Assembly: GCF_001046635.1 (NCBI RefSeq)
Contig: NZ_KQ130452.1
Span: 980,668 to 1,044,667, forward strand
Source of the DNA: Novosphingobium barchaimii LL02
GTDB taxonomy: Bacteria; Pseudomonadota; Alphaproteobacteria; Sphingomonadales; Sphingomonadaceae
Direction of reading: 5' to 3'
DNA: 64,000 nucleotides
Notes under the pieces: generated by a model
Seen by the model: the letters and a program-made list of their open reading frames with translations, nothing else
Told to the model about the DNA's origin: nothing
The model's database searches: none
In this document: piece by piece, positions 1 through 64,000 of the stretch
Position numbering within the stretch: the stretch's first letter is position 1
Layout: the number at the start of each line of letters is the position of its first letter
Translations under genes and position numbers: made by a program

Positions 1-2
1 CC

Positions 3-959
3 GACGAAGCCGACGCAGCCCTGGTGGTCGTGCCGCCGTACCACATCGCCGGCATCTCGGCGCTGCTGTCGTCGATCTACGCCCAGCGCAAGATCGTGAT
101 GCTGCCCAGTTTCTCGCCCGAAGGCTGGCTCTCACTGGTAGCGCACGAGGCGGTCACCAATGCCTTCGTAGTGCCTACCATGCTGGCGCGGATCGTCGAT
201 GCCATGGAAAAGGGCGCTACTGCGCAGACCGCCAGCCTGCGCGCTATCGCCTATGGCGGCGGGAAGATGCCGCTTGAGGTGATCCACAAGGCGCTGGAAC
301 GGTTCCCCAGCGCAGGCTTCACCAATGCTTACGGCCTCACAGAAACCAGTTCGACCGTTGCCCTGCTGGGGCCCGAGGATCACCGCGAAGCGGTTGCTTC
401 CGAAGACCCGAAGGTGCGTGCCCGGCTCACCTCGCTGGGTAAGCCGATCCCCACCGTCGAGATGGAAATCCGCGGCGAGAACGGCGAAGTCCTCCCCGTT
501 GGCGAACCCGGCGAGATCTACGTGCGCGGCGATCAGGTTTCGGGCGAATACAAGGAAAAGAGCGCGCTCGACGCCCAGGGCTGGTTCCCCACCCGCGACG
601 CCGGGTTCATGGACCAGGATGGCTATCTGTTCCTTTCCGGCCGCGCCGACGATGTGATCGTGCGCGGGGGCGAGAACATGTCACCCGGCGAAATCGAGGA
701 CGTGCTTCTCACCCACCCGGCCGTAGCCGATGCCTGCGCCTGCGCGATCCCCTCAGTCGAATGGGGCGAGACGGTGGGCGTCGCCATAGTCACCCGCCAA
801 GGCCACATTGCCCCGAACGAAGGAGAATTGAAGGAGCTGGTCCGCTCGCGCCTGCGCTCCTCGCGCGTGCCGGAGAAGGTCGCCTTCGTCAGCGAACTGC
901 CCTACAACGAAATGGGCAAATTGCTGCGCCGCAAAGTAAAGGATGTTCTTGCCGACTGA
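3..959 (+). CDS. AMP-forming acyl-CoA synthetase (5' truncated by window edge)
   Basis: This is the C-terminal ~318 residues of an adenylate-forming (ANL) ligase that activates a carboxylate to its CoA thioester through an acyl-AMP. The reading frame is open to base 3, so the N-terminal lobe and P-loop lie outside the window. Visible family motifs are the YGLTET adenine-binding loop near base 330, the W-F-x-T-x-D region near base 580, the hinge segment SGRADDVIVRGGENMSPGEI near base 640, and the C-terminal lysine loop EMGK near base 910. The CaiB-type gene behind it starts inside this gene, a 17-base overlap, which argues for translational coupling and a shared substrate. The substrate cannot be read from the sequence. 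Confidence 0.9.
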   Translation, partial: DEADAALVVVPPYHIAGISALLSSIYAQRKIVMLPSFSPEGWLSLVAHEAVTNAFVVPTMLARIVDAMEKGATAQTASLRAIAYGGGKMPLEVIHKALERFPSAGFTNAYGLTETSSTVALLGPEDHREAVASEDPKVRARLTSLGKPIPTVEMEIRGENGEVLPVGEPGEIYVRGDQVSGEYKEKSALDAQGWFPTRDAGFMDQDGYLFLSGRADDVIVRGGENMSPGEIEDVLLTHPAVADACACAIPSVEWGETVGVAIVTRQGHIAPNEGELKELVRSRLRSSRVPEKVAFVSELPYNEMGKLLRRKVKDVLAD

Positions 960-2151
960 CCCTGCCTCGCCCGGTCCCGCGATCCCGCTGGCGCGCTGGG
1001 CCGACAGGCAGATCAAGGCGATGGCCGACGCGCACGCCAGCCCTGCGCTTGCCGCGCTCGACGGCGCAACCTTGATGGGCGAGCGGGGCGCTAATTACCG
1101 CATCAGCGGCAGCATCTCCCCCGGATTGGGCGGCAGCCACCTGATGCCCACACGGGACGGCGGCTGGTTCGCCCTCACCCTGATCCGCGAGATCGACCGC
1201 GAACTGCTGCCTGCCCTCTTCGGGAGTGCCGACATCGACGTGCACGACTGGAACGCGATTGCCGCAGCCGTGCTGCGACATGACTGCAACGACCTTGTTG
1301 CCAGGGGCCGCGCCCTCGGCCTGCCGGTGGCCTCGGCAGACGAGGCGCCGGTTTCGTCTCCGATCGAAGTCATGCATCGCGGGGAGCAGCGGGAAAGGCC
1401 AGCCGGGCACCGCCCACTGGTGATTGACATGTCCGCCATCTGGGCCGGACCGCTTGCCGGGCACCTGCTCTGGCAAGCCGGCATGGAGGTGGTGAAAGTC
1501 GAGAGCCGCAGCCGCCCCGATCTCATCCGCCGCGACGATCCGGCGACGTTCGCCCGCATCAACCAGGGCAAGGCCAGCCTGCTCGTCGACTTCGCCAGCG
1601 AAAGCGAAAAAGCCGCCCTGGTTGCCCTGATCCGCCGGGCGGACGTGGTTATCGAATCCTCCCGCCCCCGCGCCCTGCGCCATCTAGGGATAGATGCCGA
1701 AGCGCTGGTTCGCGAAGTCCCTGGCCTGGTCTGGCTCTCGGTCACGGGCCACGGTGCCAGCGGAGAGGCCGCTAACTGGGTCGGCATCGGCAACGACTGC
1801 GGCGTCGCCGGAGGGCTTTCCCGCGCCATGGCCGATGTATCGGGCGAAATAGGCTACGTCGGCGACGCCATCGCCGACCCCCTGACCGGCATCACCGCTG
1901 CGCACGAAGGTCTTGCCGCTTACCGCAGAGGGTTTGCCCAGCGCATCGGCCTGTCGATGAGCGCCATCACCGCCCTGGCCCTGGCCCAGGAACGTGACCA
2001 CGACCGCACAGCCATCGACGCAGAACTGGGCGCGTGGGGCGCCGCGACGGGGTGCCCCTTCCCCCTTGTCCGGCCCCGCATGTTGCAAGCCCCGGTACGT
2101 CCGCTTGGCGCGGACACCGTGCGCTATCTCGACGCATTCGCACAATGCTGA
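943..2151 (+). CDS. CaiB/BaiF-type (class III) CoA transferase, apparently circularly permuted
   Basis: This 402-residue protein resembles family III CoA transferases, which move CoA between acyl groups through an aspartyl-CoA thioester. The segment that normally opens the family (IDMSAIWAGPLAGHLL, then VVKVES) appears only at residues 161-187. The likely catalytic Asp is D312 in ADPLTG. Residues 60-130 (a GGWFALTL strand, then LLPALFG and GLPVAS) resemble the part that normally closes the family, so the domain order is rotated. The start ATG lies 17 bases inside the preceding ligase gene. The end overlaps the ATG of the amidohydrolase by seven bases. CoA acceptor and donor are unknown. Confidence 0.85.
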   Translation: MFLPTDPASPGPAIPLARWADRQIKAMADAHASPALAALDGATLMGERGANYRISGSISPGLGGSHLMPTRDGGWFALTLIREIDRELLPALFGSADIDVHDWNAIAAAVLRHDCNDLVARGRALGLPVASADEAPVSSPIEVMHRGEQRERPAGHRPLVIDMSAIWAGPLAGHLLWQAGMEVVKVESRSRPDLIRRDDPATFARINQGKASLLVDFASESEKAALVALIRRADVVIESSRPRALRHLGIDAEALVREVPGLVWLSVTGHGASGEAANWVGIGNDCGVAGGLSRAMADVSGEIGYVGDAIADPLTGITAAHEGLAAYRRGFAQRIGLSMSAITALALAQERDHDRTAIDAELGAWGAATGCPFPLVRPRMLQAPVRPLGADTVRYLDAFAQC

Positions 2152-3572
2152 TCCGCAACGCTGAAATCTTTGGCCGCACACTCTGCGACTTGCGCATCGA
2201 AGGCGCCCTCATCGCGGAGATCGGCAACCTGCCTGTTCGTCCACACGAGCTGGTGATCGAGGCCCGCGGCGCAGCCCTGTTGCCGGGCCTGCACGACCAC
2301 CATATCCACCTCGCCGCCCTCGCCGCGCAGCGCGGTTCAGTGCAATGCGGCCCGCCACAAGTCACCGACGCCGCTGCGCTGTTTAGCGCGCTGCAAGTGC
2401 CTGGAACGGGATGGCTGCGCGCCACCGGCTTTCACGAAAGCGTGCTGGGCGGAGACCTGCCAGAAGCGGCCGTGCTTGACCGGATGGTGGCGGATCGTCC
2501 TCTCCGATTGCAGCATCGCACCGGGCGTATGTGGCTGCTGAATTCGCGCGCGCTGGACGAACTGTTGGCCATTGCCGCGCCGCCGCCTGGCCTGGAACGC
2601 GGCGATAGCGGTTTCACAGGACGCCTGTTCGACGAGGATGTCTGGCTGCAGCGCGCGCTCGCAAGCCTTCCCCCCGACTTCGGCGAAGCCAGCGCCGAAC
2701 TCGCCCGTTTCGGGGTGACTGGCCTGACCGACATGTCACCGCGCAACGATCCCGTGATCGCCGGCCATTTTGCGCAGCAGAGGGCGGAACGCAGGCTGCT
2801 CCAATCCACCGTTCTGGCCGGTGGCCTTACCCTCGCCGAAGCGGAGCAAGACAGCTGGCGCCTCGGCCCTCTCAAGCTGCACCTGCACGAAGCCGCGCTC
2901 CCCGATTTCGACGAAGCGATCGGCTTCATCCGCGCCGGCCATGCGCAGGGACGCGCCCTTGCCGTCCATTGCGTGACCGAAGTGGAACTGGTTTTCACCC
3001 TAGCCCTGCTCGAAGTCGCCGGCTCTATGCCGGGGGACCGTATCGAGCACGTATCCGTTGCCGCGCCGGAACTGGTGGAGCGCATGGCCGCTCTGGGCCT
3101 TTATGCCTGCGTCCAACCGCATTTCATCGCCGAGCGCGGCGATCGCTACCTTGCCGACGTCGAACCCCGGCACCATCGCGACCTCTATCGCCTGCGATCC
3201 CTTCGCAAAGCTGGCATCGTCATGGCAGGCGGTAGTGACGCACCCTACGGCAGCGCCGATCCATGGCAGGCCATGGCAGCAGCCATCAGCCGCTGCACAC
3301 CAAGCGGCACCTGCATCGGTCCCGATGAAGCCCTGACGCCGGAAGAAACCCTGGCGCTTTATATCGCCGATCCGCAGGACCTTTCGCGCGCGCGCCGCAT
3401 CGCTCCCGGGGAGCCTGCGGACTTGTGCCTGCTGGGACTGCCATGGTCCGATGCGAGAAGCCGGCTCTCCAGCGCCGACGTAACCGCAACGATCTGCGCC
3501 GGGCACCTAGTCCACCAGCGCGTCGACCAATCCCCAGTCGAGCGCCTGGCGAGCGCCGATACGGCGCCCTGA
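2145..3572 (+). CDS. YtcJ-like amidohydrolase (amidohydrolase_3 family)
   Basis: This is a 475-residue metal-dependent hydrolase. The metal-binding GLHDHHIHLAA segment lies at the start of the barrel, AVHCV supplies a mid-barrel histidine, DRIEHVS another, and GGSDAPYGSADPW near the C terminus carries the late Asp typical of YtcJ-like proteins. Such enzymes hydrolyse C-N bonds, for example of N-substituted formamides, but the substrate here is unknown. The chosen ATG overlaps the stop of the CoA transferase gene, and longer in-frame extensions upstream would lie wholly inside that gene. Its last 66 bases overlap the 3' end of the convergent crotonase gene. Confidence 0.85.
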   Translation: MLIRNAEIFGRTLCDLRIEGALIAEIGNLPVRPHELVIEARGAALLPGLHDHHIHLAALAAQRGSVQCGPPQVTDAAALFSALQVPGTGWLRATGFHESVLGGDLPEAAVLDRMVADRPLRLQHRTGRMWLLNSRALDELLAIAAPPPGLERGDSGFTGRLFDEDVWLQRALASLPPDFGEASAELARFGVTGLTDMSPRNDPVIAGHFAQQRAERRLLQSTVLAGGLTLAEAEQDSWRLGPLKLHLHEAALPDFDEAIGFIRAGHAQGRALAVHCVTEVELVFTLALLEVAGSMPGDRIEHVSVAAPELVERMAALGLYACVQPHFIAERGDRYLADVEPRHHRDLYRLRSLRKAGIVMAGGSDAPYGSADPWQAMAAAISRCTPSGTCIGPDEALTPEETLALYIADPQDLSRARRIAPGEPADLCLLGLPWSDARSRLSSADVTATICAGHLVHQRVDQSPVERLASADTAP

Positions 3573-4454
3573 AAGCACCATCAGCGCAGTACGCTGACGC
3601 CCGATCCGGCGGGTCAGGGACACACATCCTCCCGCTCCCGGCAGGATTCCCATGGCCAGTTCCGGCAACTGGAACCACGACCGCCGCGTCGCAGTGATCC
3701 GGCTGGCGAAAGCCGCCAATTCCAGCCCCGCGCCGATGGCGGCGCCGTCGATCTCCACCGCAAACCGGTCTGCGCAGAGCACCGCTTCGCGCGCAGGCAA
3801 AGTCCGCGCGCGGATCATGTGCGCGGCGGCCGGATCGGTTGTCGTGCCGAATTCGCCGAGTTCCGCGCCAAGGCTGAATGCCTTGCCCCGCGCTCTCAGG
3901 GTGATGCGGGTGATGCTGCGGTCCATGTTCACCAATGCGAACGCTTCGTGCAGATCGTCACGCATGGACCGGTCGATGGCATTGCCCGTGTCTGGCCGGG
4001 CGAGAGTGGCAACCACTTCGTTCCCTTGGCGCATGAGTGAAACGCCGCCGCGAATCAGATCGCCCTCAGGTATTTTGCGTCGTGCGATCCAATCCCTGTG
4101 CGCCGTGCTGCCCTGCAGCGTGGCATAGGCCAGAGACTCCGCCGTAAGCCCATCTTCGGCAGAAAGTGAAGGCAGCAGCCGCAGCAGCTGCACAAGCGTT
4201 GCGGCCGCCAGAGGCTGCGATATCACAGCCTTAGCCAAGGCGTCTGCTTGGGAACCGGATTCGACAAAGGTATCCAACTTGATCGCAAGAGGGTGGTCCG
4301 CCGCGCCTATTCCAATCAGCGGACAAGGCGGCAACCGGATATCTGCTGCTTCATGCCGCGTAGCTGCCAGATCGACGAAAGCAACCGGCCCGGGCCACGA
4401 ATGTCCGCCGTACTCAAGCTCTGCCGCCGATGCCGTAAATTCCTTAAAATCCAT
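3507..4454 (-). CDS. Enoyl-CoA hydratase/isomerase (crotonase) family, apparently circularly permuted
   Basis: The protein has 315 residues if it starts at MDFKEF; in-frame codons further upstream give unconvincing sequence. The crotonase core is at residues ~145-315: GKAFSLGAEL (190-199) and GAAIGAG (237-243) form the oxyanion hole, and E265 in LPELAMGILPGAGG is the candidate catalytic Glu. The protein stops right after WGLVDALVD, so the usual C-terminal helices are missing there. Residues ~72-128 (ALAKAVISQPLAAATLVQ ... ESLAY ... WIARRK) instead resemble those helices placed in front of the core. It converges on the amidohydrolase gene with a 66-base overlap and probably acts in the same CoA-ester pathway. 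Confidence 0.85.
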   Translation of the reverse strand: MDFKEFTASAAELEYGGHSWPGPVAFVDLAATRHEAADIRLPPCPLIGIGAADHPLAIKLDTFVESGSQADALAKAVISQPLAAATLVQLLRLLPSLSAEDGLTAESLAYATLQGSTAHRDWIARRKIPEGDLIRGGVSLMRQGNEVVATLARPDTGNAIDRSMRDDLHEAFALVNMDRSITRITLRARGKAFSLGAELGEFGTTTDPAAAHMIRARTLPAREAVLCADRFAVEIDGAAIGAGLELAAFASRITATRRSWFQLPELAMGILPGAGGCVSLTRRIGRQRTALMVLSGRRIGARQALDWGLVDALVD

Positions 4455-4779
4455 GACTTTCCCGCATACGTCCATCGATTTCATTCGTTCTCGCAGAGGA
4501 ATGGACCTACCCCGCGACGTTGGCCAGCCCCAAACGTGCAGACACACCTCACCACAGCGCAAGCGATCCAAGTGATCGCCCGATTTGACACCTAACCAAG
4601 CCCTCCCAACTTGTCCCATTCGTATACATACAAGATGCGCTTGATGAACATCAGTGTTGATGCTAACCCAAGTGAGCAAAAAACGAGAACGACTCGTTTA
4701 TCTGAGCAATCGACTCAGGGATCGAGGCCAATCTCGCCGAAGGCGAGTTCATCAACCAAGCAGAGGGAGGAGAGACCTC
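4455..4779. other. Divergent intergenic region between crotonase and IclR-type gene
   Basis: This 325-base gap separates two divergent genes and must carry both promoters. I see no convincing ORF. It is locally AT-richer than its neighbours around 4600-4720. A TATACA element lies near 4633, but no well-spaced -35 box accompanies it on either strand. A purine-rich ribosome binding site (GAGGGAGGAGAG) ends about seven bases before the IclR-type ATG at 4780. Confidence 0.6.
4681..4699. promoter_or_regulatory. Perfect inverted repeat AAACGAG-N5-CTCGTTT, candidate operator
   Basis: This 19-base perfect palindrome has seven-base arms and lies 81 bases upstream of the IclR-type start. Position and symmetry fit an autoregulatory or divergent-control operator for that regulator, but the pairing of protein and site is inference. 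Confidence 0.45.
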
Positions 4780-5595
4780 ATGTCTGGAAAGACGTCATCA
4801 TCATCGAACAAGGCAAAAATTGCTCGTCGCGTGATCGAAGTGCTGGAATATTTCGACGACGCGCATCGGGAGGCTACCGTCATGGACATCGTCCGGCGTT
4901 ATAACCGACCGCAGTCGAGCACGTCCGAACTGCTTTCGAGCCTTGTGGAACTGGGACTCCTTCACAAGGATGCCTACTCGCGCGTCTACAGCCTGACGCC
5001 CCGCGCCGCGCTGATCGGCACCTCCGGCCAGCCCGAACTGGTTCGCGACGGACGCATCGTGCGCCTGATGGACCGCCTGGTCGCGCAGACCGGCCTTTCG
5101 GTCGCGCTGCATTCCATGGTCGGGCTGGACGCGCAGATCGTCAATTGGCGCCACGGCCCACGCGCCATGGCCGCCACCCGCGAACTGGCGGGCGGCATCA
5201 AGGAACCCTTGGCCCGCAGCGCTGCCGGCCTGCTGATGCTGTCGACCATCCCCCGCCAGCGCTGCGAAGGCATGGTCCGCCGCCTCAATGCCGAAGCCGA
5301 CGAGCAGTGCAAGTTCGCCTTCTCCGAGATGATGGCCCGTATCGACGCCTGCCGGGATTCGCGCCACATATTCGCCGCTGCCGGGTTCGGCACCGGCGCC
5401 GATGCGCTCAGCGGCCTTGTCCCGCGCCAGCCCGATGGGCACCCGCTGGTGATCAGCGTCATCTACGGCAAGGACGACAAGGTCACCCCCGAAGCCCTGT
5501 TCCAGTGCCTGAGCGACGCCATGCGCGCCTGCCTGCCGGACCCGGGTTCGCACTATGCCGAGTCGACGGTCGAGCAGTTCTCGCACGCGGCCTGA
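4780..5595 (+). CDS. IclR-family transcriptional regulator
   Basis: This is a 271-residue DNA-binding protein. Residues ~10-65 form the winged helix typical of IclR proteins (VIEVLEYFDD ... MDIVRRYNRPQSSTSELLSSL). The rest matches the effector domain, with the family-like LARSAAGLLML segment in the middle. The ATG at 4780 was chosen because a strong GAGGGAGGAG Shine-Dalgarno sits just upstream and the in-frame extension further 5' is low-complexity. It probably controls the CoA-ester genes beside it, through the palindrome at 4681. A strong terminator follows. The effector is unknown. Confidence 0.85.
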   Translation: MSGKTSSSSNKAKIARRVIEVLEYFDDAHREATVMDIVRRYNRPQSSTSELLSSLVELGLLHKDAYSRVYSLTPRAALIGTSGQPELVRDGRIVRLMDRLVAQTGLSVALHSMVGLDAQIVNWRHGPRAMAATRELAGGIKEPLARSAAGLLMLSTIPRQRCEGMVRRLNAEADEQCKFAFSEMMARIDACRDSRHIFAAAGFGTGADALSGLVPRQPDGHPLVISVIYGKDDKVTPEALFQCLSDAMRACLPDPGSHYAESTVEQFSHAA

Positions 5596-5620
5596 GCGCA
5601 GGGCCCAGACCCAAAGGGGA

Positions 5621-5656
5621 AAGGCCCCGCGAGATATCTCGCGGGGCCTTTCTTTT
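5621..5656 (+). terminator. Rho-independent terminator after the IclR-type gene
   Basis: A perfect 30-base palindrome (AAGGCCCCGCGAGA and its complement) at 5621-5650 is followed directly by TCTTTT. It lies 25 bases after the stop at 5595. Because the palindrome is perfect and A-flanked, it may also serve the convergent TetR gene ending at 5690. Confidence 0.85.
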
Positions 5657-5689
5657 GCCGAAGTCCTTCAGCGGACAAGAATAAAGCCC

Positions 5690-6466
5690 CTAATCGGGCA
5701 GCACGTATGTATAATCCTTATCGCCGCCATCGCGGGCATCGCGGATCGCGAATTGCATGAGCCTTGCGCCCGGCACGAGGTAGCGGTCCTCGCTGATATC
5801 CGGGCCCATCTCGACCAGCTTGCGCAGTTCCTTGTCCGTGACCAGCGTAACCGAGCGCTCGATGCCGATCATCACCATCGTCGCCATGGAGGTGCTCGAA
5901 TTGCTGACTAGGGCATCGAAATCCATCTGCGCCACAATCAGGCCGATGATTGGACGGCTGCTCTCGATCCGGTGGCGCATCATGCGCGCGTCGTGCTGGT
6001 CCGCCAGCGCGTTGCGCATGTGCAGCAGCCGTGAATGGCGCAGCCAGAAATTGTGGTAGCTGCGCACGAAGCGATAGCAGCACGCGAACAGCTCCTCGTC
6101 CGGCCAACGCTCTCGCAGGACCGAGAGATACTCATCCTGCGCCGTCTGCATCACTGGCTCCAGCACCGCCAGCAGGAGTTCAGTCATGTCGGTGAAGTAG
6201 GTGTAGAGCGAGGTCATGCCCAGCGATGCCTTGCCAGCCACGCGGGCAAGCGTGACCGGCTCCTCGGACATCTCGATCATTTCGATGGCGGCCACCAGAA
6301 TACGCTCGCGCGTGATCCGCCCCTTGCGGCCCAGGCGCTGGCCGCTCAGATTGTGGCTGACCGCAGCGCAGGCCTGCCTCACCGCAGCCGACAGCAGCGG
6401 CGACAGGCCCGCGAGGTGGCTTGGTTGCGCAGCCACCTCGGGATCGTCATCATCCCCTTCCTGCAA
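5690..6466 (-). CDS. TetR-family transcriptional regulator
   Basis: Up to 258 residues, longer than most TetR proteins because of a 40-50-residue N-terminal extension. The helix-turn-helix is at about residues 51-98 (TRERILVAAIEMI ... MTSLYTYFTDMTELL). The first codon of the longest frame is TTG, three bases after the aldehyde dehydrogenase stop, and a GTG ten codons further in is a second option, so the true start is uncertain. It is the last gene of a minus-strand run (ALDH-TetR), suggesting it regulates that run. The ligand cannot be predicted. Confidence 0.8.
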   Translation of the reverse strand: MQEGDDDDPEVAAQPSHLAGLSPLLSAAVRQACAAVSHNLSGQRLGRKGRITRERILVAAIEMIEMSEEPVTLARVAGKASLGMTSLYTYFTDMTELLLAVLEPVMQTAQDEYLSVLRERWPDEELFACCYRFVRSYHNFWLRHSRLLHMRNALADQHDARMMRHRIESSRPIIGLIVAQMDFDALVSNSSTSMATMVMIGIERSVTLVTDKELRKLVEMGPDISEDRYLVPGARLMQFAIRDARDGGDKDYTYVLPD

Positions 6467-6469
6467 GGG

Positions 6470-7951
6470 TCAAGCCGGCTCAGCCTGCCGCACAGGCCAG
6501 GCCAGCAGCTTCACGTCAGTATATTCCTCGATGCCCTCGACGCCCCATTCACGCCCCATGCCGCTGGCCTTGAAGCCGCCGAAGGGAATGTCGCCGGCTA
6601 TGCACATGCCGTTATTGATGCTCATGGAGCCGGTCCTCACGCGGCGCGCAATGTTCATGGCACGCTCGTGGCTACCTGATACGCCGCCCGAGAGGCCGTA
6701 GGAGCTTTCGTTGGCGATGCGGATGGCATCCTCGTCGTCCTCATAGGGAATTACCACAAGGACTGGCCCGAAGATTTCCTCCTGGGCAATGCGCATGTCG
6801 TTGGTCACATCGACGAAGCAGGTCGGCTCGACGAAGTAGCCGCCGCCCTTGTCGGGCCGGATCTTGCCGCCCGCGAGCAGCGTGGCCCCTTCTTCCTGGC
6901 CAAGGTCGATGTAGCTTTTCACCCGCTCCATCTGCCGTTTCGACACTACCGGACCCATGACGTGGGCAGGATTGTCCACATCGCCCCAGTTGTCGCCGAA
7001 CTTGCCGTAGGCGCCGCCGAGGATGGCCTTGGCTTCCTCGTAACGGCTCTTGGGCACGAGCAGGCGCGACTGAACCGCGCAGCCCTGCCCGGCATGGAAC
7101 ACGAGCATCGACATGCCTATATCCATCGCGAAGTTCGGGGCATCGTCGAGAACGATCTTGGCCGACTTGCCGCCCAGTTCCAGGAACACCCGCTTCAGGG
7201 TCGCTGCGCCCTGCTCCATGATCCGCTTGCCCACGCCGGTGGAGCCGGTGAACGAGATCAGGTCGACGCGCGGGTCGGTCACCAGCATTTCGCCGGCCAG
7301 GGCCGGGTCGGCACCGAAAATCACGTTCATCACGCCGTCCGGGAAGCCCGCTTCTTTCGCCAGTTCACCGAATACCGCGCCCATGCCGGGAGTGTCCGGC
7401 GCAGGTTTCAGGATGACGGTGCAGCCCGCCAGCAGCGCCGCCACCACCTTGCCGATATTGACGTAGAGCGGCACGTTCCAAGGCGTTATCGCCCCGACGA
7501 CGCCGACGGATTCGCGCAGGCCCAACCGCTTGTGGACCATCCCGAAGGCCGGCCGCTCGCCGTAATCGACTTCCCAGTCGATGCGGTCGAAGACGGTGAT
7601 GTAATCGTCCCAGCCGTCCAGCGCCATGTCGACATGGGCGCGGGTCACCGCGCCCTGCGCCGCCCCGGCTTCGTGGATGGCAAGCTGGCCCAGCTTTACG
7701 CGATCGCGTTCGAACAGTTCGCGGTACTTCTTCACCAGCGCCACGCGCTTTTCGACGTTGGTCGACCAGTCGGTTTCGTCAAAGGCCCGGCGTGCGGCGG
7801 CGATAGCCTCGTTCACGTCATCGGCGGTGGCGTCCGCGGCCTTGCCGACCGGCTCGCCGGTCCACGGGCTGATGACGTCGAAAGTCGCACCATTGCCGGC
7901 ATCGCGCAGCTTGCCGTCGATGTAGAGCCTGGCATCGGGAAGAGTGGTCAT
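6470..7951 (-). CDS. NAD(P)-dependent aldehyde dehydrogenase
   Basis: This 493-residue enzyme has the full ALDH catalytic set: N159 in TPWNVP, K182 in LKPAPDTP, E258 in LELGGKS and C291 in GQGCAVQSR. Cofactor loop FTGSTGVGKRI is at 234-244. It oxidises an aldehyde to the carboxylate in the cytoplasm. Its neighbours (SDR upstream, two CoA ligases in the region) suggest an alcohol to aldehyde to acid to acyl-CoA route, but the substrate is not determined. A plausible AAGGATCA ribosome binding site precedes the ATG, and the TetR gene follows with three bases between. Confidence 0.92.
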   Translation of the reverse strand: MTTLPDARLYIDGKLRDAGNGATFDVISPWTGEPVGKAADATADDVNEAIAAARRAFDETDWSTNVEKRVALVKKYRELFERDRVKLGQLAIHEAGAAQGAVTRAHVDMALDGWDDYITVFDRIDWEVDYGERPAFGMVHKRLGLRESVGVVGAITPWNVPLYVNIGKVVAALLAGCTVILKPAPDTPGMGAVFGELAKEAGFPDGVMNVIFGADPALAGEMLVTDPRVDLISFTGSTGVGKRIMEQGAATLKRVFLELGGKSAKIVLDDAPNFAMDIGMSMLVFHAGQGCAVQSRLLVPKSRYEEAKAILGGAYGKFGDNWGDVDNPAHVMGPVVSKRQMERVKSYIDLGQEEGATLLAGGKIRPDKGGGYFVEPTCFVDVTNDMRIAQEEIFGPVLVVIPYEDDEDAIRIANESSYGLSGGVSGSHERAMNIARRVRTGSMSINNGMCIAGDIPFGGFKASGMGREWGVEGIEEYTDVKLLAWPVRQAEPA

Positions 7952-8033
7952 GAGATGATCCTTGGCGAGAAATCTATGAATTAAAGGTCACGAGCGCGCC
8001 GGGTCGGCCCCGCGGCTTCGTTGGACGGTGCGC

Positions 8034-8783
8034 TCAGGCCTTGCGGGCGCCGACAGAGACGTGGGAGACCCGCACGTCCGGCGGCAGGTCGATCACCGCG
8101 CGAAACACGCCGGTCACCGAAGCCGAATGCGAAACCGGCCGCACCCGCATGTCGAGGCCGTTCTTCGCGCAGCCCATGTGGAAACGCATGGCGGCGTCGC
8201 GGTCCCAGTTCGGCCTGTCCTTGCCCTCGTCGTGCATGGGCCCGGCGCGCACCAGCGTTACGCGAATGCCGCTTTCTTCAAGCTCGGCTTCAAGCTGCTG
8301 GCTGAACTGCTCCAGTCCCGCCTTGCTGCACTGGTAGAGCGCGAGCATTACGAAGGGCACCGCGATGGATTCGCTGCCCACGTTGATGATATGGCCGCCC
8401 TTCTCCATCATCGGGATGGCTGAGCGGCAGCAGTAGATCGGCCCCTTGAGATTGATGGCGATGATGCTGTCGATCTGCCGATCCGTGGCTTCGGCGATCG
8501 TGAACGGCTCATAGATGCCAGCGTTGTTGACGAGTACGTCGATCTTCGGGTGCTTCCGGGCGATGGCCGCGAAAGCCGCGCGAACGGAATCAGGGCTGGC
8601 GACATCGCATTCGACAGCCATGGCGCCACCCCCGATAGCATCGGCCACCGACTGCACCTTCGACAGCGTGCGCCCCAGCAGGATCACCGTCTCGCCCTCG
8701 CTCACGAAGCGGTGTGCCAGTGCTTTGCCGAGACCCGCTCCCGCACCGGTGATGACGATCGTTTTGCCCACGGTTCCTCCCAC
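8034..8783 (-). CDS. Short-chain dehydrogenase/reductase
   Basis: About 249 residues with a classical SDR fold: nucleotide-binding TGAGAGLG at 12-19, NNAG at 87-90, catalytic S137 and Y150-x3-K154 (YQCSK). The start is uncertain. The longest frame begins with GTG at 8783, but a second GTG at 8771 also follows a GGGAGGA sequence closely. It probably oxidises an alcohol or reduces a ketone in the pathway that includes the ALDH gene 82 bases downstream on the same strand. Confidence 0.85.
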   Translation of the reverse strand: MGGTVGKTIVITGAGAGLGKALAHRFVSEGETVILLGRTLSKVQSVADAIGGGAMAVECDVASPDSVRAAFAAIARKHPKIDVLVNNAGIYEPFTIAEATDRQIDSIIAINLKGPIYCCRSAIPMMEKGGHIINVGSESIAVPFVMLALYQCSKAGLEQFSQQLEAELEESGIRVTLVRAGPMHDEGKDRPNWDRDAAMRFHMGCAKNGLDMRVRPVSHSASVTGVFRAVIDLPPDVRVSHVSVGARKA

Positions 8784-8899
8784 TCCATTGGCCGCCCGCT
8801 AGATGCGGATCAGCTGCTTGCATTCACCATAGCGGCTCGCCAATCGAGCGCCTATCGCGGCGACGATGGATCAAAGCGCCCGCGCCCCGGCGATACCGT

Positions 8900-9346
8900 T
8901 CAGCCGGCCAGCGGATCGTTGCCCGCAGGCTTGCCGGTGAGGTTGCCGAGGATCGTTTCCAGAGTGGCGAGAAGCTGCGCCTTTTCAGCCTCGCTGACAC
9001 CCGCCATCGCCGAATCGGACGTTTCCATGGCAAGCGGCTGGAGGCGCTCCATCATCTCGCTGCCGCGGTCGGTGAGGTGAAGGTTCCAGGCACGGCGGTC
9101 GGCCGGATCGGCGCGGCGCTCCACCATGCCGGCTTCCTGCATGCGGTCGATCATGCGCCCGGCGGTGATCGGTTCCACTTCAAGAATTTCGGCAAGGCCT
9201 GCCTGCCTGATGCCTTCGTGGCGGCGCAGCACGATGAGCACCTGCCACTGCGGCCGGGTAACACCGATCTCTCTCGCACGCTCGTCGAATGCGCGTCTCA
9301 TGAGCCGCGCGACTTGTGCCAGGACCGTGCCAACCCTGCGTTCCAT
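8900..9346 (-). CDS. MarR-family transcriptional regulator
   Basis: This 148-residue protein has a MarR winged helix at about residues 28-95, including TRPQWQVLIVL, LAEILEVEPITAGRMIDRM and the wing segment RRADPADRRAWNLHLT. The coding start is an ATG at 9346. It lies between the acyl-CoA synthetase gene upstream and the SDR gene downstream, all on the minus strand. MarR proteins often respond to aromatic acids or CoA thioesters, and the surroundings fit that, but no operator stands out. Confidence 0.88.
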   Translation of the reverse strand: MERRVGTVLAQVARLMRRAFDERAREIGVTRPQWQVLIVLRRHEGIRQAGLAEILEVEPITAGRMIDRMQEAGMVERRADPADRRAWNLHLTDRGSEMMERLQPLAMETSDSAMAGVSEAEKAQLLATLETILGNLTGKPAGNDPLAG

Positions 9347-9543
9347 TATCTCAGGGCTAGTGAGCCTGCTTAGCTTTGGCCAGAGGTTTTGTGTGCGGCA
9401 ATCACGCAGGACCTTCGGCGTCCATGTGAGCCGCGTCAGGGTTAGCCCGGCGATCTTCCAGCCTTACCGGTCCTTGCTGTCCTGCAGGCGGCTATAGCCG
9501 GCCTTCAGGTTGGAGATGGCGAGCCAATCGGCAAAGTCGGGCG

Positions 9544-11256
9544 TCATCGCGAAGCCACGGCGGCGAGGCGCTCAGCTGCCAGCTTGCGCAAGTCGGCGGT
9601 CTTGATCTTGGCGCTCCCGGTGGTCTTGAGATCGCTTTCCGCCACGAACAGGACCCGGCGCGGCAGCTTGTAGCTGGCGAGCTTGTCCCTGGCGAACTCG
9701 CGGATCGCCTCCGGGCTGAGGCTGGCGCCGTCGACCGGGACGATGCAGGTGACCACCATTTCGCCCAGCAGTTCGTCAGGCACGCCCACGGTCTGCGAAA
9801 CCTTGACTTCGGGGTGGGCGCGGATGACCTCGTCGATCTCCAGCGGCGACACATTGGCGCCGCCGGTCTTGATGATGTCGTTGAGGCGCCCTTCCCAGAA
9901 CAGTCGGCCCTCGGCATCGACATAGCCGCCGTCAGCGGTGCGCAGGAAGCCCTCGCCGTCCAGCGACTGGTCGAGCGCAATGCCCAGGTAGCCCAGCATC
10001 AGCGTGGGCCCTTTGACCGCTATCTCGCCGCGTTCACCCAGCGGCACGGTGGCGCCGGTGATCGGGTCGATGATCTTGATCGTAGCGCCTGCCGTAGGAA
10101 TGCCGTGCGAGGTGCCTGCGACTTCGGGCGCGGTGCCCGTCGGGAACACCGTGATCAGCGTGAACGTCTCGGTATTGCCGTAGGCCTGGCCCGGCTCGCG
10201 CCATGTAGTGGACACCGTGGGCTGGCGCGCGATCGGCATCTTGGCGTCGACGTAGACGAGCGATGACAGATCGACATCGCGGAAATTCGGCGCGGCTTCA
10301 AGCTGCGGCCACTGGTGCGGCCAGGCCAACGCCATGTTGGCGCGCTCCGCCGCCATGATGTCCAGCGCTTCGGCAGCATCGAACCAGCGTTGCAGCACCA
10401 GACACCCTCCGCGCGAAAGCGTGCCGCCCAGCCCCGAAGCGAAGTTGCCCGACCAGAAGAACCCGTTGGCCGACCATGTCCGCGCCGGAACAGCGTCGTC
10501 GATCGCGTACCACTGCGGCCAGCGCCATAGTTGAAGACAGACGCCGCGATGCGCGCTGAGGATGCCCTTGGCCTTGCCGGTGGAGCCTGACGAGAACAAC
10601 AGGATGCCGGGATCGGAGGGCGCGACCGCGTCGCTAGCCGCCAGAACCAGTTCCTCCGACACGCTTTCTCCGCGTGCAACGAAAGCGCCCAGCCCCTCGA
10701 TCATGCCGAGCGGCTCCTCGTGGTCAATCATCGCCGCGTAGCGCAGGAACGGGAAGTTCAGTGAGGCCAGCTCGCCCGGAGCGCTGGAGAGCACCGCAGG
10801 CTCAAGCCCCGCGAGCATCTCTGCAAAGTCCTTCCGCAGCACATGACGTTCCAGCAGCAGCACCGACACCCCCGAAGCCTTGAGCACGACCTCCAGTTCG
10901 GACGGCGTGAAGAACGTGCTGATCGGCGTCGCCACGCAGCCCGCAAGCGCCGCGCCGAAGGCGGCGGAAAGGAACTCCAGGCGATTGGTCATCAGCACGC
11001 CAACACGAGTGCCCTTCCCCGTACCGACCGCGAGCAGCGACTTCGCCACCGCAATGGAGCGGGCGTAAAGCTCGTCGTAAGTCCAGCGCTGGACCTCGCC
11101 GTCGATGTGGATCACCGCCGCCTCGCTGGGGCCGAAACGCTGCGCTATCTCGCGCAGGTAGCCGCCCAGCGTCAGCGCGCCGATGCCCTGCTCGTCCGCC
11201 AGGGGAATGCCGTGAACGATGGACAGGCCGTCCACCACCTCTACCGAACCCGTCAT
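9544..11256 (-). CDS. AMP-forming acyl-CoA synthetase / long-chain-type CoA ligase
   Basis: This is a 570-residue ANL ligase. It has a phosphate-binding ILLFSSGSTGKAKG loop, YGNTETFT in the adenine-binding position, a GEIAVKGPTLMLGY segment, and the hinge motif RLNDIIKTGGANVSPLEID. The C-terminal lysine loop appears as TTGSAKIK. The ATG at 11256 was chosen over a longer frame because GAGGA precedes it at good spacing. It probably activates an acid made by the nearby oxidoreductases. The acuI-like gene lies upstream with a 61-base gap, consistent with an operon. Confidence 0.9.
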   Translation of the reverse strand: MTGSVEVVDGLSIVHGIPLADEQGIGALTLGGYLREIAQRFGPSEAAVIHIDGEVQRWTYDELYARSIAVAKSLLAVGTGKGTRVGVLMTNRLEFLSAAFGAALAGCVATPISTFFTPSELEVVLKASGVSVLLLERHVLRKDFAEMLAGLEPAVLSSAPGELASLNFPFLRYAAMIDHEEPLGMIEGLGAFVARGESVSEELVLAASDAVAPSDPGILLFSSGSTGKAKGILSAHRGVCLQLWRWPQWYAIDDAVPARTWSANGFFWSGNFASGLGGTLSRGGCLVLQRWFDAAEALDIMAAERANMALAWPHQWPQLEAAPNFRDVDLSSLVYVDAKMPIARQPTVSTTWREPGQAYGNTETFTLITVFPTGTAPEVAGTSHGIPTAGATIKIIDPITGATVPLGERGEIAVKGPTLMLGYLGIALDQSLDGEGFLRTADGGYVDAEGRLFWEGRLNDIIKTGGANVSPLEIDEVIRAHPEVKVSQTVGVPDELLGEMVVTCIVPVDGASLSPEAIREFARDKLASYKLPRRVLFVAESDLKTTGSAKIKTADLRKLAAERLAAVASR

Positions 11257-11317
11257 GCCATCCTCGTCTTTTTTGTCAGTAAAGGTGCGGGCGGACGCCA
11301 AGGTCCGCCCGTGCCGG

Positions 11318-12301
11318 TCAGGCGTTCACATCGACGATGTAGCGGCCCTTGACCTCGCCCGACATGAACCTGGCGGCGGCTTCCACCGCTTCGCCAAGAC
11401 CGATGGTCTGGCCGATGGTATCAAGCGCGGCAGGGTCGAGATCCCTGGCCAGCCGGTCCCACGCCTTGAGGCGCCTGGCCTTCGGCGCCATCACGCTGTC
11501 TATGCCCAGCAGCGCCACGCCGCGCAGGATGAAGGGCATGACCGTGGCGGGAAGATCGAAGCCCTGCGCCAGCCCGCAAGCCGCCACGGCGCCGCCATAA
11601 CGGGTCTGCGCGCAGGCGTTGGCGAGGGTATAGCTGCCGGCGGTGTCGACCACGCCTGCCCAGCGCTCCTTCTGCAGCGGCTTGCCCTTGGCGGATAGCT
11701 CGGCGCGGTCGATCACCGTCTCGGCGCCAAGCGCCTTGAGGTAGTCCGCCTCGGCGGCCTTGCCGGTCAGCGCGGCGACGGAATAGCCCAGCTTCTTGAG
11801 GATCGCGATCGCAACCGAACCGACGCCGCCGGTAGCGCCCGTCACCAGCACTTCGCCCTGATCCGGCGTCACGCCCCAGTCGACCAGCGCGTCGACGCAC
11901 AGCGCGGCGGTGTAACCAGCCGTACCGATCGCCATCGCCTGCGCGGGCGTGAAGGCTGCGGGCAGCGGCACCAGCCAGTCACCCTTGAGCCGGGCCTTTT
12001 GCGCAAGCCCGCCCCAGTGCCCCTCACCCACACCCCAGCCGTTGAGGACAACGCTGTCGCCGGCCTTCCAGTCGGCGTGGCTGCTGTCGGTGACGGTGCC
12101 GACGAGGTCGATGCCGGGCACCATCGGGAACTTGCGCACGACAGGCGAGGCGCCGGTGATGGCAAGGCCGTCCTTGAAGTTCAGGGTCGAGAAGGCGACG
12201 TCGATGGTGACATCGCCTTCCGGCAGCGCGCTTTCGTCAAGCTGCTGGACGGTGACGGTCTGGCCGTCGTCGTTCTTGTCGATCACGATTGCGGAAAACA
12301 T
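11318..12301 (-). CDS. acuI: AcuI/YhdH-type acrylyl-CoA reductase (MDR superfamily)
   Basis: This 327-residue medium-chain reductase lacks the structural-zinc cysteines of alcohol dehydrogenases. It carries the AcuI/YhdH signatures: [13 protein letters not shown] near residue 40, GIDLVGTV near 68, [14 protein letters not shown] near 93, and the NADPH-binding [12 protein letters not shown] near 150. Characterised members reduce acrylyl-CoA to propionyl-CoA with NADPH. Whether this copy uses acrylyl-CoA or another enoyl-CoA is not shown. It appears to be the first gene of the run toward the ACS gene, with a TetR gene on the same strand upstream. Confidence 0.88.
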
Positions 12302-12490
12302 GGGTAATTCCCTCCCGGACAGGCACCGTGAACCTCATCGCGAGGGACGCGCGCCGAATACTTGCCCGTCTTGCTGAAGGGATCGTGCCTCCTGCGTCAA
12401 TGCCGCCGCGGCGCAGCATCGCCGAGGCGAAGTAGTGCACTGATAAGCCGCCCAGGCGGGCACGCGTTCCGCCGTCGATCGGGATCGACG

Positions 12491-13153
12491 TCAGTCCTTG
12501 GCGAAATCCTTGCTCAACCGCTCGGCCACGTCCGGAAAAGCCTTCGCGCTCATCGTGCCATACATCGACAGGCGCAGGATCTCGTGAGTGTAGCGCCGGG
12601 TCAGTTCGCTGCGCTCGCCCTCGTCCGCCGCATGGGCGCGTGCGAAAACCGGCCAGAAGAACACACCCGCCAGGTTGATGACGGACATGACCTCGGCGTC
12701 GATGCCAGGCACGGCAAGGCTCGTCGAGGCGAAGCGGCGCAGTGAGCCGCAATATTCGCGCCAGAAGGCATCCTGCGAAGGATCGGGCGAGGCCAGGACC
12801 TGCTGCAGCCAGACGCGGCCGATCTCCGGGTTCTCCATCGCAAATTCGCTGAGGCGGTCGGTCAGGGCGGAAACGTCGACTTCCTCGACGCGGCGCTCGC
12901 CCAGCGTAGCCGGATCGCCGAAGACGGCGCGGAACATCTTGTCCGAAACCCACTCGATAGTGGCCTCGATCAGCTTCTCGCGGGTTTCGAAGTGCTGGTA
13001 GGCGGTGCCCCGGTTGACCGATGCGAGATGCGCTACGGCTGAAAGGCTGACCCCTTCCAGACCGTCCTTGGCAAGCAGGTTGCAGGCCGCATCGAGGATC
13101 GTCTCGCGCGTCGCGGCGGGGTCTCTCACCCTGCGCCTGGTTCTGGCTTCCAT
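12491..13153 (-). CDS. TetR-family transcriptional regulator
   Basis: This 220-residue regulator has a TetR helix-turn-helix at about residues 14-60 (TRETILDAACNLLAKDG ... SVNRGTAYQHFETREKLIE). The C-terminal domain has no recognisable ligand signature. The ATG at 13153 follows a promoter at 13183-13211 whose spacer contains a short ATAC-C-GTAT palindrome, consistent with autorepression. Its best guess target is the acuI-ACS run 189 bases downstream on the same strand. Confidence 0.88.
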   Translation of the reverse strand: MEARTRRRVRDPAATRETILDAACNLLAKDGLEGVSLSAVAHLASVNRGTAYQHFETREKLIEATIEWVSDKMFRAVFGDPATLGERRVEEVDVSALTDRLSEFAMENPEIGRVWLQQVLASPDPSQDAFWREYCGSLRRFASTSLAVPGIDAEVMSVINLAGVFFWPVFARAHAADEGERSELTRRYTHEILRLSMYGTMSAKAFPDVAERLSKDFAKD

Positions 13154-13182
13154 GCTTTCGCCCCTTAATCGGAAAGGGGCCG

Positions 13183-13211
13183 GCTATACATACGGTATCA
13201 CTGATCGACAA
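13183..13211 (-). promoter_or_regulatory. Sigma-70-like promoter of the TetR gene
   Basis: On the minus strand TTGTCG and TATAGC are separated by exactly 17 bases, and the -10 box ends 29 bases before the ATG. The spacer holds ATACCGTAT, a nine-base palindrome that may be the regulator's own site. Confidence 0.5.
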
Positions 13212-13270
13212 TGTTGCTGGTCAATTGCCACTGGCCGGGATCGCCTCCACGCTCCCGGCCCATGCCGCGT

Positions 13271-14008
13271 TCACAGGAACGCCTGAACCTCATGGAGGAC
13301 CATTTCAGCATGTTCCTTCCGGCAGATCAGCAAGTCCGGCATGTAAACGTCCTCGCGATTGTAGACCAGCGGCGAACCGTCGATGCGCGAAACATGGAGG
13401 CCCCAGCCGAGCGCCACGGCCGCCGGTGCGCAGCTGTCCCACTCGTACTGCCCGCCCGAATGAAGGTAGATATCCGCCTCTCCGCGCAGGATCGCCATGG
13501 CCTTGGCTCCGGCCGAACCCATCGGCACCAGCTCGGCACCGATCGCTTCGGCAACGCCGGTCGCTTCGCGCGCGGGACGGGTGCGGCTGACTACCATTCG
13601 CAGGCGTTCGGGCGCGGCCGGCATTTTGCCTGGCTGGTCCGAGCGCAGCACCTGACCATGCCCCGGCAGCGCCACCGCGCCGAGCACCGGCACGCCGTCC
13701 ACCGCCATGCCGACATGAACCGCCCAGTCGGAACGCTCTTCGCCATATTCGCGGGTACCGTCGACGGGATCGACGATCCACACCCGGCTTTTGGCGAGAC
13801 GCTCGGCGCTGTCCTTCTCCTCCTCGGAGAGCAGACCATCGTCCGGGCGCTGCTCACGCAGGGCAAGGCAGAGGAACTGGTTCGCCGTCTGATCCCCGGC
13901 CTTGCCCAGCGCCTTGCCCCCGAACAGACCCGAGGCGCGGACCGAGAGAAGGATCTTGCCCGCCTCGTCGGCCAGCTTCGCCGCAAGATCGCCGTCAGTG
14001 TAGGGCAT
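13271..14008 (-). CDS. cysQ: 3'(2'),5'-bisphosphate nucleotidase CysQ (inositol monophosphatase family)
   Basis: This 245-residue Mg-dependent phosphatase hydrolyses adenosine 3',5'-bisphosphate, the by-product of PAPS use. The metal-binding LLSEEEKDS region precedes the DPVDGTREY signature, and WDSCAPAAVALGWG near the C terminus is the second family motif. Its A of ATG is also the last base of the cysNC stop (TGATG), so the two are translationally coupled. The order cysD-cysNC-cysQ places it in sulfate assimilation, where it prevents PAP accumulation. Confidence 0.92.
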   Translation of the reverse strand: MPYTDGDLAAKLADEAGKILLSVRASGLFGGKALGKAGDQTANQFLCLALREQRPDDGLLSEEEKDSAERLAKSRVWIVDPVDGTREYGEERSDWAVHVGMAVDGVPVLGAVALPGHGQVLRSDQPGKMPAAPERLRMVVSRTRPAREATGVAEAIGAELVPMGSAGAKAMAILRGEADIYLHSGGQYEWDSCAPAAVALGWGLHVSRIDGSPLVYNREDVYMPDLLICRKEHAEMVLHEVQAFL

Positions 14009-15930
14009 CAGGCGTCTCCCAGCAGGGTGTCGACGATCAGGTTCGCGGCCTCTTCCGGAGACAGGACCGTGGTGTCGATGCGCACTTCGGGATTGCGCGG
14101 CGCCTCGTAAGGGCTGTCGATGCCGGTGAAGTTCTTCAGTTCTCCCGAACGCGCCTTCTTGTAGAGGCCCTTGACGTCACGCGCCTCGGCCACCTTCAGC
14201 GGGGTGTCGATGAACACCTCGATGAACTCACCCTCGGGCAGCATCGAACGCACCATTTCACGGTCCGCCTGGAACGGCGAGATGAAGGCGGTGATGACGA
14301 TGAGGCCGCCATCAGTCATCAACTTGGCCACTTCGCCCACGCGGCGGATGTTCTCGATGCGGTCGGCCTCGGTGAAACCCAGATCCTTGTTCAGGCCGTG
14401 GCGCACGTTGTCACCGTCGAGCAGGAAGGTGTGCCGGTTCATGCGGTGCAGCTTCTTCTCGACCATGTTGGCGATGGTCGACTTGCCCGAACCCGAAAGC
14501 CCGGTGAACCACAGCACCGCAGGCTTCTGGTTCTTGAGCGCCGAATGCTGCTTGCGGTCGATGTCGATCGCCTGCCAGTGCACGTTCTGCGAACGGCGCA
14601 GCGAGAAATTGATCATGCCCGCTGCAACCGTGGCATTGGTCATCTTATCGATCAGGATGAAGCCGCCAAGCGTGCGGTTTTCGCCGTAAGGCTCGAACAC
14701 CACCTGCTTGTCGGTCGTCAGCTCGGCGACGCCGATGGCATTGAGTTCGAGCGTCTTGGCCGCCATGCGTTCCATGGTGTTTACGTTGACCGTGTACTTG
14801 GGCTCGGCGACCGTGGCCGAAACCATCTGCGTACCCAGCTTGAGCCAATACGCGCGGCCCGCAATCATCGCCTCGTCGGCCATCCAAACGAAAGTCGCCT
14901 CGAACTGGTCGGCAGTCTGCGGCGGATTGTCCGCGACAGAGATAACAGACCCGCGCGAGCAGTCGATCTCGTCCTCGAAGCAGACTGTGACAGACTGGCC
15001 GGCAACCGCTTCCTCAAGATCGCCGTCATACGTGACGACGCGGGTGATCGTGCTGGTCTTGCCCGAGGGCAGGACTCGAATCTTGTCGCCCGTCTTGACG
15101 GCGCCTGTGGCGATCAGCCCTGAGAAACCGCGGAAGTCGAGGTTAGGACGGTTCACCCACTGCACCGGCAAGCGGAACGGCTTGTCGGCATCGACCGAGG
15201 AGAGAACCTCCACCGTTTCAAGATGCTCGACCAGCGTGGTGCCCTTGTACCACGGGGTATTTTCCGAGAGCGTGGTGATGTTGTCGCCCTTGAAGCCGGA
15301 GATCGGCATCGCGGTGAAGCTCTCGATCCCGATCGAGGCGGCGAACTCGGTGTAGTCCTTGACGATCGCGTCGAAGACGGCCTCGTCATAGTCGACCAGA
15401 TCCATCTTGTTGACCGCCAGAACGATGTTCCTGATACCGATCAGGTGGCACAGGTAAGAGTGTCGGCGCGTTTGCACCAGCACGCCCTTGCGCGCATCGA
15501 TCAGGATCACCGCAAGGTCGGCGGTGGAAGCGCCGGTCACCATGTTGCGGGTATACTGTTCGTGTCCGGGGCAGTCGGCTACAATGAACTTGCGCTTCTC
15601 GGTGTTGAAGAAACGGTAGGCCACATCGATGGTGATGCCCTGCTCGCGTTCGGCGGCGAGGCCATCGACGAGAAGCGCGAAGTCGATCTCCTGGCCCTGC
15701 GTGCCGACCTTCCTGGAATCGGCGGAGAGCGCGTCGAGCTGGTCCTCGAAGATCATCTTCGAATCGTAGAGCATCCGACCGATCAGCGTGGACTTGCCAT
15801 CATCGACGCTGCCGCAGGTGATGAAGCGCAGCATCGTCTTGTGCTCGTGGCTGACGAGATAGGCGTCGATGTCCTCGGCGATGAGGGCGTCGGTGACGTA
15901 GACGGCGTCTTTGGTTTCGATGTCAGACAT
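14008..15930 (-). CDS. cysNC: Bifunctional sulfate adenylyltransferase subunit 1 / APS kinase (CysNC)
   Basis: This 640-residue fusion starts with the GTPase subunit of ATP sulfurylase: GSVDDGKS at 40-47, DCPGH at 119-123 and NKMD further on. It ends with APS kinase, with Walker [10 protein letters not shown] about 190 residues from the C terminus and DGDNVRHG after it. Together with CysD it makes APS from sulfate and ATP, then PAPS. The ATG at 15930 gives the normal family N terminus; the frame stays open upstream only through the repeat-containing spacer. cysQ follows with a one-base overlap. Confidence 0.95.
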
Positions 15931-15940
15931 GCAATTCTCT

Positions 15941-16011
15941 CCGCTCGCCCTGAGCTTGTCGAAGGGCATTGGCGCTACGCTCGGGGGCTTTGACAAGCTC
16001 AGCCTGAGCGG
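15941..16011. repeat. Inverted pair of dispersed palindromic repeat, locus 1
   Basis: Two near-copies of a ~24-base element lie head to head between cysD and cysNC: 15941-15964 reads CCGCTC...TGAGCTTGTCGAAG and 15988-16011 is its near-complement (CTTTGACAAGCTCAG...). The same element recurs at 47948-48044 and 60097-60211. The pair can form a long hairpin in the cysD-cysNC transcript. Confidence 0.85.
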
Positions 16012-16028
16012 AAACGGGAACGGGGCTG

Positions 16029-16931
16029 TTAGAAATAGCCCTGCTGCTTCTTGACTTCCATGCCGGCGCCGCCGGCATCCTTGTCGATGGCGCGGCCCTG
16101 GCGTTCCGAGGTGGTGGTGAGCAAGGTTTCCTGGATCACCTCGGGCAGCGTCGTGGCCTCGCTCTCGACTGCGCCGGTCAGTGGGTAGCAGCCCAGCGTG
16201 CGGAAGCGGATCGAGCGCATCACCGGCACTTCGCCGGGTTCCAGCGGGAAGCGGTCGTCGTCGACCATCAGCAGCATCCCGTCGCGCTCCACGGTCGGGC
16301 GCTTGTCCGCGAAATAGAGCGGCACGATCGGAATATCGTTGAGGTGGATGTACTGCCAGATGTCCAGCTCGGTCCAGTTCGAGATCGGGAACACCCGGAT
16401 CGATTCGCCCTTGGCCTTGCGGGCATTGTAGAGGTTCCACAATTCGGGCCGCTGGTTCTTCGGATCCCAGCCATGCGACGAGGTGCGGAACGAGAAGATG
16501 CGCTCTTTGGCGCGGCTCTTCTCCTCGTCGCGGCGGGCGCCGCCAAAGGCCGCGTCGAAGCCGTATTTGTCGAGCGCCTGCTTCAGACCTTCGGTCTTCC
16601 ACATGTCGGTGTGGAGCGCGCCGTGGTCGAACGGGTTGATGCCCTTCTCCACCGCCTCGGGGTTCTGGTAGACCAGCAGGTCCATGCCGCTGTCACGCGC
16701 CATCTTGTCGCGCAGTTCGTACATTGCCTTGAACTTCCAGGTCGTGTCGACGTGGAGCAGCGGAAACGGCGGCGGCGAGGGATAGAATGCCTTGCGGGCC
16801 AGGTGCAGCATAACCGCGCTGTCCTTGCCGACCGAATAGAGCATCACCGGTTTGTCCGCTTCGGCGACGACTTCCCGGATGATGTGGATGGCTTCTGCCT
16901 CAAGCCTGTCGAGGTGGGTAAGTGTCTTCAT
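16029..16931 (-). CDS. cysD: Sulfate adenylyltransferase subunit 2 (CysD)
   Basis: This 300-residue small subunit of ATP sulfurylase belongs to the PP-loop ATPases. It has [17 protein letters not shown] (the PP-loop) near residue 33, [10 protein letters not shown], and the [15 protein letters not shown] segment typical of CysD. It forms the APS-synthesising complex with CysNC. The ATG at 16931 gives the canonical N terminus [17 protein letters not shown]; the in-frame extension upstream is not CysD-like. It is first in the cysD-cysNC-cysQ run and diverges from the LuxR-type gene, 106 bases away. Confidence 0.95.
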
Positions 16932-17018
16932 CAGGATCGCTCGTCCTTTGGCCTTGGGGGTGGCCCCCGGCTGTATCTGGGCTGCGAATCGCTTTCGCAG
17001 GGATGACTTTGCGGCAAA

Positions 17019-17034
17019 CCTCCCATATGGGAGG
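17019..17034. promoter_or_regulatory. Perfect 16-base palindrome overlapping the LuxR-type gene's Shine-Dalgarno
   Basis: CCTCCCATATGGGAGG is perfectly self-complementary and ends three bases before the ATG at 17038. Its right half is the only good Shine-Dalgarno (GGGAGG) for that gene. It could be an operator in the cysD/luxR divergent region, or an RNA hairpin that hides the ribosome binding site. Confidence 0.5.
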
Positions 17035-17037
17035 GTT

Positions 17038-18126
17038 ATGGCGCTGACCTCCTCCGACGAGACCGACTTGCTGCTCCCGCTGGTACGCGGGATCGGCGAC
17101 ACCGCGCAGTTTTCCGAGTTTCTGGAGCGGCTGCGTCGCCGCAGCGATGCCGAATACGTCTCCATAGTGATGAAGCAGGGCGACGGCCCGCACGCCCAGA
17201 TCAGCGACTTCCATGCCGGCCGCGACCTGCGGGCAGCGACGCGCGAAGTCGATCCCTTCGAAATGCACGCGCTGGAACGCCTGCATTACGATCGACTTCG
17301 GCCGGGGCGCGTCTATTCGGTTGCCGAGTTCGTGGACCACGATCCGGTTTTCCGGGCCGAGCGCATGGAAAAGATGCGCCGCCTCGGCATCGCCGACGAG
17401 CGGGTGGTGCGCCTGCCGCAGATCGACGACACCAGCGCCTGGCTCATCATGGCACGCGCCCAGCCCTGCACCGGTGCCGACAGCGCCCTGCTCTCGTCGC
17501 TCGCACCCTATGTCGAGGCGGCGCTGCGCAGCTACGTCACGCTGGAGGCGCACCGCATCCGGGCGAGCGTCAGTTCGCAGGGCATGGCCCGCAGCGCCAC
17601 CGCCTGGATGGCGCTGGACCACGAGGCAAGATTGCTGGCGATCGACCCGCGCCTGGACACATGGCTGCGCACGAACCTGGGCTACACGCCGCGAACCGGC
17701 GAGCGACTGCGCGAACTCGGCGTCCATGCGGAGCGGGAACTGAGCGCCGCGGCGATGCTTTTCGCCGCTGACGACCCGCCCTCACCGCGCGCGGTGGTGC
17801 TGCACGAACATCCCCGGCTCGAAGCGCTGCTGACCGCTACAAGCGACATGCCGGTGCCTTCGATGCTGGCGCTATGCCGCCTGCCCAACGCGCGCACCGC
17901 GCAGAGCGTCGAACGCCTTGCCCGTCTGTTCGACCTGCCCCCTCGCGAGGCCGAACTGGCGATCGCGCTGAACGAAGGCCAGTCGATCGCCGAAGCGGCC
18001 AAAACAATGGGCCTGACGTTGGAAACCGCGCGCAACTACTCCAAGCGGCTCTACACCAAGCTGGGCGTGCGCGGGCAGCCGGAATTGGTCCGGCTGGTGT
18101 GTGACAGCGTGGCGGTGATGGCGTGA
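17038..18126 (+). CDS. LuxR-type helix-turn-helix transcriptional regulator
   Basis: This 362-residue protein has a C-terminal LuxR-type helix-turn-helix at about residues 300-358 ([57 protein letters not shown]). The preceding ~280 residues carry no domain I recognise. They may be a PAS/GAF-like sensor region; an acyl-homoserine-lactone domain is not evident. The ATG at 17038 follows the SD embedded in the palindrome. Such HTH proteins are frequent in sphingomonads with diverse targets. Divergence from cysD does not prove it regulates sulfur genes. Confidence 0.8.
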
Positions 18127-18139
18127 CGCAGTTTCGCCG

Positions 18140-19057
18140 CTATCCCCAGAGCGCGTCCGACGCCGCCAGCCCCTGCTCTCCGCGCCCCCCCAGTTCGGCG
18201 GTCAGAAGCTTGAGGCGGTAGGTCCACAGGTGCAGCGGATGCTCCAGTGTCATGCCCATGCCGCCCAGGAACTGATGGTAGTCATAACACACTTGCTTCG
18301 CCGCCTCCTGCGCATGAAGCAATGCCAGAGCCGCGTCCCCCCGGCTCCCGGTCCCGGCCGCGCGCAGGGCGAGCCAGTGGACGCTATTGGTCATCACCTG
18401 ATCCTCGGCAAGCCGGTGGCGCATGCCCTGAAACGTCGCCAATGGCCGCCCGAACTGCTTGCGGTCGGACACATAAGCCACCGTGGCCGCCAAGGCCGCC
18501 GCCAGCAGCCCTGCCGCTTCCGCTGCGACCGCTACCCGCCATGCCCGCAGCACTTCGGCGGCGTCTACGTCGTGCGAAGTCATGCAATCCGGCAAGCCGG
18601 TCAGGAACGCCGCCGGATAGGCGTACAGCGTATCCACCTGCGCCGCCGCGATAATCCCGGCATCTGCCATAAAACTGCGCACGCCCGAGGGGCCCACGAC
18701 AACCACGCTCGCGCCAGGCCGCAGGAAGCGGACCGGGCCGCCGATCCGGCCCTCCTCGACCAGGCACAGCGGGCGCGGCAACGCAAGGTCGATCAACGGG
18801 CGCACCATGACCGAAGCCGCAGCCTCTATCGCAAACGGCAACCGCGCCAGTTTCTCCACCACCAGCGCGGCAGTGACAGGGCCGAGTTCCTCGACCGCCA
18901 TGACATCCAGAAACCCGCTCTCGACCAGCGCGGCGTCAAGGTCTGCGCTTTCCAGCACAAGCGACGCGTCGTGCATCGGCACGCTGGCGTAAGGCCGCGC
19001 AAGGGTGTCGATAAAGTCGAGGACCTGGGTCTGGTCCTCGCTGAGGGCAAGCTGCAT
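18140..19057 (-). CDS. Acyl-CoA dehydrogenase, small subunit of a heteromeric pair
   Basis: At 305 residues this is shorter than typical acyl-CoA dehydrogenases (~380). The C-terminal domain is recognisable: RKQFGRPLATFQGMRHRLAE, then the FAD/dimer-contact segment YHQFLGGMGMTLEHPLHLWT. The middle domain is degenerate. It starts on the stop codon of the larger dehydrogenase (TGATG, one-base overlap). The unequal, coupled pair resembles the alpha2beta2 dehydrogenases of steroid side-chain and ring degradation. It ends convergent with the LuxR-type gene, 13 bases apart. Confidence 0.85.
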   Translation of the reverse strand: MQLALSEDQTQVLDFIDTLARPYASVPMHDASLVLESADLDAALVESGFLDVMAVEELGPVTAALVVEKLARLPFAIEAAASVMVRPLIDLALPRPLCLVEEGRIGGPVRFLRPGASVVVVGPSGVRSFMADAGIIAAAQVDTLYAYPAAFLTGLPDCMTSHDVDAAEVLRAWRVAVAAEAAGLLAAALAATVAYVSDRKQFGRPLATFQGMRHRLAEDQVMTNSVHWLALRAAGTGSRGDAALALLHAQEAAKQVCYDYHQFLGGMGMTLEHPLHLWTYRLKLLTAELGGRGEQGLAASDALWG

Positions 19058-20202
19058 CAGCGCGGTTCCCGGGGCAGTTCCAGCACGTCGCTGGCGATGA
19101 TGTTGAGCTGGATCTCGGCCGACCCGGCGGCAACCCCGGCCACGATGCCGCGCTGGTGGTGCATCTTGAGGTAAGGCGATGCCCCGGCCAGCGCTTGAGG
19201 CACGAATTCGACCACGAATTCGCACACCGCCCGCTCGGCCATGACGGTGGCATAACGCGCGGAACTCGATTCCGCGCCGATCGAAAGGCCGTCGACCCGC
19301 TTTTGCACAACCGCGTAGTTCGCCGTGGCGGCCGCCTCGCATAGCGCCGCACAGCGCGCTGCCTCGATCCGCACATGTTCGCGGGCAAAACGGCTCTCGC
19401 CCTGCAGCATCGCCACCGCCCGGTCGAGCGCGGCGCGGGCAAGCGTGAAGCGCGGGATGCCCAGCCGCTCGTTGCGCAGCGAATAGGCGACGATCTCCCA
19501 CGCCTGCCCCTCGTCGCCGAAACGGGCGGTTTCCGGCACGGTCACGTCGTCGAAGAACACCTCGTGGATGTCGCCCTCACCGATCAGCGACGGAATCTGC
19601 CGCACGGTGATGCCCGGCGTGTCCATCGGCACCAGAATGATGGTGATGCCCTTCTTGCGGTCGTCGCTGGTGCGGGTGAGCAGGAAGCAGGTGTCCGCCA
19701 GACCGGCGTAGCTGGTCCAGATCTTCTGCCCGTTGATGACGTAGCTGCCATCCCGCAATTCGGCGCGGGTGCGCAGCGCAGCAAGGTCCGAACCCGCGTC
19801 AGGCTCGGAGAAACCCTGACACCACAGAGACTGCCCCCTGGTGATCGGTTCGAGGTAGCGGGCTTTCTGCTCCGGCGTACCGTACTTCTGCAAAGTCGGG
19901 CCGATCCAGTTGACGTTCATGTACTGGCCGCCGCGCGGCTCGCCAGCGATCCACATTTCCTCGGCCAGGATCTGCTGTTCCCACGGGCCAAGCCCCTCGC
20001 CGCCCATTTCCACAGGCCAGTGCGGAAAGAGGATACCCGCCTCGGCGAGCTTCACGCAAAATTCGCGCGCAAAGGCAGTCAGCGCCGGGGACGCGGGGCC
20101 ATGTTCCGAGAACTTCTCCCAGTCACCGGTCAGGTTGGCCTCCAGGAAATCCCGGATCTTGTGCCGGAAGGCGTCCTGCTCGGGTGTCCATTCGAATTGC
20201 AT
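19057..20202 (-). CDS. Acyl-CoA dehydrogenase, large subunit of a heteromeric pair
   Basis: This 381-residue flavoprotein starts MQFEWTPEQDAFRHKIRDFL. It has CQGFSEPDAGSDLAAL and QKIWTSYA in the middle domain, both standard acyl-CoA dehydrogenase FAD/substrate segments, and AEIQLNIIASDVLELPREPR at the C terminus. It introduces a trans-2,3 double bond into an acyl-CoA, passing electrons to ETF. The in-frame extension upstream of the ATG is not ACAD-like, so 20202 is taken as the start. It is translationally coupled to the small subunit gene and diverges from the Rieske ferredoxin gene. Confidence 0.92.
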   Translation of the reverse strand: MQFEWTPEQDAFRHKIRDFLEANLTGDWEKFSEHGPASPALTAFAREFCVKLAEAGILFPHWPVEMGGEGLGPWEQQILAEEMWIAGEPRGGQYMNVNWIGPTLQKYGTPEQKARYLEPITRGQSLWCQGFSEPDAGSDLAALRTRAELRDGSYVINGQKIWTSYAGLADTCFLLTRTSDDRKKGITIILVPMDTPGITVRQIPSLIGEGDIHEVFFDDVTVPETARFGDEGQAWEIVAYSLRNERLGIPRFTLARAALDRAVAMLQGESRFAREHVRIEAARCAALCEAAATANYAVVQKRVDGLSIGAESSSARYATVMAERAVCEFVVEFVPQALAGASPYLKMHHQRGIVAGVAAGSAEIQLNIIASDVLELPREPR

Positions 20203-20386
20203 CGGCGCAGCGCCTCTCCTCTTGTGCCTTTCGTTAGGCGCAAGAACGCACGCGCCACAACATGGCCGCCGACGCAATCGCGGGTGCGATTGGCTCCGGG
20301 CCCTGCTCTGGCATCTGCAAAGCGCTTGCGGCATGACCGTGAAAACGGGACTGGGACCGAACGATGCAGAAAGTCGAAACAGCATA

Positions 20387-20701
20387 ATGAGCGAACAGGC
20401 ATTCGTCGCCGTGGCAAAGCTGGAGGAAATTCCGGCAGGCGGCAAAAAAGTGGTCGAAGTGAACGGCATCAGCGTGGTTCTGGTGAACGCCAACGACCGG
20501 ATTTTTGCGGTCCGCAACTTGTGCAGCCACGCTTACGAGACACTGGAATGCGGCCGGGTGCGGGCGGGGTGGATTTCCTGCCCGGTCCACGGCGCCCGCT
20601 TCGATCTCGAAACCGGCAAGCCGCTGAACCCGCCCGCGACGATGCCGATCGAGACGTACGAAGTGCGAATAGACGGCGACACGATCGAAGTAGCCGCCTG
20701 A
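20387..20701 (+). CDS. Rieske [2Fe-2S] ferredoxin (dioxygenase-type electron carrier)
   Basis: This 104-residue soluble Rieske protein has C46-x-H48 and C65-x2-H68 as the cluster ligands (CSHAYE and CPVHGARFDL). Size and motif spacing fit the ferredoxin component of ring-hydroxylating or steroid-type oxygenases. No oxygenase or ferredoxin reductase gene is in the window, so its partner must be encoded elsewhere. It stands alone, divergent from one acyl-CoA dehydrogenase pair. A promoter for the next pair starts seven bases after its stop. Confidence 0.92.
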   Translation: MSEQAFVAVAKLEEIPAGGKKVVEVNGISVVLVNANDRIFAVRNLCSHAYETLECGRVRAGWISCPVHGARFDLETGKPLNPPATMPIETYEVRIDGDTIEVAA

Positions 20702-20707
20702 CGCGAC

Positions 20708-20736
20708 TTGACTTTCGTAACCAAATAGGTTATAAG
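20708..20736 (+). promoter_or_regulatory. Strong sigma-70-like promoter with embedded operator
   Basis: TTGACT (20708-20713) and TATAAG (20731-20736) are separated by exactly 17 bases. The spacer holds a perfect inverted repeat, TAACC-N5-GGTTA at 20718-20732, overlapping the -10 box. This is the best promoter seen in the window and is well placed for repression. Transcription would begin near 20743 and run toward the second acyl-CoA dehydrogenase pair. Confidence 0.7.
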
Positions 20737-21193
20737 CTGCGTCGTCGATTTCGGTCGACATAGCGGCGGGGCGGGGAGTGTGTAGCTGACACTTCATGCT
20801 TTTCCGCACATGGTCGGCGCCCGGTGGTGGACCGGACAAGCCGCAATCGGATGCGTGGATGAAAACGGGGGTATGCCCCCGGGACCGGCGGCAGGGGAGC
20901 GAGCCCGACCCGCCATCCCCGCGCACCACAGGGCCGTGCCTGAGAGTTTTTGAGGTTTGCCCCTCTCCGGCCGTTCGCGATTCACAGGCAAGCTCGACAA
21001 GCATGTCGCCTGATGCTGGCGGCCCCAGCGCCGGCCATACCCGTCCGCTGAATTTCCCTGGCGTTATCCCGCGTTCGCCGGCGGGCGACGAGCCGTACCC
21101 TCACCCGATGGGTGAAGCGTTGCCCTCGCGATATCGCCCACACGTACCGCTCGGTGTGGACGCCGGTCCGACCCCTGTGCTTGGACGGTGGCC
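20737..21193 (+). ncRNA. Long structured leader (or small RNA) ahead of the second acyl-CoA dehydrogenase pair
   Basis: About 450 bases separate the promoter from the next start codon. One strand stays open for about 130 codons from 20796, but the translation is Pro/Ser/Gly-rich with no domain, so I do not call it a gene. Obvious hairpins are AGTGT/ACACT at 20777-20793, a six-pair stem CGGGGG-TATG-CCCCCG around 20866-20881, and a composite stem at 20932-20972 where GGCCG pairs CGGCC and GAGAG pairs CTCTC. I recognise no riboswitch class. It could be a regulatory leader, a separate sRNA or simply a degraded spacer. Confidence 0.35.
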
Positions 21194-22387
21194 ATGACCC
21201 ATACCCCCGACCTCGAAGCCCTGCGCCGCGAAGTACGCGATTTCCTGAGGGCAGAAGCCCCGGCGAACTGGCGCGATGCCAGCCGCACGCAAGACGACTT
21301 TGTTGCCACCCAGCGGCAATGGTTCACCAAGCTGGTGAAGGCCGGATTTGCGATCCCGCACTGGCCTGCGCGGTTCCCCGGCGGCGGACGCGGGCTTGCC
21401 GAACAGAAAGTGATCTACGAGGAACTGGCGAAGGCCGATTGCCCGCGCCTGCTACTCTCGTTCGTCTCCACCTATCACGCCTTCGCCACGCTCAACGAAT
21501 GCGCCAGCGCCGAGCAGCAGGCCGAGTACCTCCCCCGCATCCTCGAAGGCGAAACCTGGTGCCAGGGCTTCTCGGAACCTGGCGCGGGATCAGACCTTGC
21601 CGCAATCAAGACCCGGGCCACGCGCGAGATGCGCGATGGGCGCGAGGTCTATGTCGTGAGCGGCCAGAAGGTCTGGTCGACGATGGCGCAGTTCGCGCAG
21701 AAATGCCTGCTGCTGGTGCGCACGTCCTCGGACGGACCCAAGCAGGCGGGCATCACCTACCTGCTGATGGACATGGATGCGCCCGGTGTGTCCGTGCGCC
21801 CGATTCACCAGATTCAGGGCGACGAGGAATTCGCCGAGATCTTCCTCGACAACGTCGAGATCCCCGTAACCCGGCGTGTTGGTGAAGAGGGCAAGGGCTG
21901 GGCCGTGGCGCAGACAACGCTCGCTTCCGAACGCGGCCTCACCCTGATGGAACTGAGCTACCGGATGCGCGGCGCCCTTGCCCGCGTGGCCACGCTGATC
22001 CGTGAGCACGGACATGACGAAGACCGCGGCGTTCTGCGCGACTTCGGCGAACTGGCGACGCAGGTAGACGCCGTCTGCGCCATCGCCGACCAGTTCCTCG
22101 ACAACCGCATCAACGGCATCGAGCGCATGGGCGACGCCTCTATCGTCAAGAACAGCTACAGCCGCGCATTGCGGGCCTATGCGAAGCTAGGCCTGCGCCT
22201 TGGCGGGATGGCCGAACAATATGTCGCGCCGATCACCTTCGGCGATCTCAACACCGGTAACTGGATGGCGGACTTCATGAACTCCTACGCCTGGACCATC
22301 GCCGGCGGCAGCGAGGAAGTGCAGCGCAACATCATCGCCGAAAGGATGCTGGAAATGCCGCGCGAGCCGAAGGGCTGGGTGATCTGA
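21194..22387 (+). CDS. Acyl-CoA dehydrogenase, large subunit of a second heteromeric pair
   Basis: This 397-residue protein has the same architecture as the enzyme at 19057-20202: CQGFSEPGAGSDLAAIKT and QKVWSTMAQFAQK in the middle domain, and GGSEEVQRNIIAERMLEM near the C terminus. The ATG at 21194 gives MTHTPDLEALRREVRDFL; an in-frame GTG two codons earlier is possible, and the ribosome binding site is weak. The small subunit gene follows after one base. It probably desaturates an acyl-CoA of a branched or ring substrate with its partner. Confidence 0.92.
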   Translation: MTHTPDLEALRREVRDFLRAEAPANWRDASRTQDDFVATQRQWFTKLVKAGFAIPHWPARFPGGGRGLAEQKVIYEELAKADCPRLLLSFVSTYHAFATLNECASAEQQAEYLPRILEGETWCQGFSEPGAGSDLAAIKTRATREMRDGREVYVVSGQKVWSTMAQFAQKCLLLVRTSSDGPKQAGITYLLMDMDAPGVSVRPIHQIQGDEEFAEIFLDNVEIPVTRRVGEEGKGWAVAQTTLASERGLTLMELSYRMRGALARVATLIREHGHDEDRGVLRDFGELATQVDAVCAIADQFLDNRINGIERMGDASIVKNSYSRALRAYAKLGLRLGGMAEQYVAPITFGDLNTGNWMADFMNSYAWTIAGGSEEVQRNIIAERMLEMPREPKGWVI

Positions 22388-22388
22388 C

Positions 22389-23405
22389 ATGATCGAACTG
22401 AACGAACTGACCGACGCAGCGCAGAAGGCCTTCCCGGCCAGCGCACTCTCCCCGTCGCGTGACGAAAGCTGGGGGCTGGTCGCGGAAATGGGCTGGCTGA
22501 TGGTCCGCCTGCCCGAAGACGACGGCGGCCTTGGCCTGACCCGCGAAGCCTCCACCGCGATCCACTTCGAGATGGGCCGGATACTGGCGACCACTCCGCT
22601 GATCCCCGCACAGCTTGGCCTTCAAGCGGTACTGGCGAGCGAAATGCTGGCCGCCCGCGCAGGATGGCTCGAACGCATCGCCGGGGGTGACTACGTGCCC
22701 CTGCACCTCCTTCCCACGAAACTGGAGGCGGCAGCGGATGGTGCGATCTCTGGCACGGTCGGCGGCGTTTTCGACGCCGACATGGCGGCGGCGGCCGTGG
22801 TGCGCCTGCCCTCGGGCTATGCGCTGGTCCCAATCGACGCACCGGGCGTGTCGTTTGTGGAGCGCCCGATCTGGGATCCCAGCCGGCGCATGTTCGATCT
22901 CGTACTGGATGGCTATGCGCCCGATCCCGCGCTGATGCTCTGCGACGCGGCACGGGCCGGCCCGCTCCATGACGCGCTGGCACCCGAGGCACACCTCGCC
23001 TTGGCCGCCGACTGCCTTGGCGCCGCCAATGCCGCACTGGAGCTGACGATCGAATACCTCGGGATGCGCCGCCAGTTCGACCGGCCGCTTGCCATGTTCC
23101 AGGCGCTCAAGCACCGCGCCGCCGACATGAAGACCCGCATCGCCGCCGCCGAAGCCCTGCTGTGGGGCCGCGCTAGGGACAAGGACGCCACCCTCGTTCA
23201 ATGCGGAGCAGCCAAGACGCTGGCGGCAGAGGCTTTCGCCTTCGTCACCGAAGAGGCGATCCAGCTCCACGGCGGCATCGGCCTGACGCAGGAACATCCG
23301 ATCCACCGCTTCATGAAGCGCGCCATGCTGAACCTCCAGCTTTGCGGCTCATCCGTCTTGTGGAACGAGCGCGTCGGCCGCGAGGCATTGGCGAAGCTCG
23401 ACTAA
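22389..23405 (+). CDS. Acyl-CoA dehydrogenase, small subunit of a second heteromeric pair
   Basis: This 338-residue acyl-CoA dehydrogenase homologue begins one base after the stop of the large subunit. The C-terminal domain shows RRQFDRPLAMFQALKHRAAD and IQLHGGIGLTQEHPIHRFMK, the counterpart of the segment in the other small subunit. The N-terminal and middle domains are shorter and divergent. Together with its partner it fits an alpha2beta2 enzyme in which each heterodimer builds one active site. No terminator is evident before the CDF gene. Confidence 0.88.
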   Translation: MIELNELTDAAQKAFPASALSPSRDESWGLVAEMGWLMVRLPEDDGGLGLTREASTAIHFEMGRILATTPLIPAQLGLQAVLASEMLAARAGWLERIAGGDYVPLHLLPTKLEAAADGAISGTVGGVFDADMAAAAVVRLPSGYALVPIDAPGVSFVERPIWDPSRRMFDLVLDGYAPDPALMLCDAARAGPLHDALAPEAHLALAADCLGAANAALELTIEYLGMRRQFDRPLAMFQALKHRAADMKTRIAAAEALLWGRARDKDATLVQCGAAKTLAAEAFAFVTEEAIQLHGGIGLTQEHPIHRFMKRAMLNLQLCGSSVLWNERVGREALAKLD

Positions 23406-23454
23406 ACCTTGGCATGATGGCGCAACGTCCGCAGGTCCTGCAAGTTACGCCGTC

Positions 23455-24423
23455 ATGGCCACAGTTTCCGACCCTCCATCCGCCACCAAGGCGGGGCACC
23501 CTTCCGAAATCCGCAAGAACATCGTGCTCTACGGCGCGCTTGCCGCGAACATGGGGATCGCGGTGGCCAAGTTCGTGGCGGCGGGGATCGGCGGCTCCTC
23601 GGCTATGGCGACCGAAGGCGTTCACTCGCTGGTCGACAGCGGCAACCAGGTGCTGCTGCTTTACGGCCAGCGCAAGGCGAAGCGCGCGCCCGATGCCGCG
23701 CATCCCTTCGGGTATGGGCGCGAGCTGTATTTCTGGGCCTTCGTCGTCGCGATCCTGATCTTCGCGGGCGGCGCGGGCATCTCGATCTATGAAGGCATCG
23801 TCCATATCCGTGCCCCTCACCCGATCGAAGACCCGACGCTGAGCTACGTCGTGCTTGGCATCGCCTTTGCCATGGAGGGTACATCCTGGGCGCTCGCGGT
23901 GCGGGAATTCAACGCCGGGCGCGCCGGACAGAGCTGGTGGCAGGCCGTTCGCCGCTCCAAGGACCCGCCGGGTTTCATCGTGCTGTTCGAGGACAGCGCG
24001 GCCCTGATCGGTCTGGTCATCGCCGCGCTCGGCATCTGGGCGAGCGGGTACTTCGGCGATGCCCGGCTAGACGGCGCCGCCTCGGTTCTCATCGGCCTCG
24101 TACTTGCCGCCGTTGCCGTGCTGCTGGCGCGAGAATCGAAAGGCCTGCTCATCGGCGAAGCGGCCGACCCTGCCCTGATCGCGCAGTTGCGGGCGGTGAT
24201 GGAGGGCAATGGCTCGATCACCTCGGTCAACCACGTGCGCACCGTCCACACCGGCCCCGACGCGGTCTTCGTGGCGATCAGTGCCGATTTCGTCGACGAT
24301 CTGCCCATGGGCGAGGCGGAATCCCTGATCGAAGAACTGGAAACGCGCATGAAGGCGCTCTCACCCAAGATCACCTCGATCTACATCAGGCCGGAGAAAC
24401 GCGAACAGGCGTTTGTGGAGTAA
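23455..24423 (+). CDS. Cation diffusion facilitator (CDF, ZNT9-like) metal transporter
   Basis: This 322-residue inner-membrane protein has about six hydrophobic segments and a soluble C-terminal domain (from ~210). The TM2 metal motif is GVHSLVDSGNQ with H57 and D61. TM5 carries FEDSAALIG (E179, D180), a variant seen in the ZNT9/SLC30A9-like branch rather than the second HxxxD of classical zinc exporters. It would move Zn or a similar divalent cation in exchange for protons. It follows the dehydrogenase pair by 49 bases but has no functional link visible. Confidence 0.85.
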   Translation: MATVSDPPSATKAGHPSEIRKNIVLYGALAANMGIAVAKFVAAGIGGSSAMATEGVHSLVDSGNQVLLLYGQRKAKRAPDAAHPFGYGRELYFWAFVVAILIFAGGAGISIYEGIVHIRAPHPIEDPTLSYVVLGIAFAMEGTSWALAVREFNAGRAGQSWWQAVRRSKDPPGFIVLFEDSAALIGLVIAALGIWASGYFGDARLDGAASVLIGLVLAAVAVLLARESKGLLIGEAADPALIAQLRAVMEGNGSITSVNHVRTVHTGPDAVFVAISADFVDDLPMGEAESLIEELETRMKALSPKITSIYIRPEKREQAFVE

Positions 24424-24462
24424 GGCGCTCCGCCGATGACGACTTGAAAAACCGGCAAAGCT

Positions 24463-24484
24463 CTCTCCCGCCGAAGCGGGAGAG
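24463..24484. terminator. Hairpin between convergent CDF and E1 beta genes
   Basis: A nine-pair stem CTCTCCCGC / GCGGGAGAG with a CGAA loop. On the minus strand it is followed 12 bases later by TTTTT, so it more likely terminates the E1 beta transcript; no T-run follows on the plus strand. Confidence 0.6.
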
Positions 24485-24491
24485 GCCTAAG

Positions 24492-25523
24492 TCAGTCATA
24501 TTCGCAAAGCGCCTTGGCGGCAGCGGCGATATCGGCCGGCTGCACGAGGAAGGCGTCTTCCAGGACCTTGGCGAACGGCACCGCGCTATAGGGCGCGCCC
24601 AGACGCCGTACCGGCGCCTTCAGCTTGCGGAACAGTTCTTCCTGAATCGTCGAGGCGATCTCGCCGCCCGGACCGAAATGGCGCACCGCCTCATGAACGA
24701 CGATCGCGCGGCCCGTCTTGTCGGCGGAGGCGAGGACGGCGTCCTTGTCCCACGGTGACACCGTGCGCAGGTCGATGACTTCGGCGGAAATGCCCTGCTG
24801 CGCCAGTTCATCGGCAGCGGCTAGGCAATTGGCGACCATGCCCGAATACGTGATCAGCGAGATATGCGTGCCCTCGCGCGCCACCCGCGCCTTGCCGAGC
24901 GGGATCGGTCCCTGATCGGCAGCCACGTCGCCGGGCACGAACAGGGTGCGGCTGTTCTCGATGAACAGCACCGGATCGGGGTCCCGGATCGCGGAGAGCA
25001 GCAGGCCCTTGTAGTCCGCCGGAGTGGCCGGAGCGACCACCTTGATCCCGGCGGTGTGGGCGAACCAGCCCTCGTAATGGTCCGAGTGCTGCCCGGCGGT
25101 CTGCCAGCCCGCGCCCGTCAGTGTGCGGATCACAAGCGGGACGGTGCTCTGCCCACCCGACATGAAGCGCAGCTTGGCCGCGTGGTTGACGATCATGTCC
25201 ATGGCCACGGTGATGAAGTTCATCAGCATGATCTCGGCCACCGGCTTGTAACCGGCCATCGCCGCGCCCACGGCGGCGCCCATGATCGACTGCTCGGCGA
25301 TCGGGGTGGAGCGCACGCGCAGGTCACCGAACTTGGTCGAGAGGCCGCGCGTGGTGCCCATCACCCCGCCGCCTTCGCGGTCCGCCACGTCCTCGCCGAA
25401 GACGAGGACCTTGGAGTCTTCCTCCATGGCCTGGAACAGCGCGGCGGTGATCGCCGCCTGGCCGGTCATCTTGAGCATTTCGCCGGCCTGGGCCGGGGTT
25501 GCTTCTGCGGTATCGGCGCTCAT
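24492..25523 (-). CDS. 2-oxoacid dehydrogenase E1 component, beta subunit
   Basis: This 343-residue protein matches pyruvate/acetoin/branched-chain dehydrogenase E1 beta subunits. It has VFGEDVADREGGGV near residue 42, TPIAEQSIMGAAVGAAM near 72, GWQTAGQHSDHYEGWFAH with the conserved histidines near 140, and the C-terminal transketolase-type domain with DLRTVSPWD. The first ~20 residues are Ala/Thr-rich. It overlaps the alpha-subunit stop by four bases (ATGA). No E2 or E3 gene is in the window, so the acyl acceptor is not evident. Pyruvate, acetoin and branched 2-oxoacids all remain possible. Confidence 0.9.
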   Translation of the reverse strand: MSADTAEATPAQAGEMLKMTGQAAITAALFQAMEEDSKVLVFGEDVADREGGGVMGTTRGLSTKFGDLRVRSTPIAEQSIMGAAVGAAMAGYKPVAEIMLMNFITVAMDMIVNHAAKLRFMSGGQSTVPLVIRTLTGAGWQTAGQHSDHYEGWFAHTAGIKVVAPATPADYKGLLLSAIRDPDPVLFIENSRTLFVPGDVAADQGPIPLGKARVAREGTHISLITYSGMVANCLAAADELAQQGISAEVIDLRTVSPWDKDAVLASADKTGRAIVVHEAVRHFGPGGEIASTIQEELFRKLKAPVRRLGAPYSAVPFAKVLEDAFLVQPADIAAAAKALCEYD

Positions 25524-26518
25524 GCCGGAATCTCCTCGGCAAAGACGTCGCGGCGCAGTTCGTCCACCGACGCGTATCCACTCTCGAAGGCGAAATCGAT
25601 CGCGTCCTGAACTTCCGCCTCGATGCCCGCCTTCATCTCTTCCAGCTGCGCCTCGGTGGCGACGCCGGTGTCGATCAGCAGCTGGCGGAACAGGACCAGC
25701 GGGTCCTTGGCCAGCGCCTCGGCCTTTTCTTCCTTGGTCATGTAGGCGTCGTTGTCGCCGAAGACGTGGCCCATGAAGCGGAACGTCTTACACTCCAGCA
25801 GGGTCGGTCCTTCGCCGGCGCGCGCTCGCTCGATAGCGGCGTGGGCATGGGCGTACATCTCGAAGGGATCGTTGCCGTCGACGGTGTAGCCGGGCATGCC
25901 GTAGCCGATCGCACGCTTGGAGATGAAGTCCACCGAGGTGCCATTCTCGTACCGCGTGTGTTCGGCAAAACCGTTGTTCGAACACACGAAGATCACCGGC
26001 AGCTTCCACACCGAGGCAAGGTTGAGCGACTCGTGAAAGGCGCCGATATTGCTGGCGCCGTCGCCGAAGTAGGCAATCGTCACGCGCTTCGACCCGTCGA
26101 GCAGCGAGGCCCAGGCGAAGCCGTTGGCGATCGGCATCGAGGAACCGACGATCCCCGTCGTCACCATCACGCCCGTTTCGGGGTGGGTAAGGTGCATCGG
26201 GCCGCCCTTGCCCTTGCATGTGCCGTCGACGCGGCCGCAGATTTCGGCCCAGAGCGGACGCAGCGGCATTCCCTTGGCGACCATGTCATGGATGCCGCGA
26301 TAGATCGTGCAGATCACGTCATCGTCGGTCATCAGGTTCGAGAGCGTGGACGGGATCACCTCCTGCCCGCGCGCCGAGTAATAAGGCGCGGTGATGCGGC
26401 CACGGCGGATCTGGGTCCGGGTGAATTCGTCGTTCCGCTCGATACGCACCATGCGGCGGTAGATGTCGAGCTGCGTGGCGGCATCGGGCGATGCCCTGTT
26501 TTCTGGCGTCTGGCTCAT
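25520..26518 (-). CDS. 2-oxoacid dehydrogenase E1 component, alpha subunit (TPP-binding)
   Basis: This 332-residue subunit carries the thiamine diphosphate motif GDGASN at 152-157, closing ~25 residues later at N181-N182. The CKGKGGPMHL segment before it resembles acetoin dehydrogenase and short PDH-E1 alpha proteins, and GHVFGDNDAYMTKEE in the C-terminal part aligns with the mobile loop. With the beta subunit it decarboxylates a 2-oxoacid and transfers the acyl group to a lipoyl E2. It is first in a two-gene operon. A palindrome 36 bases upstream of the ATG (26555-26570) may control it. Confidence 0.92.
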   Translation of the reverse strand: MSQTPENRASPDAATQLDIYRRMVRIERNDEFTRTQIRRGRITAPYYSARGQEVIPSTLSNLMTDDDVICTIYRGIHDMVAKGMPLRPLWAEICGRVDGTCKGKGGPMHLTHPETGVMVTTGIVGSSMPIANGFAWASLLDGSKRVTIAYFGDGASNIGAFHESLNLASVWKLPVIFVCSNNGFAEHTRYENGTSVDFISKRAIGYGMPGYTVDGNDPFEMYAHAHAAIERARAGEGPTLLECKTFRFMGHVFGDNDAYMTKEEKAEALAKDPLVLFRQLLIDTGVATEAQLEEMKAGIEAEVQDAIDFAFESGYASVDELRRDVFAEEIPA

Positions 26519-26554
26519 GAGTCCTCTCTCGAACAGCTTGGGCTGCTGAACACG

Positions 26555-26570
26555 CTGAACATTGGTTCAG
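26555..26570. promoter_or_regulatory. Perfect inverted repeat CTGAAC-ATTG-GTTCAG, candidate operator
   Basis: This 16-base palindrome lies just upstream of the E1 alpha start. Another GTTCAG on the minus strand lies nearby at 26546-26551. The form (TGAAC-N4-GTTCA) resembles sites of TetR/AcrR-type repressors. No regulator gene is adjacent. Confidence 0.45.
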
Positions 26571-26653
26571 TCACGCCCCCCGATGCAAGAGCGGGTGGAC
26601 CGCCCCGGCGTTATCGTTACGTCGCTACAGGAGCCTCGGGCGATCACGCGAAA

Positions 26654-26675
26654 AGGCCCCGGAAAGGAGGGGCCT
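26654..26675 (-). terminator. Rho-independent terminator after the EthD-like gene
   Basis: On the minus strand AGGCCCC and GGGGCCT form a seven-pair stem around an eight-base loop, followed by TTT and a GC-rich stretch. It lies 23 bases beyond the stop at 26699. Confidence 0.7.
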
Positions 26676-26698
26676 CCCGCTGTTCTGGAACCCCGGCC

Positions 26699-27034
26699 TC
26701 AGCCCTGCGGCACTACCCGCTCGCCATGTTCGGTGAACAGCGCGGTGTAGCAGGTGCCAAAGTCCTGCGCGTCGCTCTGGGTCAGTTCGCCACTTTTCGA
26801 CGCGGCGCCCATCGCCCCCAGCAACGCCATCGGATCATCCGCTTCGATGTCGTAAATCGCGAGGAATTCGTTCTCGTCGCTGCCCATCAACCTGGCGGCG
26901 AGCTTGTAGCGCTGGGCGCCCGCCATGCCGAACTTGTTCACCAGCTCGGGCAGGTGCGTGTTGTCATACCACTCGTGGTATTCCGCCTCGCGGCCGGGCT
27001 GCGGGCGGGTGAGCGCGACAAGTTTCATTTTCAT
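26699..27034 (-). CDS. Small EthD-like dimeric alpha/beta-barrel protein
   Basis: The 111-residue protein starts MKMKLVALTRPQPGREAEY. The segment EYHEWYDNTHLPELVNKFGM resembles EthD-type ferredoxin-fold proteins, which form dimeric barrels and often accompany degradative enzymes. The ATG at 27034 was chosen because GGAAAAG sits six bases upstream; two other in-frame ATGs lie within twelve bases. It is monocistronic, with its own terminator and 233 bases from the next gene. Exact activity is unknown. Confidence 0.65.
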   Translation of the reverse strand: MKMKLVALTRPQPGREAEYHEWYDNTHLPELVNKFGMAGAQRYKLAARLMGSDENEFLAIYDIEADDPMALLGAMGAASKSGELTQSDAQDFGTCYTALFTEHGERVVPQG

Positions 27035-27267
27035 GGGCATCTTTTCCGGATTGCTTGCGCCGTTCAGCATTCGCCAGCCATCTGGACGTTGCAAGCGTCA
27101 GCTATCCAAGCACCAAAAGCATCGCCCCGCCGCACCGACGAAAGCAAGCTAACGCCCATTTTCGGAAAAAAGCTCAGGGGGTGCGGAACGGACTATTCAA
27201 CTCTGGGCAGGGCGCCGCGCGGAACCGGCGCCTTATCCCGACTTGGTCGCAGCCGCCCCTGAAGGGA

Positions 27268-29805
27268 TCAGTATACGCCGCCCTGCTGCTCCGCAAAGTT
27301 CCCGGCGTCGCCAGAGGCAGTGGCCTCCGCTGCGGCACGGGCATCACGCGCGCCTCGGATCTGGGATACCAGCGCGTCGCGGCGGCGGCTGAATTCGTCC
27401 TCGGCGGTGTACTGGCGCGGTTCCGTGTCGGGCTTGAAGGCTTCCCAGATTACGGCAGCCTTCGGGTCGTCGCCAGGCTCGACGCCCATGACCCGCTTGC
27501 CGGTCACACGGTCGATGCGAACCATGCGGATGCCCGACGGAGCGACAAAGGGCTGCTGCCCCCAACGCTTACGTGTGGCTTCCACTACGTCCTTGAAAAT
27601 CGGCGCGGCGATGCGGCCGCCTTGAGCATAACCGCCCAGCGAGCGGGGCGCGTCGTACCCCATGTAGACGCCGCCCACGTAGTCCTGGTTGCCTCCCATG
27701 AACCACACGTCGGTCGGACCGTTGGTAGTACCGGTTTTGCCGAACAGCGGCAGCTTGAGGTCGCGCAGACGCACCGCAGTGCCGCGCTGAACCACGCCCT
27801 CCAGCATGTGGACGACCTGATAGGCGGTGTCGGCGTCGAGAACCTGCTTACCCTTGCGCGCAACCCGGGGCATCGGTTTGCCATCCCACTGGGGCATGTT
27901 GCAGGTATCGCAGCGGCTTTTGTCCGCGCGCCAGATCACCTTGCCATTGCGGTTCTGGACATAGTCGATGACCGAGCCCGAGAACTGCACGCCGTTGTTG
28001 GCCAGCGCGGCATATGCGTTGATCATGCGCGCCACGGTCGTCTCGCCCGCGCCCAGCGCGAACGAAAGGTAGTTCTGGTAGTCGCCGATACCGACGTTGT
28101 GGAATGTGCGGGTGACGCGCGCCATGCCGGCATCGTTGGCAATGCGCACGGTCATCAGGTTGCGCGACTGTTCCAGGCCCCAGCGCATGGTATGGCTGCC
28201 TGCGCCGCCTTCTCCACCGAAGTTCTTGAAGCACTTGTTGCCGAGGTTCGCGCCCTGGAACACGCAGAACGTACCGTCGAGCACCTGGGTCGCCGGGGTC
28301 ATGCCGTTCTGCAACGCGGTGGCGTAGACAAAGGGTTTGATCGTGGAGCCGGGCTGACGCTCGGCCTGGACGGCGCGGTTGAACGAATCGATGCCGGCAT
28401 CGAAGCCGCCCTGCATGGCGACGATGCGCCCGCTGGCGGGTTCCTCGATGACCATGCCGCCCGAAACCTCGGGGATCGCACGCAGCGCCCAGGTGCCTGC
28501 CGTTACCGGCGCAGCGGCAACCAGATCGCCGGCCTTGGCCCGCGCCGGAACGCCGGTCAGCGTGGCGATGTTGCCATCGGAGAAACCGATGCGGCCCGAA
28601 CCACCGTCGGTCGAAGACCCATCAAGGATGACACCGACACGCCAGTCCTTGTAGTCCACCGTCTTGTTGGCGACGACCAGTTGCGATTGCCAGTTCTCAA
28701 GATCGTTGAGATGGGCGATCGGCCCTACCCAGCCCCGGTTGCCATGATAGCGCAGCAATCCGCCGCGGAGCGAATCACGCACCGCCTTCTGCATTTCGGG
28801 GTCGAGCGAGGTGCGCACCCACAGACCGCCGGCGTAGACGCTGTTCGGCCCGTCCTCGGCCTTCTCGCCGTACTTGTCGATCAGCCGGCGGCGCACTTCT
28901 TCGACGAAGTAGCCATTGGCGGGATCGAAATCGCTGCCCCGCTGGGTGACGAGACCGAGCGGCTCCGCCTTGGCGACAGCGGCCGCCTGCGGGGTCGCCC
29001 AGCCGTTGCGGACCATCTGATCGAGCACCCAGTTGCGACGCTCGATCGCGCGGTCTTCGTTCTTCTTGCGCCCGTAGACTTCGGGAGCGCGCGGCAGGAT
29101 GGCGAGGAACGCGCTCTGGCTGAGCGTCAGGTCCTCGACGTCGCGGTCGAAATAGGCGCGCGACGCGGCCTGCACGCCGAACGAACGGCGGCCGAGCGGA
29201 ATTTCGTTGAGGTAGAGTTCAAGGATCTGCTGCTTGGTCAGAACGCCTTCGATGCGGCGCGCGAGGACCATTTCCTTGAGCTTGCGGGTAACCGAATACT
29301 CGTCGCCGATAAGGATGTTCTTAGCGACCTGCTGGGTGATCGTCGAACCGCCCTTGGCGCGCGCGCCGGTGCCGAACTTCGCAGCATAGTCGACCACCGC
29401 ACCGGCGAGACCGCCGATATCGACGCCGCCGTGGGTCCAGAAAGTCCGGTCCTCGGCCGAAAGGAAAGCGTTCACCATCGATCTCGGAAAATCGACGAAA
29501 CGCAGCTGCACGCGCCGTTCGCGGGCGTAGGAATAGACGATCTCGCCGTCCATTCCGCGAACCATCGTCGGCAGCGGCGGCTGATATTCGAGCAGCTTGT
29601 TCGCATCCGGCATGTCGCGCGTCAGCACGATCCAGAAACAGATGAGGCCGATAAGGCCGGCCAGACACATGTAGATGAAGCGCCGCAGCCACTTGCGCAT
29701 CCGCCATTGCCGTCCAATCGCGGCAAAACCGCCGGAAGCCTCGCGGCGGATGCGGAAGCTCGCGTCTTCGGACGGCTGCTCGCCGGGATTATTCGCGTCG
29801 GTCAT
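27268..29805 (-). CDS. mrcA: Bifunctional penicillin-binding protein 1A (glycosyltransferase/transpeptidase)
   Basis: This 845-residue class A PBP is anchored by one membrane helix at ~42-62. The GT51 glycosyltransferase uses E118 in SAEDRTFWTHGG, followed by KGGSTITQQVAKN at 151-163. The transpeptidase has S487-TIK (QPGSTIKPF), SRN at 547-549 and KTGT at 690-693. It polymerises lipid II and crosslinks peptidoglycan in the periplasm. The GGEGGAGSH insertion near 531-538 and the Ala-rich C-terminal tail look variable. The amidase gene lies 77 bases upstream on the same strand, a cell-wall pair. Confidence 0.95.
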   Translation of the reverse strand: MTDANNPGEQPSEDASFRIRREASGGFAAIGRQWRMRKWLRRFIYMCLAGLIGLICFWIVLTRDMPDANKLLEYQPPLPTMVRGMDGEIVYSYARERRVQLRFVDFPRSMVNAFLSAEDRTFWTHGGVDIGGLAGAVVDYAAKFGTGARAKGGSTITQQVAKNILIGDEYSVTRKLKEMVLARRIEGVLTKQQILELYLNEIPLGRRSFGVQAASRAYFDRDVEDLTLSQSAFLAILPRAPEVYGRKKNEDRAIERRNWVLDQMVRNGWATPQAAAVAKAEPLGLVTQRGSDFDPANGYFVEEVRRRLIDKYGEKAEDGPNSVYAGGLWVRTSLDPEMQKAVRDSLRGGLLRYHGNRGWVGPIAHLNDLENWQSQLVVANKTVDYKDWRVGVILDGSSTDGGSGRIGFSDGNIATLTGVPARAKAGDLVAAAPVTAGTWALRAIPEVSGGMVIEEPASGRIVAMQGGFDAGIDSFNRAVQAERQPGSTIKPFVYATALQNGMTPATQVLDGTFCVFQGANLGNKCFKNFGGEGGAGSHTMRWGLEQSRNLMTVRIANDAGMARVTRTFHNVGIGDYQNYLSFALGAGETTVARMINAYAALANNGVQFSGSVIDYVQNRNGKVIWRADKSRCDTCNMPQWDGKPMPRVARKGKQVLDADTAYQVVHMLEGVVQRGTAVRLRDLKLPLFGKTGTTNGPTDVWFMGGNQDYVGGVYMGYDAPRSLGGYAQGGRIAAPIFKDVVEATRKRWGQQPFVAPSGIRMVRIDRVTGKRVMGVEPGDDPKAAVIWEAFKPDTEPRQYTAEDEFSRRRDALVSQIRGARDARAAAEATASGDAGNFAEQQGGVY

Positions 29806-29882
29806 TGCGCCGGTCCTCTAGCACGCCCTTTTCGCGCAAGGCCAGAGAGGTTGCGATGAATGTCCGATCTTCCGCTCAAGGA

Positions 29883-30752
29883 CTATGCCCCCAGTTTCCG
29901 TGCGAAATAGGCCCGTATTGCCTTGGCCCCGGCCTCTGCCAGCGCTTGCTGGCCGCTGCGCGAGCCAAGCACCTGGGCATCCTGCGGATTGTTGATGTAG
30001 CCGGTTTCGAACAGGATCGAGGGAATGTCCGGCGCCTTCAGCACCGCCAGCCCTGCCGTTTCCGGGTGTTCGCGGTGCAGGCCCATGCCTCTGTCGCCCA
30101 GTTCGCGCAGCAGCAGCCCGGCAGCCTGCGCCGAGCCCGCCTGCGCGCCGCGCTGCGACAGGTCGAGCAGGATCGCGCCGACCGTGGCGCTGGTTTTCGA
30201 AAGCGCCACGCCATTTACGCGGTCGGCCCCGTTTTCGCGATCTGCGAAGCGCTGCGCGGCATCGCTCGACCCTTTTTCGGAGAGGACATAAACGCTGGCC
30301 CCGCGCGCCGAATCGCTTTCCGCGCTATCTGCGTGGATCGACACGAACAGGTCGGCGTTCAGGCGCCGGGCAATGTCCGGGCGATCGGCGAGGGAGATGA
30401 AGCGGTCGGTGTCACGCGTCAGCGCCACCCGCAAACCGCCGCCCGCCAGTAATTTGTCGCGCAAGGCCAGCGCGACCTGCAGCGCCACCGTCTTTTCCTT
30501 GAGCGCGCCCTGCCCGGCGCCGGGATCGAAACCGCCGTGCCCGGGGTCGATCACGATCAGCGGCCGGCTGGCATCGGGCGGCCCATCGACGCGCGGCAGG
30601 CCTACCGGCATGTCCGCACTGGGCAGATCGAACCGCACGACATAATCGTAAGCATCCGCACGCGCAGCCAAAGGCCCGCTGAACACGACGGCGGCAACCA
30701 GCAGCGCCAGCGACGTCGAAAGGAACAGGATCAGCTGCAAGGTGCGCGACAT
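29883..30752 (-). CDS. N-acetylmuramoyl-L-alanine amidase (amidase_3)
   Basis: With the ATG at 30752 the protein has 289 residues and begins with a convincing signal peptide (MSRTLQLILFLSTSLALLVA then AAVVFSG). The catalytic domain starts near 65: H72 in DPGHGG, E86 in KEKT and H140 in SIHAD are zinc ligands, and the ILFETGYINN glutamate is the catalytic residue. It cleaves the lactyl-amide bond between glycan and peptide in the periplasm. Longer in-frame starts add sequence with no signal peptide and were rejected. It precedes PBP1A on the same strand. Confidence 0.92.
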   Translation of the reverse strand: MSRTLQLILFLSTSLALLVAAVVFSGPLAARADAYDYVVRFDLPSADMPVGLPRVDGPPDASRPLIVIDPGHGGFDPGAGQGALKEKTVALQVALALRDKLLAGGGLRVALTRDTDRFISLADRPDIARRLNADLFVSIHADSAESDSARGASVYVLSEKGSSDAAQRFADRENGADRVNGVALSKTSATVGAILLDLSQRGAQAGSAQAAGLLLRELGDRGMGLHREHPETAGLAVLKAPDIPSILFETGYINNPQDAQVLGSRSGQQALAEAGAKAIRAYFARKLGA

Positions 30753-31475
30753 TGCCGGAATGACTAAGTCCACATCAGCGCCCCTGCAATCCATTGCCCA
30801 ATGGCTTTCCCACGGATTTCTGCATGGGAGCCGGCCAGCCACCCTTGGTATAAAGCCAAGCGGGCCAAGGAACTTGCCGTCCCGGGCCATGGATGCTACG
30901 CCCATATGACCGGGGCCAAGATGCTTTCGGTCCTCGCAATCCGGGAACGCCAACACCATATGGCACCGGGCAGGACCGGCACAGCGATATAGTCCCGGCC
31001 CAGGGAACCGGAAAATCCTTTTCCGGAAAACCTCACAGGTTGAAGCGAGCCATGAGAAGCCAATTGCCGCCTTGCCAGCTGACGCCCGAAAGGGCGTGGG
31101 CGGCGTGGTCGCAATTTTCCGCGCTTTCCTTGGCGCCCCGCTATCTCGCGCTCGCAGACACACGCACCGCTCACGCAGTGGTCGCCCCCCCCGTGGCCTA
31201 CAGGGCTACGGATGCACACGCCGCCTTAAAGACGGCTCATAAATTCGCCGCGCACGAGGCGCTGGATTGCCTCGACTCCCCGTCGCTTTCAAAGCGGCAG
31301 GTGCAAACGCACGAACTCGCCCTTCACCCGGCACGCACAATGACGGGCCCCGCCGCAATCGGCCGGGCCCCTGAGATGCATGACGCCGGATTGCTGGGCA
31401 CATCGGAACACATCGAACAAAATCGCGTCCCCCTGGCTGATCCGGCCGGGCGCGGACGCGCACGGAGAATATCAA
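30753..31475. other. Divergent spacer with the rne 5' leader
   Basis: These 723 bases lie between the amidase start (minus strand) and the rne start (plus strand). I see no supported protein gene. On the plus strand, ACGCCC-GAAA-GGGCGT at 31082-31097 forms a GNRA-loop hairpin. GGGCCC...GGGCCC at 31345-31370 forms a ~10-pair stem with one mismatch. In several bacteria rne autoregulates through its structured leader, and the hairpins here would suit that, but it is inference. No well-spaced promoter is obvious for either gene. Confidence 0.5.
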
Positions 31476-34316
31476 ATGGCAACGCGCATGCTTATCGATG
31501 CGCGCCACCCGGAAGAAACGCGGGTGGCGGTACTCAAGGGCAATCGAATTGAAGAATTCGATTTCGAATCGACCGAACGCAAGCAGATAAAGGGTAACAT
31601 CTACCTGGCGAAGGTCACCCGTGTGGAGCCTTCGCTCCAGGCGGCGTTCGTGGACTTTGGCGGCAACCGCCATGGCTTTCTTGCCTTCAGCGAAATTCAC
31701 CCGGACTACTACCAGATCCCAAAGGAGGATCGCGAGGCCCTGTTGGCTGAAGAAGCCGCGCACGCCGAGGAAGAAGCCGCTCTGCGCGCCAGCGAAGGCG
31801 ACGACGAGGACGAAGATTACAGCGACGACGAAGGCGGCCTGACCGAAGTCGACACGTCCGAGAAGGACCACGTCGCCACGATCGAGGACGGCTCCGTCGA
31901 GGGCCAGTTCCACGACGGTGACGAAGGCGAGCACGGCGACGAAGAAGGCGAAGGCAGCGATTCGTCGAACCGCCGTGGCCGCGGGCGCCGCCGCCAGGGC
32001 CGCCCCTCGGGCCGCTCGAAGGAAGCTGACGACCTGCGTGCCAAGCGCATGGCGCTGCGCCGCCGCTACAAGATCCAGGACGTCATCCATCGCCGCCAGG
32101 TCCTGCTGGTGCAAGTCGTCAAGGAAGAGCGCGGCAACAAGGGCGCAGCCCTGACCACGTACCTCAGCCTTGCCGGCCGTTACTGCGTACTCATGCCGAA
32201 TTCGAGCCATGGCGGCGGCATCAGCCGCAAGATCAGCTCGGCATCCGACCGCAAGCGCCTCAAGTCGATCATCTCGGAAATGCAGCTTCCGCGTTCGATG
32301 GGCTGCATCGTGCGTACCGCTGGCCTCCAGCGCACCAAGACCGAGATCAAGCGCGACTTCGATTATCTCGCCCGCCTGTGGGACGACCTGCGCGAAGTGA
32401 CGCTCGGCTCGGAAGCGCCGACGCTCATCCACTCGGACAGCGACCTCATCAAGCGCGCCATCCGCGACATCTACAACCGCGACATCGAGGAAGTGGTCGT
32501 CGAGGGCGAGGAAGGCTTCCGCGCGGCGAAGGACTTCATGAAGCTCCTGATGCCCAGCCACGCACCTAAGGTTAAACCCTATTCCGACCCGGTGCCGCTG
32601 TTCCAGCGCTTCGGTGCGGAAGATCAGCTGACCGCGATGTACGATCCGGTCGTACAGCTGCGTTCGGGCGGCTACATCGTCATCAACCCGACCGAGGCGC
32701 TCGTCTCGATCGACATCAACTCGGGCCGCGCCACCAAGGAGCACGGGATCGAGCAGACGGCGGTTGCCACCAACCTCGAAGCGGCGCAGGAAATTGCGCG
32801 CCAGTTGCGCCTGCGCGACATGGCGGGCCTGGTCGTGATCGACTTCATCGACATGGAATATGGCTCGAACGTCCGCAAGGTCGAGAAGGCCGTCAAGGAC
32901 GCACTCAAGAACGACCGCGCCCGTATCCAGGTTGGCCGCATCTCCAGCTTCGGCCTCATGGAAATGAGCCGCCAGCGCCTGCGCACCGGCGTTCTGGAAG
33001 CTACGACGCGTTCGTGCCCGCACTGCGACGGCACCGGCCTCGTCCGCACCGCCAGCTCTGCCGGCCTTTCGGCGCTTCGCTTCATCGAAGACGAAGCGGC
33101 CAAGGGCAAGGGCGTCGTGGTCTCGCTCTTCGCATCCACCGAAGCGGCGGTCTACATGCTCAACGCCAAGCGCGCTGACCTGGCCGACATCGAGGAGCGC
33201 TACGGCGTCACCGTCGAAGTCATCCCCGAGGGTGAGAACGAAGGCGCGAAGATGCGCGTTGTATCCTCTGGCCCCCGCAACGAGTTCGTGCCGCGCTTCG
33301 ACCCGATCGCCGATGACGTCGAAGACGACTTCGTGATCGAGGAAGAAGAGGAAGAGGAAGAGGAAGAAGTCGAGCGCGAGGAAGCTGCACCGCGTGAACG
33401 CGGCGAGCGGGCCGAGCGCGCAGAAGGCGATGAAGGCGAAGGCGGCCGTGGCCGCAAGCGTCGCAAACGCCGCCGTGGCCGCAACCGCGATCGCGGTGAC
33501 GAGAACGGCGCCGAAGTAGGCGAAACCGAAGCAGAGGTCGAAGGCGAAACCACCGAGACCGAAGCAGACGTTGCTGAGGACGAAGCCGAGAGCGAAACCA
33601 GCTACGCCGATACCGACGGCAGCGAAGCACCCAAGAAGCGTCGCCGCCGTGGTGGTCGTCGCCGTCGTGGTCGCCGTGACGGTGAAGCTGAGAACGGTTC
33701 CGAAAACGGTGAAGGCTTCGAGGGCGAGGAAGCCCGCGAAGACGCTGCCGAGGACGCCGCGCCTGCTCCGATCGCAGAAACGGTTAGCGAACCCGACGCA
33801 CCGGCTAAGCCGGTCGCCGAGGAAGCGCCCGCCAAGCCAAAGCGTGCGCCTCGCCGCAAAAAGGCTGACGTAGCCGAAGCCGTGGTCGAGGCTCCCGCCG
33901 AAGTGGCCGCCGAACCGGTCGCCGAGGAAGCGCCCGCCAAGCCCAAGCGCGCGCCGCGCCGCAAGAAGGCTGACGTGGCTGCCGAGGCTCCGGCCGAAGT
34001 GGTCGCCGAGCCGGCTGCGGAAGAAGCGCCCGCCAAGCCCAAGCGCGCACCGCGTCGCAAAAAGGCTGACGTGGCTGCCGAGGCTCCGGTCGAAGTAGTC
34101 GCCGAGCAGGCTGCGGAAGAAGCGTCCGCCAAGCCAAAGCGCGCGCCGCGCCGTAAGAAGGCCGAGGCTTCCGCCGCTCCGGGCGAAGCAGCTGTCGCAG
34201 CCGCCGAACCCGCCGCAGCAGAGCCTGAAGCAGCAGGCGATGACGCTTCTGGTGATGAGGGCGATGCATCCGGCTCGCCGCGTCGCGGCTGGTGGCAGCG
34301 TACCTTCGGCACCTGA
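31476..34316 (+). CDS. rne: Ribonuclease E/G
   Basis: This 946-residue endoribonuclease initiates mRNA decay and rRNA/tRNA processing. The S1 domain (~35 to ~225) is split by a ~105-residue acidic insertion at roughly 83-190, ending in an Arg-rich patch. The catalytic DNase I-like part has SIDINSGRA near 408, and the zinc-link cysteines are in SCPHCDGTG. From ~615 on the protein is low-complexity: a Glu run, Arg-rich RNA-binding stretches, then four tandem KPKRAPRRKKA repeats. The tail probably serves as scaffold and RNA-binding region. ATG 31476 follows CGGAGAA at good spacing and gives the canonical MATRMLIDARHPEETRVAV start. Confidence 0.93.
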   Translation: MATRMLIDARHPEETRVAVLKGNRIEEFDFESTERKQIKGNIYLAKVTRVEPSLQAAFVDFGGNRHGFLAFSEIHPDYYQIPKEDREALLAEEAAHAEEEAALRASEGDDEDEDYSDDEGGLTEVDTSEKDHVATIEDGSVEGQFHDGDEGEHGDEEGEGSDSSNRRGRGRRRQGRPSGRSKEADDLRAKRMALRRRYKIQDVIHRRQVLLVQVVKEERGNKGAALTTYLSLAGRYCVLMPNSSHGGGISRKISSASDRKRLKSIISEMQLPRSMGCIVRTAGLQRTKTEIKRDFDYLARLWDDLREVTLGSEAPTLIHSDSDLIKRAIRDIYNRDIEEVVVEGEEGFRAAKDFMKLLMPSHAPKVKPYSDPVPLFQRFGAEDQLTAMYDPVVQLRSGGYIVINPTEALVSIDINSGRATKEHGIEQTAVATNLEAAQEIARQLRLRDMAGLVVIDFIDMEYGSNVRKVEKAVKDALKNDRARIQVGRISSFGLMEMSRQRLRTGVLEATTRSCPHCDGTGLVRTASSAGLSALRFIEDEAAKGKGVVVSLFASTEAAVYMLNAKRADLADIEERYGVTVEVIPEGENEGAKMRVVSSGPRNEFVPRFDPIADDVEDDFVIEEEEEEEEEEVEREEAAPRERGERAERAEGDEGEGGRGRKRRKRRRGRNRDRGDENGAEVGETEAEVEGETTETEADVAEDEAESETSYADTDGSEAPKKRRRRGGRRRRGRRDGEAENGSENGEGFEGEEAREDAAEDAAPAPIAETVSEPDAPAKPVAEEAPAKPKRAPRRKKADVAEAVVEAPAEVAAEPVAEEAPAKPKRAPRRKKADVAAEAPAEVVAEPAAEEAPAKPKRAPRRKKADVAAEAPVEVVAEQAAEEASAKPKRAPRRKKAEASAAPGEAAVAAAEPAAAEPEAAGDDASGDEGDASGSPRRGWWQRTFGT
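33811..34163 (+). repeat. Tandem protein repeats in the RNase E tail
   Basis: Four copies of a ~30-residue unit, each with AEEAPAKPKRAPRRKKA followed by an Ala/Val/Glu spacer. The spacer of copies 2-4 is nearly identical at DNA level, implying recent duplication. Basic blocks alternate with acidic ones. This is coding sequence inside rne. Confidence 0.85.
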
Positions 34317-34338
34317 TCGAAGCTGAAAACAAGTCAGG

Positions 34339-34370
34339 CGCCGCGCGCGATCTTCGGATCACGCGCGGCG
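34339..34370 (+). terminator. Terminator-like hairpin after rne
   Basis: CGCCGCGCG pairs with CGCGCGGCG, extended by GAT/ATC across one mismatch, with a CTTCGG loop. It is followed by TTTGCCATTTTG, and lies 22 bases after the rne stop. Confidence 0.7.
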
Positions 34371-34435
34371 TTTGCCATTTTGGGCGAAATCAGAAATGAA
34401 TGCAGCCAACCCGGCAAGGTTGGCCGCCATCCCGC

Positions 34436-35188
34436 CTAAACCCCCGCAGCCATGCCGCCGGTAACCCGCAGTGTTTCGCCGGTGACGAAACGCGCCTTGC
34501 CAGAAGCAAGGTAAAGCAGGGCCTCGACGATATCGTCTTCCAGTCCGTCGCCGGATATCATCTGCATCGCCTGAACGCGCTGTTTGGTCACTTCGGGAAG
34601 CTCGTTGCGGATCGTCTCGGTAAGAATAAGTCCTGGCGATATCGCATTCACGCGAATGCCGTCCGGTCCGAGTTCGCGTGCGAACGTGATCGTCAGTCCA
34701 GCGACGGCAAGCTTGCTATCGCCGTAGGCCGAGCCGCCCAGATGCGCAGCGCTGGATGCGATATTGATGACCGAAGCACCCGCCCTGCCTCTCATGTGCG
34801 GATGAGCGGCCAGCGTACAGCACACCACTCCGATCACATTAACCTCGAACAGACGGCGGACCTTGGCCAGGCCGAGTTTGAGGATTGGCTGGCCATATTC
34901 GTTCGAATGGAGGCCCGCATTGTTCACCAGCAGGTCGATGCCGCCGTTAGCCTGCGCCGCCTGCGCCATAACTTCCGCCATGCGAACTTCATTGGTCACA
35001 TCGCCGCCAATCCCCAGCGCCGAGCCGCCTTGAACCCGGATATCCTGCGCGGCGGCTTCCGCTTGTGCGCCGTCGATATCCACCAGAACAACGTGCGCGC
35101 CCCGAAGCGCCAGCGCCGCACCGAAAGCTTTGCCAAAGCCTCTGCCTCCCCCGGTAATCACAGCTGTTCGCCCTTGCCATTCGCGCAT
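34436..35188 (-). CDS. Short-chain dehydrogenase/reductase
   Basis: This 250-residue classical SDR has TGGGRGFG at 12-19, NNAG at 89-92, catalytic serine in NIASSAAH (145/146) and Y155-x3-K159 (YGDSK). The ATG at 35188 follows GGGAGAA at ideal spacing. It stands alone, convergent with rne, with 705 bases of mostly empty sequence upstream. Substrate unknown; the FVTGETLRVTGG C-terminal segment is typical of the 3-oxoacyl-ACP reductase/alcohol dehydrogenase branch. Confidence 0.88.
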   Translation of the reverse strand: MREWQGRTAVITGGGRGFGKAFGAALALRGAHVVLVDIDGAQAEAAAQDIRVQGGSALGIGGDVTNEVRMAEVMAQAAQANGGIDLLVNNAGLHSNEYGQPILKLGLAKVRRLFEVNVIGVVCCTLAAHPHMRGRAGASVINIASSAAHLGGSAYGDSKLAVAGLTITFARELGPDGIRVNAISPGLILTETIRNELPEVTKQRVQAMQMISGDGLEDDIVEALLYLASGKARFVTGETLRVTGGMAAGV

Positions 35189-35445
35189 CACATTCTCCCG
35201 GGTTTCCTTCTTGCACAAACTACAAGCACCCGACGCAAGGCCCCACAAGGCGTTTACCGCGCATCCGCATCGCTAGCGCGGTTTCGCATCCGCGCTTGCC
35301 GTGCACCCCTCGGCTGGCGAATTGGATGCGATTTCAAGAACTCTCCTCGCGCAATGGCGCTGAGCGAGCATGAAGGGGCCAAAACCTCGAATTAGTTTGC
35401 GGTTGACACTCAATAGCACCTAGCGCTGTATGCGCTTGGGAGTGT

Positions 35446-35462
35446 CTGACACATTTTGTCAG
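35446..35462. promoter_or_regulatory. Perfect inverted repeat CTGACA-N5-TGTCAG
   Basis: A 17-base palindrome with six-base arms in a non-coding, AT-richer stretch, about 260 bases upstream of the SDR start and 38 bases downstream of a TTGACA box. It may be an operator; the binding protein is unknown. Confidence 0.4.
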
Positions 35463-35549
35463 TCGGAACGAACCGATTGGATTGCTTGCAGTCCTGTAAT
35501 TCTCACCTTTATCCACTTGCGAACCGCGCAATTCTCCGTGCGCGTAGCT

Positions 35550-35774
35550 TCAAGGGCAAAGGCGTTTCCCACTAGAGAAAAGAACCACCGTCAGCGCCGG
35601 ATACTTAGTTAAAGCCGATGGCAGAGGCCTGAAAACCAAGCGATTATCGCTTAAATAACAGTATATTGCTCCGTTCTCGTCGACATCATTGCGGATAACC
35701 CAGCCCTCATCGCCATCGATACGGGCCGCCCGTAGGGAGCAAATCGGCGGAGCCAGCGACCACCTCAGGCGCAT
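35550..35774 (-). CDS. Doubtful small hypothetical protein
   Basis: A 74-codon minus-strand frame in the sdhB upstream spacer. The central part, GDEGWVIRNDVDENGAIYCY, has a protein-like composition, unlike the high-Arg/Ala translations that random frames give here. GGAGG directly abuts the ATG, which is poor spacing, and I recognise no family. It may be a small gene, the remnant of one, or chance. Confidence 0.25.
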   Translation of the reverse strand: MRLRWSLAPPICSLRAARIDGDEGWVIRNDVDENGAIYCYLSDNRLVFRPLPSALTKYPALTVVLFSSGKRLCP

Positions 35775-35893
35775 CCTCCGGGCTGGACCGGGAAAACCTC
35801 GCCATTGTCACCCCTTGCCCTGAGCGGACGAATCGCTAGAGGGGGGACATCAGTCGCGGTTCATGCCGCAGTGCAAGATCACGGGGATTCTTC

Positions 35894-36676
35894 ATGGCGA
35901 CCTTCACCCTCCCGGCCAACAGCAAGATCAAGAAGCAAGGCAAAGTCCACAAGGCCGAGGGCGCCACCAAGGTGAAGAAATTCACCGTATACCGCTACGA
36001 CCCCGATTCGGGTGAGAACCCGCGCTACGACACGTTCGAGATCGATCTCGACAATTGTGGTCCGATGGTCCTCGACGCGCTCATCAAGATGAAGAGCGAA
36101 GCCGACCCGTCGCTGACCTTCCGCCGTTCCTGCCGCGAAGGCATCTGCGGTTCATGCGCAATGAACATGAACGGCTCCAACGGCCTCGCCTGCACTACCG
36201 CGATAGAAGATCTGAAGGGTGACATCCGCATCACCCCGCTGCCGCACATGGATGTGATCAAGGACCTCGTTCCCGACTTCACCCACTTCTACGCGCAGTA
36301 CGCCTCCATCCGCCCCTGGCTTCAGACTGTCTCGACCACGCCGTCGGGCAAGGAGCGCCTCCAGAGCCCCGAGCAGCGTGAGAAGCTGGATGGCCTCTAT
36401 GAGTGCATCCTGTGCGCCTGCTGCTCCACCTCATGCCCGAGCTACTGGTGGAACTCCGACAAGTTCCTCGGCCCGGCAATCCTGCTACAGGCCTATCGCT
36501 GGCTCGCAGATAGCCGTGATGAAATGACCGGAGAGCGCCTCGACGAGTTGGAAGATCCGTTCCGCCTCTACCGCTGCCACACGATCATGAACTGCGCCAA
36601 CGTGTGCCCCAAGGGCCTCTCGCCCGCACGCGCCATCGCTGAGATCAAGAAGATGCAGGCCGAGCGCCAAGTCTAA
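35894..36676 (+). CDS. sdhB: Succinate dehydrogenase iron-sulfur subunit
   Basis: This 260-residue subunit B of complex II passes electrons from the flavoprotein to quinone. The N-terminal [2Fe-2S] ligands are C80, C85, C88 and C100 ([10 protein letters not shown] ... C). The C-terminal clusters use the [12 protein letters not shown] block at 171-182 and the [12 protein letters not shown] block at 228-239. sdhC, sdhD and sdhA do not precede it, so the operon is split. A thioesterase gene follows after 30 bases and zapE after that. Confidence 0.96.
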
Positions 36677-36706
36677 GTCAGGATTGGTTCGGAACCGGAC
36701 CTGCCC

Positions 36707-37180
36707 ATGGCACAAGGCGGAACATTCATTCACGAGCCGGACCCGGAGTTTCCGGGCTGGCATTCGTGGCGGCTCAACGAAGGTACGCGTTTCAACACGC
36801 ATGGCCTGGGACGTATGATTATCCGCCGCGAAGGTGAGAAAGGCGCCAGGCTGCGCCTTGTCGATGTAGAAAGCCGCCACAGCAACGTGAATGACAACGT
36901 CCACGGCGGGGTAACCCTCGCCTTGATCGACGTCGCCATGTTTGCATCGATATTCACGGTTTTGGGTGCGGACGCCGCCGGTTCGGTCACGCTCGATCTC
37001 CATAACCAGTTCATCGGCGCGGGCCGTATCGGGCAGCCACTCGACGTGATTTCCGAAGTGATGAAGGAAACCCGGCGCCTCGTCTTCATGCGCGGCACCG
37101 TCGAGCAAGGCGAGCATCTGGTGGCCAGCTTCGTGGGCACCTTGCGCAAGCCCAGCATCGGCAAGGTTTCTCCGCCATGA
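36707..37180 (+). CDS. PaaI-type hotdog-fold thioesterase
   Basis: This 157-residue protein has the hotdog-fold thioesterase core NVHGGVTLALIDVAMFA near residue 64, with the buried-helix Asp of PaaI-like enzymes. It hydrolyses acyl-CoA thioesters; substrate is unknown. The N-terminal ~30 residues (FPGWHSWRLNEGTRFN) are characteristic of a PaaI subgroup seen beside central-metabolism genes in alphaproteobacteria. Its last codon overlaps the zapE ATG by four bases. Confidence 0.85.
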   Translation: MAQGGTFIHEPDPEFPGWHSWRLNEGTRFNTHGLGRMIIRREGEKGARLRLVDVESRHSNVNDNVHGGVTLALIDVAMFASIFTVLGADAAGSVTLDLHNQFIGAGRIGQPLDVISEVMKETRRLVFMRGTVEQGEHLVASFVGTLRKPSIGKVSPP

Positions 37181-38292
37181 CTGCCATGCTCGAGCGATAC
37201 GAAGCTCTGGTCGCTACCGGCGAACTACGCTCGGATGCCGAGCAGGCTGCCGCTGCCGAGCGGCTTAGTCGCCTTCAACGCGATCTTTACAAGGCCCAGG
37301 CCTCCACCGGATTGATTGGCAAGCTGCTGGGCAAGAAACCCGCCCCGCCGCGCGGTGTTTACATGTGGGGCGGCGTCGGGCGCGGCAAGTCCATGCTAAT
37401 GGACCTGTTCGTCCAGACGCTCGACATGCCCGGCAAGAAGCGCATTCATTTCCACGCCTTCATGCTCGAAGTCCACGCTCTGCTGCGCGACGAGCGTAAA
37501 AAGGAAACCGGCGACCCTATCCCGCCGGTTGCTGCCACCATTGCCCGAGGCACGCGCTGCCTCGCCTTCGACGAAATGGTCGTCAACAACTCGGCCGACG
37601 CGATGATCATGAGCCGCCTGTTCACGTATCTTATCGTGAACGAAGGCGTGACGATCGTGACGACATCGAACCGCGCACCCTCTCATCTCTACAAGGATGG
37701 GCTTAATCGCGAGCATTTCCTGCCCTTTATTGGCCTCATCGAGCAGGAACTGGACGTCCTGACGCTGAATGGACCGACTGATTACCGGATGCAGCGCCTT
37801 GGCGGGATGGCCACTTGGCACACGCCATTGGGCGAAGAAGCCACCGAGCAGGTTCGTGAAGCGTTCTATCGCCTCACCGACTATCCACCTGAGGACAGCG
37901 AGCACGTCCCCTCTGCCGATATCGACGTCGGTGGCGGCCGCGTGCTCCACGTGCCTAAAAGCCTCAAGGGTGTGGGCGTTTTCAGTTTCAAGCGCCTATG
38001 CGGAGAAGCTCGGGGCGCGGCGGATTACCTGGCCATCGCACGCGCTTATCACACGGTGATCCTCGTTGGCATTCCGAAGATGGGTCCTGATCGCCGCAAC
38101 GAGGCCGCGCGCTTCGTTACGCTCATCGACGCGCTGTACGAACACAAGGTCAAACTGATCGCAGCCGCCGATGCGTCCCCTGAAGATCTTTACCAGGCTG
38201 GGACTGGCCGCTTCGAATTCGAGCGAACCGTCAGCCGTCTTAACGAAATGCAGAGCGCTGATTATCTCGCACTGGGACACGGCGAGGACTGA
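37177..38292 (+). CDS. zapE: ZapE/AFG1-type ATPase
   Basis: This 371-residue AAA-like ATPase has Walker A GGVGRGKS at 65-72 and the Walker B-like LAFDEMVVNN near 130, plus TIVTTSNRAP, the sensor-1 region of the family. E. coli ZapE associates with the division ring, and mitochondrial AFG1 acts on membrane protein quality. The sdhB-zapE neighbourhood is common in alphaproteobacteria. A 19-base hairpin (GCATCCCGA/TCGGGATGC, 38304-38322) lies just after the stop but lacks a T-run. Confidence 0.92.
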   Translation: MTAMLERYEALVATGELRSDAEQAAAAERLSRLQRDLYKAQASTGLIGKLLGKKPAPPRGVYMWGGVGRGKSMLMDLFVQTLDMPGKKRIHFHAFMLEVHALLRDERKKETGDPIPPVAATIARGTRCLAFDEMVVNNSADAMIMSRLFTYLIVNEGVTIVTTSNRAPSHLYKDGLNREHFLPFIGLIEQELDVLTLNGPTDYRMQRLGGMATWHTPLGEEATEQVREAFYRLTDYPPEDSEHVPSADIDVGGGRVLHVPKSLKGVGVFSFKRLCGEARGAADYLAIARAYHTVILVGIPKMGPDRRNEAARFVTLIDALYEHKVKLIAAADASPEDLYQAGTGRFEFERTVSRLNEMQSADYLALGHGED

Positions 38293-38459
38293 GTTTCGTT
38301 AACGCATCCCGAATCGGGATGCGATTCGCGCCTTACGCGACTGAGCATCCTAGCTTGCCAACATCCAGTCTAAAGATGCAACCAATGCACGCCCGACACT
38401 TAAGGCGATAGACGGCTGTTCATGCGCTGAATGACCGCAATACACATTTCAAAAAGGCA

Positions 38460-38515
38460 AAGAAAAAGCGCTTTCCAAAAGACAGGAGTTCTTCTGGAAA
38501 GCGCTTCTTTTTCTT
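38460..38515. terminator. Long bidirectional terminator hairpin
   Basis: GCGCTTTCCA and TGGAAAGCGC form a ten-pair stem around a 17-base loop. The stem is extended outward by an A-rich arm (AAGAAAAA) on the left and a T-rich arm (TTCTTTTTCTT) on the right, so either strand sees a T-run. It lies between convergent zapE and the CHASE2-EAL transcript. Confidence 0.8.
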
Positions 38516-38563
38516 AGCAGCAGCCCGTTCTGTTGAAGCGGGCTCTAGCAGGTAGCCTCTCTA

Positions 38564-38611
38564 TTAGAGAGAGCCGCCCCACCAACCACCGCCCCAAAGT
38601 TCCTTGTTCAT
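38564..38611 (-). CDS. Candidate micropeptide ORF, Trp/Gly-rich (15 residues)
   Basis: On the minus strand an ATG at 38611 encodes MNKELWGGGWWGGSL and a TAA stop. GGGAA lies six bases upstream of this ATG; an in-frame ATG two codons earlier has no room for a ribosome site. It sits 81 bases after the CHASE2-EAL stop, between small hairpins (GCCGCA/TGCGGT upstream, AGCCCG/CGGGCT downstream), and before the long terminator, so it would end that transcript. No family is recognised, and an overlapping 36-codon frame also exists. It may be a leader or signal peptide, or chance. Confidence 0.3.
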   Translation of the reverse strand: MNKELWGGGWWGGSL

Positions 38612-38691
38612 CGTCATTTCCCATGTGAACGACCGCATCACTGCGGCCGATCAAATGGATAACAAGAGGTTAACGAAGCATCAAGGAATTT

Positions 38692-40995
38692 TTAACCAAT
38701 CAAACGCGCTCTCCGGCCTGATACGAAGTCGAGAAAATCCCGGAATGGGACAGGGCGGCTAACATAGTAGCCCTGCACCAGATCACAGCCCATGCCTGTG
38801 AGCATCTCCAGAACCTTCGCCGTCTCCACTCCTTCGGCGACGACGACACGGTCCAGCGAATGGGCCATCTCGATGATCGACTGCACCAGCAGTAGGTCAT
38901 CCTTCCGGCCTTCCATCAGCGATACGAATGTCTTGTCGATCTTGACCTCGCTGGCGGGTAGATAGCGCAGGTAATCGATCGTCGCGTTGCCGGTTCCGAA
39001 GTCGTCGATCGACAGCCGCAAGCCGGACTGGACGAGGCGCTGCAGCATCTGGAAAGTGCGCGAGCTGCGATCGAGGCGATCGGTTTCCGTGATCTCCAGA
39101 ATGAGGCGATTGGGCGACAGACCATGCAAAGCCAGAATTTCCGATATCATGCCCGGAAGCCCAGGGTTACGCAGGAGCTGCGCCGAGATATTGACCGACA
39201 TGGTCAGTTCGTACCCACTACGCTCCAGTTCAACGGCCACCCGCACCGCATCATTGATGACGAACCGCGTAATTCGTTCAATGCGGTGGAATTCTTCGGC
39301 AATCCGAATAAATTTATCTGGGCCAATCGGACCTCGCTCGGGATGCGTCCAGCGTACAAGCGCCTCTGCACCGCAGATGCGATTGGATTTCAGTTCCAGC
39401 TTCGGCTGATAGGCAACCCAAACTTCACCGTTATCGATAGCCCGGTCGAGCGAGGTCAGCAGCGAGATTTCCCACTGTGCCTCATGCTTACCCGCTTCGT
39501 GCTGGTAGACCAGTTCGTCATTGCGCACCGCCTCTTCGGCCGCCTGCATCGCACTGGCAACTCGGCCGGATAGCGCCCTGCCGAACTCGGAATCGACGCC
39601 GCAATTGAACGAAAGGTCGACATCGATACCACCAACCTGGATGCCGTTCTGAACAATTCGGTGCAAGCCCTCGAGGTTCTCGAACAAGTCGAACGAACTG
39701 CGGATGGACGAGAGCCAGACGAACATGCCGCCTTCGTGGTAGATCAGGACGTTCTCATCGCTGATGCGGATGCGGCGGACGATCTCCTTGGCGAGTTGCG
39801 CCTCGACATGTTCCGCGAAGCTACCGATAATGGCGCCATAGTTGCGGATCTTCAGGGCGACTAGGATACGCGTCGACACATCGGCGGAATTGCGAAGTGC
39901 CTGAACGCTGGGCAAGCCGGAGCCGGTATTGGTTTCGCCTGCCTCCTCGACACGATCAAGGTTGCGCATGCGGATCACCGCGACGAGAGCGACGCTGAAC
40001 GCCGGGATCACCTCAATCTGAATGCCGGCATAGTCCAGCACGAACGGTGCCGCGCCGAGGACTGCGGCGAGTCCCGAAAAGCGATAAACATCCAGCACTC
40101 GTCCGCGACCGAAAGCCGTTACGATGAGAACCAGAACCAGGACGAAGGCCGGAAGCCAGCCGTATTCCTTGGGCATCCCGCGCTTCAGGGTCTCCGCCCC
40201 GATGGCATGAAAATATCCGCCAGGGGCATTTATATTCTGGCCAGGTATCGAGTGGATGTCATTAAAGATGAGAGCCGACGGGACGACCAAGATATCCTTG
40301 CCGCGAACGATCGCGGGTTCGAAATTCCCACGCATAACGTCGTAGTAGCTCAGCGTCCGAAACGAGCCGGTCGCTATTGCAAAGTCGGGAAAAAACAGCT
40401 TGTCCGGTTCAACATCAACTCCGGCAATCGCAGCCGCAATCGAGGGGATCTTGCCTACAGGGCTGTCCGACGAAAAGGGAATTTGGACATTCATATTCAT
40501 CGGCCTGTGCCGCACCAGAATTGACGCAACACCGGCGTGTTTACGATATGCCTCCAGGGGGACACGTCCAGCGTAATTACCTAAAGGCCCGCTGCCTCCC
40601 ACGGTCGCTCCCAAGACGACCTTGCCCTGGTTCGCCTTTAGTGCCGTAACGAATTTTGCATCGTCATCCCTGGAACCGGGCGCCGAAAACGAACGATCAA
40701 AAAATATCCGCTTCGCGCCGCTGGCAAATAAATGATCAATGATATCGGCGTCGTTACCGTGAGTGACGTCGTTGGTACCTAAGTTGGTCAGCGTTTGCTG
40801 ATCCTGCTCGACCATGACGATAGTGCCGCTCGAGGGTTCGGTACGCGACATCCAGCGCCAGTTGCGGAGGTAATCCTCCGCCGGCAAACTTATCCCGCTG
40901 ATGCCCACGGCCAAACCAGTGAAGGCTGCCCAGAAAACGATCCGGGCGCGAGGGTTCTTCCAGAAAGCATGCATGCGGCGGAAGGGTCCGATCAT
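38692..40995 (-). CDS. CHASE2 sensor - degenerate GGDEF - EAL c-di-GMP phosphodiesterase
   Basis: With ATG 40995 (AGGGG eight bases upstream) the protein has 767 residues. A first membrane helix (~16-40) precedes an extracytoplasmic CHASE2 domain (~45-290), closed by hydrophobic helices at ~300-350. A GGDEF-like region without a GGDEF signature comes next (~370-520). The C-terminal EAL domain keeps the key residues: GAEALVRW, SVNISAQLL, EITETD, IDDFGTGNA and VAEGVET. It should therefore hydrolyse c-di-GMP in response to an unknown external signal. The adjacent exopolysaccharide locus, 96 bases beyond the longest upstream frame, is an obvious possible target of c-di-GMP control. Confidence 0.9.
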   Translation of the reverse strand: MIGPFRRMHAFWKNPRARIVFWAAFTGLAVGISGISLPAEDYLRNWRWMSRTEPSSGTIVMVEQDQQTLTNLGTNDVTHGNDADIIDHLFASGAKRIFFDRSFSAPGSRDDDAKFVTALKANQGKVVLGATVGGSGPLGNYAGRVPLEAYRKHAGVASILVRHRPMNMNVQIPFSSDSPVGKIPSIAAAIAGVDVEPDKLFFPDFAIATGSFRTLSYYDVMRGNFEPAIVRGKDILVVPSALIFNDIHSIPGQNINAPGGYFHAIGAETLKRGMPKEYGWLPAFVLVLVLIVTAFGRGRVLDVYRFSGLAAVLGAAPFVLDYAGIQIEVIPAFSVALVAVIRMRNLDRVEEAGETNTGSGLPSVQALRNSADVSTRILVALKIRNYGAIIGSFAEHVEAQLAKEIVRRIRISDENVLIYHEGGMFVWLSSIRSSFDLFENLEGLHRIVQNGIQVGGIDVDLSFNCGVDSEFGRALSGRVASAMQAAEEAVRNDELVYQHEAGKHEAQWEISLLTSLDRAIDNGEVWVAYQPKLELKSNRICGAEALVRWTHPERGPIGPDKFIRIAEEFHRIERITRFVINDAVRVAVELERSGYELTMSVNISAQLLRNPGLPGMISEILALHGLSPNRLILEITETDRLDRSSRTFQMLQRLVQSGLRLSIDDFGTGNATIDYLRYLPASEVKIDKTFVSLMEGRKDDLLLVQSIIEMAHSLDRVVVAEGVETAKVLEMLTGMGCDLVQGYYVSRPVPFRDFLDFVSGRRARLIG

Positions 40996-41219
40996 GATCC
41001 ATACCCCTGGCCGGTGCCAACAAGATGCTGAACATGCGTCATGGCCGCGAAAATCTTCCGCTTTGAACTCTGGCAATGGCGACCGGTTATGTTCATCGAC
41101 GTCCCGCAATGGCGCTTCGCTCATGCCGGATTACCGCAAAGGTCCTAAGAATCGGTTTAGTTAATCCGACCGGGCCGGTAAAAAGCGATGCCCGCGAATA
41201 TCAGGCGCAGCGCACCGTC

Positions 41220-43115
41220 TTAACCAATACCGAGACCAGTAAATGCCTTGTCAAGCATAAGCAGCTGCCACAGAAGGCGCGAGTTGTCGGCGGTGCCCGC
41301 AACATGGCTGTCGACCAGCCCCGAAAGGCGGCGGGTGTCAAACCAGCCGGTGCGGGCCAACGCTGCGCCGCCCGCGATCTCGCGCGCGGTTTCGGCGAGT
41401 GGGCCGCGGAACCACTGCTCGATCGGTGTTACGAAACCCTGTTTGGGGCGATAGAGGATTTCGTCCGGCAGGTATCGGCGCATCGCCTTTTTCATTAACC
41501 ACTTGCCTTGCCCGCCGCGTACGCGGACCGATTCAGGCAAGCTCGCCGCGAATTCGATCAGGCGGTAATCGAGCAGCGGCTCGCGTGCTTCCAGGCTGAC
41601 CGCCATGCTGGTGCGATCGACTTTGGTGAGGATATCACCCGGGAGCCAAGCCTTGAGGTCTGCATATTGCGCTTGGTCCAGCCCCGACCGTGCCGGGGCG
41701 CCGCGCATTAGTTCCAGCACCGGGTCCTCAGCGCGGTAATCCCCGCGCAGGCGGCGGAAGTCGTCGGAATAGAGCCCGTCCCGCAGTTCCGGCGGCGCGA
41801 AAGCCATCGACCGGGCATACCCCTGCGCTGAATCACCCGCGAGCGACAGCAACGTCGATTTCGCACGCAGTGGACGCGGCGCCCAATCGGCCTTGGGATA
41901 GAGCCCGCCGAGCGCTCCGAACACTGGACCACGAAGGGCCTGCGGCACAAGCGCCCTCACCCGGTCCTCGCCGTTCTGGAACACATGGCGGCGGTAACCG
42001 GCAAGCGCCTCGTCGGCACCGTCACCCGAGAGGGCGACAGTCACCGATTCGCGCGCCAGCTGGCATACCCGCCAGGTCGGCAGCGCGGAGGCATCCGCGA
42101 ACGGCTCGTCGAACATGCCGGCAAGCTGGTCGATCGCGGAGAAATCGTCCGGCGAAACCTTGCGTGATGCATGGTCTGTGGCGAACAGCCGGGCGATCTG
42201 GGAAGCGTAGGCGCTCTCGTCCAGACCGGCCACATCGAAACCGATCGAGCAGGTACGCACGGGCCGTCCGCTCGCTTCGGCCATTAAGGCGACGACACTG
42301 GAACTGTCGACCCCGCCCGAAAGGAACGCGCCCAGTGGCACGTCGGCGACCATGCGCGAGGATACCGCCTGCTGCATCAGGTGCACCAGTTCGGCTTCCA
42401 GATCGGCAGCCTTGCCCTTGCGGCGATCGGCGAAGGAGACGTCCCACCACTGGCTGGGACGGGGCAGTGGACTGCCGCAGCGCAGCAGCAGCGAGTGGCC
42501 CGCCGCCAGCTTGTGCACGCCCTTCAGGATCGCGCGGCTGTCGGGGACATAGCCCCAGGTGAGGTAATCCTCGATCGCCAGCGGGTCGATCTCGCGCCGC
42601 AGCAGCGGGTGGGCGAGCAGCGCCTTGAGTTCGGAGCCGAAAGCCAGGCTGCCATCACTCAGCGGCGCGTAATAGAGCGGTTTCACGCCAAGCCGGTCCC
42701 GCGCAAGAAACAGGCTGCGGGCCTCCAGATCGTAGATCGCGAAGGCGAACATGCCGTTGAGGCGCGAAACACAGTCCGGGCCCCAGCGCTGCCAGGCAGC
42801 GAGGATCACCTCGCTGTCGCCGTCGGTGCGGAAGATTGCGCCGGCCGCCTTCAGTTCCTGGCGCAGTTCGCGGTAGTTGTAGATCTCGCCATTGAAGATC
42901 AGCATCGCACGGCCATCGGGCGAGGCCATAGGCTGGGGCGAACCGGCAAGGTCGATGATCGAGAGGCGGCGATGGCCAAGACCCACGCCCGGCGCGGTCC
43001 ATACTCCCTGTCCATCAGGGCCGCGATGCGCGATGGCGTCGCACATCGCCTCGATCCGGGCCGGATCCACGGGCTTGGGCGTTTCGAGATGATAGATACC
43101 GGCGATGCCGCACAT
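41220..43115 (-). CDS. XrtA-system amidotransferase (asparagine synthase family)
   Basis: This 631-residue glutamine-dependent amidotransferase starts with C2 as nucleophile (MCGIAGIYH). It has AHRGPDGQG and FNGEIYNYRELR in the glutaminase domain (~1-210) and a synthetase PP-loop LSGGVDSSSVVAL near 265. This version accompanies exosortase A loci, where it probably amidates a sugar carboxylate or related group of the exopolysaccharide rather than making asparagine. It is the last gene of the minus-strand run, nine bases after the XrtA-EpsI gene. Confidence 0.9.
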   Translation of the reverse strand: MCGIAGIYHLETPKPVDPARIEAMCDAIAHRGPDGQGVWTAPGVGLGHRRLSIIDLAGSPQPMASPDGRAMLIFNGEIYNYRELRQELKAAGAIFRTDGDSEVILAAWQRWGPDCVSRLNGMFAFAIYDLEARSLFLARDRLGVKPLYYAPLSDGSLAFGSELKALLAHPLLRREIDPLAIEDYLTWGYVPDSRAILKGVHKLAAGHSLLLRCGSPLPRPSQWWDVSFADRRKGKAADLEAELVHLMQQAVSSRMVADVPLGAFLSGGVDSSSVVALMAEASGRPVRTCSIGFDVAGLDESAYASQIARLFATDHASRKVSPDDFSAIDQLAGMFDEPFADASALPTWRVCQLARESVTVALSGDGADEALAGYRRHVFQNGEDRVRALVPQALRGPVFGALGGLYPKADWAPRPLRAKSTLLSLAGDSAQGYARSMAFAPPELRDGLYSDDFRRLRGDYRAEDPVLELMRGAPARSGLDQAQYADLKAWLPGDILTKVDRTSMAVSLEAREPLLDYRLIEFAASLPESVRVRGGQGKWLMKKAMRRYLPDEILYRPKQGFVTPIEQWFRGPLAETAREIAGGAALARTGWFDTRRLSGLVDSHVAGTADNSRLLWQLLMLDKAFTGLGIG

Positions 43116-43124
43116 GGGCCTTGG

Positions 43125-44699
43125 CTACCTGAGCTGGATCACGCGGTCCACCCATGGGCCAATTGGCCCTGTGGATGCGCGAAAAGCGGAAATGGAATGC
43201 TGCGCGGCGCCGCGAGGTGCATCCTCGGCCGAAAGGATCAGCATGGCAGTAGGCCGGGCCCGGAACAGCAAATGGTCACGGATGACCGCCAGCTTGAGTT
43301 GCGCATTGCTTCCAGAGAGCAGCGAGCCCGTGCGATATAAGGTTACCGCGACCCGCTCGATCCGGCCGTTGCCCAGCAGGCGCTCGCTGGCGCCGCTGGC
43401 CATGTCACCCCCCATCACCGGTCCCGAAGACTGCCACGACCATGCGCTTTTCGGCATGAGTGCGCCCTGCCCGAAACCGCCTGCCTCACTGCCTTCGCCC
43501 TGGCTGGCGTAAAGTGCGATAAAGACGTCGACCTCGTGGCCTGCATTGTCGCGGTAGCGGCCGAGCAGGCGGTGCGAGGCGCCTTGGCCACGCGGCTCCC
43601 ACCAGATCGCGGGGGTGTAGTTGCTGCGCGTCCAGCCCGCGACTTCCGGCAGGTCGATACGCGTCGGCATCGGTGCTTCCAGCGTCTCGGCAGCGAAGGC
43701 CCAGCCCCATACCGCGGCGAACACCAGTGCGATACCGGCAAGCGCAGCCCTGCCGGAAATGTCGAACGCCTCCAGCCGGCCGAGCCATGCTTTCCCGGCA
43801 ATGGCCTGTGCATCGATCATCGGCGCATTCATCGGCCGGTCAAAGAAGCGCCAGGCCCCGGCGATCACCAGTGCCAGCACGATAGCGAAGAAAAACCAGC
43901 CGTAGACGATGTGGTCGAACCCTGCCGCCGCTTCGACGCCCCAGATCTGCGCGGCGTAGATCGTGCCCCAGGCGCGCACGCCGTTGGCGAGGATCGGTAC
44001 GATAACGCAGGCCGCGAGCATCGCTGCGCGGCGGCGCAAGTTGAGGAAACACACGTTGGCGCAAAGCACGCCGAAGGCGACCATTGCGATCAAAAATTTC
44101 ACGCCCGAACAGGCTTCAGCGACTTCGAACAGGCCCACCGGAGTATCGATGAACACGCCGTCGATCACTGCCGGAATACCGCTGAGATGGGTTAGCGCGA
44201 TGGTGATGTCTGCGGTTATCGTCTGCAGCACCTTCACCAGTTCCTCGCCAACAGGGACGAGGAAGACGAGGTAGCACAGCGGGAACAGCAGCCCGGCCGA
44301 GACCCGCACGCCCAGCAGCAACGGCACGCAGGCGCCCAGCATCGCGACCGCCCCGGCCTGCCGCGCGAGGTCCAGTCCCGAGATCGCACCCAGCAGCCAG
44401 AGGAAGGCCGCTGCGCCAAGGAGCACCAGCCCCGGCCACCACGCGCGCGGGGTCAGGCGTTCAAGTTCGGGCCCGCGCTGCCACACCAGCCAGCCCACGA
44501 TCGGCGGGATCAGCAGGATATGGTTATAGGTGGAGATGTTCCACCACTGGCGGGCCATTGCCGCCCAGTCCGCGAAGAAGGCGGCGAACAGCACCAGCCA
44601 CGCCAGCGAAAGGCGGACCACTGCCGCCTGCCACTGGGGCGCCAGCGCGCGCCATGTCCGGCCGGGAGCGGCGGCCAGTGCGGCTACGTCAGACTGCAT
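43125..44699 (-). CDS. xrtA: Exosortase A fused to EpsI domain
   Basis: This 524-residue protein has two parts. Residues 1-~285 form the multi-helix membrane exosortase with the catalytic triad C197 (EVAEACSGVKFL), R242 (ILANGVRAWG) and H263 (FDHIVYGW). These enzymes cut C-terminal PEP-CTERM sorting signals of secreted proteins. After a further helix near 320-335, residues ~340-524 form an EpsI domain, a partner often encoded separately. No PEP-CTERM target is visible in the window. It overlaps the glycosyltransferase gene by 11 bases. Confidence 0.93.
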   Translation of the reverse strand: MQSDVAALAAAPGRTWRALAPQWQAAVVRLSLAWLVLFAAFFADWAAMARQWWNISTYNHILLIPPIVGWLVWQRGPELERLTPRAWWPGLVLLGAAAFLWLLGAISGLDLARQAGAVAMLGACVPLLLGVRVSAGLLFPLCYLVFLVPVGEELVKVLQTITADITIALTHLSGIPAVIDGVFIDTPVGLFEVAEACSGVKFLIAMVAFGVLCANVCFLNLRRRAAMLAACVIVPILANGVRAWGTIYAAQIWGVEAAAGFDHIVYGWFFFAIVLALVIAGAWRFFDRPMNAPMIDAQAIAGKAWLGRLEAFDISGRAALAGIALVFAAVWGWAFAAETLEAPMPTRIDLPEVAGWTRSNYTPAIWWEPRGQGASHRLLGRYRDNAGHEVDVFIALYASQGEGSEAGGFGQGALMPKSAWSWQSSGPVMGGDMASGASERLLGNGRIERVAVTLYRTGSLLSGSNAQLKLAVIRDHLLFRARPTAMLILSAEDAPRGAAQHSISAFRASTGPIGPWVDRVIQLR

Positions 44700-45927
44700 C
44701 TGTAGTGCTTTCGGTCATGACACCCATATATTCGGGCAGACGGGCAAGCGCCGCTTCCCAGCTGGCATTCGCAAGTATCCAGTCGCGGGCGGCCTGGCCC
44801 ATTTCCCTGGCCAGTGCGGGCGCACGCCCGAGGTCGAGCAGGGCCTGCGCTATCGCCGCATCGCTTTCACGCACGGCGAATTCCTTGCCGTCGAGCGCGT
44901 CGATGCCGGTGGCCGCGCCCGGCGAAAGAACGACCGGAAGCGCCATGGCCATCGCTTCGAGTACCTTGTTCTGCACCCCCCGGGCGATCTCCAGAGGGAC
45001 CAGCGCCATGTCGGCGGCGGCAAGCCAGGGGCGGATGTCATCCACCCTGCCCCATACCATGATGCCGTCCCGTCCGCTGCGCGCGGCGAGCGCTGACGAG
45101 GGGTTGCGGCCGACGATATGCAGGCTTGCGCTGGGGCACATCTCGCGCACCAGCGGCATGATCCGCTCGATCGCGCGGGTCGCGGCCTCGATATTCGGCG
45201 CGTAATCCATCTGTCCGGTGAAGACGATGCGCGGACCTTCGTGCGCCAGCATACGCGGCTCGGGCAAGGCCGCAGCCGGATCGAAGTAAGCCGCATCAAG
45301 CCCATTGCCCATCGCGCGCACCCGGGCCGTAGCACGGGCGGGCCCGTCCGGCAGGCGCGATCGCAACAGCTCTGCTTCGGCCCCGCTGATCAGCAGGGTC
45401 ACGTCGGCGGCGGCGGCGATGCGGGCTTCCTCGGCGCGCAGGAGGCGGGCTTCACGCTTTTCCATCCACGAACGAAAACCCCGGCCCTTTGCGGCATAGG
45501 CCTCGAACTTGGCCGAATCGACGTCTACCAGATCGGCGATCACCCGGCCCGTGAACCCTTGCGGCACATATTGCGCCATCTGACCCGAGAAGACGTAGAT
45601 GACGTCGATCGGGCGCTGAGCAAGCAGTTCACGCACATAGGCTTCCAGCTTGCGCTCATGAAACGCGCTCAGGCTGAGCGGACGCCTGCTCGCCAGCGCC
45701 TCCACGCCCGCGACCGGCAGCGCCTTCGCGCGCTCGACGAGACGATAGGAGGCCGCCAGATCGGCAAGGTCAGCCTCGTATGCACGGTCCTGCTCGTCAT
45801 CGGCGAAAGTCGCGACATGGACAGGGGCAAGCCGGGCAAGCGCTTTGAGGATATGGTGGGAACGGATCTTGTCACCGCGATCCGGTGGAAACGGGATGCG
45901 GTGCGAGAGAAACAGGATTTCGCCCAT
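44689..45927 (-). CDS. XrtA-system glycosyltransferase (group 1, Stp1-like)
   Basis: A 412-residue GT-B glycosyltransferase. The N-terminal FLSHRIPFPPDRGDKIRSHH segment is the hallmark of the first glycosyltransferase of exosortase A loci. The C-terminal nucleotide-sugar domain contains RIVFTGQMDYAPNIEA and ARGVQNKVLEAMAMALPVV. It adds a sugar to the lipid-linked polysaccharide precursor at the cytoplasmic face. The ATG at 45927 shares one base with the FemAB stop (TGATG); the codon before it is TTG. Confidence 0.9.
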   Translation of the reverse strand: MGEILFLSHRIPFPPDRGDKIRSHHILKALARLAPVHVATFADDEQDRAYEADLADLAASYRLVERAKALPVAGVEALASRRPLSLSAFHERKLEAYVRELLAQRPIDVIYVFSGQMAQYVPQGFTGRVIADLVDVDSAKFEAYAAKGRGFRSWMEKREARLLRAEEARIAAAADVTLLISGAEAELLRSRLPDGPARATARVRAMGNGLDAAYFDPAAALPEPRMLAHEGPRIVFTGQMDYAPNIEAATRAIERIMPLVREMCPSASLHIVGRNPSSALAARSGRDGIMVWGRVDDIRPWLAAADMALVPLEIARGVQNKVLEAMAMALPVVLSPGAATGIDALDGKEFAVRESDAAIAQALLDLGRAPALAREMGQAARDWILANASWEAALARLPEYMGVMTESTTDAV

Positions 45928-47015
45928 CAACCGATTCCGCGCGCGATCAATGGGCCGAGGCGGTTGGCGACGCTTAGCGGCAGGCGCTGCCAGACCTTGA
46001 TCTGAAGCGATAGCTTGCCGCTGGTGGGATCGGCGTCCCGTTTTGCAGCCCCGGGCTGGGTCCAGGTGGCATAAGTCAGCGGTTCCGGCTCGAAACCCCA
46101 GTTGCGTTTGAAGTGATAGGCGCCGCTCTGCGTCTTGGAGCGTCCGAAATCGAACACGCTCGCGCCGCGCCGGCGGGCATGAAGCATCAGTTCGTAGTAC
46201 ATGCGGTCATTGGCGCGCAGGCGCCGCGCATCCCAGGTGCCGCCGCCCCAATAAGGCATGACCGCGCCCTGGTGGTACACGCTGATGACGCTGGCGACCG
46301 GCTTGTCCTCGTGCCGCACGGTCAGGATATCGGTGTCCGCGCCGAACCCGTCGACCACCGAATCGAGCAGCGCGCGCGGGAAGACCGGGGTGCCGAGATT
46401 GCGGTAGCTTTCGCAGAACACCGCGTAATGGGCGGCGCGGTCGCGCTCGGATGTGCCGACCTCGATGGTCAGGTCGATGCCCAGCGAGCGGCGCACTTCG
46501 GCGCGTTGCTTGCGCGGGATCGAGGTGAGCTGCGCTTCGTCGTCCGCCGCGAGGGGGCGGGCGAAACCTGCATGGGATTCGGTCTTGAGCGCCCAGCCTG
46601 CATTCGAACTGGCACCCTCTGCGGGTAGCACACCGCCGCGCAGTTCGATCGAGGGACACGACAGGCGCAGGGCGAGTTCCTCCACCGCCGCGAACACCGC
46701 ATCCGGGTCTGCATAATCGGTGGCCAGCAAGCCGCCGCCCACCGCGAAGCCAGTCGAGGCCAGGATACGGCCGAACACCGGGGAATGGACCGCGTCAAGC
46801 GGCAGGAAGGCGACGATCTCTCCGCCGCGCTCCTGCACCAGGGCAAGCGCCTTGTTGTCGGTAGCCGCCGCCACGGACACGAACCACGCAGGGCGGTGGA
46901 AAGGAGTGCCCAGCGGATGGCGCGCGACAAAGCCTTCAAGCCGGGCGATCTCGCCAGGGTCGGCCAGATCGACAAGGCGCACGTCCGAGAGCAGCGGCAC
47001 GAACGGCGCGTTCAT
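45927..47015 (-). CDS. XrtA-system FemAB-like GNAT protein
   Basis: A 362-residue protein of the FemAB/BcsL (GNAT-fold) superfamily, the version found in exosortase A loci. Segments RKQRAEVRRSLGID and GAYHFKRNWGFEPEPLTY in the C-terminal half fit the family. FemAB proteins transfer aminoacyl or acyl groups to cell-wall or polysaccharide acceptors. Here an acylation or aminoacylation of the exopolysaccharide is likely. Four-base overlap with the deacetylase gene upstream (ATGA) and one-base overlap with the glycosyltransferase. Confidence 0.88.
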   Translation of the reverse strand: MNAPFVPLLSDVRLVDLADPGEIARLEGFVARHPLGTPFHRPAWFVSVAAATDNKALALVQERGGEIVAFLPLDAVHSPVFGRILASTGFAVGGGLLATDYADPDAVFAAVEELALRLSCPSIELRGGVLPAEGASSNAGWALKTESHAGFARPLAADDEAQLTSIPRKQRAEVRRSLGIDLTIEVGTSERDRAAHYAVFCESYRNLGTPVFPRALLDSVVDGFGADTDILTVRHEDKPVASVISVYHQGAVMPYWGGGTWDARRLRANDRMYYELMLHARRRGASVFDFGRSKTQSGAYHFKRNWGFEPEPLTYATWTQPGAAKRDADPTSGKLSLQIKVWQRLPLSVANRLGPLIARGIG

Positions 47016-47911
47016 GCGGCCAGGGCCGGAGGAGGCGCCACGGTGCGCCCCGCTTCGCGCGCGGCGAGTTCGTCCATCCGGCCCCAGCGAAAGTCGCCGA
47101 TCAGACGGCCCAGCTTATCCGCCATGACGCCAAGATTGGTGTAGTGCCGCAGGCGCGAGCGCATCGAGGCGTTCGCCACGCGCGGCTGCCCGGGATCGAT
47201 CTCCCAGGGGTGAAAATAGAACACCGCCGGGCGCTCGTCCTCGCGGTTCACCTGCCGGATCGCCCAGCGCGAGAAGCCGTAAGGCAGCACCCGGAAGAAC
47301 CCGCCGCCGCCCGCCGCCAGCCGGCGACCGGCGAACCGCGCGGTGGTAACGGGAATCTCGACGAGATCGCTGCCGGCAATAGGCTTGAAGGCAAAGCGCG
47401 GCGCCTCGCGCCAGCCGTAGTGATCATGGGCGATGGGCGCGACGCTGGAGCTATAGGCATAGCCCTGCTCGGCCAGTACCTCGAAGGCCCAGGGCGTGCG
47501 CGCATCGATGGAAAAGCTGGGCGCGCGGTAGCCGGTGACGGCGGCGCCCGAGGTATCCTCGATCACCTTGCGGGCCTTTGCGATATCGGCCGCGAAAGCC
47601 TCCCGGCCAAGGCGGAACACGCGTTCGTGGTCCCAGCCGTGGCTGGCGATCTCGTGGCCGTCCTGGACGATGCGGCGCATCAGGGACGGATGACGCTGCG
47701 CCACCCAGCCCAGCGTGAAGAACGTGCCCTTCACCCCGGCATCGGCGAACAGCTGCAGTATCTCGTTGCAATTGCGCTCGACGCGGGTTGCGCACGAATT
47801 CCAGTCGCTGCGGTCGATCACCTTTTCGAAGGCGCCCACCTGAAACCAGTCCTCGACATCGACGGACAGGCCGTTGATCTGATCGTTCGCAGTCTGGCCG
47901 GGCAGTGTCAT
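47012..47911 (-). CDS. XrtA-system polysaccharide deacetylase (NodB/CE4 fold)
   Basis: This 299-residue deacetylase has GLSVDVEDWFQVG as motif 1, with the paired Asp residues, then SHGWDHERV with metal-binding histidines, RAPSFSID as motif 3 and FYFHPWEID near the C terminus. It removes N-acetyl groups from polysaccharide sugars. No signal peptide is evident, as is normal for this subgroup. It comes after the ATPase gene, from which it is separated by a 149-base spacer holding a repeat pair, and overlaps femAB by four bases. Confidence 0.92.
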   Translation of the reverse strand: MTLPGQTANDQINGLSVDVEDWFQVGAFEKVIDRSDWNSCATRVERNCNEILQLFADAGVKGTFFTLGWVAQRHPSLMRRIVQDGHEIASHGWDHERVFRLGREAFAADIAKARKVIEDTSGAAVTGYRAPSFSIDARTPWAFEVLAEQGYAYSSSVAPIAHDHYGWREAPRFAFKPIAGSDLVEIPVTTARFAGRRLAAGGGGFFRVLPYGFSRWAIRQVNREDERPAVFYFHPWEIDPGQPRVANASMRSRLRHYTNLGVMADKLGRLIGDFRWGRMDELAAREAGRTVAPPPALAA

Positions 47912-47947
47912 GGTGGCGAAAGCTCTTTTTGGGACGATGGGGCGTAG

Positions 47948-48044
47948 GCAAGCTCAGCCTGAGCGGGGATGATGGGGTGCAGCGGGGTGTGGGGAAGGAG
48001 AATTTGCCCCAGCCCCGCTCAGGCTGAGCCTGTCGAAGCCCCGG
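47948..48044. repeat. Inverted pair of dispersed palindromic repeat, locus 2
   Basis: GCAAGCTCAGCCTGAGCGGGG at 47948-47968 (without its full tail) faces the element at 48013-48044, which reads CCCCGCTCAGGCTGAGCC followed by TGTCGAAG. The pair can form a stem of about 18 base pairs between the ATPase and deacetylase genes. Confidence 0.85.
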
Positions 48045-48060
48045 CCGCAGACTCCCATGC

Positions 48061-49326
48061 TCAGGCGGCGCTGCGCTGGCCGTCGCCGCTTTCGATCCAC
48101 TCGATCAGCATGGTGAGCGTGTGGCGCAGCGTGCGCGACTGCTCGTCAAGGCGGGCCTCCAGCTTGGCGGTTTGCGCGGCGGCCTGCGCCAGATCGGCCT
48201 GGAGCGCGGCGATGGCCTCGCTTTCGCCGTGATCAGCGGCCGCGACGGCGGAGGCTGCGGCAAATGCTTCCTCGCGCGCTTCGGCAGCGGCGGCAAGTTC
48301 GACCATGGCCGACTGCAGTTCACCGATCTGCGTATCGCGGTCGGCCAGTGCCGCCTCGATCAGTTCGATGGCGGCAGCAGCGTTGATCGCGTCGGACGGC
48401 ACGGGCGCGAAGGCTGCGGGCTGTTCGAACGAGGCGGAATACTGCACCGTTGCGGCAGGCACCGAAACCGGCGCGGTTTCCGCCACCGGCTGCGGGCTGA
48501 CCAGTGCCAGAGCACCGTCGTCGCTCAGTTCGTCCATTACCTGCGCCAGCATTTCGCTGTCGATGTGGCTGCGCTGGTCGACCGCGCCCAGCAGCAGCAG
48601 GCGGTTGACGATCTGGTTGATCCGGCGCGGAATGCCGCCGGTCGCCTCGTGAATGTCGGCAAAGACGGAAGGCTCGAAACTGGGATTGCCCTGCCAGCCC
48701 ACGCAGGTCAGGCGGTGCTCGATATAGGGCTGGATTTCCTTGGCCTGCATCGCGCCCAGATGATGGGTGGCGATCACGCGCTGACGCAGTTGTTCCAGCT
48801 GGTCGCTCTCAAGCAGGGTGCCGCGAAATTCCGGCTGGCCCAGCAGCAGCGTCTGCAGCAGCGGCTGCGAGCCGAGCTGGAAGTTGGACAGCATGCGCAG
48901 TTCTTCCAGCGCGCTGATCGAGAGGTTCTGCGCCTCGTCGACGATCAGCAGGCTGCGGCGACCCGCGCGCGCTTCCTCATGCAGGAACGCCTCGATCGCG
49001 CCCAGCGCGGAGGCCTTGTCGTGGCCCGCGACGTGGATGCCGAAAGACTGCGCGACGACGTGGACGATCTCCTCGCCGTCGAGCGCGCTGGTCACCACGT
49101 TGGCGGCGGTCATGCGCGCGGGGTCGATCGTGGCCATCAGGTAGGCGACCAGCGTGGACTTGCCCGCGCCGACTTCGCCAGTGATGACCACGAAGCCCTC
49201 ACCCTGCGCAAGGCCGTAGCCCAGGTAGGACAGCGCCTTGCGGTGCGTCAGGCTCTCGAAATAGAAAGCCGGGTCGGGAGTGAGCTGGAAGGGCCTTGCG
49301 TCGAGCCCGTAGAAATCATCGAACAT
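48061..49326 (-). CDS. XrtA-associated ATPase (GspA/ExeA-like)
   Basis: This 421-residue AAA ATPase has Walker A GEVGAGKST at 50-58 and Walker B LLIVDEAQ at 126-133, followed by NPSFEPSVFADIHEATGGIP and RRINQIVNRLLLLG in the lid. The C-terminal ~80 residues are Ala/Glu-rich and read as a coiled coil. Such ATPases accompany exosortase A loci, and their role in polymer or protein export is unclear. ATG 49326 was picked because AAGGA lies ten bases upstream and the frame 5' of it is a shadow of the barrel gene. Confidence 0.92.
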   Translation of the reverse strand: MFDDFYGLDARPFQLTPDPAFYFESLTHRKALSYLGYGLAQGEGFVVITGEVGAGKSTLVAYLMATIDPARMTAANVVTSALDGEEIVHVVAQSFGIHVAGHDKASALGAIEAFLHEEARAGRRSLLIVDEAQNLSISALEELRMLSNFQLGSQPLLQTLLLGQPEFRGTLLESDQLEQLRQRVIATHHLGAMQAKEIQPYIEHRLTCVGWQGNPSFEPSVFADIHEATGGIPRRINQIVNRLLLLGAVDQRSHIDSEMLAQVMDELSDDGALALVSPQPVAETAPVSVPAATVQYSASFEQPAAFAPVPSDAINAAAAIELIEAALADRDTQIGELQSAMVELAAAAEAREEAFAAASAVAAADHGESEAIAALQADLAQAAAQTAKLEARLDEQSRTLRHTLTMLIEWIESGDGQRSAA

Positions 49327-49339
49327 CGCGTTTTCCTTC

Positions 49340-51088
49340 TCAGAAACTGTAGCGCAGGCCGGCGAGCGCCGAGGCCGTCCAGAAGTCGTCGATCGCGGGC
49401 GCATCGCGCGTCGCCCCATCGATGCCGACCGCCAGGGTACCGCGCAGGCGCGGCGTGAACATCCGGTAATAGCTGGCAGATGCGCCATAACCGTTAACGT
49501 CGCCGGTGAGGGGATCGTTGCTGCTGATCCAGTTGGCGTAGATATTGGTCGACCAGCCCGCATCGCGGCCCAGCTCGCCGCCAAGGAAGGCGGCCAGCCA
49601 GTAGTTTTCGTCGACCACTCCGGCAGCCGAGGCGAGAACGGTGTCGCGGGCGGCGAAGAAGTTGCGGCGGTCGTACCCCAGGCCAAGACCGGCGTTGAGG
49701 CGGCCCACCTTCATCGAATAACTGGCGCTCACGCCGCGCGCGCGGAAGAACGCCGAGCGCACCGAACCCAACGCGCCGGAAAAGCAGTTGCTGCCGTCCA
49801 GCGAGGCGACGCAGCCGCGCAGCTCGCCGGTGATCGGATCGCGCACGACCTCGAAATCGTCGGGCAACTGGTCGATAGCGCGGTTGAGCTGGCCGCCGAA
49901 GCCGCCGACATTGTCGTAGACCGAAACGCTCAGCTGGGTGCGGTCGTTGGGCGCATAGGCCAGGGTGCCGCCGAAGCTGGTGGAGCCGTAGCGGCGCCCG
50001 ACATGGGCGGAAAGCGAAGTGCGCCGGCTGGGGCGCCACATCACCGCGACGTCCCAGATCAACCCGCTGACATCATAGGCCAGTTCGCGCGGGCCGGACT
50101 TGTCGGTGACATAGCGGCCGTCCGAGCCGACCACGGGAATGCCGTCCTCATCGCGCACCGCGTCGCGGCTGGAGATTTCGACGTCCTCGTACCCGATCGC
50201 GCCCACCACCTGAACGGTGCGGCTGACCGGCACGGTGACCAGAGCGCGCGCCTGCATGTCGCGGGCGCGCTGGTCGAGGTTGGACATGTCCTCCTGATAG
50301 AAGGTGCCCGCAGCGCCCACGCCAACCGGCAGCACCGTGCCCGGCGCGAAGCCGGCCTGCACGTCGGCCATCTGGGTCACGCTCTTGTCGAAGACATCGG
50401 CGGCGCCGGTGCCCGAATTCGCGCGGAACCCGTCGGACTGCTCGACCTTGGTGAAGCCTGCGCGGTAATTGGCCGAAACGTCGAGATCGCCCGCACGGGT
50501 GGTCACCGAGGGCCCTGCGTAGACCGAATAGATCGAGGTCTTGTACTTGTCGTTGACGCCGCTGCCGACCAGCGCCGAGCCGCCGTTGCCGACATTGGCC
50601 TGAGTGGCGAGGCCGCCTGCCTCTAACGTCACGCCCGGCACGATCGTGGTGTAGCCCCGGGCAATGCCGCTGATCGCGTCACCGTCGCGCGCGCGCTTGC
50701 CCCAGCCGAACTGGCGCTCGTAGCGCAGCGAGACCGAGGCCCCGTTGTTGCGCCCCGAGATGGCCGCGTCGACACCGACCGCCGCCTGGGTATAGGTCAT
50801 CACGTCGCTGCCCGGCGAAAGCTCGGCGGTGACGATCTGGTCGACTTCGATGTAAGGCACGATGTCAACGCGCTTGCCGCCGCCTCTGCCGCCCCGCCTG
50901 TCGGAGCGGCTGGACTTGCCGGACGAGACATCGGAAGCGCCCTGCCCGCCGCTGCCCATTCCCGCACCGGCGCCGTCGTAGCCGGTAGACTGCGCCTGGC
51001 CGGCAACCGGCATCGCCAGCGCGGCAATCGCCGCGAGCGAAACCAGTCCCGCATCCTTGCGGCGCATTGACGCCTTCATCCAGGTCAT
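49340..51088 (-). CDS. XrtA/PEP-CTERM-system outer-membrane beta-barrel protein
   Basis: 582 residues with a signal peptide (VSLAAIAALAMPVAGQAQS). A Gly/Ser/Arg-rich stretch (~35-75) follows, then repeated amphipathic beta strands ending in LRYSF, the terminal-Phe signature of outer-membrane barrels. It belongs to the large barrel family that accompanies exosortase A loci and may conduct the polysaccharide across the outer membrane. A lone Cys pair lies in the predicted plug/loop region (RGCVASLDGSNCFSG). Four-base overlap with the kinase gene supports the start at 51088. Confidence 0.88.
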   Translation of the reverse strand: MTWMKASMRRKDAGLVSLAAIAALAMPVAGQAQSTGYDGAGAGMGSGGQGASDVSSGKSSRSDRRGGRGGGKRVDIVPYIEVDQIVTAELSPGSDVMTYTQAAVGVDAAISGRNNGASVSLRYERQFGWGKRARDGDAISGIARGYTTIVPGVTLEAGGLATQANVGNGGSALVGSGVNDKYKTSIYSVYAGPSVTTRAGDLDVSANYRAGFTKVEQSDGFRANSGTGAADVFDKSVTQMADVQAGFAPGTVLPVGVGAAGTFYQEDMSNLDQRARDMQARALVTVPVSRTVQVVGAIGYEDVEISSRDAVRDEDGIPVVGSDGRYVTDKSGPRELAYDVSGLIWDVAVMWRPSRRTSLSAHVGRRYGSTSFGGTLAYAPNDRTQLSVSVYDNVGGFGGQLNRAIDQLPDDFEVVRDPITGELRGCVASLDGSNCFSGALGSVRSAFFRARGVSASYSMKVGRLNAGLGLGYDRRNFFAARDTVLASAAGVVDENYWLAAFLGGELGRDAGWSTNIYANWISSNDPLTGDVNGYGASASYYRMFTPRLRGTLAVGIDGATRDAPAIDDFWTASALAGLRYSF

Positions 51089-52125
51089 CCCCTGTATCCG
51101 TAATAAGAACCGAAGCGGCGGCCACTCGGGCTGAACTGCGCCGCATTAAGCAGAAGCTGCAAGTTCGGGCAGGCGCCAAGCAGCGAGATCGCATCGTTGA
51201 GCGCACCGCGCCCGGTCTTGTCGGCGCGCACGATCACCATCGTCTGGCCGACATACTTGGCCAGCTCCGCCGCCGGCGAGGCCGATAGCGCGGGCGGCGA
51301 ATCGAAGATCACCATGCGATTGGGAGAGCCCTGCGTCAGCCGGTCAAGCACGCGCGCGGTGCGCGCGCTGGCGATATATTCGCTGTCGTGGCTGGTCGTG
51401 TCGCCTGCGGGCAGCACCCAGAGACCCGGAATATCGGTGCCCAGCACGCAGTCGGCGACATCCAGTTCCTCATCCATCAGCGCGTCCATCAACCCCGGAC
51501 CGCCCGGCAGGCCGAGCGCGGAAAGGATCGAGGGCTTGGCGAAATCGGCATCCACTAGCAGAACTTCGCTGTCCTTCTCGGCGGCGATGGAAAGCGCGAG
51601 GTTGAGCGCGCAGTACGTCTTGCCCTCACCCGGATGGGGCGAGCTGACGAGGATGCGCTGGGCCATCGGGCCTGCCTTCTGTCGGCGCAGGTCCGCCGCC
51701 TGCACCAGCAGCTGGCGCTTGACGATGCGGAACTCTTCCAGAAGTTCGGTTACGGTGCCTTCGGGCACGATCAGGCCCTGGGCGCGCAGATGCTCCCGGT
51801 CGACCGGGTGGGCCTCGCCGTGGAAGATGGCCGGTTCGGGGGCAGGTTCGGGCACGGCGACCGGCGCGGCAGCAACCGCAGGAGCCGGGGCAGCAACCGC
51901 AGGCGCAGCGGGCGCAGGAGCCGGTGCAGGCACGGGCGCAGCCGCGACCTGCTGGGCCTCGGGCGGCTTTACCGGAAAACGGCGCGAAGGCGGCTCGGTC
52001 GAAACCGGCAGCGGCTTGCCGAGGAAGCTGTTGAAGTCGAACTTTCCGGCGGCGCGCTCGAACAGCGATTGGCCGGCGGACTCGCCCTGCTGCCTGGGTT
52101 CGGGGATCTTGTGCTGATCGGTCAT
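51085..52125 (-). CDS. XrtA-associated tyrosine autokinase (BY-kinase)
   Basis: This 346-residue bacterial tyrosine kinase is the cytoplasmic half of a split chain-length/kinase pair. Walker A is SPHPGEGKTY at 162-171, Walker A' LLVDADF at 189-195, and Walker B MVIFDSPP at 271-278. The C-terminal tail has a tyrosine cluster (Y341, Y342, Y344 in GSYYGYRG) for autophosphorylation. A Pro/Ala-rich linker occupies ~60-98. It should control polymer length with the Wzz-like protein, whose gene lies ten bases upstream. ATG 52125 follows GAGGGAAC at suitable spacing. Confidence 0.92.
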   Translation of the reverse strand: MTDQHKIPEPRQQGESAGQSLFERAAGKFDFNSFLGKPLPVSTEPPSRRFPVKPPEAQQVAAAPVPAPAPAPAAPAVAAPAPAVAAAPVAVPEPAPEPAIFHGEAHPVDREHLRAQGLIVPEGTVTELLEEFRIVKRQLLVQAADLRRQKAGPMAQRILVSSPHPGEGKTYCALNLALSIAAEKDSEVLLVDADFAKPSILSALGLPGGPGLMDALMDEELDVADCVLGTDIPGLWVLPAGDTTSHDSEYIASARTARVLDRLTQGSPNRMVIFDSPPALSASPAAELAKYVGQTMVIVRADKTGRGALNDAISLLGACPNLQLLLNAAQFSPSGRRFGSYYGYRG

Positions 52126-52135
52126 ACAGGTTCCC

Positions 52136-53659
52136 TCAGGCCACCATGCCGCGCTGAATGAATTCGGCGGCAAGCAGCACCACGAACAGCCCGCAAAGCG
52201 CGGCGCAGCTGGCGTAGAAGTATTTCAGGCGCTTGGCACGCAGCGCGCGGGCACCATCGGTCAGGCTCTGCGAAATCGCGCCGAGCACCGGCAGCCCGGT
52301 CGCGCGCTCCAGCCCCGAGGTCGTCGCGAACACCGAACGCACGCGGCTGAGGGCGAAGGCCGCCGCGCAGCCGCCCGCAAGGCCGACTACCAGCACGCCC
52401 AGCAGCAGCACCGGACGGTTGGGCGCAACCGGCGAGCGCGGGGTCGTCGGCGGATCGACCACTTCGAACTTCACCGCTTCACGCTCGGTCTTCACTTCGC
52501 CGCGCAGGCGCAGTTCCTCACGGTCCTGCAGGAGTTTGTCATACTGCTGGCGCAGCACGTCGTAGTCTCGGTTGATGCGGGTCGCCTGGGTGGCAAGCTC
52601 CGGGTCCTGGATCGCCGAGGCCGTGAGCGAAGCGATGTCCGACTGGAGCGCGGCCTTGCGCGACTGGAGCGCCTGGACATTGGCCTGACGCTCTGCCCGG
52701 ATCGACTGGAGCGAGCTATAAGCGGGATTGATCGTCCCCCCGCCGTTCGCCGCATCCTGCGAAGCCGCGCCCCGCAGCGCCGCCACCTGATTGCGGGCAG
52801 CGATCACGTCGGGGTGGTTTTCGGTGAGGCCGCGTGCGCGCATCCCGGCGAGGTCCGCCTGGGCGCGGGCAAGTACGGACTGCGGACTGCCATCGGCAAC
52901 GCCGCCCGCGATCGTGCGCGGGGTTCCGGCAAGCTGGCCGTCGATCGCGGCGGAAGCGCTCTGCGCAGCGGAAAGGTCGGCCTCGATGTCCCGCAGCGAA
53001 GCGCGCGAGGTTTCGAGCCGCTGCACCATCGCGGCGCCGCCCAGCGCCATTTCCGGGTGCTGGGCCTCGAACGCGGTGCGCTTGCTTTCAGCCGATTCCA
53101 GCTCACGCTCGCGCTGCTGGAGCTGCTGGTTCACGAACTGCATCGTCTCGACCATGTCGCCCCGGTCGCCCGAGAGATTTTCCTCGCGGAAGATGTCGAT
53201 CAGCTTTTGCGCGACGCTCTGCGCCAACTGGGCATTCTCGGGGTCCGAAAAGGACTTGTTGTTGGCGGTGGCGGTGATCTCGAAGAGGTTGTCCTCCTGG
53301 CTCACGACCTTGACGTTGTTGGCCAGCTTGAGGACCGCGGCTTCCATCTGCTTCGGGTTCTGGATCGTGTCGCCCAGACGCGTCGCGCGCACCACCTTCT
53401 CAAGGTTGACGGCGCTGGTCAGGGTTTGGCGGATACGCTCGATATCGCGTTTCTTGTCGGCCACGCCGATGCCAACCTGCTCGGCAAGGGCGTCGTCGAG
53501 CTGGATGAAGATGCGGGCGCGCGATTCGTAGCTGTTGGGCACCATGGCAACCACCAGCCAACCGGCCATGCACACCGCCCACGCAGCGCCCAGCGCTATC
53601 CAGCGGCGATGCCAGACGCTGTGCAGCGCGCTGAGCAGTTCTTCGTAGAGCGTATCCAT
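52136..53659 (-). CDS. XrtA-system polysaccharide chain-length determinant (Wzz/PCP family)
   Basis: 507 residues with N-terminal (~18-40) and late (~415-437) membrane helices around a long periplasmic, coiled-coil domain, as in Wzz/PCP proteins. The TTPRSPVAPNRPVL segment before the second helix matches the family proline-rich motif. A third hydrophobic helix near 483-503 follows a short cytoplasmic loop. It acts with the tyrosine autokinase downstream and the export protein upstream to set exopolysaccharide length. Neighbouring gaps are 17 and ten bases. Confidence 0.9.
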   Translation of the reverse strand: MDTLYEELLSALHSVWHRRWIALGAAWAVCMAGWLVVAMVPNSYESRARIFIQLDDALAEQVGIGVADKKRDIERIRQTLTSAVNLEKVVRATRLGDTIQNPKQMEAAVLKLANNVKVVSQEDNLFEITATANNKSFSDPENAQLAQSVAQKLIDIFREENLSGDRGDMVETMQFVNQQLQQRERELESAESKRTAFEAQHPEMALGGAAMVQRLETSRASLRDIEADLSAAQSASAAIDGQLAGTPRTIAGGVADGSPQSVLARAQADLAGMRARGLTENHPDVIAARNQVAALRGAASQDAANGGGTINPAYSSLQSIRAERQANVQALQSRKAALQSDIASLTASAIQDPELATQATRINRDYDVLRQQYDKLLQDREELRLRGEVKTEREAVKFEVVDPPTTPRSPVAPNRPVLLLGVLVVGLAGGCAAAFALSRVRSVFATTSGLERATGLPVLGAISQSLTDGARALRAKRLKYFYASCAALCGLFVVLLAAEFIQRGMVA

Positions 53660-53676
53660 GGTTTCGATCCGGCCTC

Positions 53677-54318
53677 TTAGAACATGCTCTCGGGGATGAT
53701 GATCACGTCGCCCGGGCTCAGCATGACATTGGCCTTGCTGTCACCCTTTTTGAGCAGATCGCCCAGCTTCAGGTCGTATTCCTTTTGCGTGCCGCTCGCC
53801 TTGTCGAAGCGGATCAGGCGCGCCTTGTTACCTGCCGCATATTCGGACAGGCCGCCAACCGCAATCATCGCGTCAAGCACGGTCATGTTCGCGCGGTACG
53901 GGATCGAGGCCGGCTTCTCGGTCGCGCCGACGATGCGGATCTGCTGGCTGAACGTGCCGGAGAACCCGTCGACGATGACAGAAACCAGCGGGTCCTCGAT
54001 ATATTGCGAGAGCTGGAGGCGGATGTCCTCGGCCAGCATCGAGGGCGTCTTGCCCACGGCCGGCATGTCGGTGATGAGCGGTGTGGTGATGCGCCCATCG
54101 GGCCGCACCTGCACTTTCGCGCCCAGTTCAGGGTTGCGCCAGACGAACACGGTCAGTTGGTCCAGCGGGCCGATGATATATTCCTCGCCCGGCCCTTCCT
54201 GCATCGACACGAAGGATGCAGGCGGCAACTGCGACCCGGAAGTAGAGGCGCATCCCGTCAGGGCGACGCTGGCAAGCGTGGAACCAGCCAGGAGTCGGGT
54301 GAGGCGGCGATGCGGCAT
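53677..54318 (-). CDS. XrtA-system polysaccharide export lipoprotein (Wza-like)
   Basis: A 213-residue outer-membrane auxiliary protein. Its lipobox LTGC puts the lipidated cysteine at C23. The export domain starts at EEYIIGPLDQLTVFVWRN, followed by the poly-export segment (QLSQYIEDPLVSVIV) and a SLBB-like domain with VGGLSEYAAGNKARL. It should form the channel collar for the exopolysaccharide. ATG 54318 gives a proper signal peptide; a longer frame does not. It begins a tightly packed run of ten minus-strand genes after a 186-base spacer holding a large inverted repeat. Confidence 0.92.
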   Translation of the reverse strand: MPHRRLTRLLAGSTLASVALTGCASTSGSQLPPASFVSMQEGPGEEYIIGPLDQLTVFVWRNPELGAKVQVRPDGRITTPLITDMPAVGKTPSMLAEDIRLQLSQYIEDPLVSVIVDGFSGTFSQQIRIVGATEKPASIPYRANMTVLDAMIAVGGLSEYAAGNKARLIRFDKASGTQKEYDLKLGDLLKKGDSKANVMLSPGDVIIIPESMF

Positions 54319-54453
54319 GGAGACTTCCCTGTATGCGCCTGCCTGCATCCCGTGCGCGAAGGCAAAGGGCAGGACTTGGCAAAATCCGGTGTCCGGTATC
54401 GGTTGAAAGGGTGAATATTGCGTTAGCCTTGACGGGCTAATTAAATGCGGTCC

Positions 54454-54509
54454 CATAACGGGACGGAGCGAAAACAAGGGTTAACGCCCGTTTCCTCCGT
54501 CCCGTTATG
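54454..54509. repeat. Exact 15-bp inverted repeat around a 26-base loop
   Basis: CATAACGGGACGGAG at 54454-54468 is the exact complement of 54495-54509. The right arm overlaps the stop codon of the decarboxylase gene. On the minus strand the structure would form directly after that gene and ~135 bases before the export gene. It lacks a 3' T-run, so it may be an mRNA-stabilising or attenuating hairpin, or a DNA site. Confidence 0.75.
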
Positions 54510-55737
54510 CCTGGACGAGCATTTCCGCCGCCGGTCCCTGCCCCAGGAACATCGCGGGGCTGGCGCTGGCGCCGTAGGCCCCGGCGCAGAACACCGCGAT
54601 CAGATCGCCCACATCGGCGCGCGGAAAACCGCCTTTGTCGGCCAGCTTGTCGAGCGGCGTACACAGGCACCCCACGATCGAGGCTTCTTCCTCCACCCCG
54701 GCGCCAAAGCGCGTGGCGATGGCCGAAGGATAGTTGCGCCGCACCACCGTGCCGAAATTGCCCGAGGCTGCAAGCTGGTGATGCAGCCCGCCGTCCGTGA
54801 CGAGAAACACCTCGCCGTGGCTGATCTTGCGGTCGACGATCCGCGCGAGATAGACCCCCGCCTCGCCCACCAGATAGCGGCCCAGTTCGATGCAGAACTC
54901 GGTTTCGCGCAGGACTTCGGGGAGCGATTCCATCTGCTGCGCCAATAGCTGCCCAACCAGCGGCAGATCGACCGGCGTGTCACCGGGGAAGTAGGGAATG
55001 CCAAGGCCCCCGCCCAGATTGCAATGCGGCAGCGGCGCGCCGCTTTCCTGTGCCAGCTGCGCCGCCAGAGCGAGCGCCTGCGCCTGCGTCTCGGCGATGG
55101 CCTCCGCTCCCAGCGCCTGGCTGCCCGCGAAGATGTGAAAACCGCGCCACTCCGCGCCGCTTTCGATCACCGTGCGGACCAGCGCCGGCACCCGTTCGGC
55201 ATCGATGCCAAAGGGCTTGGCGCCGCCGCCCATTTTCATGCCAGACCCCTTGAGGTCGAAGCTGGGATTGACCCGGATCGCCAGACGCGGCGTTTTGCCG
55301 AGGCGCTCACCGATGGCGATGGCGCGGGCGGCCTCGCCCTCCGATTCGAGGTTCAGGGTGACCCCTGCCAGAATCGCCGCTTCCAGTTCGGCATCGCGCT
55401 TGCCGGGACCGGCGAAGCTGACCTTGGCCAGCGGCAGACCCGCCCCCCGCACGATCTCCAGTTCCCCGCCCGAGGCGATGTCGAATCCGTCGACCAGCCC
55501 CGCCATCAGCGCCAGCAGCGGCGGATAGGGATTGGCCTTCACCGCATAGTGCAGCGCCACCCGCTGCGGCAGCGCGGCGCGAAGCTCGGCCACCCGGCGG
55601 CGCACGTGATCGGCGCTGTAGACGAACAGCGGCGTTGCGCCGGCCTCCTCGACCCAATGGGTGACAGGGCGCCCGCCGATGGCAAGAACACCATCGATGG
55701 CGTCGTACCCGGCCGGGATCGGACCAAGCGCTTTCAC
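54505..55737 (-). CDS. XrtA-associated PLP-dependent decarboxylase (DapDC/ODC fold III)
   Basis: This 410-residue fold-type III decarboxylase has the PLP lysine K67 in HYAVKANP, a GGGLG phosphate-binding loop, and a GCLCTPLDKLAD segment with the substrate-site cysteine. It resembles diaminopimelate and ornithine decarboxylases but belongs to the subgroup found with exosortase A. It probably decarboxylates an amino acid, possibly carrier-bound, as the first step of a small-molecule pathway with the ligase and ACP. ATGA overlap with the ligase gene upstream. True diaminopimelate decarboxylation is an alternative. Confidence 0.9.
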   Translation of the reverse strand: MKALGPIPAGYDAIDGVLAIGGRPVTHWVEEAGATPLFVYSADHVRRRVAELRAALPQRVALHYAVKANPYPPLLALMAGLVDGFDIASGGELEIVRGAGLPLAKVSFAGPGKRDAELEAAILAGVTLNLESEGEAARAIAIGERLGKTPRLAIRVNPSFDLKGSGMKMGGGAKPFGIDAERVPALVRTVIESGAEWRGFHIFAGSQALGAEAIAETQAQALALAAQLAQESGAPLPHCNLGGGLGIPYFPGDTPVDLPLVGQLLAQQMESLPEVLRETEFCIELGRYLVGEAGVYLARIVDRKISHGEVFLVTDGGLHHQLAASGNFGTVVRRNYPSAIATRFGAGVEEEASIVGCLCTPLDKLADKGGFPRADVGDLIAVFCAGAYGASASPAMFLGQGPAAEMLVQA

Positions 55738-57272
55738 GCGGCCGTCTCCGCCGAAATCTGGGCGGCAAGGCCGGTCCGGTCGATCTTGCCGTTCGGCCCG
55801 ATCGGCATCGCATCGCGCCAGTGGATCACTTTGGGCTGCATGAAATTCGGTAGTTCCTGCATGAGCTTGCGGGGCAATTCCTCCGATGCATCGAGGCTTG
55901 ATGGCGCCGCCCTTACGACGAGGTGCACCGCCTGTCCAAGCCGCTCGTCAGCCACGCCCAGCGCCACCGCCTCGGCGACGAGGCCGGTGCCCAGCGCTGC
56001 TTCCTCGATCTCCTGCGGGGAGATGCGGTTGCCCGCGCTCTTTATCATCGCATCGCGCCGGCCGACGAAATAGAGCAGGCCATCGGCGGCCCGCTTCACC
56101 CGGTCCCCCGACCACACCGCGATCCCGCCATAGCGCGAAGCCGCGGGCGCAGGCCTGTACCGCTCGGCGGTACGCGCGGCGTCCTGCCAGTACCCTTGCG
56201 CGACCAGCGGCCCGCAGTGCACCAGCTCACCCTCCTGTCCATCCTCAGCAACCTCGCCCAAGTCGTTGATCACGAGGATTTCGGCATGAGGGATCGCCTT
56301 GCCCATCGAGGTCGGATGGCTATCGACAAGGTCCGGGTCGAGATAGGTCGAGCGGAACGCCTCGGTCAGTCCGTACATGGGAAACAGCCGCGCCTGCGGG
56401 AACAGCGCGCGCAGGCGGCGGACCAGATCGACCGTCAGCGCGCCGCCGCTATTGGTCAGGCGCCGCAGCTTCGCCGCCGTTTCTGCCGGCCAGTCCAGTT
56501 CGCAGACCTGCACCCACAACGGCGGCACGGCGGCAAGCGTGGTGACCCCGTGCCGCCCCGCCGCCTTCACGACATCGCGCGGCATCAGGTAGTCGAGCGG
56601 GATCACGCAGCCGCCCGCAAACCACGTAGAGAGCAGCTGGTTCTGCCCGTAATCGAACGAAAGCGGCAGCACCGCCAGCGTCCGGTCATCCGCCGCAAGG
56701 CCCAGATAATCGGCGACACTTTGCGCCCCCAGCCACATGTTGGCATGGCTCAGCATCACCCCCTTGGGCCGCCCGGTGGAGCCGCTGGTATAAAGGATCG
56801 CGGCAAGGTCATCCGGGTCCGCCTCGGACGGCAGCATATCGCCGCCCAGATCGGCGGCGGTCTGCAATGCCTCCCCCTCGCCCAGCAGGCGGCAGCCGCC
56901 GGGCACGTCGGCCGCGTTCAGCGTCGACAGCCTTGCGGGCGTGGCGATCAGCAGCACAGACCCGCTATCGCCCAGAATATGCGCGACCTGCGCGTGCTTG
57001 AGCAGCGGATTGACCGGCACATGCACCAGCCCCGCCCGCGCCGCCGCCAGCGGCATGAGGCAGGTCAGTTCGCCCTTTGCGGCCCAGGTGGCGACACGCG
57101 CGCCTTTTTCGGGCACCTCGCGGGCCAGCCAAGCAGCCAGGCGTGAGACACGCGATCTTAAGTCCTTCCAACTAAGCACGCCTTCACGCAGTACCAGAGC
57201 ATCGCCGTCATCGTGCCCGCGCAGGGCCAGATGGTCGAGCGGCAGGATGGATTGTTCAAGACTGCCGGGCAT
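55734..57272 (-). CDS. XrtA-associated AMP-dependent acyl/aminoacyl ligase
   Basis: This 512-residue ANL ligase has ILYTSGSTGRPKG (P-loop, near 163), MYGLTEAFRSTY, the hinge FVGRRDAMIKSAGN and the C-terminal lysine loop PNGKIDRTG. It is the adenylating enzyme that regularly accompanies the PLP decarboxylase in exosortase A loci. It may load the carrier protein encoded at 58355. The ATG at 57272 is preferred over a TTG two codons earlier. It diverges from the acetyltransferase gene with only ~28 bases between starts, so the two promoters must overlap the coding ends. Confidence 0.9.
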   Translation of the reverse strand: MPGSLEQSILPLDHLALRGHDDGDALVLREGVLSWKDLRSRVSRLAAWLAREVPEKGARVATWAAKGELTCLMPLAAARAGLVHVPVNPLLKHAQVAHILGDSGSVLLIATPARLSTLNAADVPGGCRLLGEGEALQTAADLGGDMLPSEADPDDLAAILYTSGSTGRPKGVMLSHANMWLGAQSVADYLGLAADDRTLAVLPLSFDYGQNQLLSTWFAGGCVIPLDYLMPRDVVKAAGRHGVTTLAAVPPLWVQVCELDWPAETAAKLRRLTNSGGALTVDLVRRLRALFPQARLFPMYGLTEAFRSTYLDPDLVDSHPTSMGKAIPHAEILVINDLGEVAEDGQEGELVHCGPLVAQGYWQDAARTAERYRPAPAASRYGGIAVWSGDRVKRAADGLLYFVGRRDAMIKSAGNRISPQEIEEAALGTGLVAEAVALGVADERLGQAVHLVVRAAPSSLDASEELPRKLMQELPNFMQPKVIHWRDAMPIGPNGKIDRTGLAAQISAETAA

Positions 57273-57300
57273 ATGCAAGGAAAGGCTCCGCGAGGACGTG

Positions 57301-58317
57301 GTGAAGGTCGATTATCACTCTGATCTTAAGGAAGTGCAATCGGATGGCCAGCTTGCGCAGGCGCTGTCCGAAACGCACCAGAGCGCGCCCTTCGACCGGC
57401 TGGCGTGGTGGCAGGGGCTGTCGCAGCATTGCGGGCTGACACCGCTGCTGGCGGTAGCGCGCGGGACTGATGATGCCCTTGCCGTGCTGCCGCTGGCCGG
57501 AAAGGCAGGCCACCTGACCGCGCTGTCCAACTGGTACACCTTCCGGTTCCGCCCGATTCTGGTGGGTGCGGGCGCGCCGCTGGATGCGCTGGCGGCAAGT
57601 CTGAAATCGCGCGCGCATCGCATAACCCTCTCCCACGTCCCCGACGAGGACGGCAGCGCCTCCGCGCTCGAAACCGCGTTCCGCAAGGCTGGGTGGCTGG
57701 TCCTTCGCGAGGTTTGCGACACCAACCGCATCCTGCCGCTGGAAGGACGCTCCTGCGACGCATATCTGGCTGCCCGCCCCGGCAAACTGCGCACCACCCT
57801 GAAGCGCAAATCGGGCAAGGTGGCCACACAGATCCTCACCGAATTCGACGGCGAGGCTTGGGCGCAGTACGAATCGATATACGCCGAAAGCTGGAAGCCC
57901 GAGGAAGGATCTCCCGATTTCCTGCGCGCATTTGCCCGCGCCGAAGGCGCGGCGGGCCGCCTCAGACTGGCCCTCGCCCACGACGCGGCAGACCCGCAAG
58001 GCCCCGCCATCGCCGCCCAGATGTGGACGGTGGAGGGAGGCACCGCCTTCATCCACAAGCTGGCTCACCGCGAGGCAGCCCGCCCCCTCTCGCCCGGCTC
58101 CGTGCTCACCGCCGCCCTGATGCGCCGCGTGATCGACGTCGACCGGGTAACGCTGGTCGATTTCGGCACCGGCGACGATCCCTACAAGCAGGATTGGATG
58201 GAACAGCGACGCGCACGCTACCGGCTGGACATGTTTCGCCCGTTTTCTCCGCGAAACTGGCCCGTTCTCGCCCGGATCGGCCTGCGCGGTCTTGCCGCAG
58301 GTGCGAAGCGCGGCTAG
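57301..58317 (+). CDS. GNAT/FemAB-like acyltransferase of the XrtA module
   Basis: About 338 residues. The second half (YLAARPGKLRTTLKRKSGK, then YESIYAESWKPEEG, GGTAFIHKLAHREAA and DFGTGDDPYKQDWM) matches the GNAT-fold BcsL/CelD-like acyltransferases. The start is uncertain: GTG at 57301 or 57298 is preferred because an in-frame ATG at 57247 would overlap the divergent ligase gene. It leads a plus-strand operon of acyltransferase, carrier protein and two hydrolases. Probable role: transfer of an acyl or aminoacyl group made by the ligase and ACP. Confidence 0.8.
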   Translation: MKVDYHSDLKEVQSDGQLAQALSETHQSAPFDRLAWWQGLSQHCGLTPLLAVARGTDDALAVLPLAGKAGHLTALSNWYTFRFRPILVGAGAPLDALAASLKSRAHRITLSHVPDEDGSASALETAFRKAGWLVLREVCDTNRILPLEGRSCDAYLAARPGKLRTTLKRKSGKVATQILTEFDGEAWAQYESIYAESWKPEEGSPDFLRAFARAEGAAGRLRLALAHDAADPQGPAIAAQMWTVEGGTAFIHKLAHREAARPLSPGSVLTAALMRRVIDVDRVTLVDFGTGDDPYKQDWMEQRRARYRLDMFRPFSPRNWPVLARIGLRGLAAGAKRG

Positions 58318-58354
58318 ACGCCGCCCGTTAATAATGAGACTGCGCCGAGGGGCC

Positions 58355-58615
58355 ATGCCAGACGAAACCGACCTGCTGCTGCGCCGCATCCTGACGGATG
58401 TGCTGGGCCTAAAGCCCGGCCAGGCCGATGCATTCGATGCCGATACCGGCCTGTTCGGCCACTTGCCCGAACTCGATTCGATGGCGGTGGCCGGCCTGCT
58501 CACCGAACTGGAAGACCGCCTCGACATCATGATCGAGGACGACGAGATCGACGGCGAGATGCTGGAGACCTACGGCGGCCTGCTTGCTTTCGCCGAGGCG
58601 AAGCGCGGCTCCTGA
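58355..58615 (+). CDS. Acyl carrier protein of the XrtA module
   Basis: An 86-residue acidic four-helix carrier protein with the phosphopantetheine attachment serine S42 in LPELDSMAVAG. The usual DSL triad reads DSM. ATG 58355 follows GAGGGGCC directly; two earlier in-frame ATGs add Arg-rich, unlikely sequence. It lies between the acyltransferase and hydrolase genes and presumably tethers the intermediate activated by the ligase encoded at 55734. Confidence 0.88.
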   Translation: MPDETDLLLRRILTDVLGLKPGQADAFDADTGLFGHLPELDSMAVAGLLTELEDRLDIMIEDDEIDGEMLETYGGLLAFAEAKRGS

Positions 58616-58628
58616 TGGGCATGTGCCG

Positions 58629-59303
58629 ATGACCCCGTCGAGCTGGCCCTGCCCGCTCCCCGGTGGCGGCACTTGCGAGGAATTCGCGCTCCAGTTCGAC
58701 GCGGGTCGCAGCGTGCGCCTGCTCGTCGTCCCGGCGCTGTTCGACGAAGGCAACCGGATGCGGCGCTTCACCGTAGAGGTGATGCGCCGGCTGGACGCGG
58801 CCGGAATCGACAGTTTCCTGCCCGATTTTCCAGGCTGCAACGAAAGCCTGCAGGCGCTGGAAGCACAGGACCCGACCGACTGGCTGGACGCCATGACGGC
58901 AGCGGCCCGGCACTTCAACGCCGGTCACGTTCTGGGCATTCGCGGCGGCTGCCTGTTCACCCCGCAGCGCCTGCCCGCCTTTCACTACGCCCCGGTCAAG
59001 GCCGCCTCGATCCTGCGCCAGATGGTGCGCGCCCGCATCCTCGCCTCGCGTGAGGCGGGCCGCGAGGAGAACCGCGAACAGCTGGCACAAATCGCGCTGG
59101 CGGACGGGATTGCCCTGGCCGGCTATTCACTTGGCGCCGATTTCTACCGCCAGTTCGAACCGATGACGGCGGATGACGATGCCGTGATCGTCGCACAGGA
59201 CCGGCTGGGCGGCAGCGGCCTGTGGCTGCGCGCCGAACCTGACGAGAACGCCGCTCAGGCAGATGCGCTGGCGGCGATCCTTGCTTCGGCGCTTGCATCA
59301 TGA
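58629..59303 (+). CDS. Exosortase A-associated hydrolase 2 (alpha/beta fold, nucleophile absent)
   Basis: 224 residues with an alpha/beta-hydrolase layout: PLPGGGTCEEFALQF, VVPALFDEGNRMRRF and LPDFPGCNESLQ. Where a hydrolase would show GxSxG the sequence reads GIRGGCLF (103-110), with no serine. This loss is consistent with the family. It may be a non-catalytic partner of the next gene product or use another residue. Its final four bases overlap the hydrolase 1 start (ATGA). Confidence 0.85.
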   Translation: MTPSSWPCPLPGGGTCEEFALQFDAGRSVRLLVVPALFDEGNRMRRFTVEVMRRLDAAGIDSFLPDFPGCNESLQALEAQDPTDWLDAMTAAARHFNAGHVLGIRGGCLFTPQRLPAFHYAPVKAASILRQMVRARILASREAGREENREQLAQIALADGIALAGYSLGADFYRQFEPMTADDDAVIVAQDRLGGSGLWLRAEPDENAAQADALAAILASALAS

Positions 59304-60076
59304 GCCGGCGGCATTTCACGTTCCTGTGCGGCGGCGACGGCCTTGTCGCTACGCTGGATCCGGCGCCGGGACGCACCGCGCTGCTCATCGTCTCGGGCGG
59401 CAACGAAGTGCGCGCAGGAGCATGGAACGGGCAGGCCCGCTTCGCCGCGCGGATCGCCGGGCAAGGCTTTCCAGTCCTGCGCTTCGACCGGCGCGGCGTG
59501 GGTGACAGCGAGGGGGTCAACGCAGGTTTCCGCTCCAGCGCCGACGACCTCGCCGCAGCGGCCCGCGCCTTGCGCGCGCAGTGCCCGCAGGTCGACCGCG
59601 TGGTGGGGCTGGGCAACTGCGACGCCGCCAGCGCGCTGATGCTGGCACAGGGCGCGGGGCTGGACGCTCTGGTGCTGTCGAACCCCTGGACCATCGAGGA
59701 CGACGCCGAGGAAGCGCCTGCCGAAGTGGTGCGCGATCACTACCGCCGCCGTCTCGCCGATCCGGCGGCGATCAAAAGGTTGCTGACCGGGCAGGTCTCG
59801 CTGGCGAAACTGGCGCGCAGCCTTGTCTCGGCAATGCGCCCCGCCCCTGCCGCACCCGATGGACTGGCCGCGCAGATGGCGCAGGGCATCGCCGGGTTCG
59901 CAGGCGACATCCGCTTTCTCGTCGCTGGGCGGGACCGCACCGGGCTGGCCTTCCTCTCACGCTGGGACAAGGCGGATGCGCGTATCCGCACCTGCGCGGG
60001 CGCAACGCACAGCTACGTCGAACCCGAAGCGCAGGACTGGCTGGTGGAGCAGGTTCTGGAAGTGCTGCGCGGCTGA
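59300..60076 (+). CDS. Exosortase A-associated hydrolase 1 (alpha/beta fold, Cys nucleophile)
   Basis: This 258-residue alpha/beta-hydrolase has RFDRRGVGDSEG (61-72) and a nucleophile elbow GNCDA at 105-109, where C107 stands in place of serine. The late GATHSYVE segment gives the histidine. A Cys nucleophile suggests acyl transfer or thioester chemistry, fitting a carrier-protein module. It is the last gene of the plus-strand operon, and a block of dispersed repeats follows before trxB. Confidence 0.88.
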   Translation: MSRRHFTFLCGGDGLVATLDPAPGRTALLIVSGGNEVRAGAWNGQARFAARIAGQGFPVLRFDRRGVGDSEGVNAGFRSSADDLAAAARALRAQCPQVDRVVGLGNCDAASALMLAQGAGLDALVLSNPWTIEDDAEEAPAEVVRDHYRRRLADPAAIKRLLTGQVSLAKLARSLVSAMRPAPAAPDGLAAQMAQGIAGFAGDIRFLVAGRDRTGLAFLSRWDKADARIRTCAGATHSYVEPEAQDWLVEQVLEVLRG

Positions 60077-60096
60077 GGCCGGGTATGCCGATGGGC

Positions 60097-60211
60097 CTTC
60101 GACACGCTCAGGCTGAGCGGACCTGAGCACTACCGCCGCAATCTCCTCCGACCCGCTCGATTCCGCTCAGGCTGAGCCTGTCGAAGCCCGTTCAAGCTGA
60201 GCTTGTCGAAG
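60097..60211. repeat. Cluster of three dispersed palindromic repeats, locus 3
   Basis: Units lie at 60097-60120 (CTTCGACACGCTCAGGC then TGAGCGG), 60163-60186 (CCGCTCAGGCTGAGC then CTGTCGAAG) and 60189-60211 (with AAGCTGAGCTTGTCGAAG). They occupy the spacer between convergent hydrolase 1 and trxB, where they may serve as terminators or protein-binding sites. Confidence 0.85.
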
Positions 60212-60247
60212 GCCGCTCGCACCGTGTGATCCCGCGCGATGTAAGCA

Positions 60248-60272
60248 CGGCGGAGAGGCCCCCCCTCCGCCG
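60248..60272 (-). terminator. Hairpin downstream of trxB
   Basis: CGGCGGAG and CTCCGCCG pair in an eight-base GC-rich stem around a nine-base loop, eight bases beyond the trxB stop. No T-run follows, so intrinsic termination is uncertain. Confidence 0.5.
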
Positions 60273-60280
60273 CTCCCGTA

Positions 60281-61252
60281 TCAGCCTTGCACCGTCTCGG
60301 TGACGCGCTCGAATTCCTTCTCGGCGAGATAGCGCTCGGCATCCAGCGCGGCCATGCAGCCCATTCCCGCAGCGGTGATCGCCTGACGGTACACGTGATC
60401 CGAAACGTCACCGGCTGCGAACACGCCCGGAACGTCGGTCTTGGGCGTGCCCGGCTCGACCAGCAGGTAACCGGTCTCGTCCATCGCCAGCTTGCCCTTG
60501 AACAATTCGGTCGCAGGCGCGTGGCCGATAGCGACGAAAGCGCCGTCGGTGAGGATTTCGCTCTGCTCGCCGGTCACGGTGTCAATCAGCGCCAGCGCGC
60601 GAAGACCGCCGTCATCGCCGGGCATGAAACGGTCGACGCGCTGGTTCCACACAACCTTGATCTTGGGATGCGCGAACAGGCGGTCCTGCAGGATCTTCTC
60701 GGCCCGCAGCGTATCGCGGCGGTGGATCAGGGTCACGTCGTCGGAGTGGTTGGTGAGGTACAGCGCTTCCTCGACCGCGGTGTTGCCGCCGCCGATCACG
60801 ACCACCTTCTTGCCCCGGTAGAAGAACCCGTCGCAGGTGGCGCAGGCCGAAACGCCCTTGCCCGAAAGCTCCTGCTCGCCCGGAACGCCCAGCCACTGCG
60901 CCTGCGCGCCGGTGGCGATGACCAGGGTTTCGCCTTCATAGATATCGCCGCCGTCGCCCACGGCAACGAAAGTATCGCCCGAAATATCGACCGAGGTGAT
61001 CGTGTCCCACATCATGCGCGTGCCGACGTGGACCGCCTGGGCCTCCATCTCCTGCATCAGCCAGGGGCCCTGGATGACCTCTCGGAAACCGGGGTAGTTC
61101 TCAACATCGGTGGTGATGGTCAGCTGGCCGCCGGGCTGCAGGCCCTGCACCACGATCGGCGCCATCCCGGCGCGCGCAGCGTAGATGGCGGCGGAAAGCC
61201 CGGCAGGGCCGGAGCCGATGATGAGCATACGGGTCTTGTGCGTGGTCGCCAT
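60281..61252 (-). CDS. trxB: Thioredoxin reductase
   Basis: This 323-residue flavoenzyme has FAD-binding GSGPAGLSAAIYAARAG (13-29), redox CATC at C137/C140, NADPH-binding GGGNTAVEEALYL near 154, and the C-terminal FAD motif GVFAAGDVSD. It passes electrons from NADPH to thioredoxin in the cytoplasm. ATG 61252 with GGAGAC upstream gives the canonical start; a longer frame adds non-homologous residues. A promoter with 17-base spacing lies upstream. Confidence 0.95.
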   Translation of the reverse strand: MATTHKTRMLIIGSGPAGLSAAIYAARAGMAPIVVQGLQPGGQLTITTDVENYPGFREVIQGPWLMQEMEAQAVHVGTRMMWDTITSVDISGDTFVAVGDGGDIYEGETLVIATGAQAQWLGVPGEQELSGKGVSACATCDGFFYRGKKVVVIGGGNTAVEEALYLTNHSDDVTLIHRRDTLRAEKILQDRLFAHPKIKVVWNQRVDRFMPGDDGGLRALALIDTVTGEQSEILTDGAFVAIGHAPATELFKGKLAMDETGYLLVEPGTPKTDVPGVFAAGDVSDHVYRQAITAAGMGCMAALDAERYLAEKEFERVTETVQG

Positions 61253-61285
61253 GTGGCTGTCTCCGGCGTGAATTCGTTGCCCGCG

Positions 61286-61314
61286 AGATAGGGGTTCAAG
61301 CACTGGTTTGCCAA
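61286..61314 (-). promoter_or_regulatory. Candidate sigma-70 promoter of trxB
   Basis: On the minus strand TTGGCA and CTATCT are separated by 17 bases, with the -10 box 34 bases before the ATG. The -35 is near-consensus; the -10 is weaker. Confidence 0.4.
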
Positions 61315-61426
61315 GCATTGGCGTGCCCAAGCATTTATTTCATCCCCGCAAATGAGAGCTTGCCAGTCCCGCCGGGCAAACATTGGCCAATTGACCTTGC
61401 CCCTGCCCCGCCCCAATTGATGGCGC

Positions 61427-62299
61427 ATGGAATCATTGCTTGGCCCGACCTCGAACCGTTTCGTCTCGCAGCGCCTGCGCCTGAACTACGTCGACTGGGG
61501 CAACGCGGATGCGCCCTTGCTGATCCTCCAGCACGGCGGGCGCGACCATTGCCGCAGCTGGGACTGGGTGGCCGAGGAACTGCGCCGCGACTGGCACGTC
61601 ATCTGCCCGGACCTGCGCGGTCACGGCGACAGCGAGTGGTCGCCCGAGGGGCACTACGGCATGGACGCCTTCGTTTACGACTTCGCGCAGCTGGTTCACA
61701 CGCTGGGGCAGGACAAGGTGACGATCATCGCCCATTCGCTGGGCGGCAACATCGCCACACGCTACACCGGCCTGTATCCCGAGAAAGTGGCCAAGTTCGT
61801 CAACATCGAAGGCCTGGGCCCGCCGCCCGGCCTGCGCCGCGAATCCGAAATCAATGCAAGCGACCGCCTGCGCCAGTGGGTGGAGGACAAGCGCAAGGCC
61901 TCGGCCCGCACGGTACGCAAATACGCCACCTTGCGCGATGCCTACCAGCGCATGAAGGAGGAAAACACCTTCCTCACCGACGAGCAGGCTCGCCACCTCA
62001 CCGTCCACGGCGCCAGCCGCAACGAGGACGGCACCTGGAGCTGGAAGTTCGACAATTACCTCAACGTCTGGTCAGCCTCGGACCTGCCGACGGACCAGAT
62101 CGTCGCGCTTTGGGAAGCCATCGCCTGTCCGGTACTGATGCTGTGGGGCAAGGACAGCTTCGCCGCCAGCCCGGCAGGTGACGGTCGGATGGACTATTTT
62201 CCTACCGCCAAACTGATTGAATATGACGATGCAGGGCACTGGCTGCACCACGATCAGTTCGGTCGGTTCATGGCCGATGTGCGGGAGTTCCTGGGCTAA
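61427..62299 (+). CDS. Alpha/beta-hydrolase
   Basis: A 290-residue hydrolase with HGGRDH (36-41) at the oxyanion position, PDLRGHGDSEW, nucleophile S104 in AHSLGGN, and a catalytic histidine in DDAGHWLHHDQ near the C terminus. Enzymes like this hydrolyse esters, epoxides or C-C bonds. The substrate is unknown. It diverges from trxB and converges with a small membrane-protein gene, with a terminator between. Confidence 0.9.
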   Translation: MESLLGPTSNRFVSQRLRLNYVDWGNADAPLLILQHGGRDHCRSWDWVAEELRRDWHVICPDLRGHGDSEWSPEGHYGMDAFVYDFAQLVHTLGQDKVTIIAHSLGGNIATRYTGLYPEKVAKFVNIEGLGPPPGLRRESEINASDRLRQWVEDKRKASARTVRKYATLRDAYQRMKEENTFLTDEQARHLTVHGASRNEDGTWSWKFDNYLNVWSASDLPTDQIVALWEAIACPVLMLWGKDSFAASPAGDGRMDYFPTAKLIEYDDAGHWLHHDQFGRFMADVREFLG

Positions 62300-62372
62300 C
62301 GGACCAGTCCCGCCCGGCAAACGGTCAGACGCGGCGCGCTACAGGGATTTCCAAAGAGGACAGGCCTGAAAA

Positions 62373-62392
62373 AGGCGGCCCGAAGGCCGCCT
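62373..62392. terminator. Terminator between alpha/beta-hydrolase and small membrane-protein genes
   Basis: AGGCGGCC-CGAA-GGCCGCCT forms a perfect eight-pair stem. On the minus strand it is followed by TTTTTC, a good intrinsic terminator for the gene at 62493; on the plus strand it may also stop the hydrolase transcript. Confidence 0.75.
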
Positions 62393-62492
62393 CAGTTCAG
62401 GTCAACGTCACCATCAAATGGTGATCTAACGCCGAAATGGACGGCAATTCATGCCCGCCATTCCGGAAACAACGCTGCGCGATACTGACCGT

Positions 62493-62699
62493 TCAGGCCA
62501 GCAGGAAGTAACCCAGCGCAGCCCAACATGCCATGCATAGCAAAATCGCGATGATGAGCCCGCGACCGTCATGCTCTTCCTCGCCGCTGCGCATCCGCTG
62601 GGCGGCATAGACCATCCCGGCAGGGATGCGCGCCGAGAAGTTCCGAGTGCGTTCCGAAAAACTCTCGAAGCGGATAATGTTTTCGTCTGCGACCTTCAT
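62493..62699 (-). CDS. Small single-pass membrane protein
   Basis: 68 residues: a charged N-terminal half (MKVADENIIRFESFSERTRN ... SGEEEHDGRG) and a C-terminal hydrophobic helix (LIIAILLCMACWAALGYFLL). The ATG at 62699 has GAGGA upstream; a GTG directly before it is also in frame. No family is recognised. It has its own terminator and an AT-rich upstream region, so it looks like a real tail-anchored small gene. Confidence 0.7.
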   Translation of the reverse strand: MKVADENIIRFESFSERTRNFSARIPAGMVYAAQRMRSGEEEHDGRGLIIAILLCMACWAALGYFLLA

Positions 62700-63241
62700 C
62701 ACCTGATCCTCAATTGCCGAGACGGTTTCAAAAGCGCTTCTTCGCCCATACCGTCCTGATCAATCCCACGGGCTGCACCTATTGGCGTCAGATCCCAGTT
62801 CGCTTGTTGCGATGGTTATACCAAAATCGGACACATTATTCCAGAATATCCCGAATGGCTCACATGCTTTTAATTTTCAGACAGAATGTGCAATCATAAT
62901 ATTTTATTGGGTAATTTTCGGTCTTTACTGCGAAATTTTTGTTGATCGCATCATCCAGTCATTTTGCATTGCAAAACGTCGGGTCAAGTTGGTTTTGCTC
63001 AACTTTGCAATCGTTGCCGGTCGCTCACCTCCAAATTCTGCCGCAGGGCAGCAGTAAACCGGCCAGTCGACGGTGCGCTGCAACACAAAGTGCGCGCAGG
63101 CGGCGCCCCGGCACATGCAAGAGGGCAGCGCCGATATGGTTGAACCACGCGCCGAAGTGATTCGCGAGACCGCATCCTGGCTTTCGCCGCTGGCGGCGGC
63201 CTGCCCTTGCCGCCGGACCGGAGCCATTCTACGCTGCGTCA
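62700..63241. other. AT-rich spacer with no supported gene
   Basis: 542 bases between the small membrane protein and the ModE-like gene. Around 62810-62980 the composition drops to well below the window average, roughly a third GC by eye. It contains a palindrome TTTTGC-ATT-GCAAAA at 62962-62976. I see no conserved ORF, tRNA or insertion-sequence end. It may hold promoters for the divergent small membrane-protein and ModE-like genes, or be foreign DNA. Confidence 0.5.
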
Positions 63242-63622
63242 ATGACGACAGCGCCCAGCCTCAAGATCAAGATTCAGATCCATTGTGGCAGCGAAATCGC
63301 CATGGGGCCTGGCAAGGCGGATCTGCTTGACTCGATCTGCGAACATGGCTCGATCTCGGCCGCTGCACGGACCATGGGCATGAGCTACCGCCGGGCGTGG
63401 CTGCTTGTCGATGTCATGAACCGCTGCTGGAACGGCCCTTTGGTGCACACCTCACCCGGGCGCTCGGCCAGCAGCGGGGCGCGGCTCACCGAACTTGGTG
63501 GCAAGGTGCTGGCCCATTACCGCGCCTTGCAGGACGGCATCGCCGATGCATCTCGCGGGACGGACTACGACGCCCTCGCCGGGCGCCTGCTATCTGAGCC
63601 ACGCGCCAGCCAGAAGGACTGA
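63242..63622 (+). CDS. ModE-like winged-helix regulator (no molybdate-binding domain)
   Basis: A 126-residue LysR/ModE-type winged helix: [20 protein letters not shown], then [19 protein letters not shown] and [19 protein letters not shown]. It lacks the C-terminal molybdate-binding (TOBE) domains of E. coli ModE, as in many short ModE-like proteins. modA follows 103 bases on, with a palindrome in its promoter region that may be its operator. It probably regulates molybdate uptake. Confidence 0.88.
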
Positions 63623-63690
63623 AGGCGGGCACTTGCTCCGCCCCCCCCTGTCCGCCTTGCCCGATACTTTGCAAACGCGGGCCCGCGATA

Positions 63691-63707
63691 TACTGTCAGA
63701 TACAGTA
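63691..63707. promoter_or_regulatory. Perfect inverted repeat TACTGT-N5-ACAGTA upstream of modA
   Basis: A 17-base palindrome lies 18 bases upstream of the modA ATG. It overlaps a TATACT that could be the -10 box. Its position fits repression by the ModE-like protein encoded just upstream, although the sequence differs from the E. coli ModE box. Confidence 0.55.
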
Positions 63708-63725
63708 CCCCTTGGAGACTTTAGA

Positions 63726-64000
63726 ATGCGCAAGTACCTCGCCATCTTGTTGACGGCGTTTCTCGCGGTGCTCGCCGCGCTGCTGCCTGTGGCGACCATG
63801 GCCGCACCGCAGAAACAGGCGCCGCTGGTGCTTGCCGCCGCCAGTCTGCAGGAATCGATGAACGCCGCCGCCGATGCCTGGAAGGCAAAGGGCCATCCGC
63901 GTCCGCGCATTTCCTTCGCCGGTTCATCCGCCCTGGCACGTCAGATCGCCTCTGGCGCGCCTGCCGACCTGTTCGTTTCGGCGGACGAACCCTGGATGAA
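63726..64000 (+). CDS. modA: Molybdate ABC transporter substrate-binding protein (3' truncated by window edge)
   Basis: The first 91 residues of a periplasmic molybdate-binding protein. A signal peptide ([20 protein letters not shown]) precedes [11 protein letters not shown], with the ligand-binding AAS loop, then [12 protein letters not shown] and [15 protein letters not shown], all hallmarks of ModA. It captures molybdate or tungstate for import. It follows the ModE-like regulator and the palindrome; modB and modC presumably lie beyond the window. Confidence 0.92.

What the first reader, a model, noticed from the sequence alone, without database searches (positions are those of the whole stretch)
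54505..60076. Decarboxylase-ligase-acyltransferase-carrier-hydrolase module of unknown product
Beside the export genes lies a complete small-molecule kit: a PLP decarboxylase, an AMP ligase, a FemAB-like acyltransferase, a stand-alone acyl carrier protein and two unusual alpha/beta hydrolases, arranged as two divergent operons. The gene set resembles an aminoacyl- or amine-loading pathway. A consistent model is: the ligase charges an amino acid onto the carrier, the decarboxylase converts it, and the acyltransferase and Cys-hydrolase move it to the polysaccharide or a sorted protein. Members are known as exosortase-associated, but I know of no assigned chemistry. This is my best candidate for an undescribed system.
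Basis: partly seen in the sequence, partly recalled or inferred. Interest (0 to 1): 0.75.

Follow-up and report, generated by a model that had tools for sequence, protein, structure and literature searches.

The report
Carrier-protein route to beta-alanine
Three of the six genes look like a machine that loads aspartate onto a small carrier protein and trims it to beta-alanine, a vitamin B5 building block, and genome comparisons suggest that it stands in for the missing textbook enzyme, which remains to be tested at the bench.

Summary
The six genes are real and lie where stated, but form two units. The core is ligase (TIGR03098), decarboxylase (TIGR03099) and stand-alone ACP. The ligase's substrate half is closest to VinN in the PDB and keeps the three VinN residues that read aspartate-type substrates. 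The decarboxylase groups with BtrK, which acts on ACP-bound glutamate, not with LysA. Prediction: aspartate is loaded on the ACP by its beta-carboxyl and decarboxylated there to beta-alanyl-ACP. In 149 genomes of the window's family the decarboxylase is in 132, none with panD; the 17 without it include all 5 panD genomes and all 5 lacking panC. In a second family 47 of 165 have it, 66 have panD, 2 have both (about 19 expected). It persists in 32 genomes without exosortase A. So the triad probably supplies beta-alanine for pantothenate/CoA in place of PanD. The rest tracks exosortase A (hydr1 in 97 of 100 XrtA+, 1 of 49 XrtA-) and may use the same carrier. The reaction, beta-alanine release and in vivo role are inferred; seven panC+ genomes with neither route, and 54 with neither in the second family, remain unexplained.

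The parts
54505..55737 (-). BtrK-type PLP decarboxylase (TIGR03099, dCO2ase_PEP1); predicted isoaspartyl-ACP decarboxylase
   Evidence: 589.2 bits; best PDB match BtrK 216.8 bits against 146.4 for the best DAP decarboxylase; motif LCTPxD as in BtrK, not the CETGD type of LysA; tree groups it with BtrK
55734..57272 (-). VinN-like AMP-forming ligase (TIGR03098); predicted L-aspartate (beta-carboxyl)--ACP ligase
   Evidence: 631.4 bits; pocket half best PDB match VinN 3wvn; D/S/R fall exactly on VinN Asp230/Ser299/Arg331
57298..58317 (+). GNAT (Acetyltransf_6), accessory unit, acceptor unknown
   Evidence: 61.0 bits; start codon; present in 57 of 68 loci
58355..58615 (+). stand-alone acyl carrier protein, third member of the core triad
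   Evidence: PP-binding 24.2 bits; Ser of the DS motif in 92 of 92 aligned sequences; 68 of 68 loci
58629..59303 (+). hydr2-like alpha/beta hydrolase relative with Arg at what looks like the nucleophile elbow
   Evidence: weak TIGR03101 match; R105 conserved in at least 90% of 72 sequences; that this is the elbow is inferred from the motif
59300..60076 (+). hydr1 alpha/beta hydrolase (TIGR03100) with a conserved Cys, Asp and His
   Evidence: 211.8 bits; C107, D212, H237 conserved in at least 90% of 72; tracks XrtA
41220..54477 (-). neighbouring XrtA/PEP-CTERM exopolysaccharide locus (context, not part of the triad)
   Evidence: TIGR03108, 03109, 03087, 03019, 03006, 03015, 03007, 03027 over cut-off; 03018 and 03016 under it

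Best explanation
The ligase activates the beta-carboxyl of L-aspartate and loads it on the phosphopantetheine arm of the stand-alone ACP, leaving the alpha-amino acid end free. The PLP enzyme then removes the alpha-carboxyl from the ACP-bound isoaspartyl group, giving beta-alanyl-ACP. Its main role in these bacteria is to supply beta-alanine for pantothenate and CoA in cells that lack PanD. In exosortase A genomes an added unit (hydr1, hydr2, GNAT) probably draws on the same beta-alanyl-ACP for the polysaccharide or its proteins. Shown here: gene identities, conserved pocket and motif residues, linkage of the triad, the phyletic patterns. Inferred: the reaction, the aspartate substrate, release of beta-alanine, use by PanC, and everything about the accessory unit.
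For: Pocket: VinN is the best PDB match of the ligase's substrate half (100.8 bits; best single LgrA domain 61.7, whole two-domain LgrA chain 96.6); with the whole ligase VinN has 173.9 bits, the best single LgrA domain 152.2, the two-domain LgrA chain 270.9. VinN Asp230/Ser299/Arg331 align with our D/S/R (index check). Among 102 aligned ligase rows Asp is in 97 of 97 ungapped and Arg in 97 of 99; the two without Arg are an NRPS domain and a second, different ligase; a further 18 of 18 have D, S or T, and R. [quoted passage not shown] Decarboxylase: nearest to BtrK. Linkage: ACP and ligase in 68 of 68 loci. Phyletic: decarboxylase in 132 of 149, panD in 0 of these 132; the 17 without it hold all 5 panD+ and all 5 panC- (Fisher 1.8e-11). 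Inside XrtA-negative genomes 0 of 32 against 10 of 17 (2.4e-6), so exosortase does not explain it. Second family: 47 and 66 of 165, both in 2 (3.4e-10). Phylum sample: 0 of 27 with panD, 128 of the other 272. Same-genus pairs with one route each: G196/G268, G314/G654, G727/G641. A published table lists no ADC in the 17 sphingomonad rows that I saw and PYD3 in 2 of them (PMC7142369, passages).
Against: Seven panC+ genomes have neither panD nor the decarboxylase (G168, G171, G209, G248, G259, G275, G277), and G259 and G277 have same-genus relatives that keep it. In the second family 54 of 165 have neither, and 2 have both (one of them 8% contaminated). Fisher values ignore shared ancestry, and I did not tabulate all same-genus pairs. 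Sub-cut-off relatives are a weak control: 31 of 41 such genomes have panD, but 27 of those 31 are one family; of the other 14, 4 have panD. No thioesterase for release is constant: hydr1 is missing in 31 of the 32 XrtA-negative triad genomes. Outside the family the triad is not always seen whole: no ligase found in L161, no ACP in L162. No pantothenate gene was noticed beside the triad, though neighbours were not scanned for pan genes. The triad sits in polysaccharide clusters in several species, which fits decoration at least as well. Other beta-alanine routes were not searched for in these genomes; the published table counts Aam or GabT transaminases, candidate alternatives, in most of the sphingomonad rows seen.
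Confidence: 0.6

Rival explanations
1. The triad makes beta-alanyl-ACP (or a close relative) only for decoration: the GNAT and the Cys-hydrolase pass it to the deacetylated polysaccharide or to sorted proteins. The absence of panD is an accident of lineage.
For: Export gene of the XrtA/EPS locus in the flank of 49 of 57 six-gene loci (of the 8 others, L024 is cut off by its contig end); relatives inside polysaccharide clusters with deacetylase and glycosyltransferases in S. meliloti and Aureimonas, and beside flippase or sugar genes in Shinella and Paracoccus.
Against: Triad decarboxylase kept in 32 sphingomonads without XrtA, 31 of them also without hydr1; exclusion of panD in two families and same-genus swaps; five of the losses fall with lack of panC.
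Confidence: 0.2
2. The carrier holds gamma-glutamyl and the product is GABA-ACP, as in butirosin.
For: BtrK, a glutamyl-ACP decarboxylase, is the best PDB match of the decarboxylase.
Against: The butirosin loading enzyme is not an AMP ligase (recalled); our ligase has the VinN aspartate residues; the panD pattern points to beta-alanine.
Confidence: 0.08
3. The decarboxylase works on a free amino acid (diaminopimelate, lysine, ornithine, aspartate) and the ligase/ACP do something else.
For: Member of the LysA superfamily (218.7 bits to lysA); a relative in Azoarcus stands without ligase or ACP in the stretch.
Against: Below the lysA cut-off and without the LysA-type CETGD motif; separate LysA in the nearest genome; ligase and ACP neighbours in 68 of 68 loci.
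Confidence: 0.08

Closest known systems
VinN / VinL / VinO and FlvN-type starter loading (vicenistatin, fluvirucin)
   Same: AMP ligase with Asp230/Ser299/Arg331, stand-alone ACP, PLP decarboxylase acting on the ACP-bound amino acid (PMC11284099, passages and section 5; residues per PMC7756342, passages)
   Different: Here in exosortase/EPS or other surroundings and tied to absence of panD; I did not search the window for PKS or VinM/VinK-type genes
BolO / BolC / BolN (bolagladin)
   Same: Proposed Asp to isoaspartyl-ACP to beta-alanyl-ACP with a BtrK-like enzyme (PMC7756342, passages)
   Different: There the product starts an NRPS lipopeptide; free beta-alanine did not rescue the bolN mutant
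BtrI / BtrK (butirosin)
   Same: Decarboxylase of an ACP-bound amino diacid (PMC7857480, passages); shared LCTPxD motif and tree position
   Different: Substrate glutamate; antibiotic pathway
PanD (aspartate 1-decarboxylase)
   Same: Proposed net reaction Asp to beta-alanine
   Different: Pyruvoyl enzyme (PMC7142369, passages), no carrier (recalled); the two rarely occur together
AmaB route to beta-alanine in Rhizobium etli
   Same: Another replacement of PanD (PMC7142369, passages)
   Different: From uracil degradation; PYD3 is counted in 2 of the 17 sphingomonad rows seen

Membership tests
TIGR03099 exosortase A-associated decarboxylase | score over the curated cut-off 478.45 | tested here: met
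   589.2 bits
TIGR03098 exosortase A-associated ligase | score over the curated cut-off 592.35 | tested here: met
   631.4 bits
TIGR03100 hydr1 | score over the curated cut-off 168.45 | tested here: met
   211.8 bits
TIGR03101 hydr2 | score over the curated cut-off 202.75 | tested here: not met
   24.9 bits; divergent relative only
LysA (TIGR01048) | score over 297.9 and CETGD-type motif | tested here: not met
   218.7 bits; LCTPLD where the LysA set has CETGD or CESSD
VinN-type aspartate-reading ligase | Asp230, Ser299, Arg331 | tested here: met
VinN-type aspartate-reading ligase | activates the beta-carboxyl of an aspartate-type substrate | not testable with these tools
   needs an assay
ACP-linked decarboxylase (BtrK/VinO type) | stand-alone ACP and ligase encoded with it | tested here: met
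   window, and 68 of 68 loci; exceptions outside the family: L092, L161 no ligase, L162 no ACP
ACP-linked decarboxylase (BtrK/VinO type) | acts on ACP-bound, not free, amino acid | not testable with these tools
   needs an assay
Replacement of PanD | present where panD is absent and panC present | tested here: met
   132 of 132 panC+ panD-; second family 45 of 47 lack panD (panC not tested there)
Replacement of PanD | every panC+ panD- genome has it | tested here: not met
   7 of 149 exceptions
Obligate part of the exosortase A system | absent where XrtA is absent | tested here: not met
   32 of 132 decarboxylase-bearing genomes lack XrtA over cut-off

The most novel reading that the evidence does not exclude
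The gene pair named 'exosortase A-associated ligase and decarboxylase' together with its ACP is a widespread carrier-protein route to beta-alanine that replaces PanD in sphingomonads and in many bacteria of at least one other family. The carrier would then make the beta-alanine that forms part of its own phosphopantetheine arm, and the exosortase-linked genes would be a later user of the same beta-alanyl carrier.
Probability: 0.55. Interest if true: 0.86.

Novelty: new variant of a known kind. Interest (0 to 1): 0.74.

Why it matters
The chemistry is known from a few antibiotic and lipopeptide pathways, but these families carry names without a function, and four searches of the open-licence library found no primary-metabolic role. 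If right, it fills the missing source of beta-alanine, hence of vitamin B5 and CoA, in a large group of environmental bacteria; it explains why PanD is missing there; and it moves two families from 'exosortase-associated' to core metabolism. It is directly testable by knockout, feeding and E. coli rescue.

Tried and rejected
Six genes as one inseparable module: rejected, two blocks. Decarboxylase as LysA or the only lysA: rejected on score, motif, tree and a separate LysA in the nearest genome. Amino acid loaded through its alpha-carboxyl: rejected on chemistry, since alpha-decarboxylation on the carrier needs a free alpha-carboxyl. 3-Methylaspartate instead of aspartate: not excluded by the pocket; no glutamate mutase was searched for; disfavoured by the panD pattern. 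Hydr1 as the obligatory beta-alanine thioesterase: disfavoured, missing in 31 of 32 XrtA-negative triad genomes. Structure models of hydr2 and GNAT could not be made. Profile searches of hydr2 and GNAT against the PDB gave one match at E 0.076 (an alpha/beta hydrolase) and none. Haft 2006 (PMC1569441, a term search of the main text) holds none of six terms for these enzymes.

Rows dropped before counts: 12 of 80 loci with under 5.5 kb upstream of the decarboxylase; decarboxylase hits under the curated cut-off are left out of presence counts and told apart (in the second family G645 has a partial hit and counts as without); XrtA counted only over its cut-off (100; 114 at E 1e-40). hydr1 was counted at E 1e-20 (98; 97 over the cut-off). 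The 102 ligase rows include one locus twice (L002 and L005) and some fragments. Presence lists were typed by hand into; for the phylum sample counts were entered, the zero overlap having been read by eye.
Full report
Between 54505 and 60076 lie a ligase and a decarboxylase on the minus strand, and a GNAT, an ACP, a hydr2-like protein and hydr1 on the plus strand. Ligase, decarboxylase and hydr1 exceed the cut-offs of their NCBIfam families; ACP and GNAT match Pfam domains; the hydr2-like protein is a divergent relative far below its family cut-off. The exosortase A exopolysaccharide locus follows on the minus strand.

Loci. Of these, 68 have at least 5.5 kb upstream of the decarboxylase. Ligase and ACP are there in 68 of 68, hydr1 and hydr2 in 59, the GNAT in 57. 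Nine loci hold ligase, decarboxylase and ACP without the other three, and none of these has the export gene or XrtA in its flanks; two of them (L028, L054) still have a hit to the locus ATPase, L028 also to the deacetylase. So the six genes divide into a constant core of three and a removable rest.

Distant relatives. A tblastn search of plasmids found 68 records. I fetched 14 regions. A carrier protein, by annotation or by my profile, is present in 13 of 14 (weakly in L097) and a ligase in 12 (in fragments in L097); L098 has an NRPS adenylation domain instead, and Azoarcus L092 has neither. Several sit in polysaccharide surroundings: Sinorhizobium meliloti pSymB and Aureimonas with deacetylase and glycosyltransferases, Shinella beside a flippase, Paracoccus beside sugar genes; no exosortase is annotated in those stretches, but the plasmid gene tables are incomplete and I did not search them for XrtA. 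Others stand beside NRPS, KAS III-like or ectoine synthase genes. The Azoarcus relative lies in a formylmethanofuran dehydrogenase cluster.

Ligase pocket. For the substrate half of the ligase the best PDB match is VinN, the 3-methylaspartate ligase of vicenistatin (100.8 bits); with the whole ligase VinN outscores each single gramicidin synthetase domain, though the two-domain chain ranks first. VinN Asp230, Ser299 and Arg331 fall on our Asp, Ser and Arg by position count. Over 102 aligned rows Asp is found in 97 of 97 ungapped and Arg in 97 of 99, the two exceptions being a different NRPS domain and a second ligase; the Ser position is Ser 84, Thr 14, Cys 1. Eighteen further ligases all have Asp, Ser or Thr, and Arg. 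[quoted passage not shown] free beta-alanine did not rescue the bolN mutant (PMC7756342, passages). A review states for VinN/VinL/VinO that thioester formation is required before decarboxylation (PMC11284099, passages and section 5). The VinN structure paper itself was not held.

Decarboxylase. The best PDB match is BtrK, the decarboxylase of glutamyl-BtrI (216.8 bits), ahead of the best DAP decarboxylase (146.4). A FastTree tree of 65 sequences (support values not printed) puts TIGR03099 and its plasmid relatives with BtrK and apart from the LysA proteins; an ornithine decarboxylase-like set falls on a long branch beside that group. TIGR03099 and its relatives carry LCTPxD, or close variants in a few, where the LysA set has CETGD or CESSD. 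The nearest held genome has a separate LysA at 437 bits; the window's own assembly is not held.

Which pathway? Beta-alanine is needed for pantothenate, and the usual source is PanD. The same 149 genomes of the window's family, at least 95% complete, were searched for several families. TIGR03099 is in 132, panD in 5, panC in 144, XrtA over cut-off in 100, hydr1 in 98. All 132 have panC and none has panD. The 17 without the decarboxylase hold all 5 panD genomes and all 5 genomes without panC; 7 are left unexplained. A looser search gave two hits in each of those 17, one LysA-like and one ornithine decarboxylase-like (the naming is my reading). Fisher tests are: 1.1e-5 for panD, 1.8e-11 for panD or lack of panC, and 2.4e-6 for the latter inside the 49 XrtA-negative genomes (0 of 32 against 10 of 17). 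Exosortase therefore does not explain the pattern. hydr1 does follow exosortase: 97 of 100 against 1 of 49.

Independent checks. In 299 genomes of the phylum 27 have TIGR03099 over cut-off and none of these has panD, against 128 of the other 272; ten of the 27 lie outside the window's family (0 of 10, p 0.0024). Of 41 genomes whose best hit lies under the cut-off, 31 have panD, but 27 of them belong to one family; of the other 14, 4 have it, so this control is weak. In a second family, 165 genomes, 47 have TIGR03099 over cut-off, 66 have panD and 2 have both, one of these 8% contaminated (p 3.4e-10); 54 have neither. Three same-genus pairs carry one route each: G196/G268, G314/G654, G727/G641; others differ without such a swap (G182/G259, G214/G277). 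All these tests treat genomes as independent, which they are not; the second family and the pairs matter more than the p values.

Neighbourhoods. Nine XrtA-less sphingomonad stretches keep ACP, ligase and decarboxylase without GNAT, hydr1 or hydr2 nearby, six of them with a TrxR hit. Of ten stretches from outside the family, eight have hits to hydr1 and hydr2 (in L165 possibly one ORF), nine a detected ACP (not L162) and nine a detected ligase (not L161); no XrtA hit was seen in these ten with my sphingomonad-based profile.

Mechanism. I take the triad to make beta-alanyl-ACP from aspartate (about 0.75) and to be these cells' beta-alanine source for CoA (about 0.6). The release step is open: hydr1 has a conserved Cys, Asp and His and would make a thioesterase or transferase, but it is missing where XrtA is missing, so another thioesterase would be needed there. 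hydr2 has Arg at what looks like the nucleophile position and may be a non-catalytic partner. The accessory unit may draw beta-alanine from the ACP for the polysaccharide; nothing here tests that. That hydr2 and the GNAT follow exosortase as hydr1 does rests on locus evidence only; they were not searched genome-wide.

What is known. Literature searches for exosortase with ACP and decarboxylase, with acyl-CoA ligase, and for beta-alanine with sphingomonad names found no assigned function in the titles and abstracts listed or the passages read (open-licence papers only). [quoted passage not shown] its text says that S. meliloti 1021 lacks panD yet grows without beta-alanine or pantothenate. Craig et al. 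2011 on N-acyl amino acid synthases near PEP-CTERM genes was seen only as a reference line; the paper is not held.

Noticed in passing
L092:11872-13185: A relative of the decarboxylase (45.7% identity; motif LCAPHD) sits in the formylmethanofuran dehydrogenase cluster of Azoarcus KH32C plasmid pAZKH without ligase or ACP; it could be an amino acid decarboxylase of the methylofuran pathway.
   Followed up: partly
L099:5995-10905 and L102:5890-9837: BtrK-type decarboxylase, AMP ligase and ACP together with an ectoine synthase homologue on Streptomyces and Rhizobium gallicum plasmids: an unassigned small-molecule cluster.
   Followed up: no
L090:13400-17000: Sinorhizobium meliloti pSymB carries ligase, decarboxylase and ACP in a polysaccharide cluster with a deacetylase, UDP-galactopyranose mutase and an O-antigen ligase; no exosortase is annotated in the 31 kb, though the plasmid gene table is incomplete.
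   Followed up: partly
window 60089-60219: Long imperfect inverted repeats (35 and 32 nt arms, 81-83% complementary) between hydr1 and trxR, of REP-like look.
   Followed up: no
window 58629-59303: The hydr2-like family keeps an Arg at what looks like the nucleophile elbow in at least 90% of 72 sequences, so it may be a catalytically dead partner of hydr1.
   Followed up: partly
L097:4293-5930: The ligase hit in Rhizobium sp. CC-CFT758 is split over three overlapping ORFs and the carrier hit is weak: a decayed copy or a sequencing fault.
   Followed up: no
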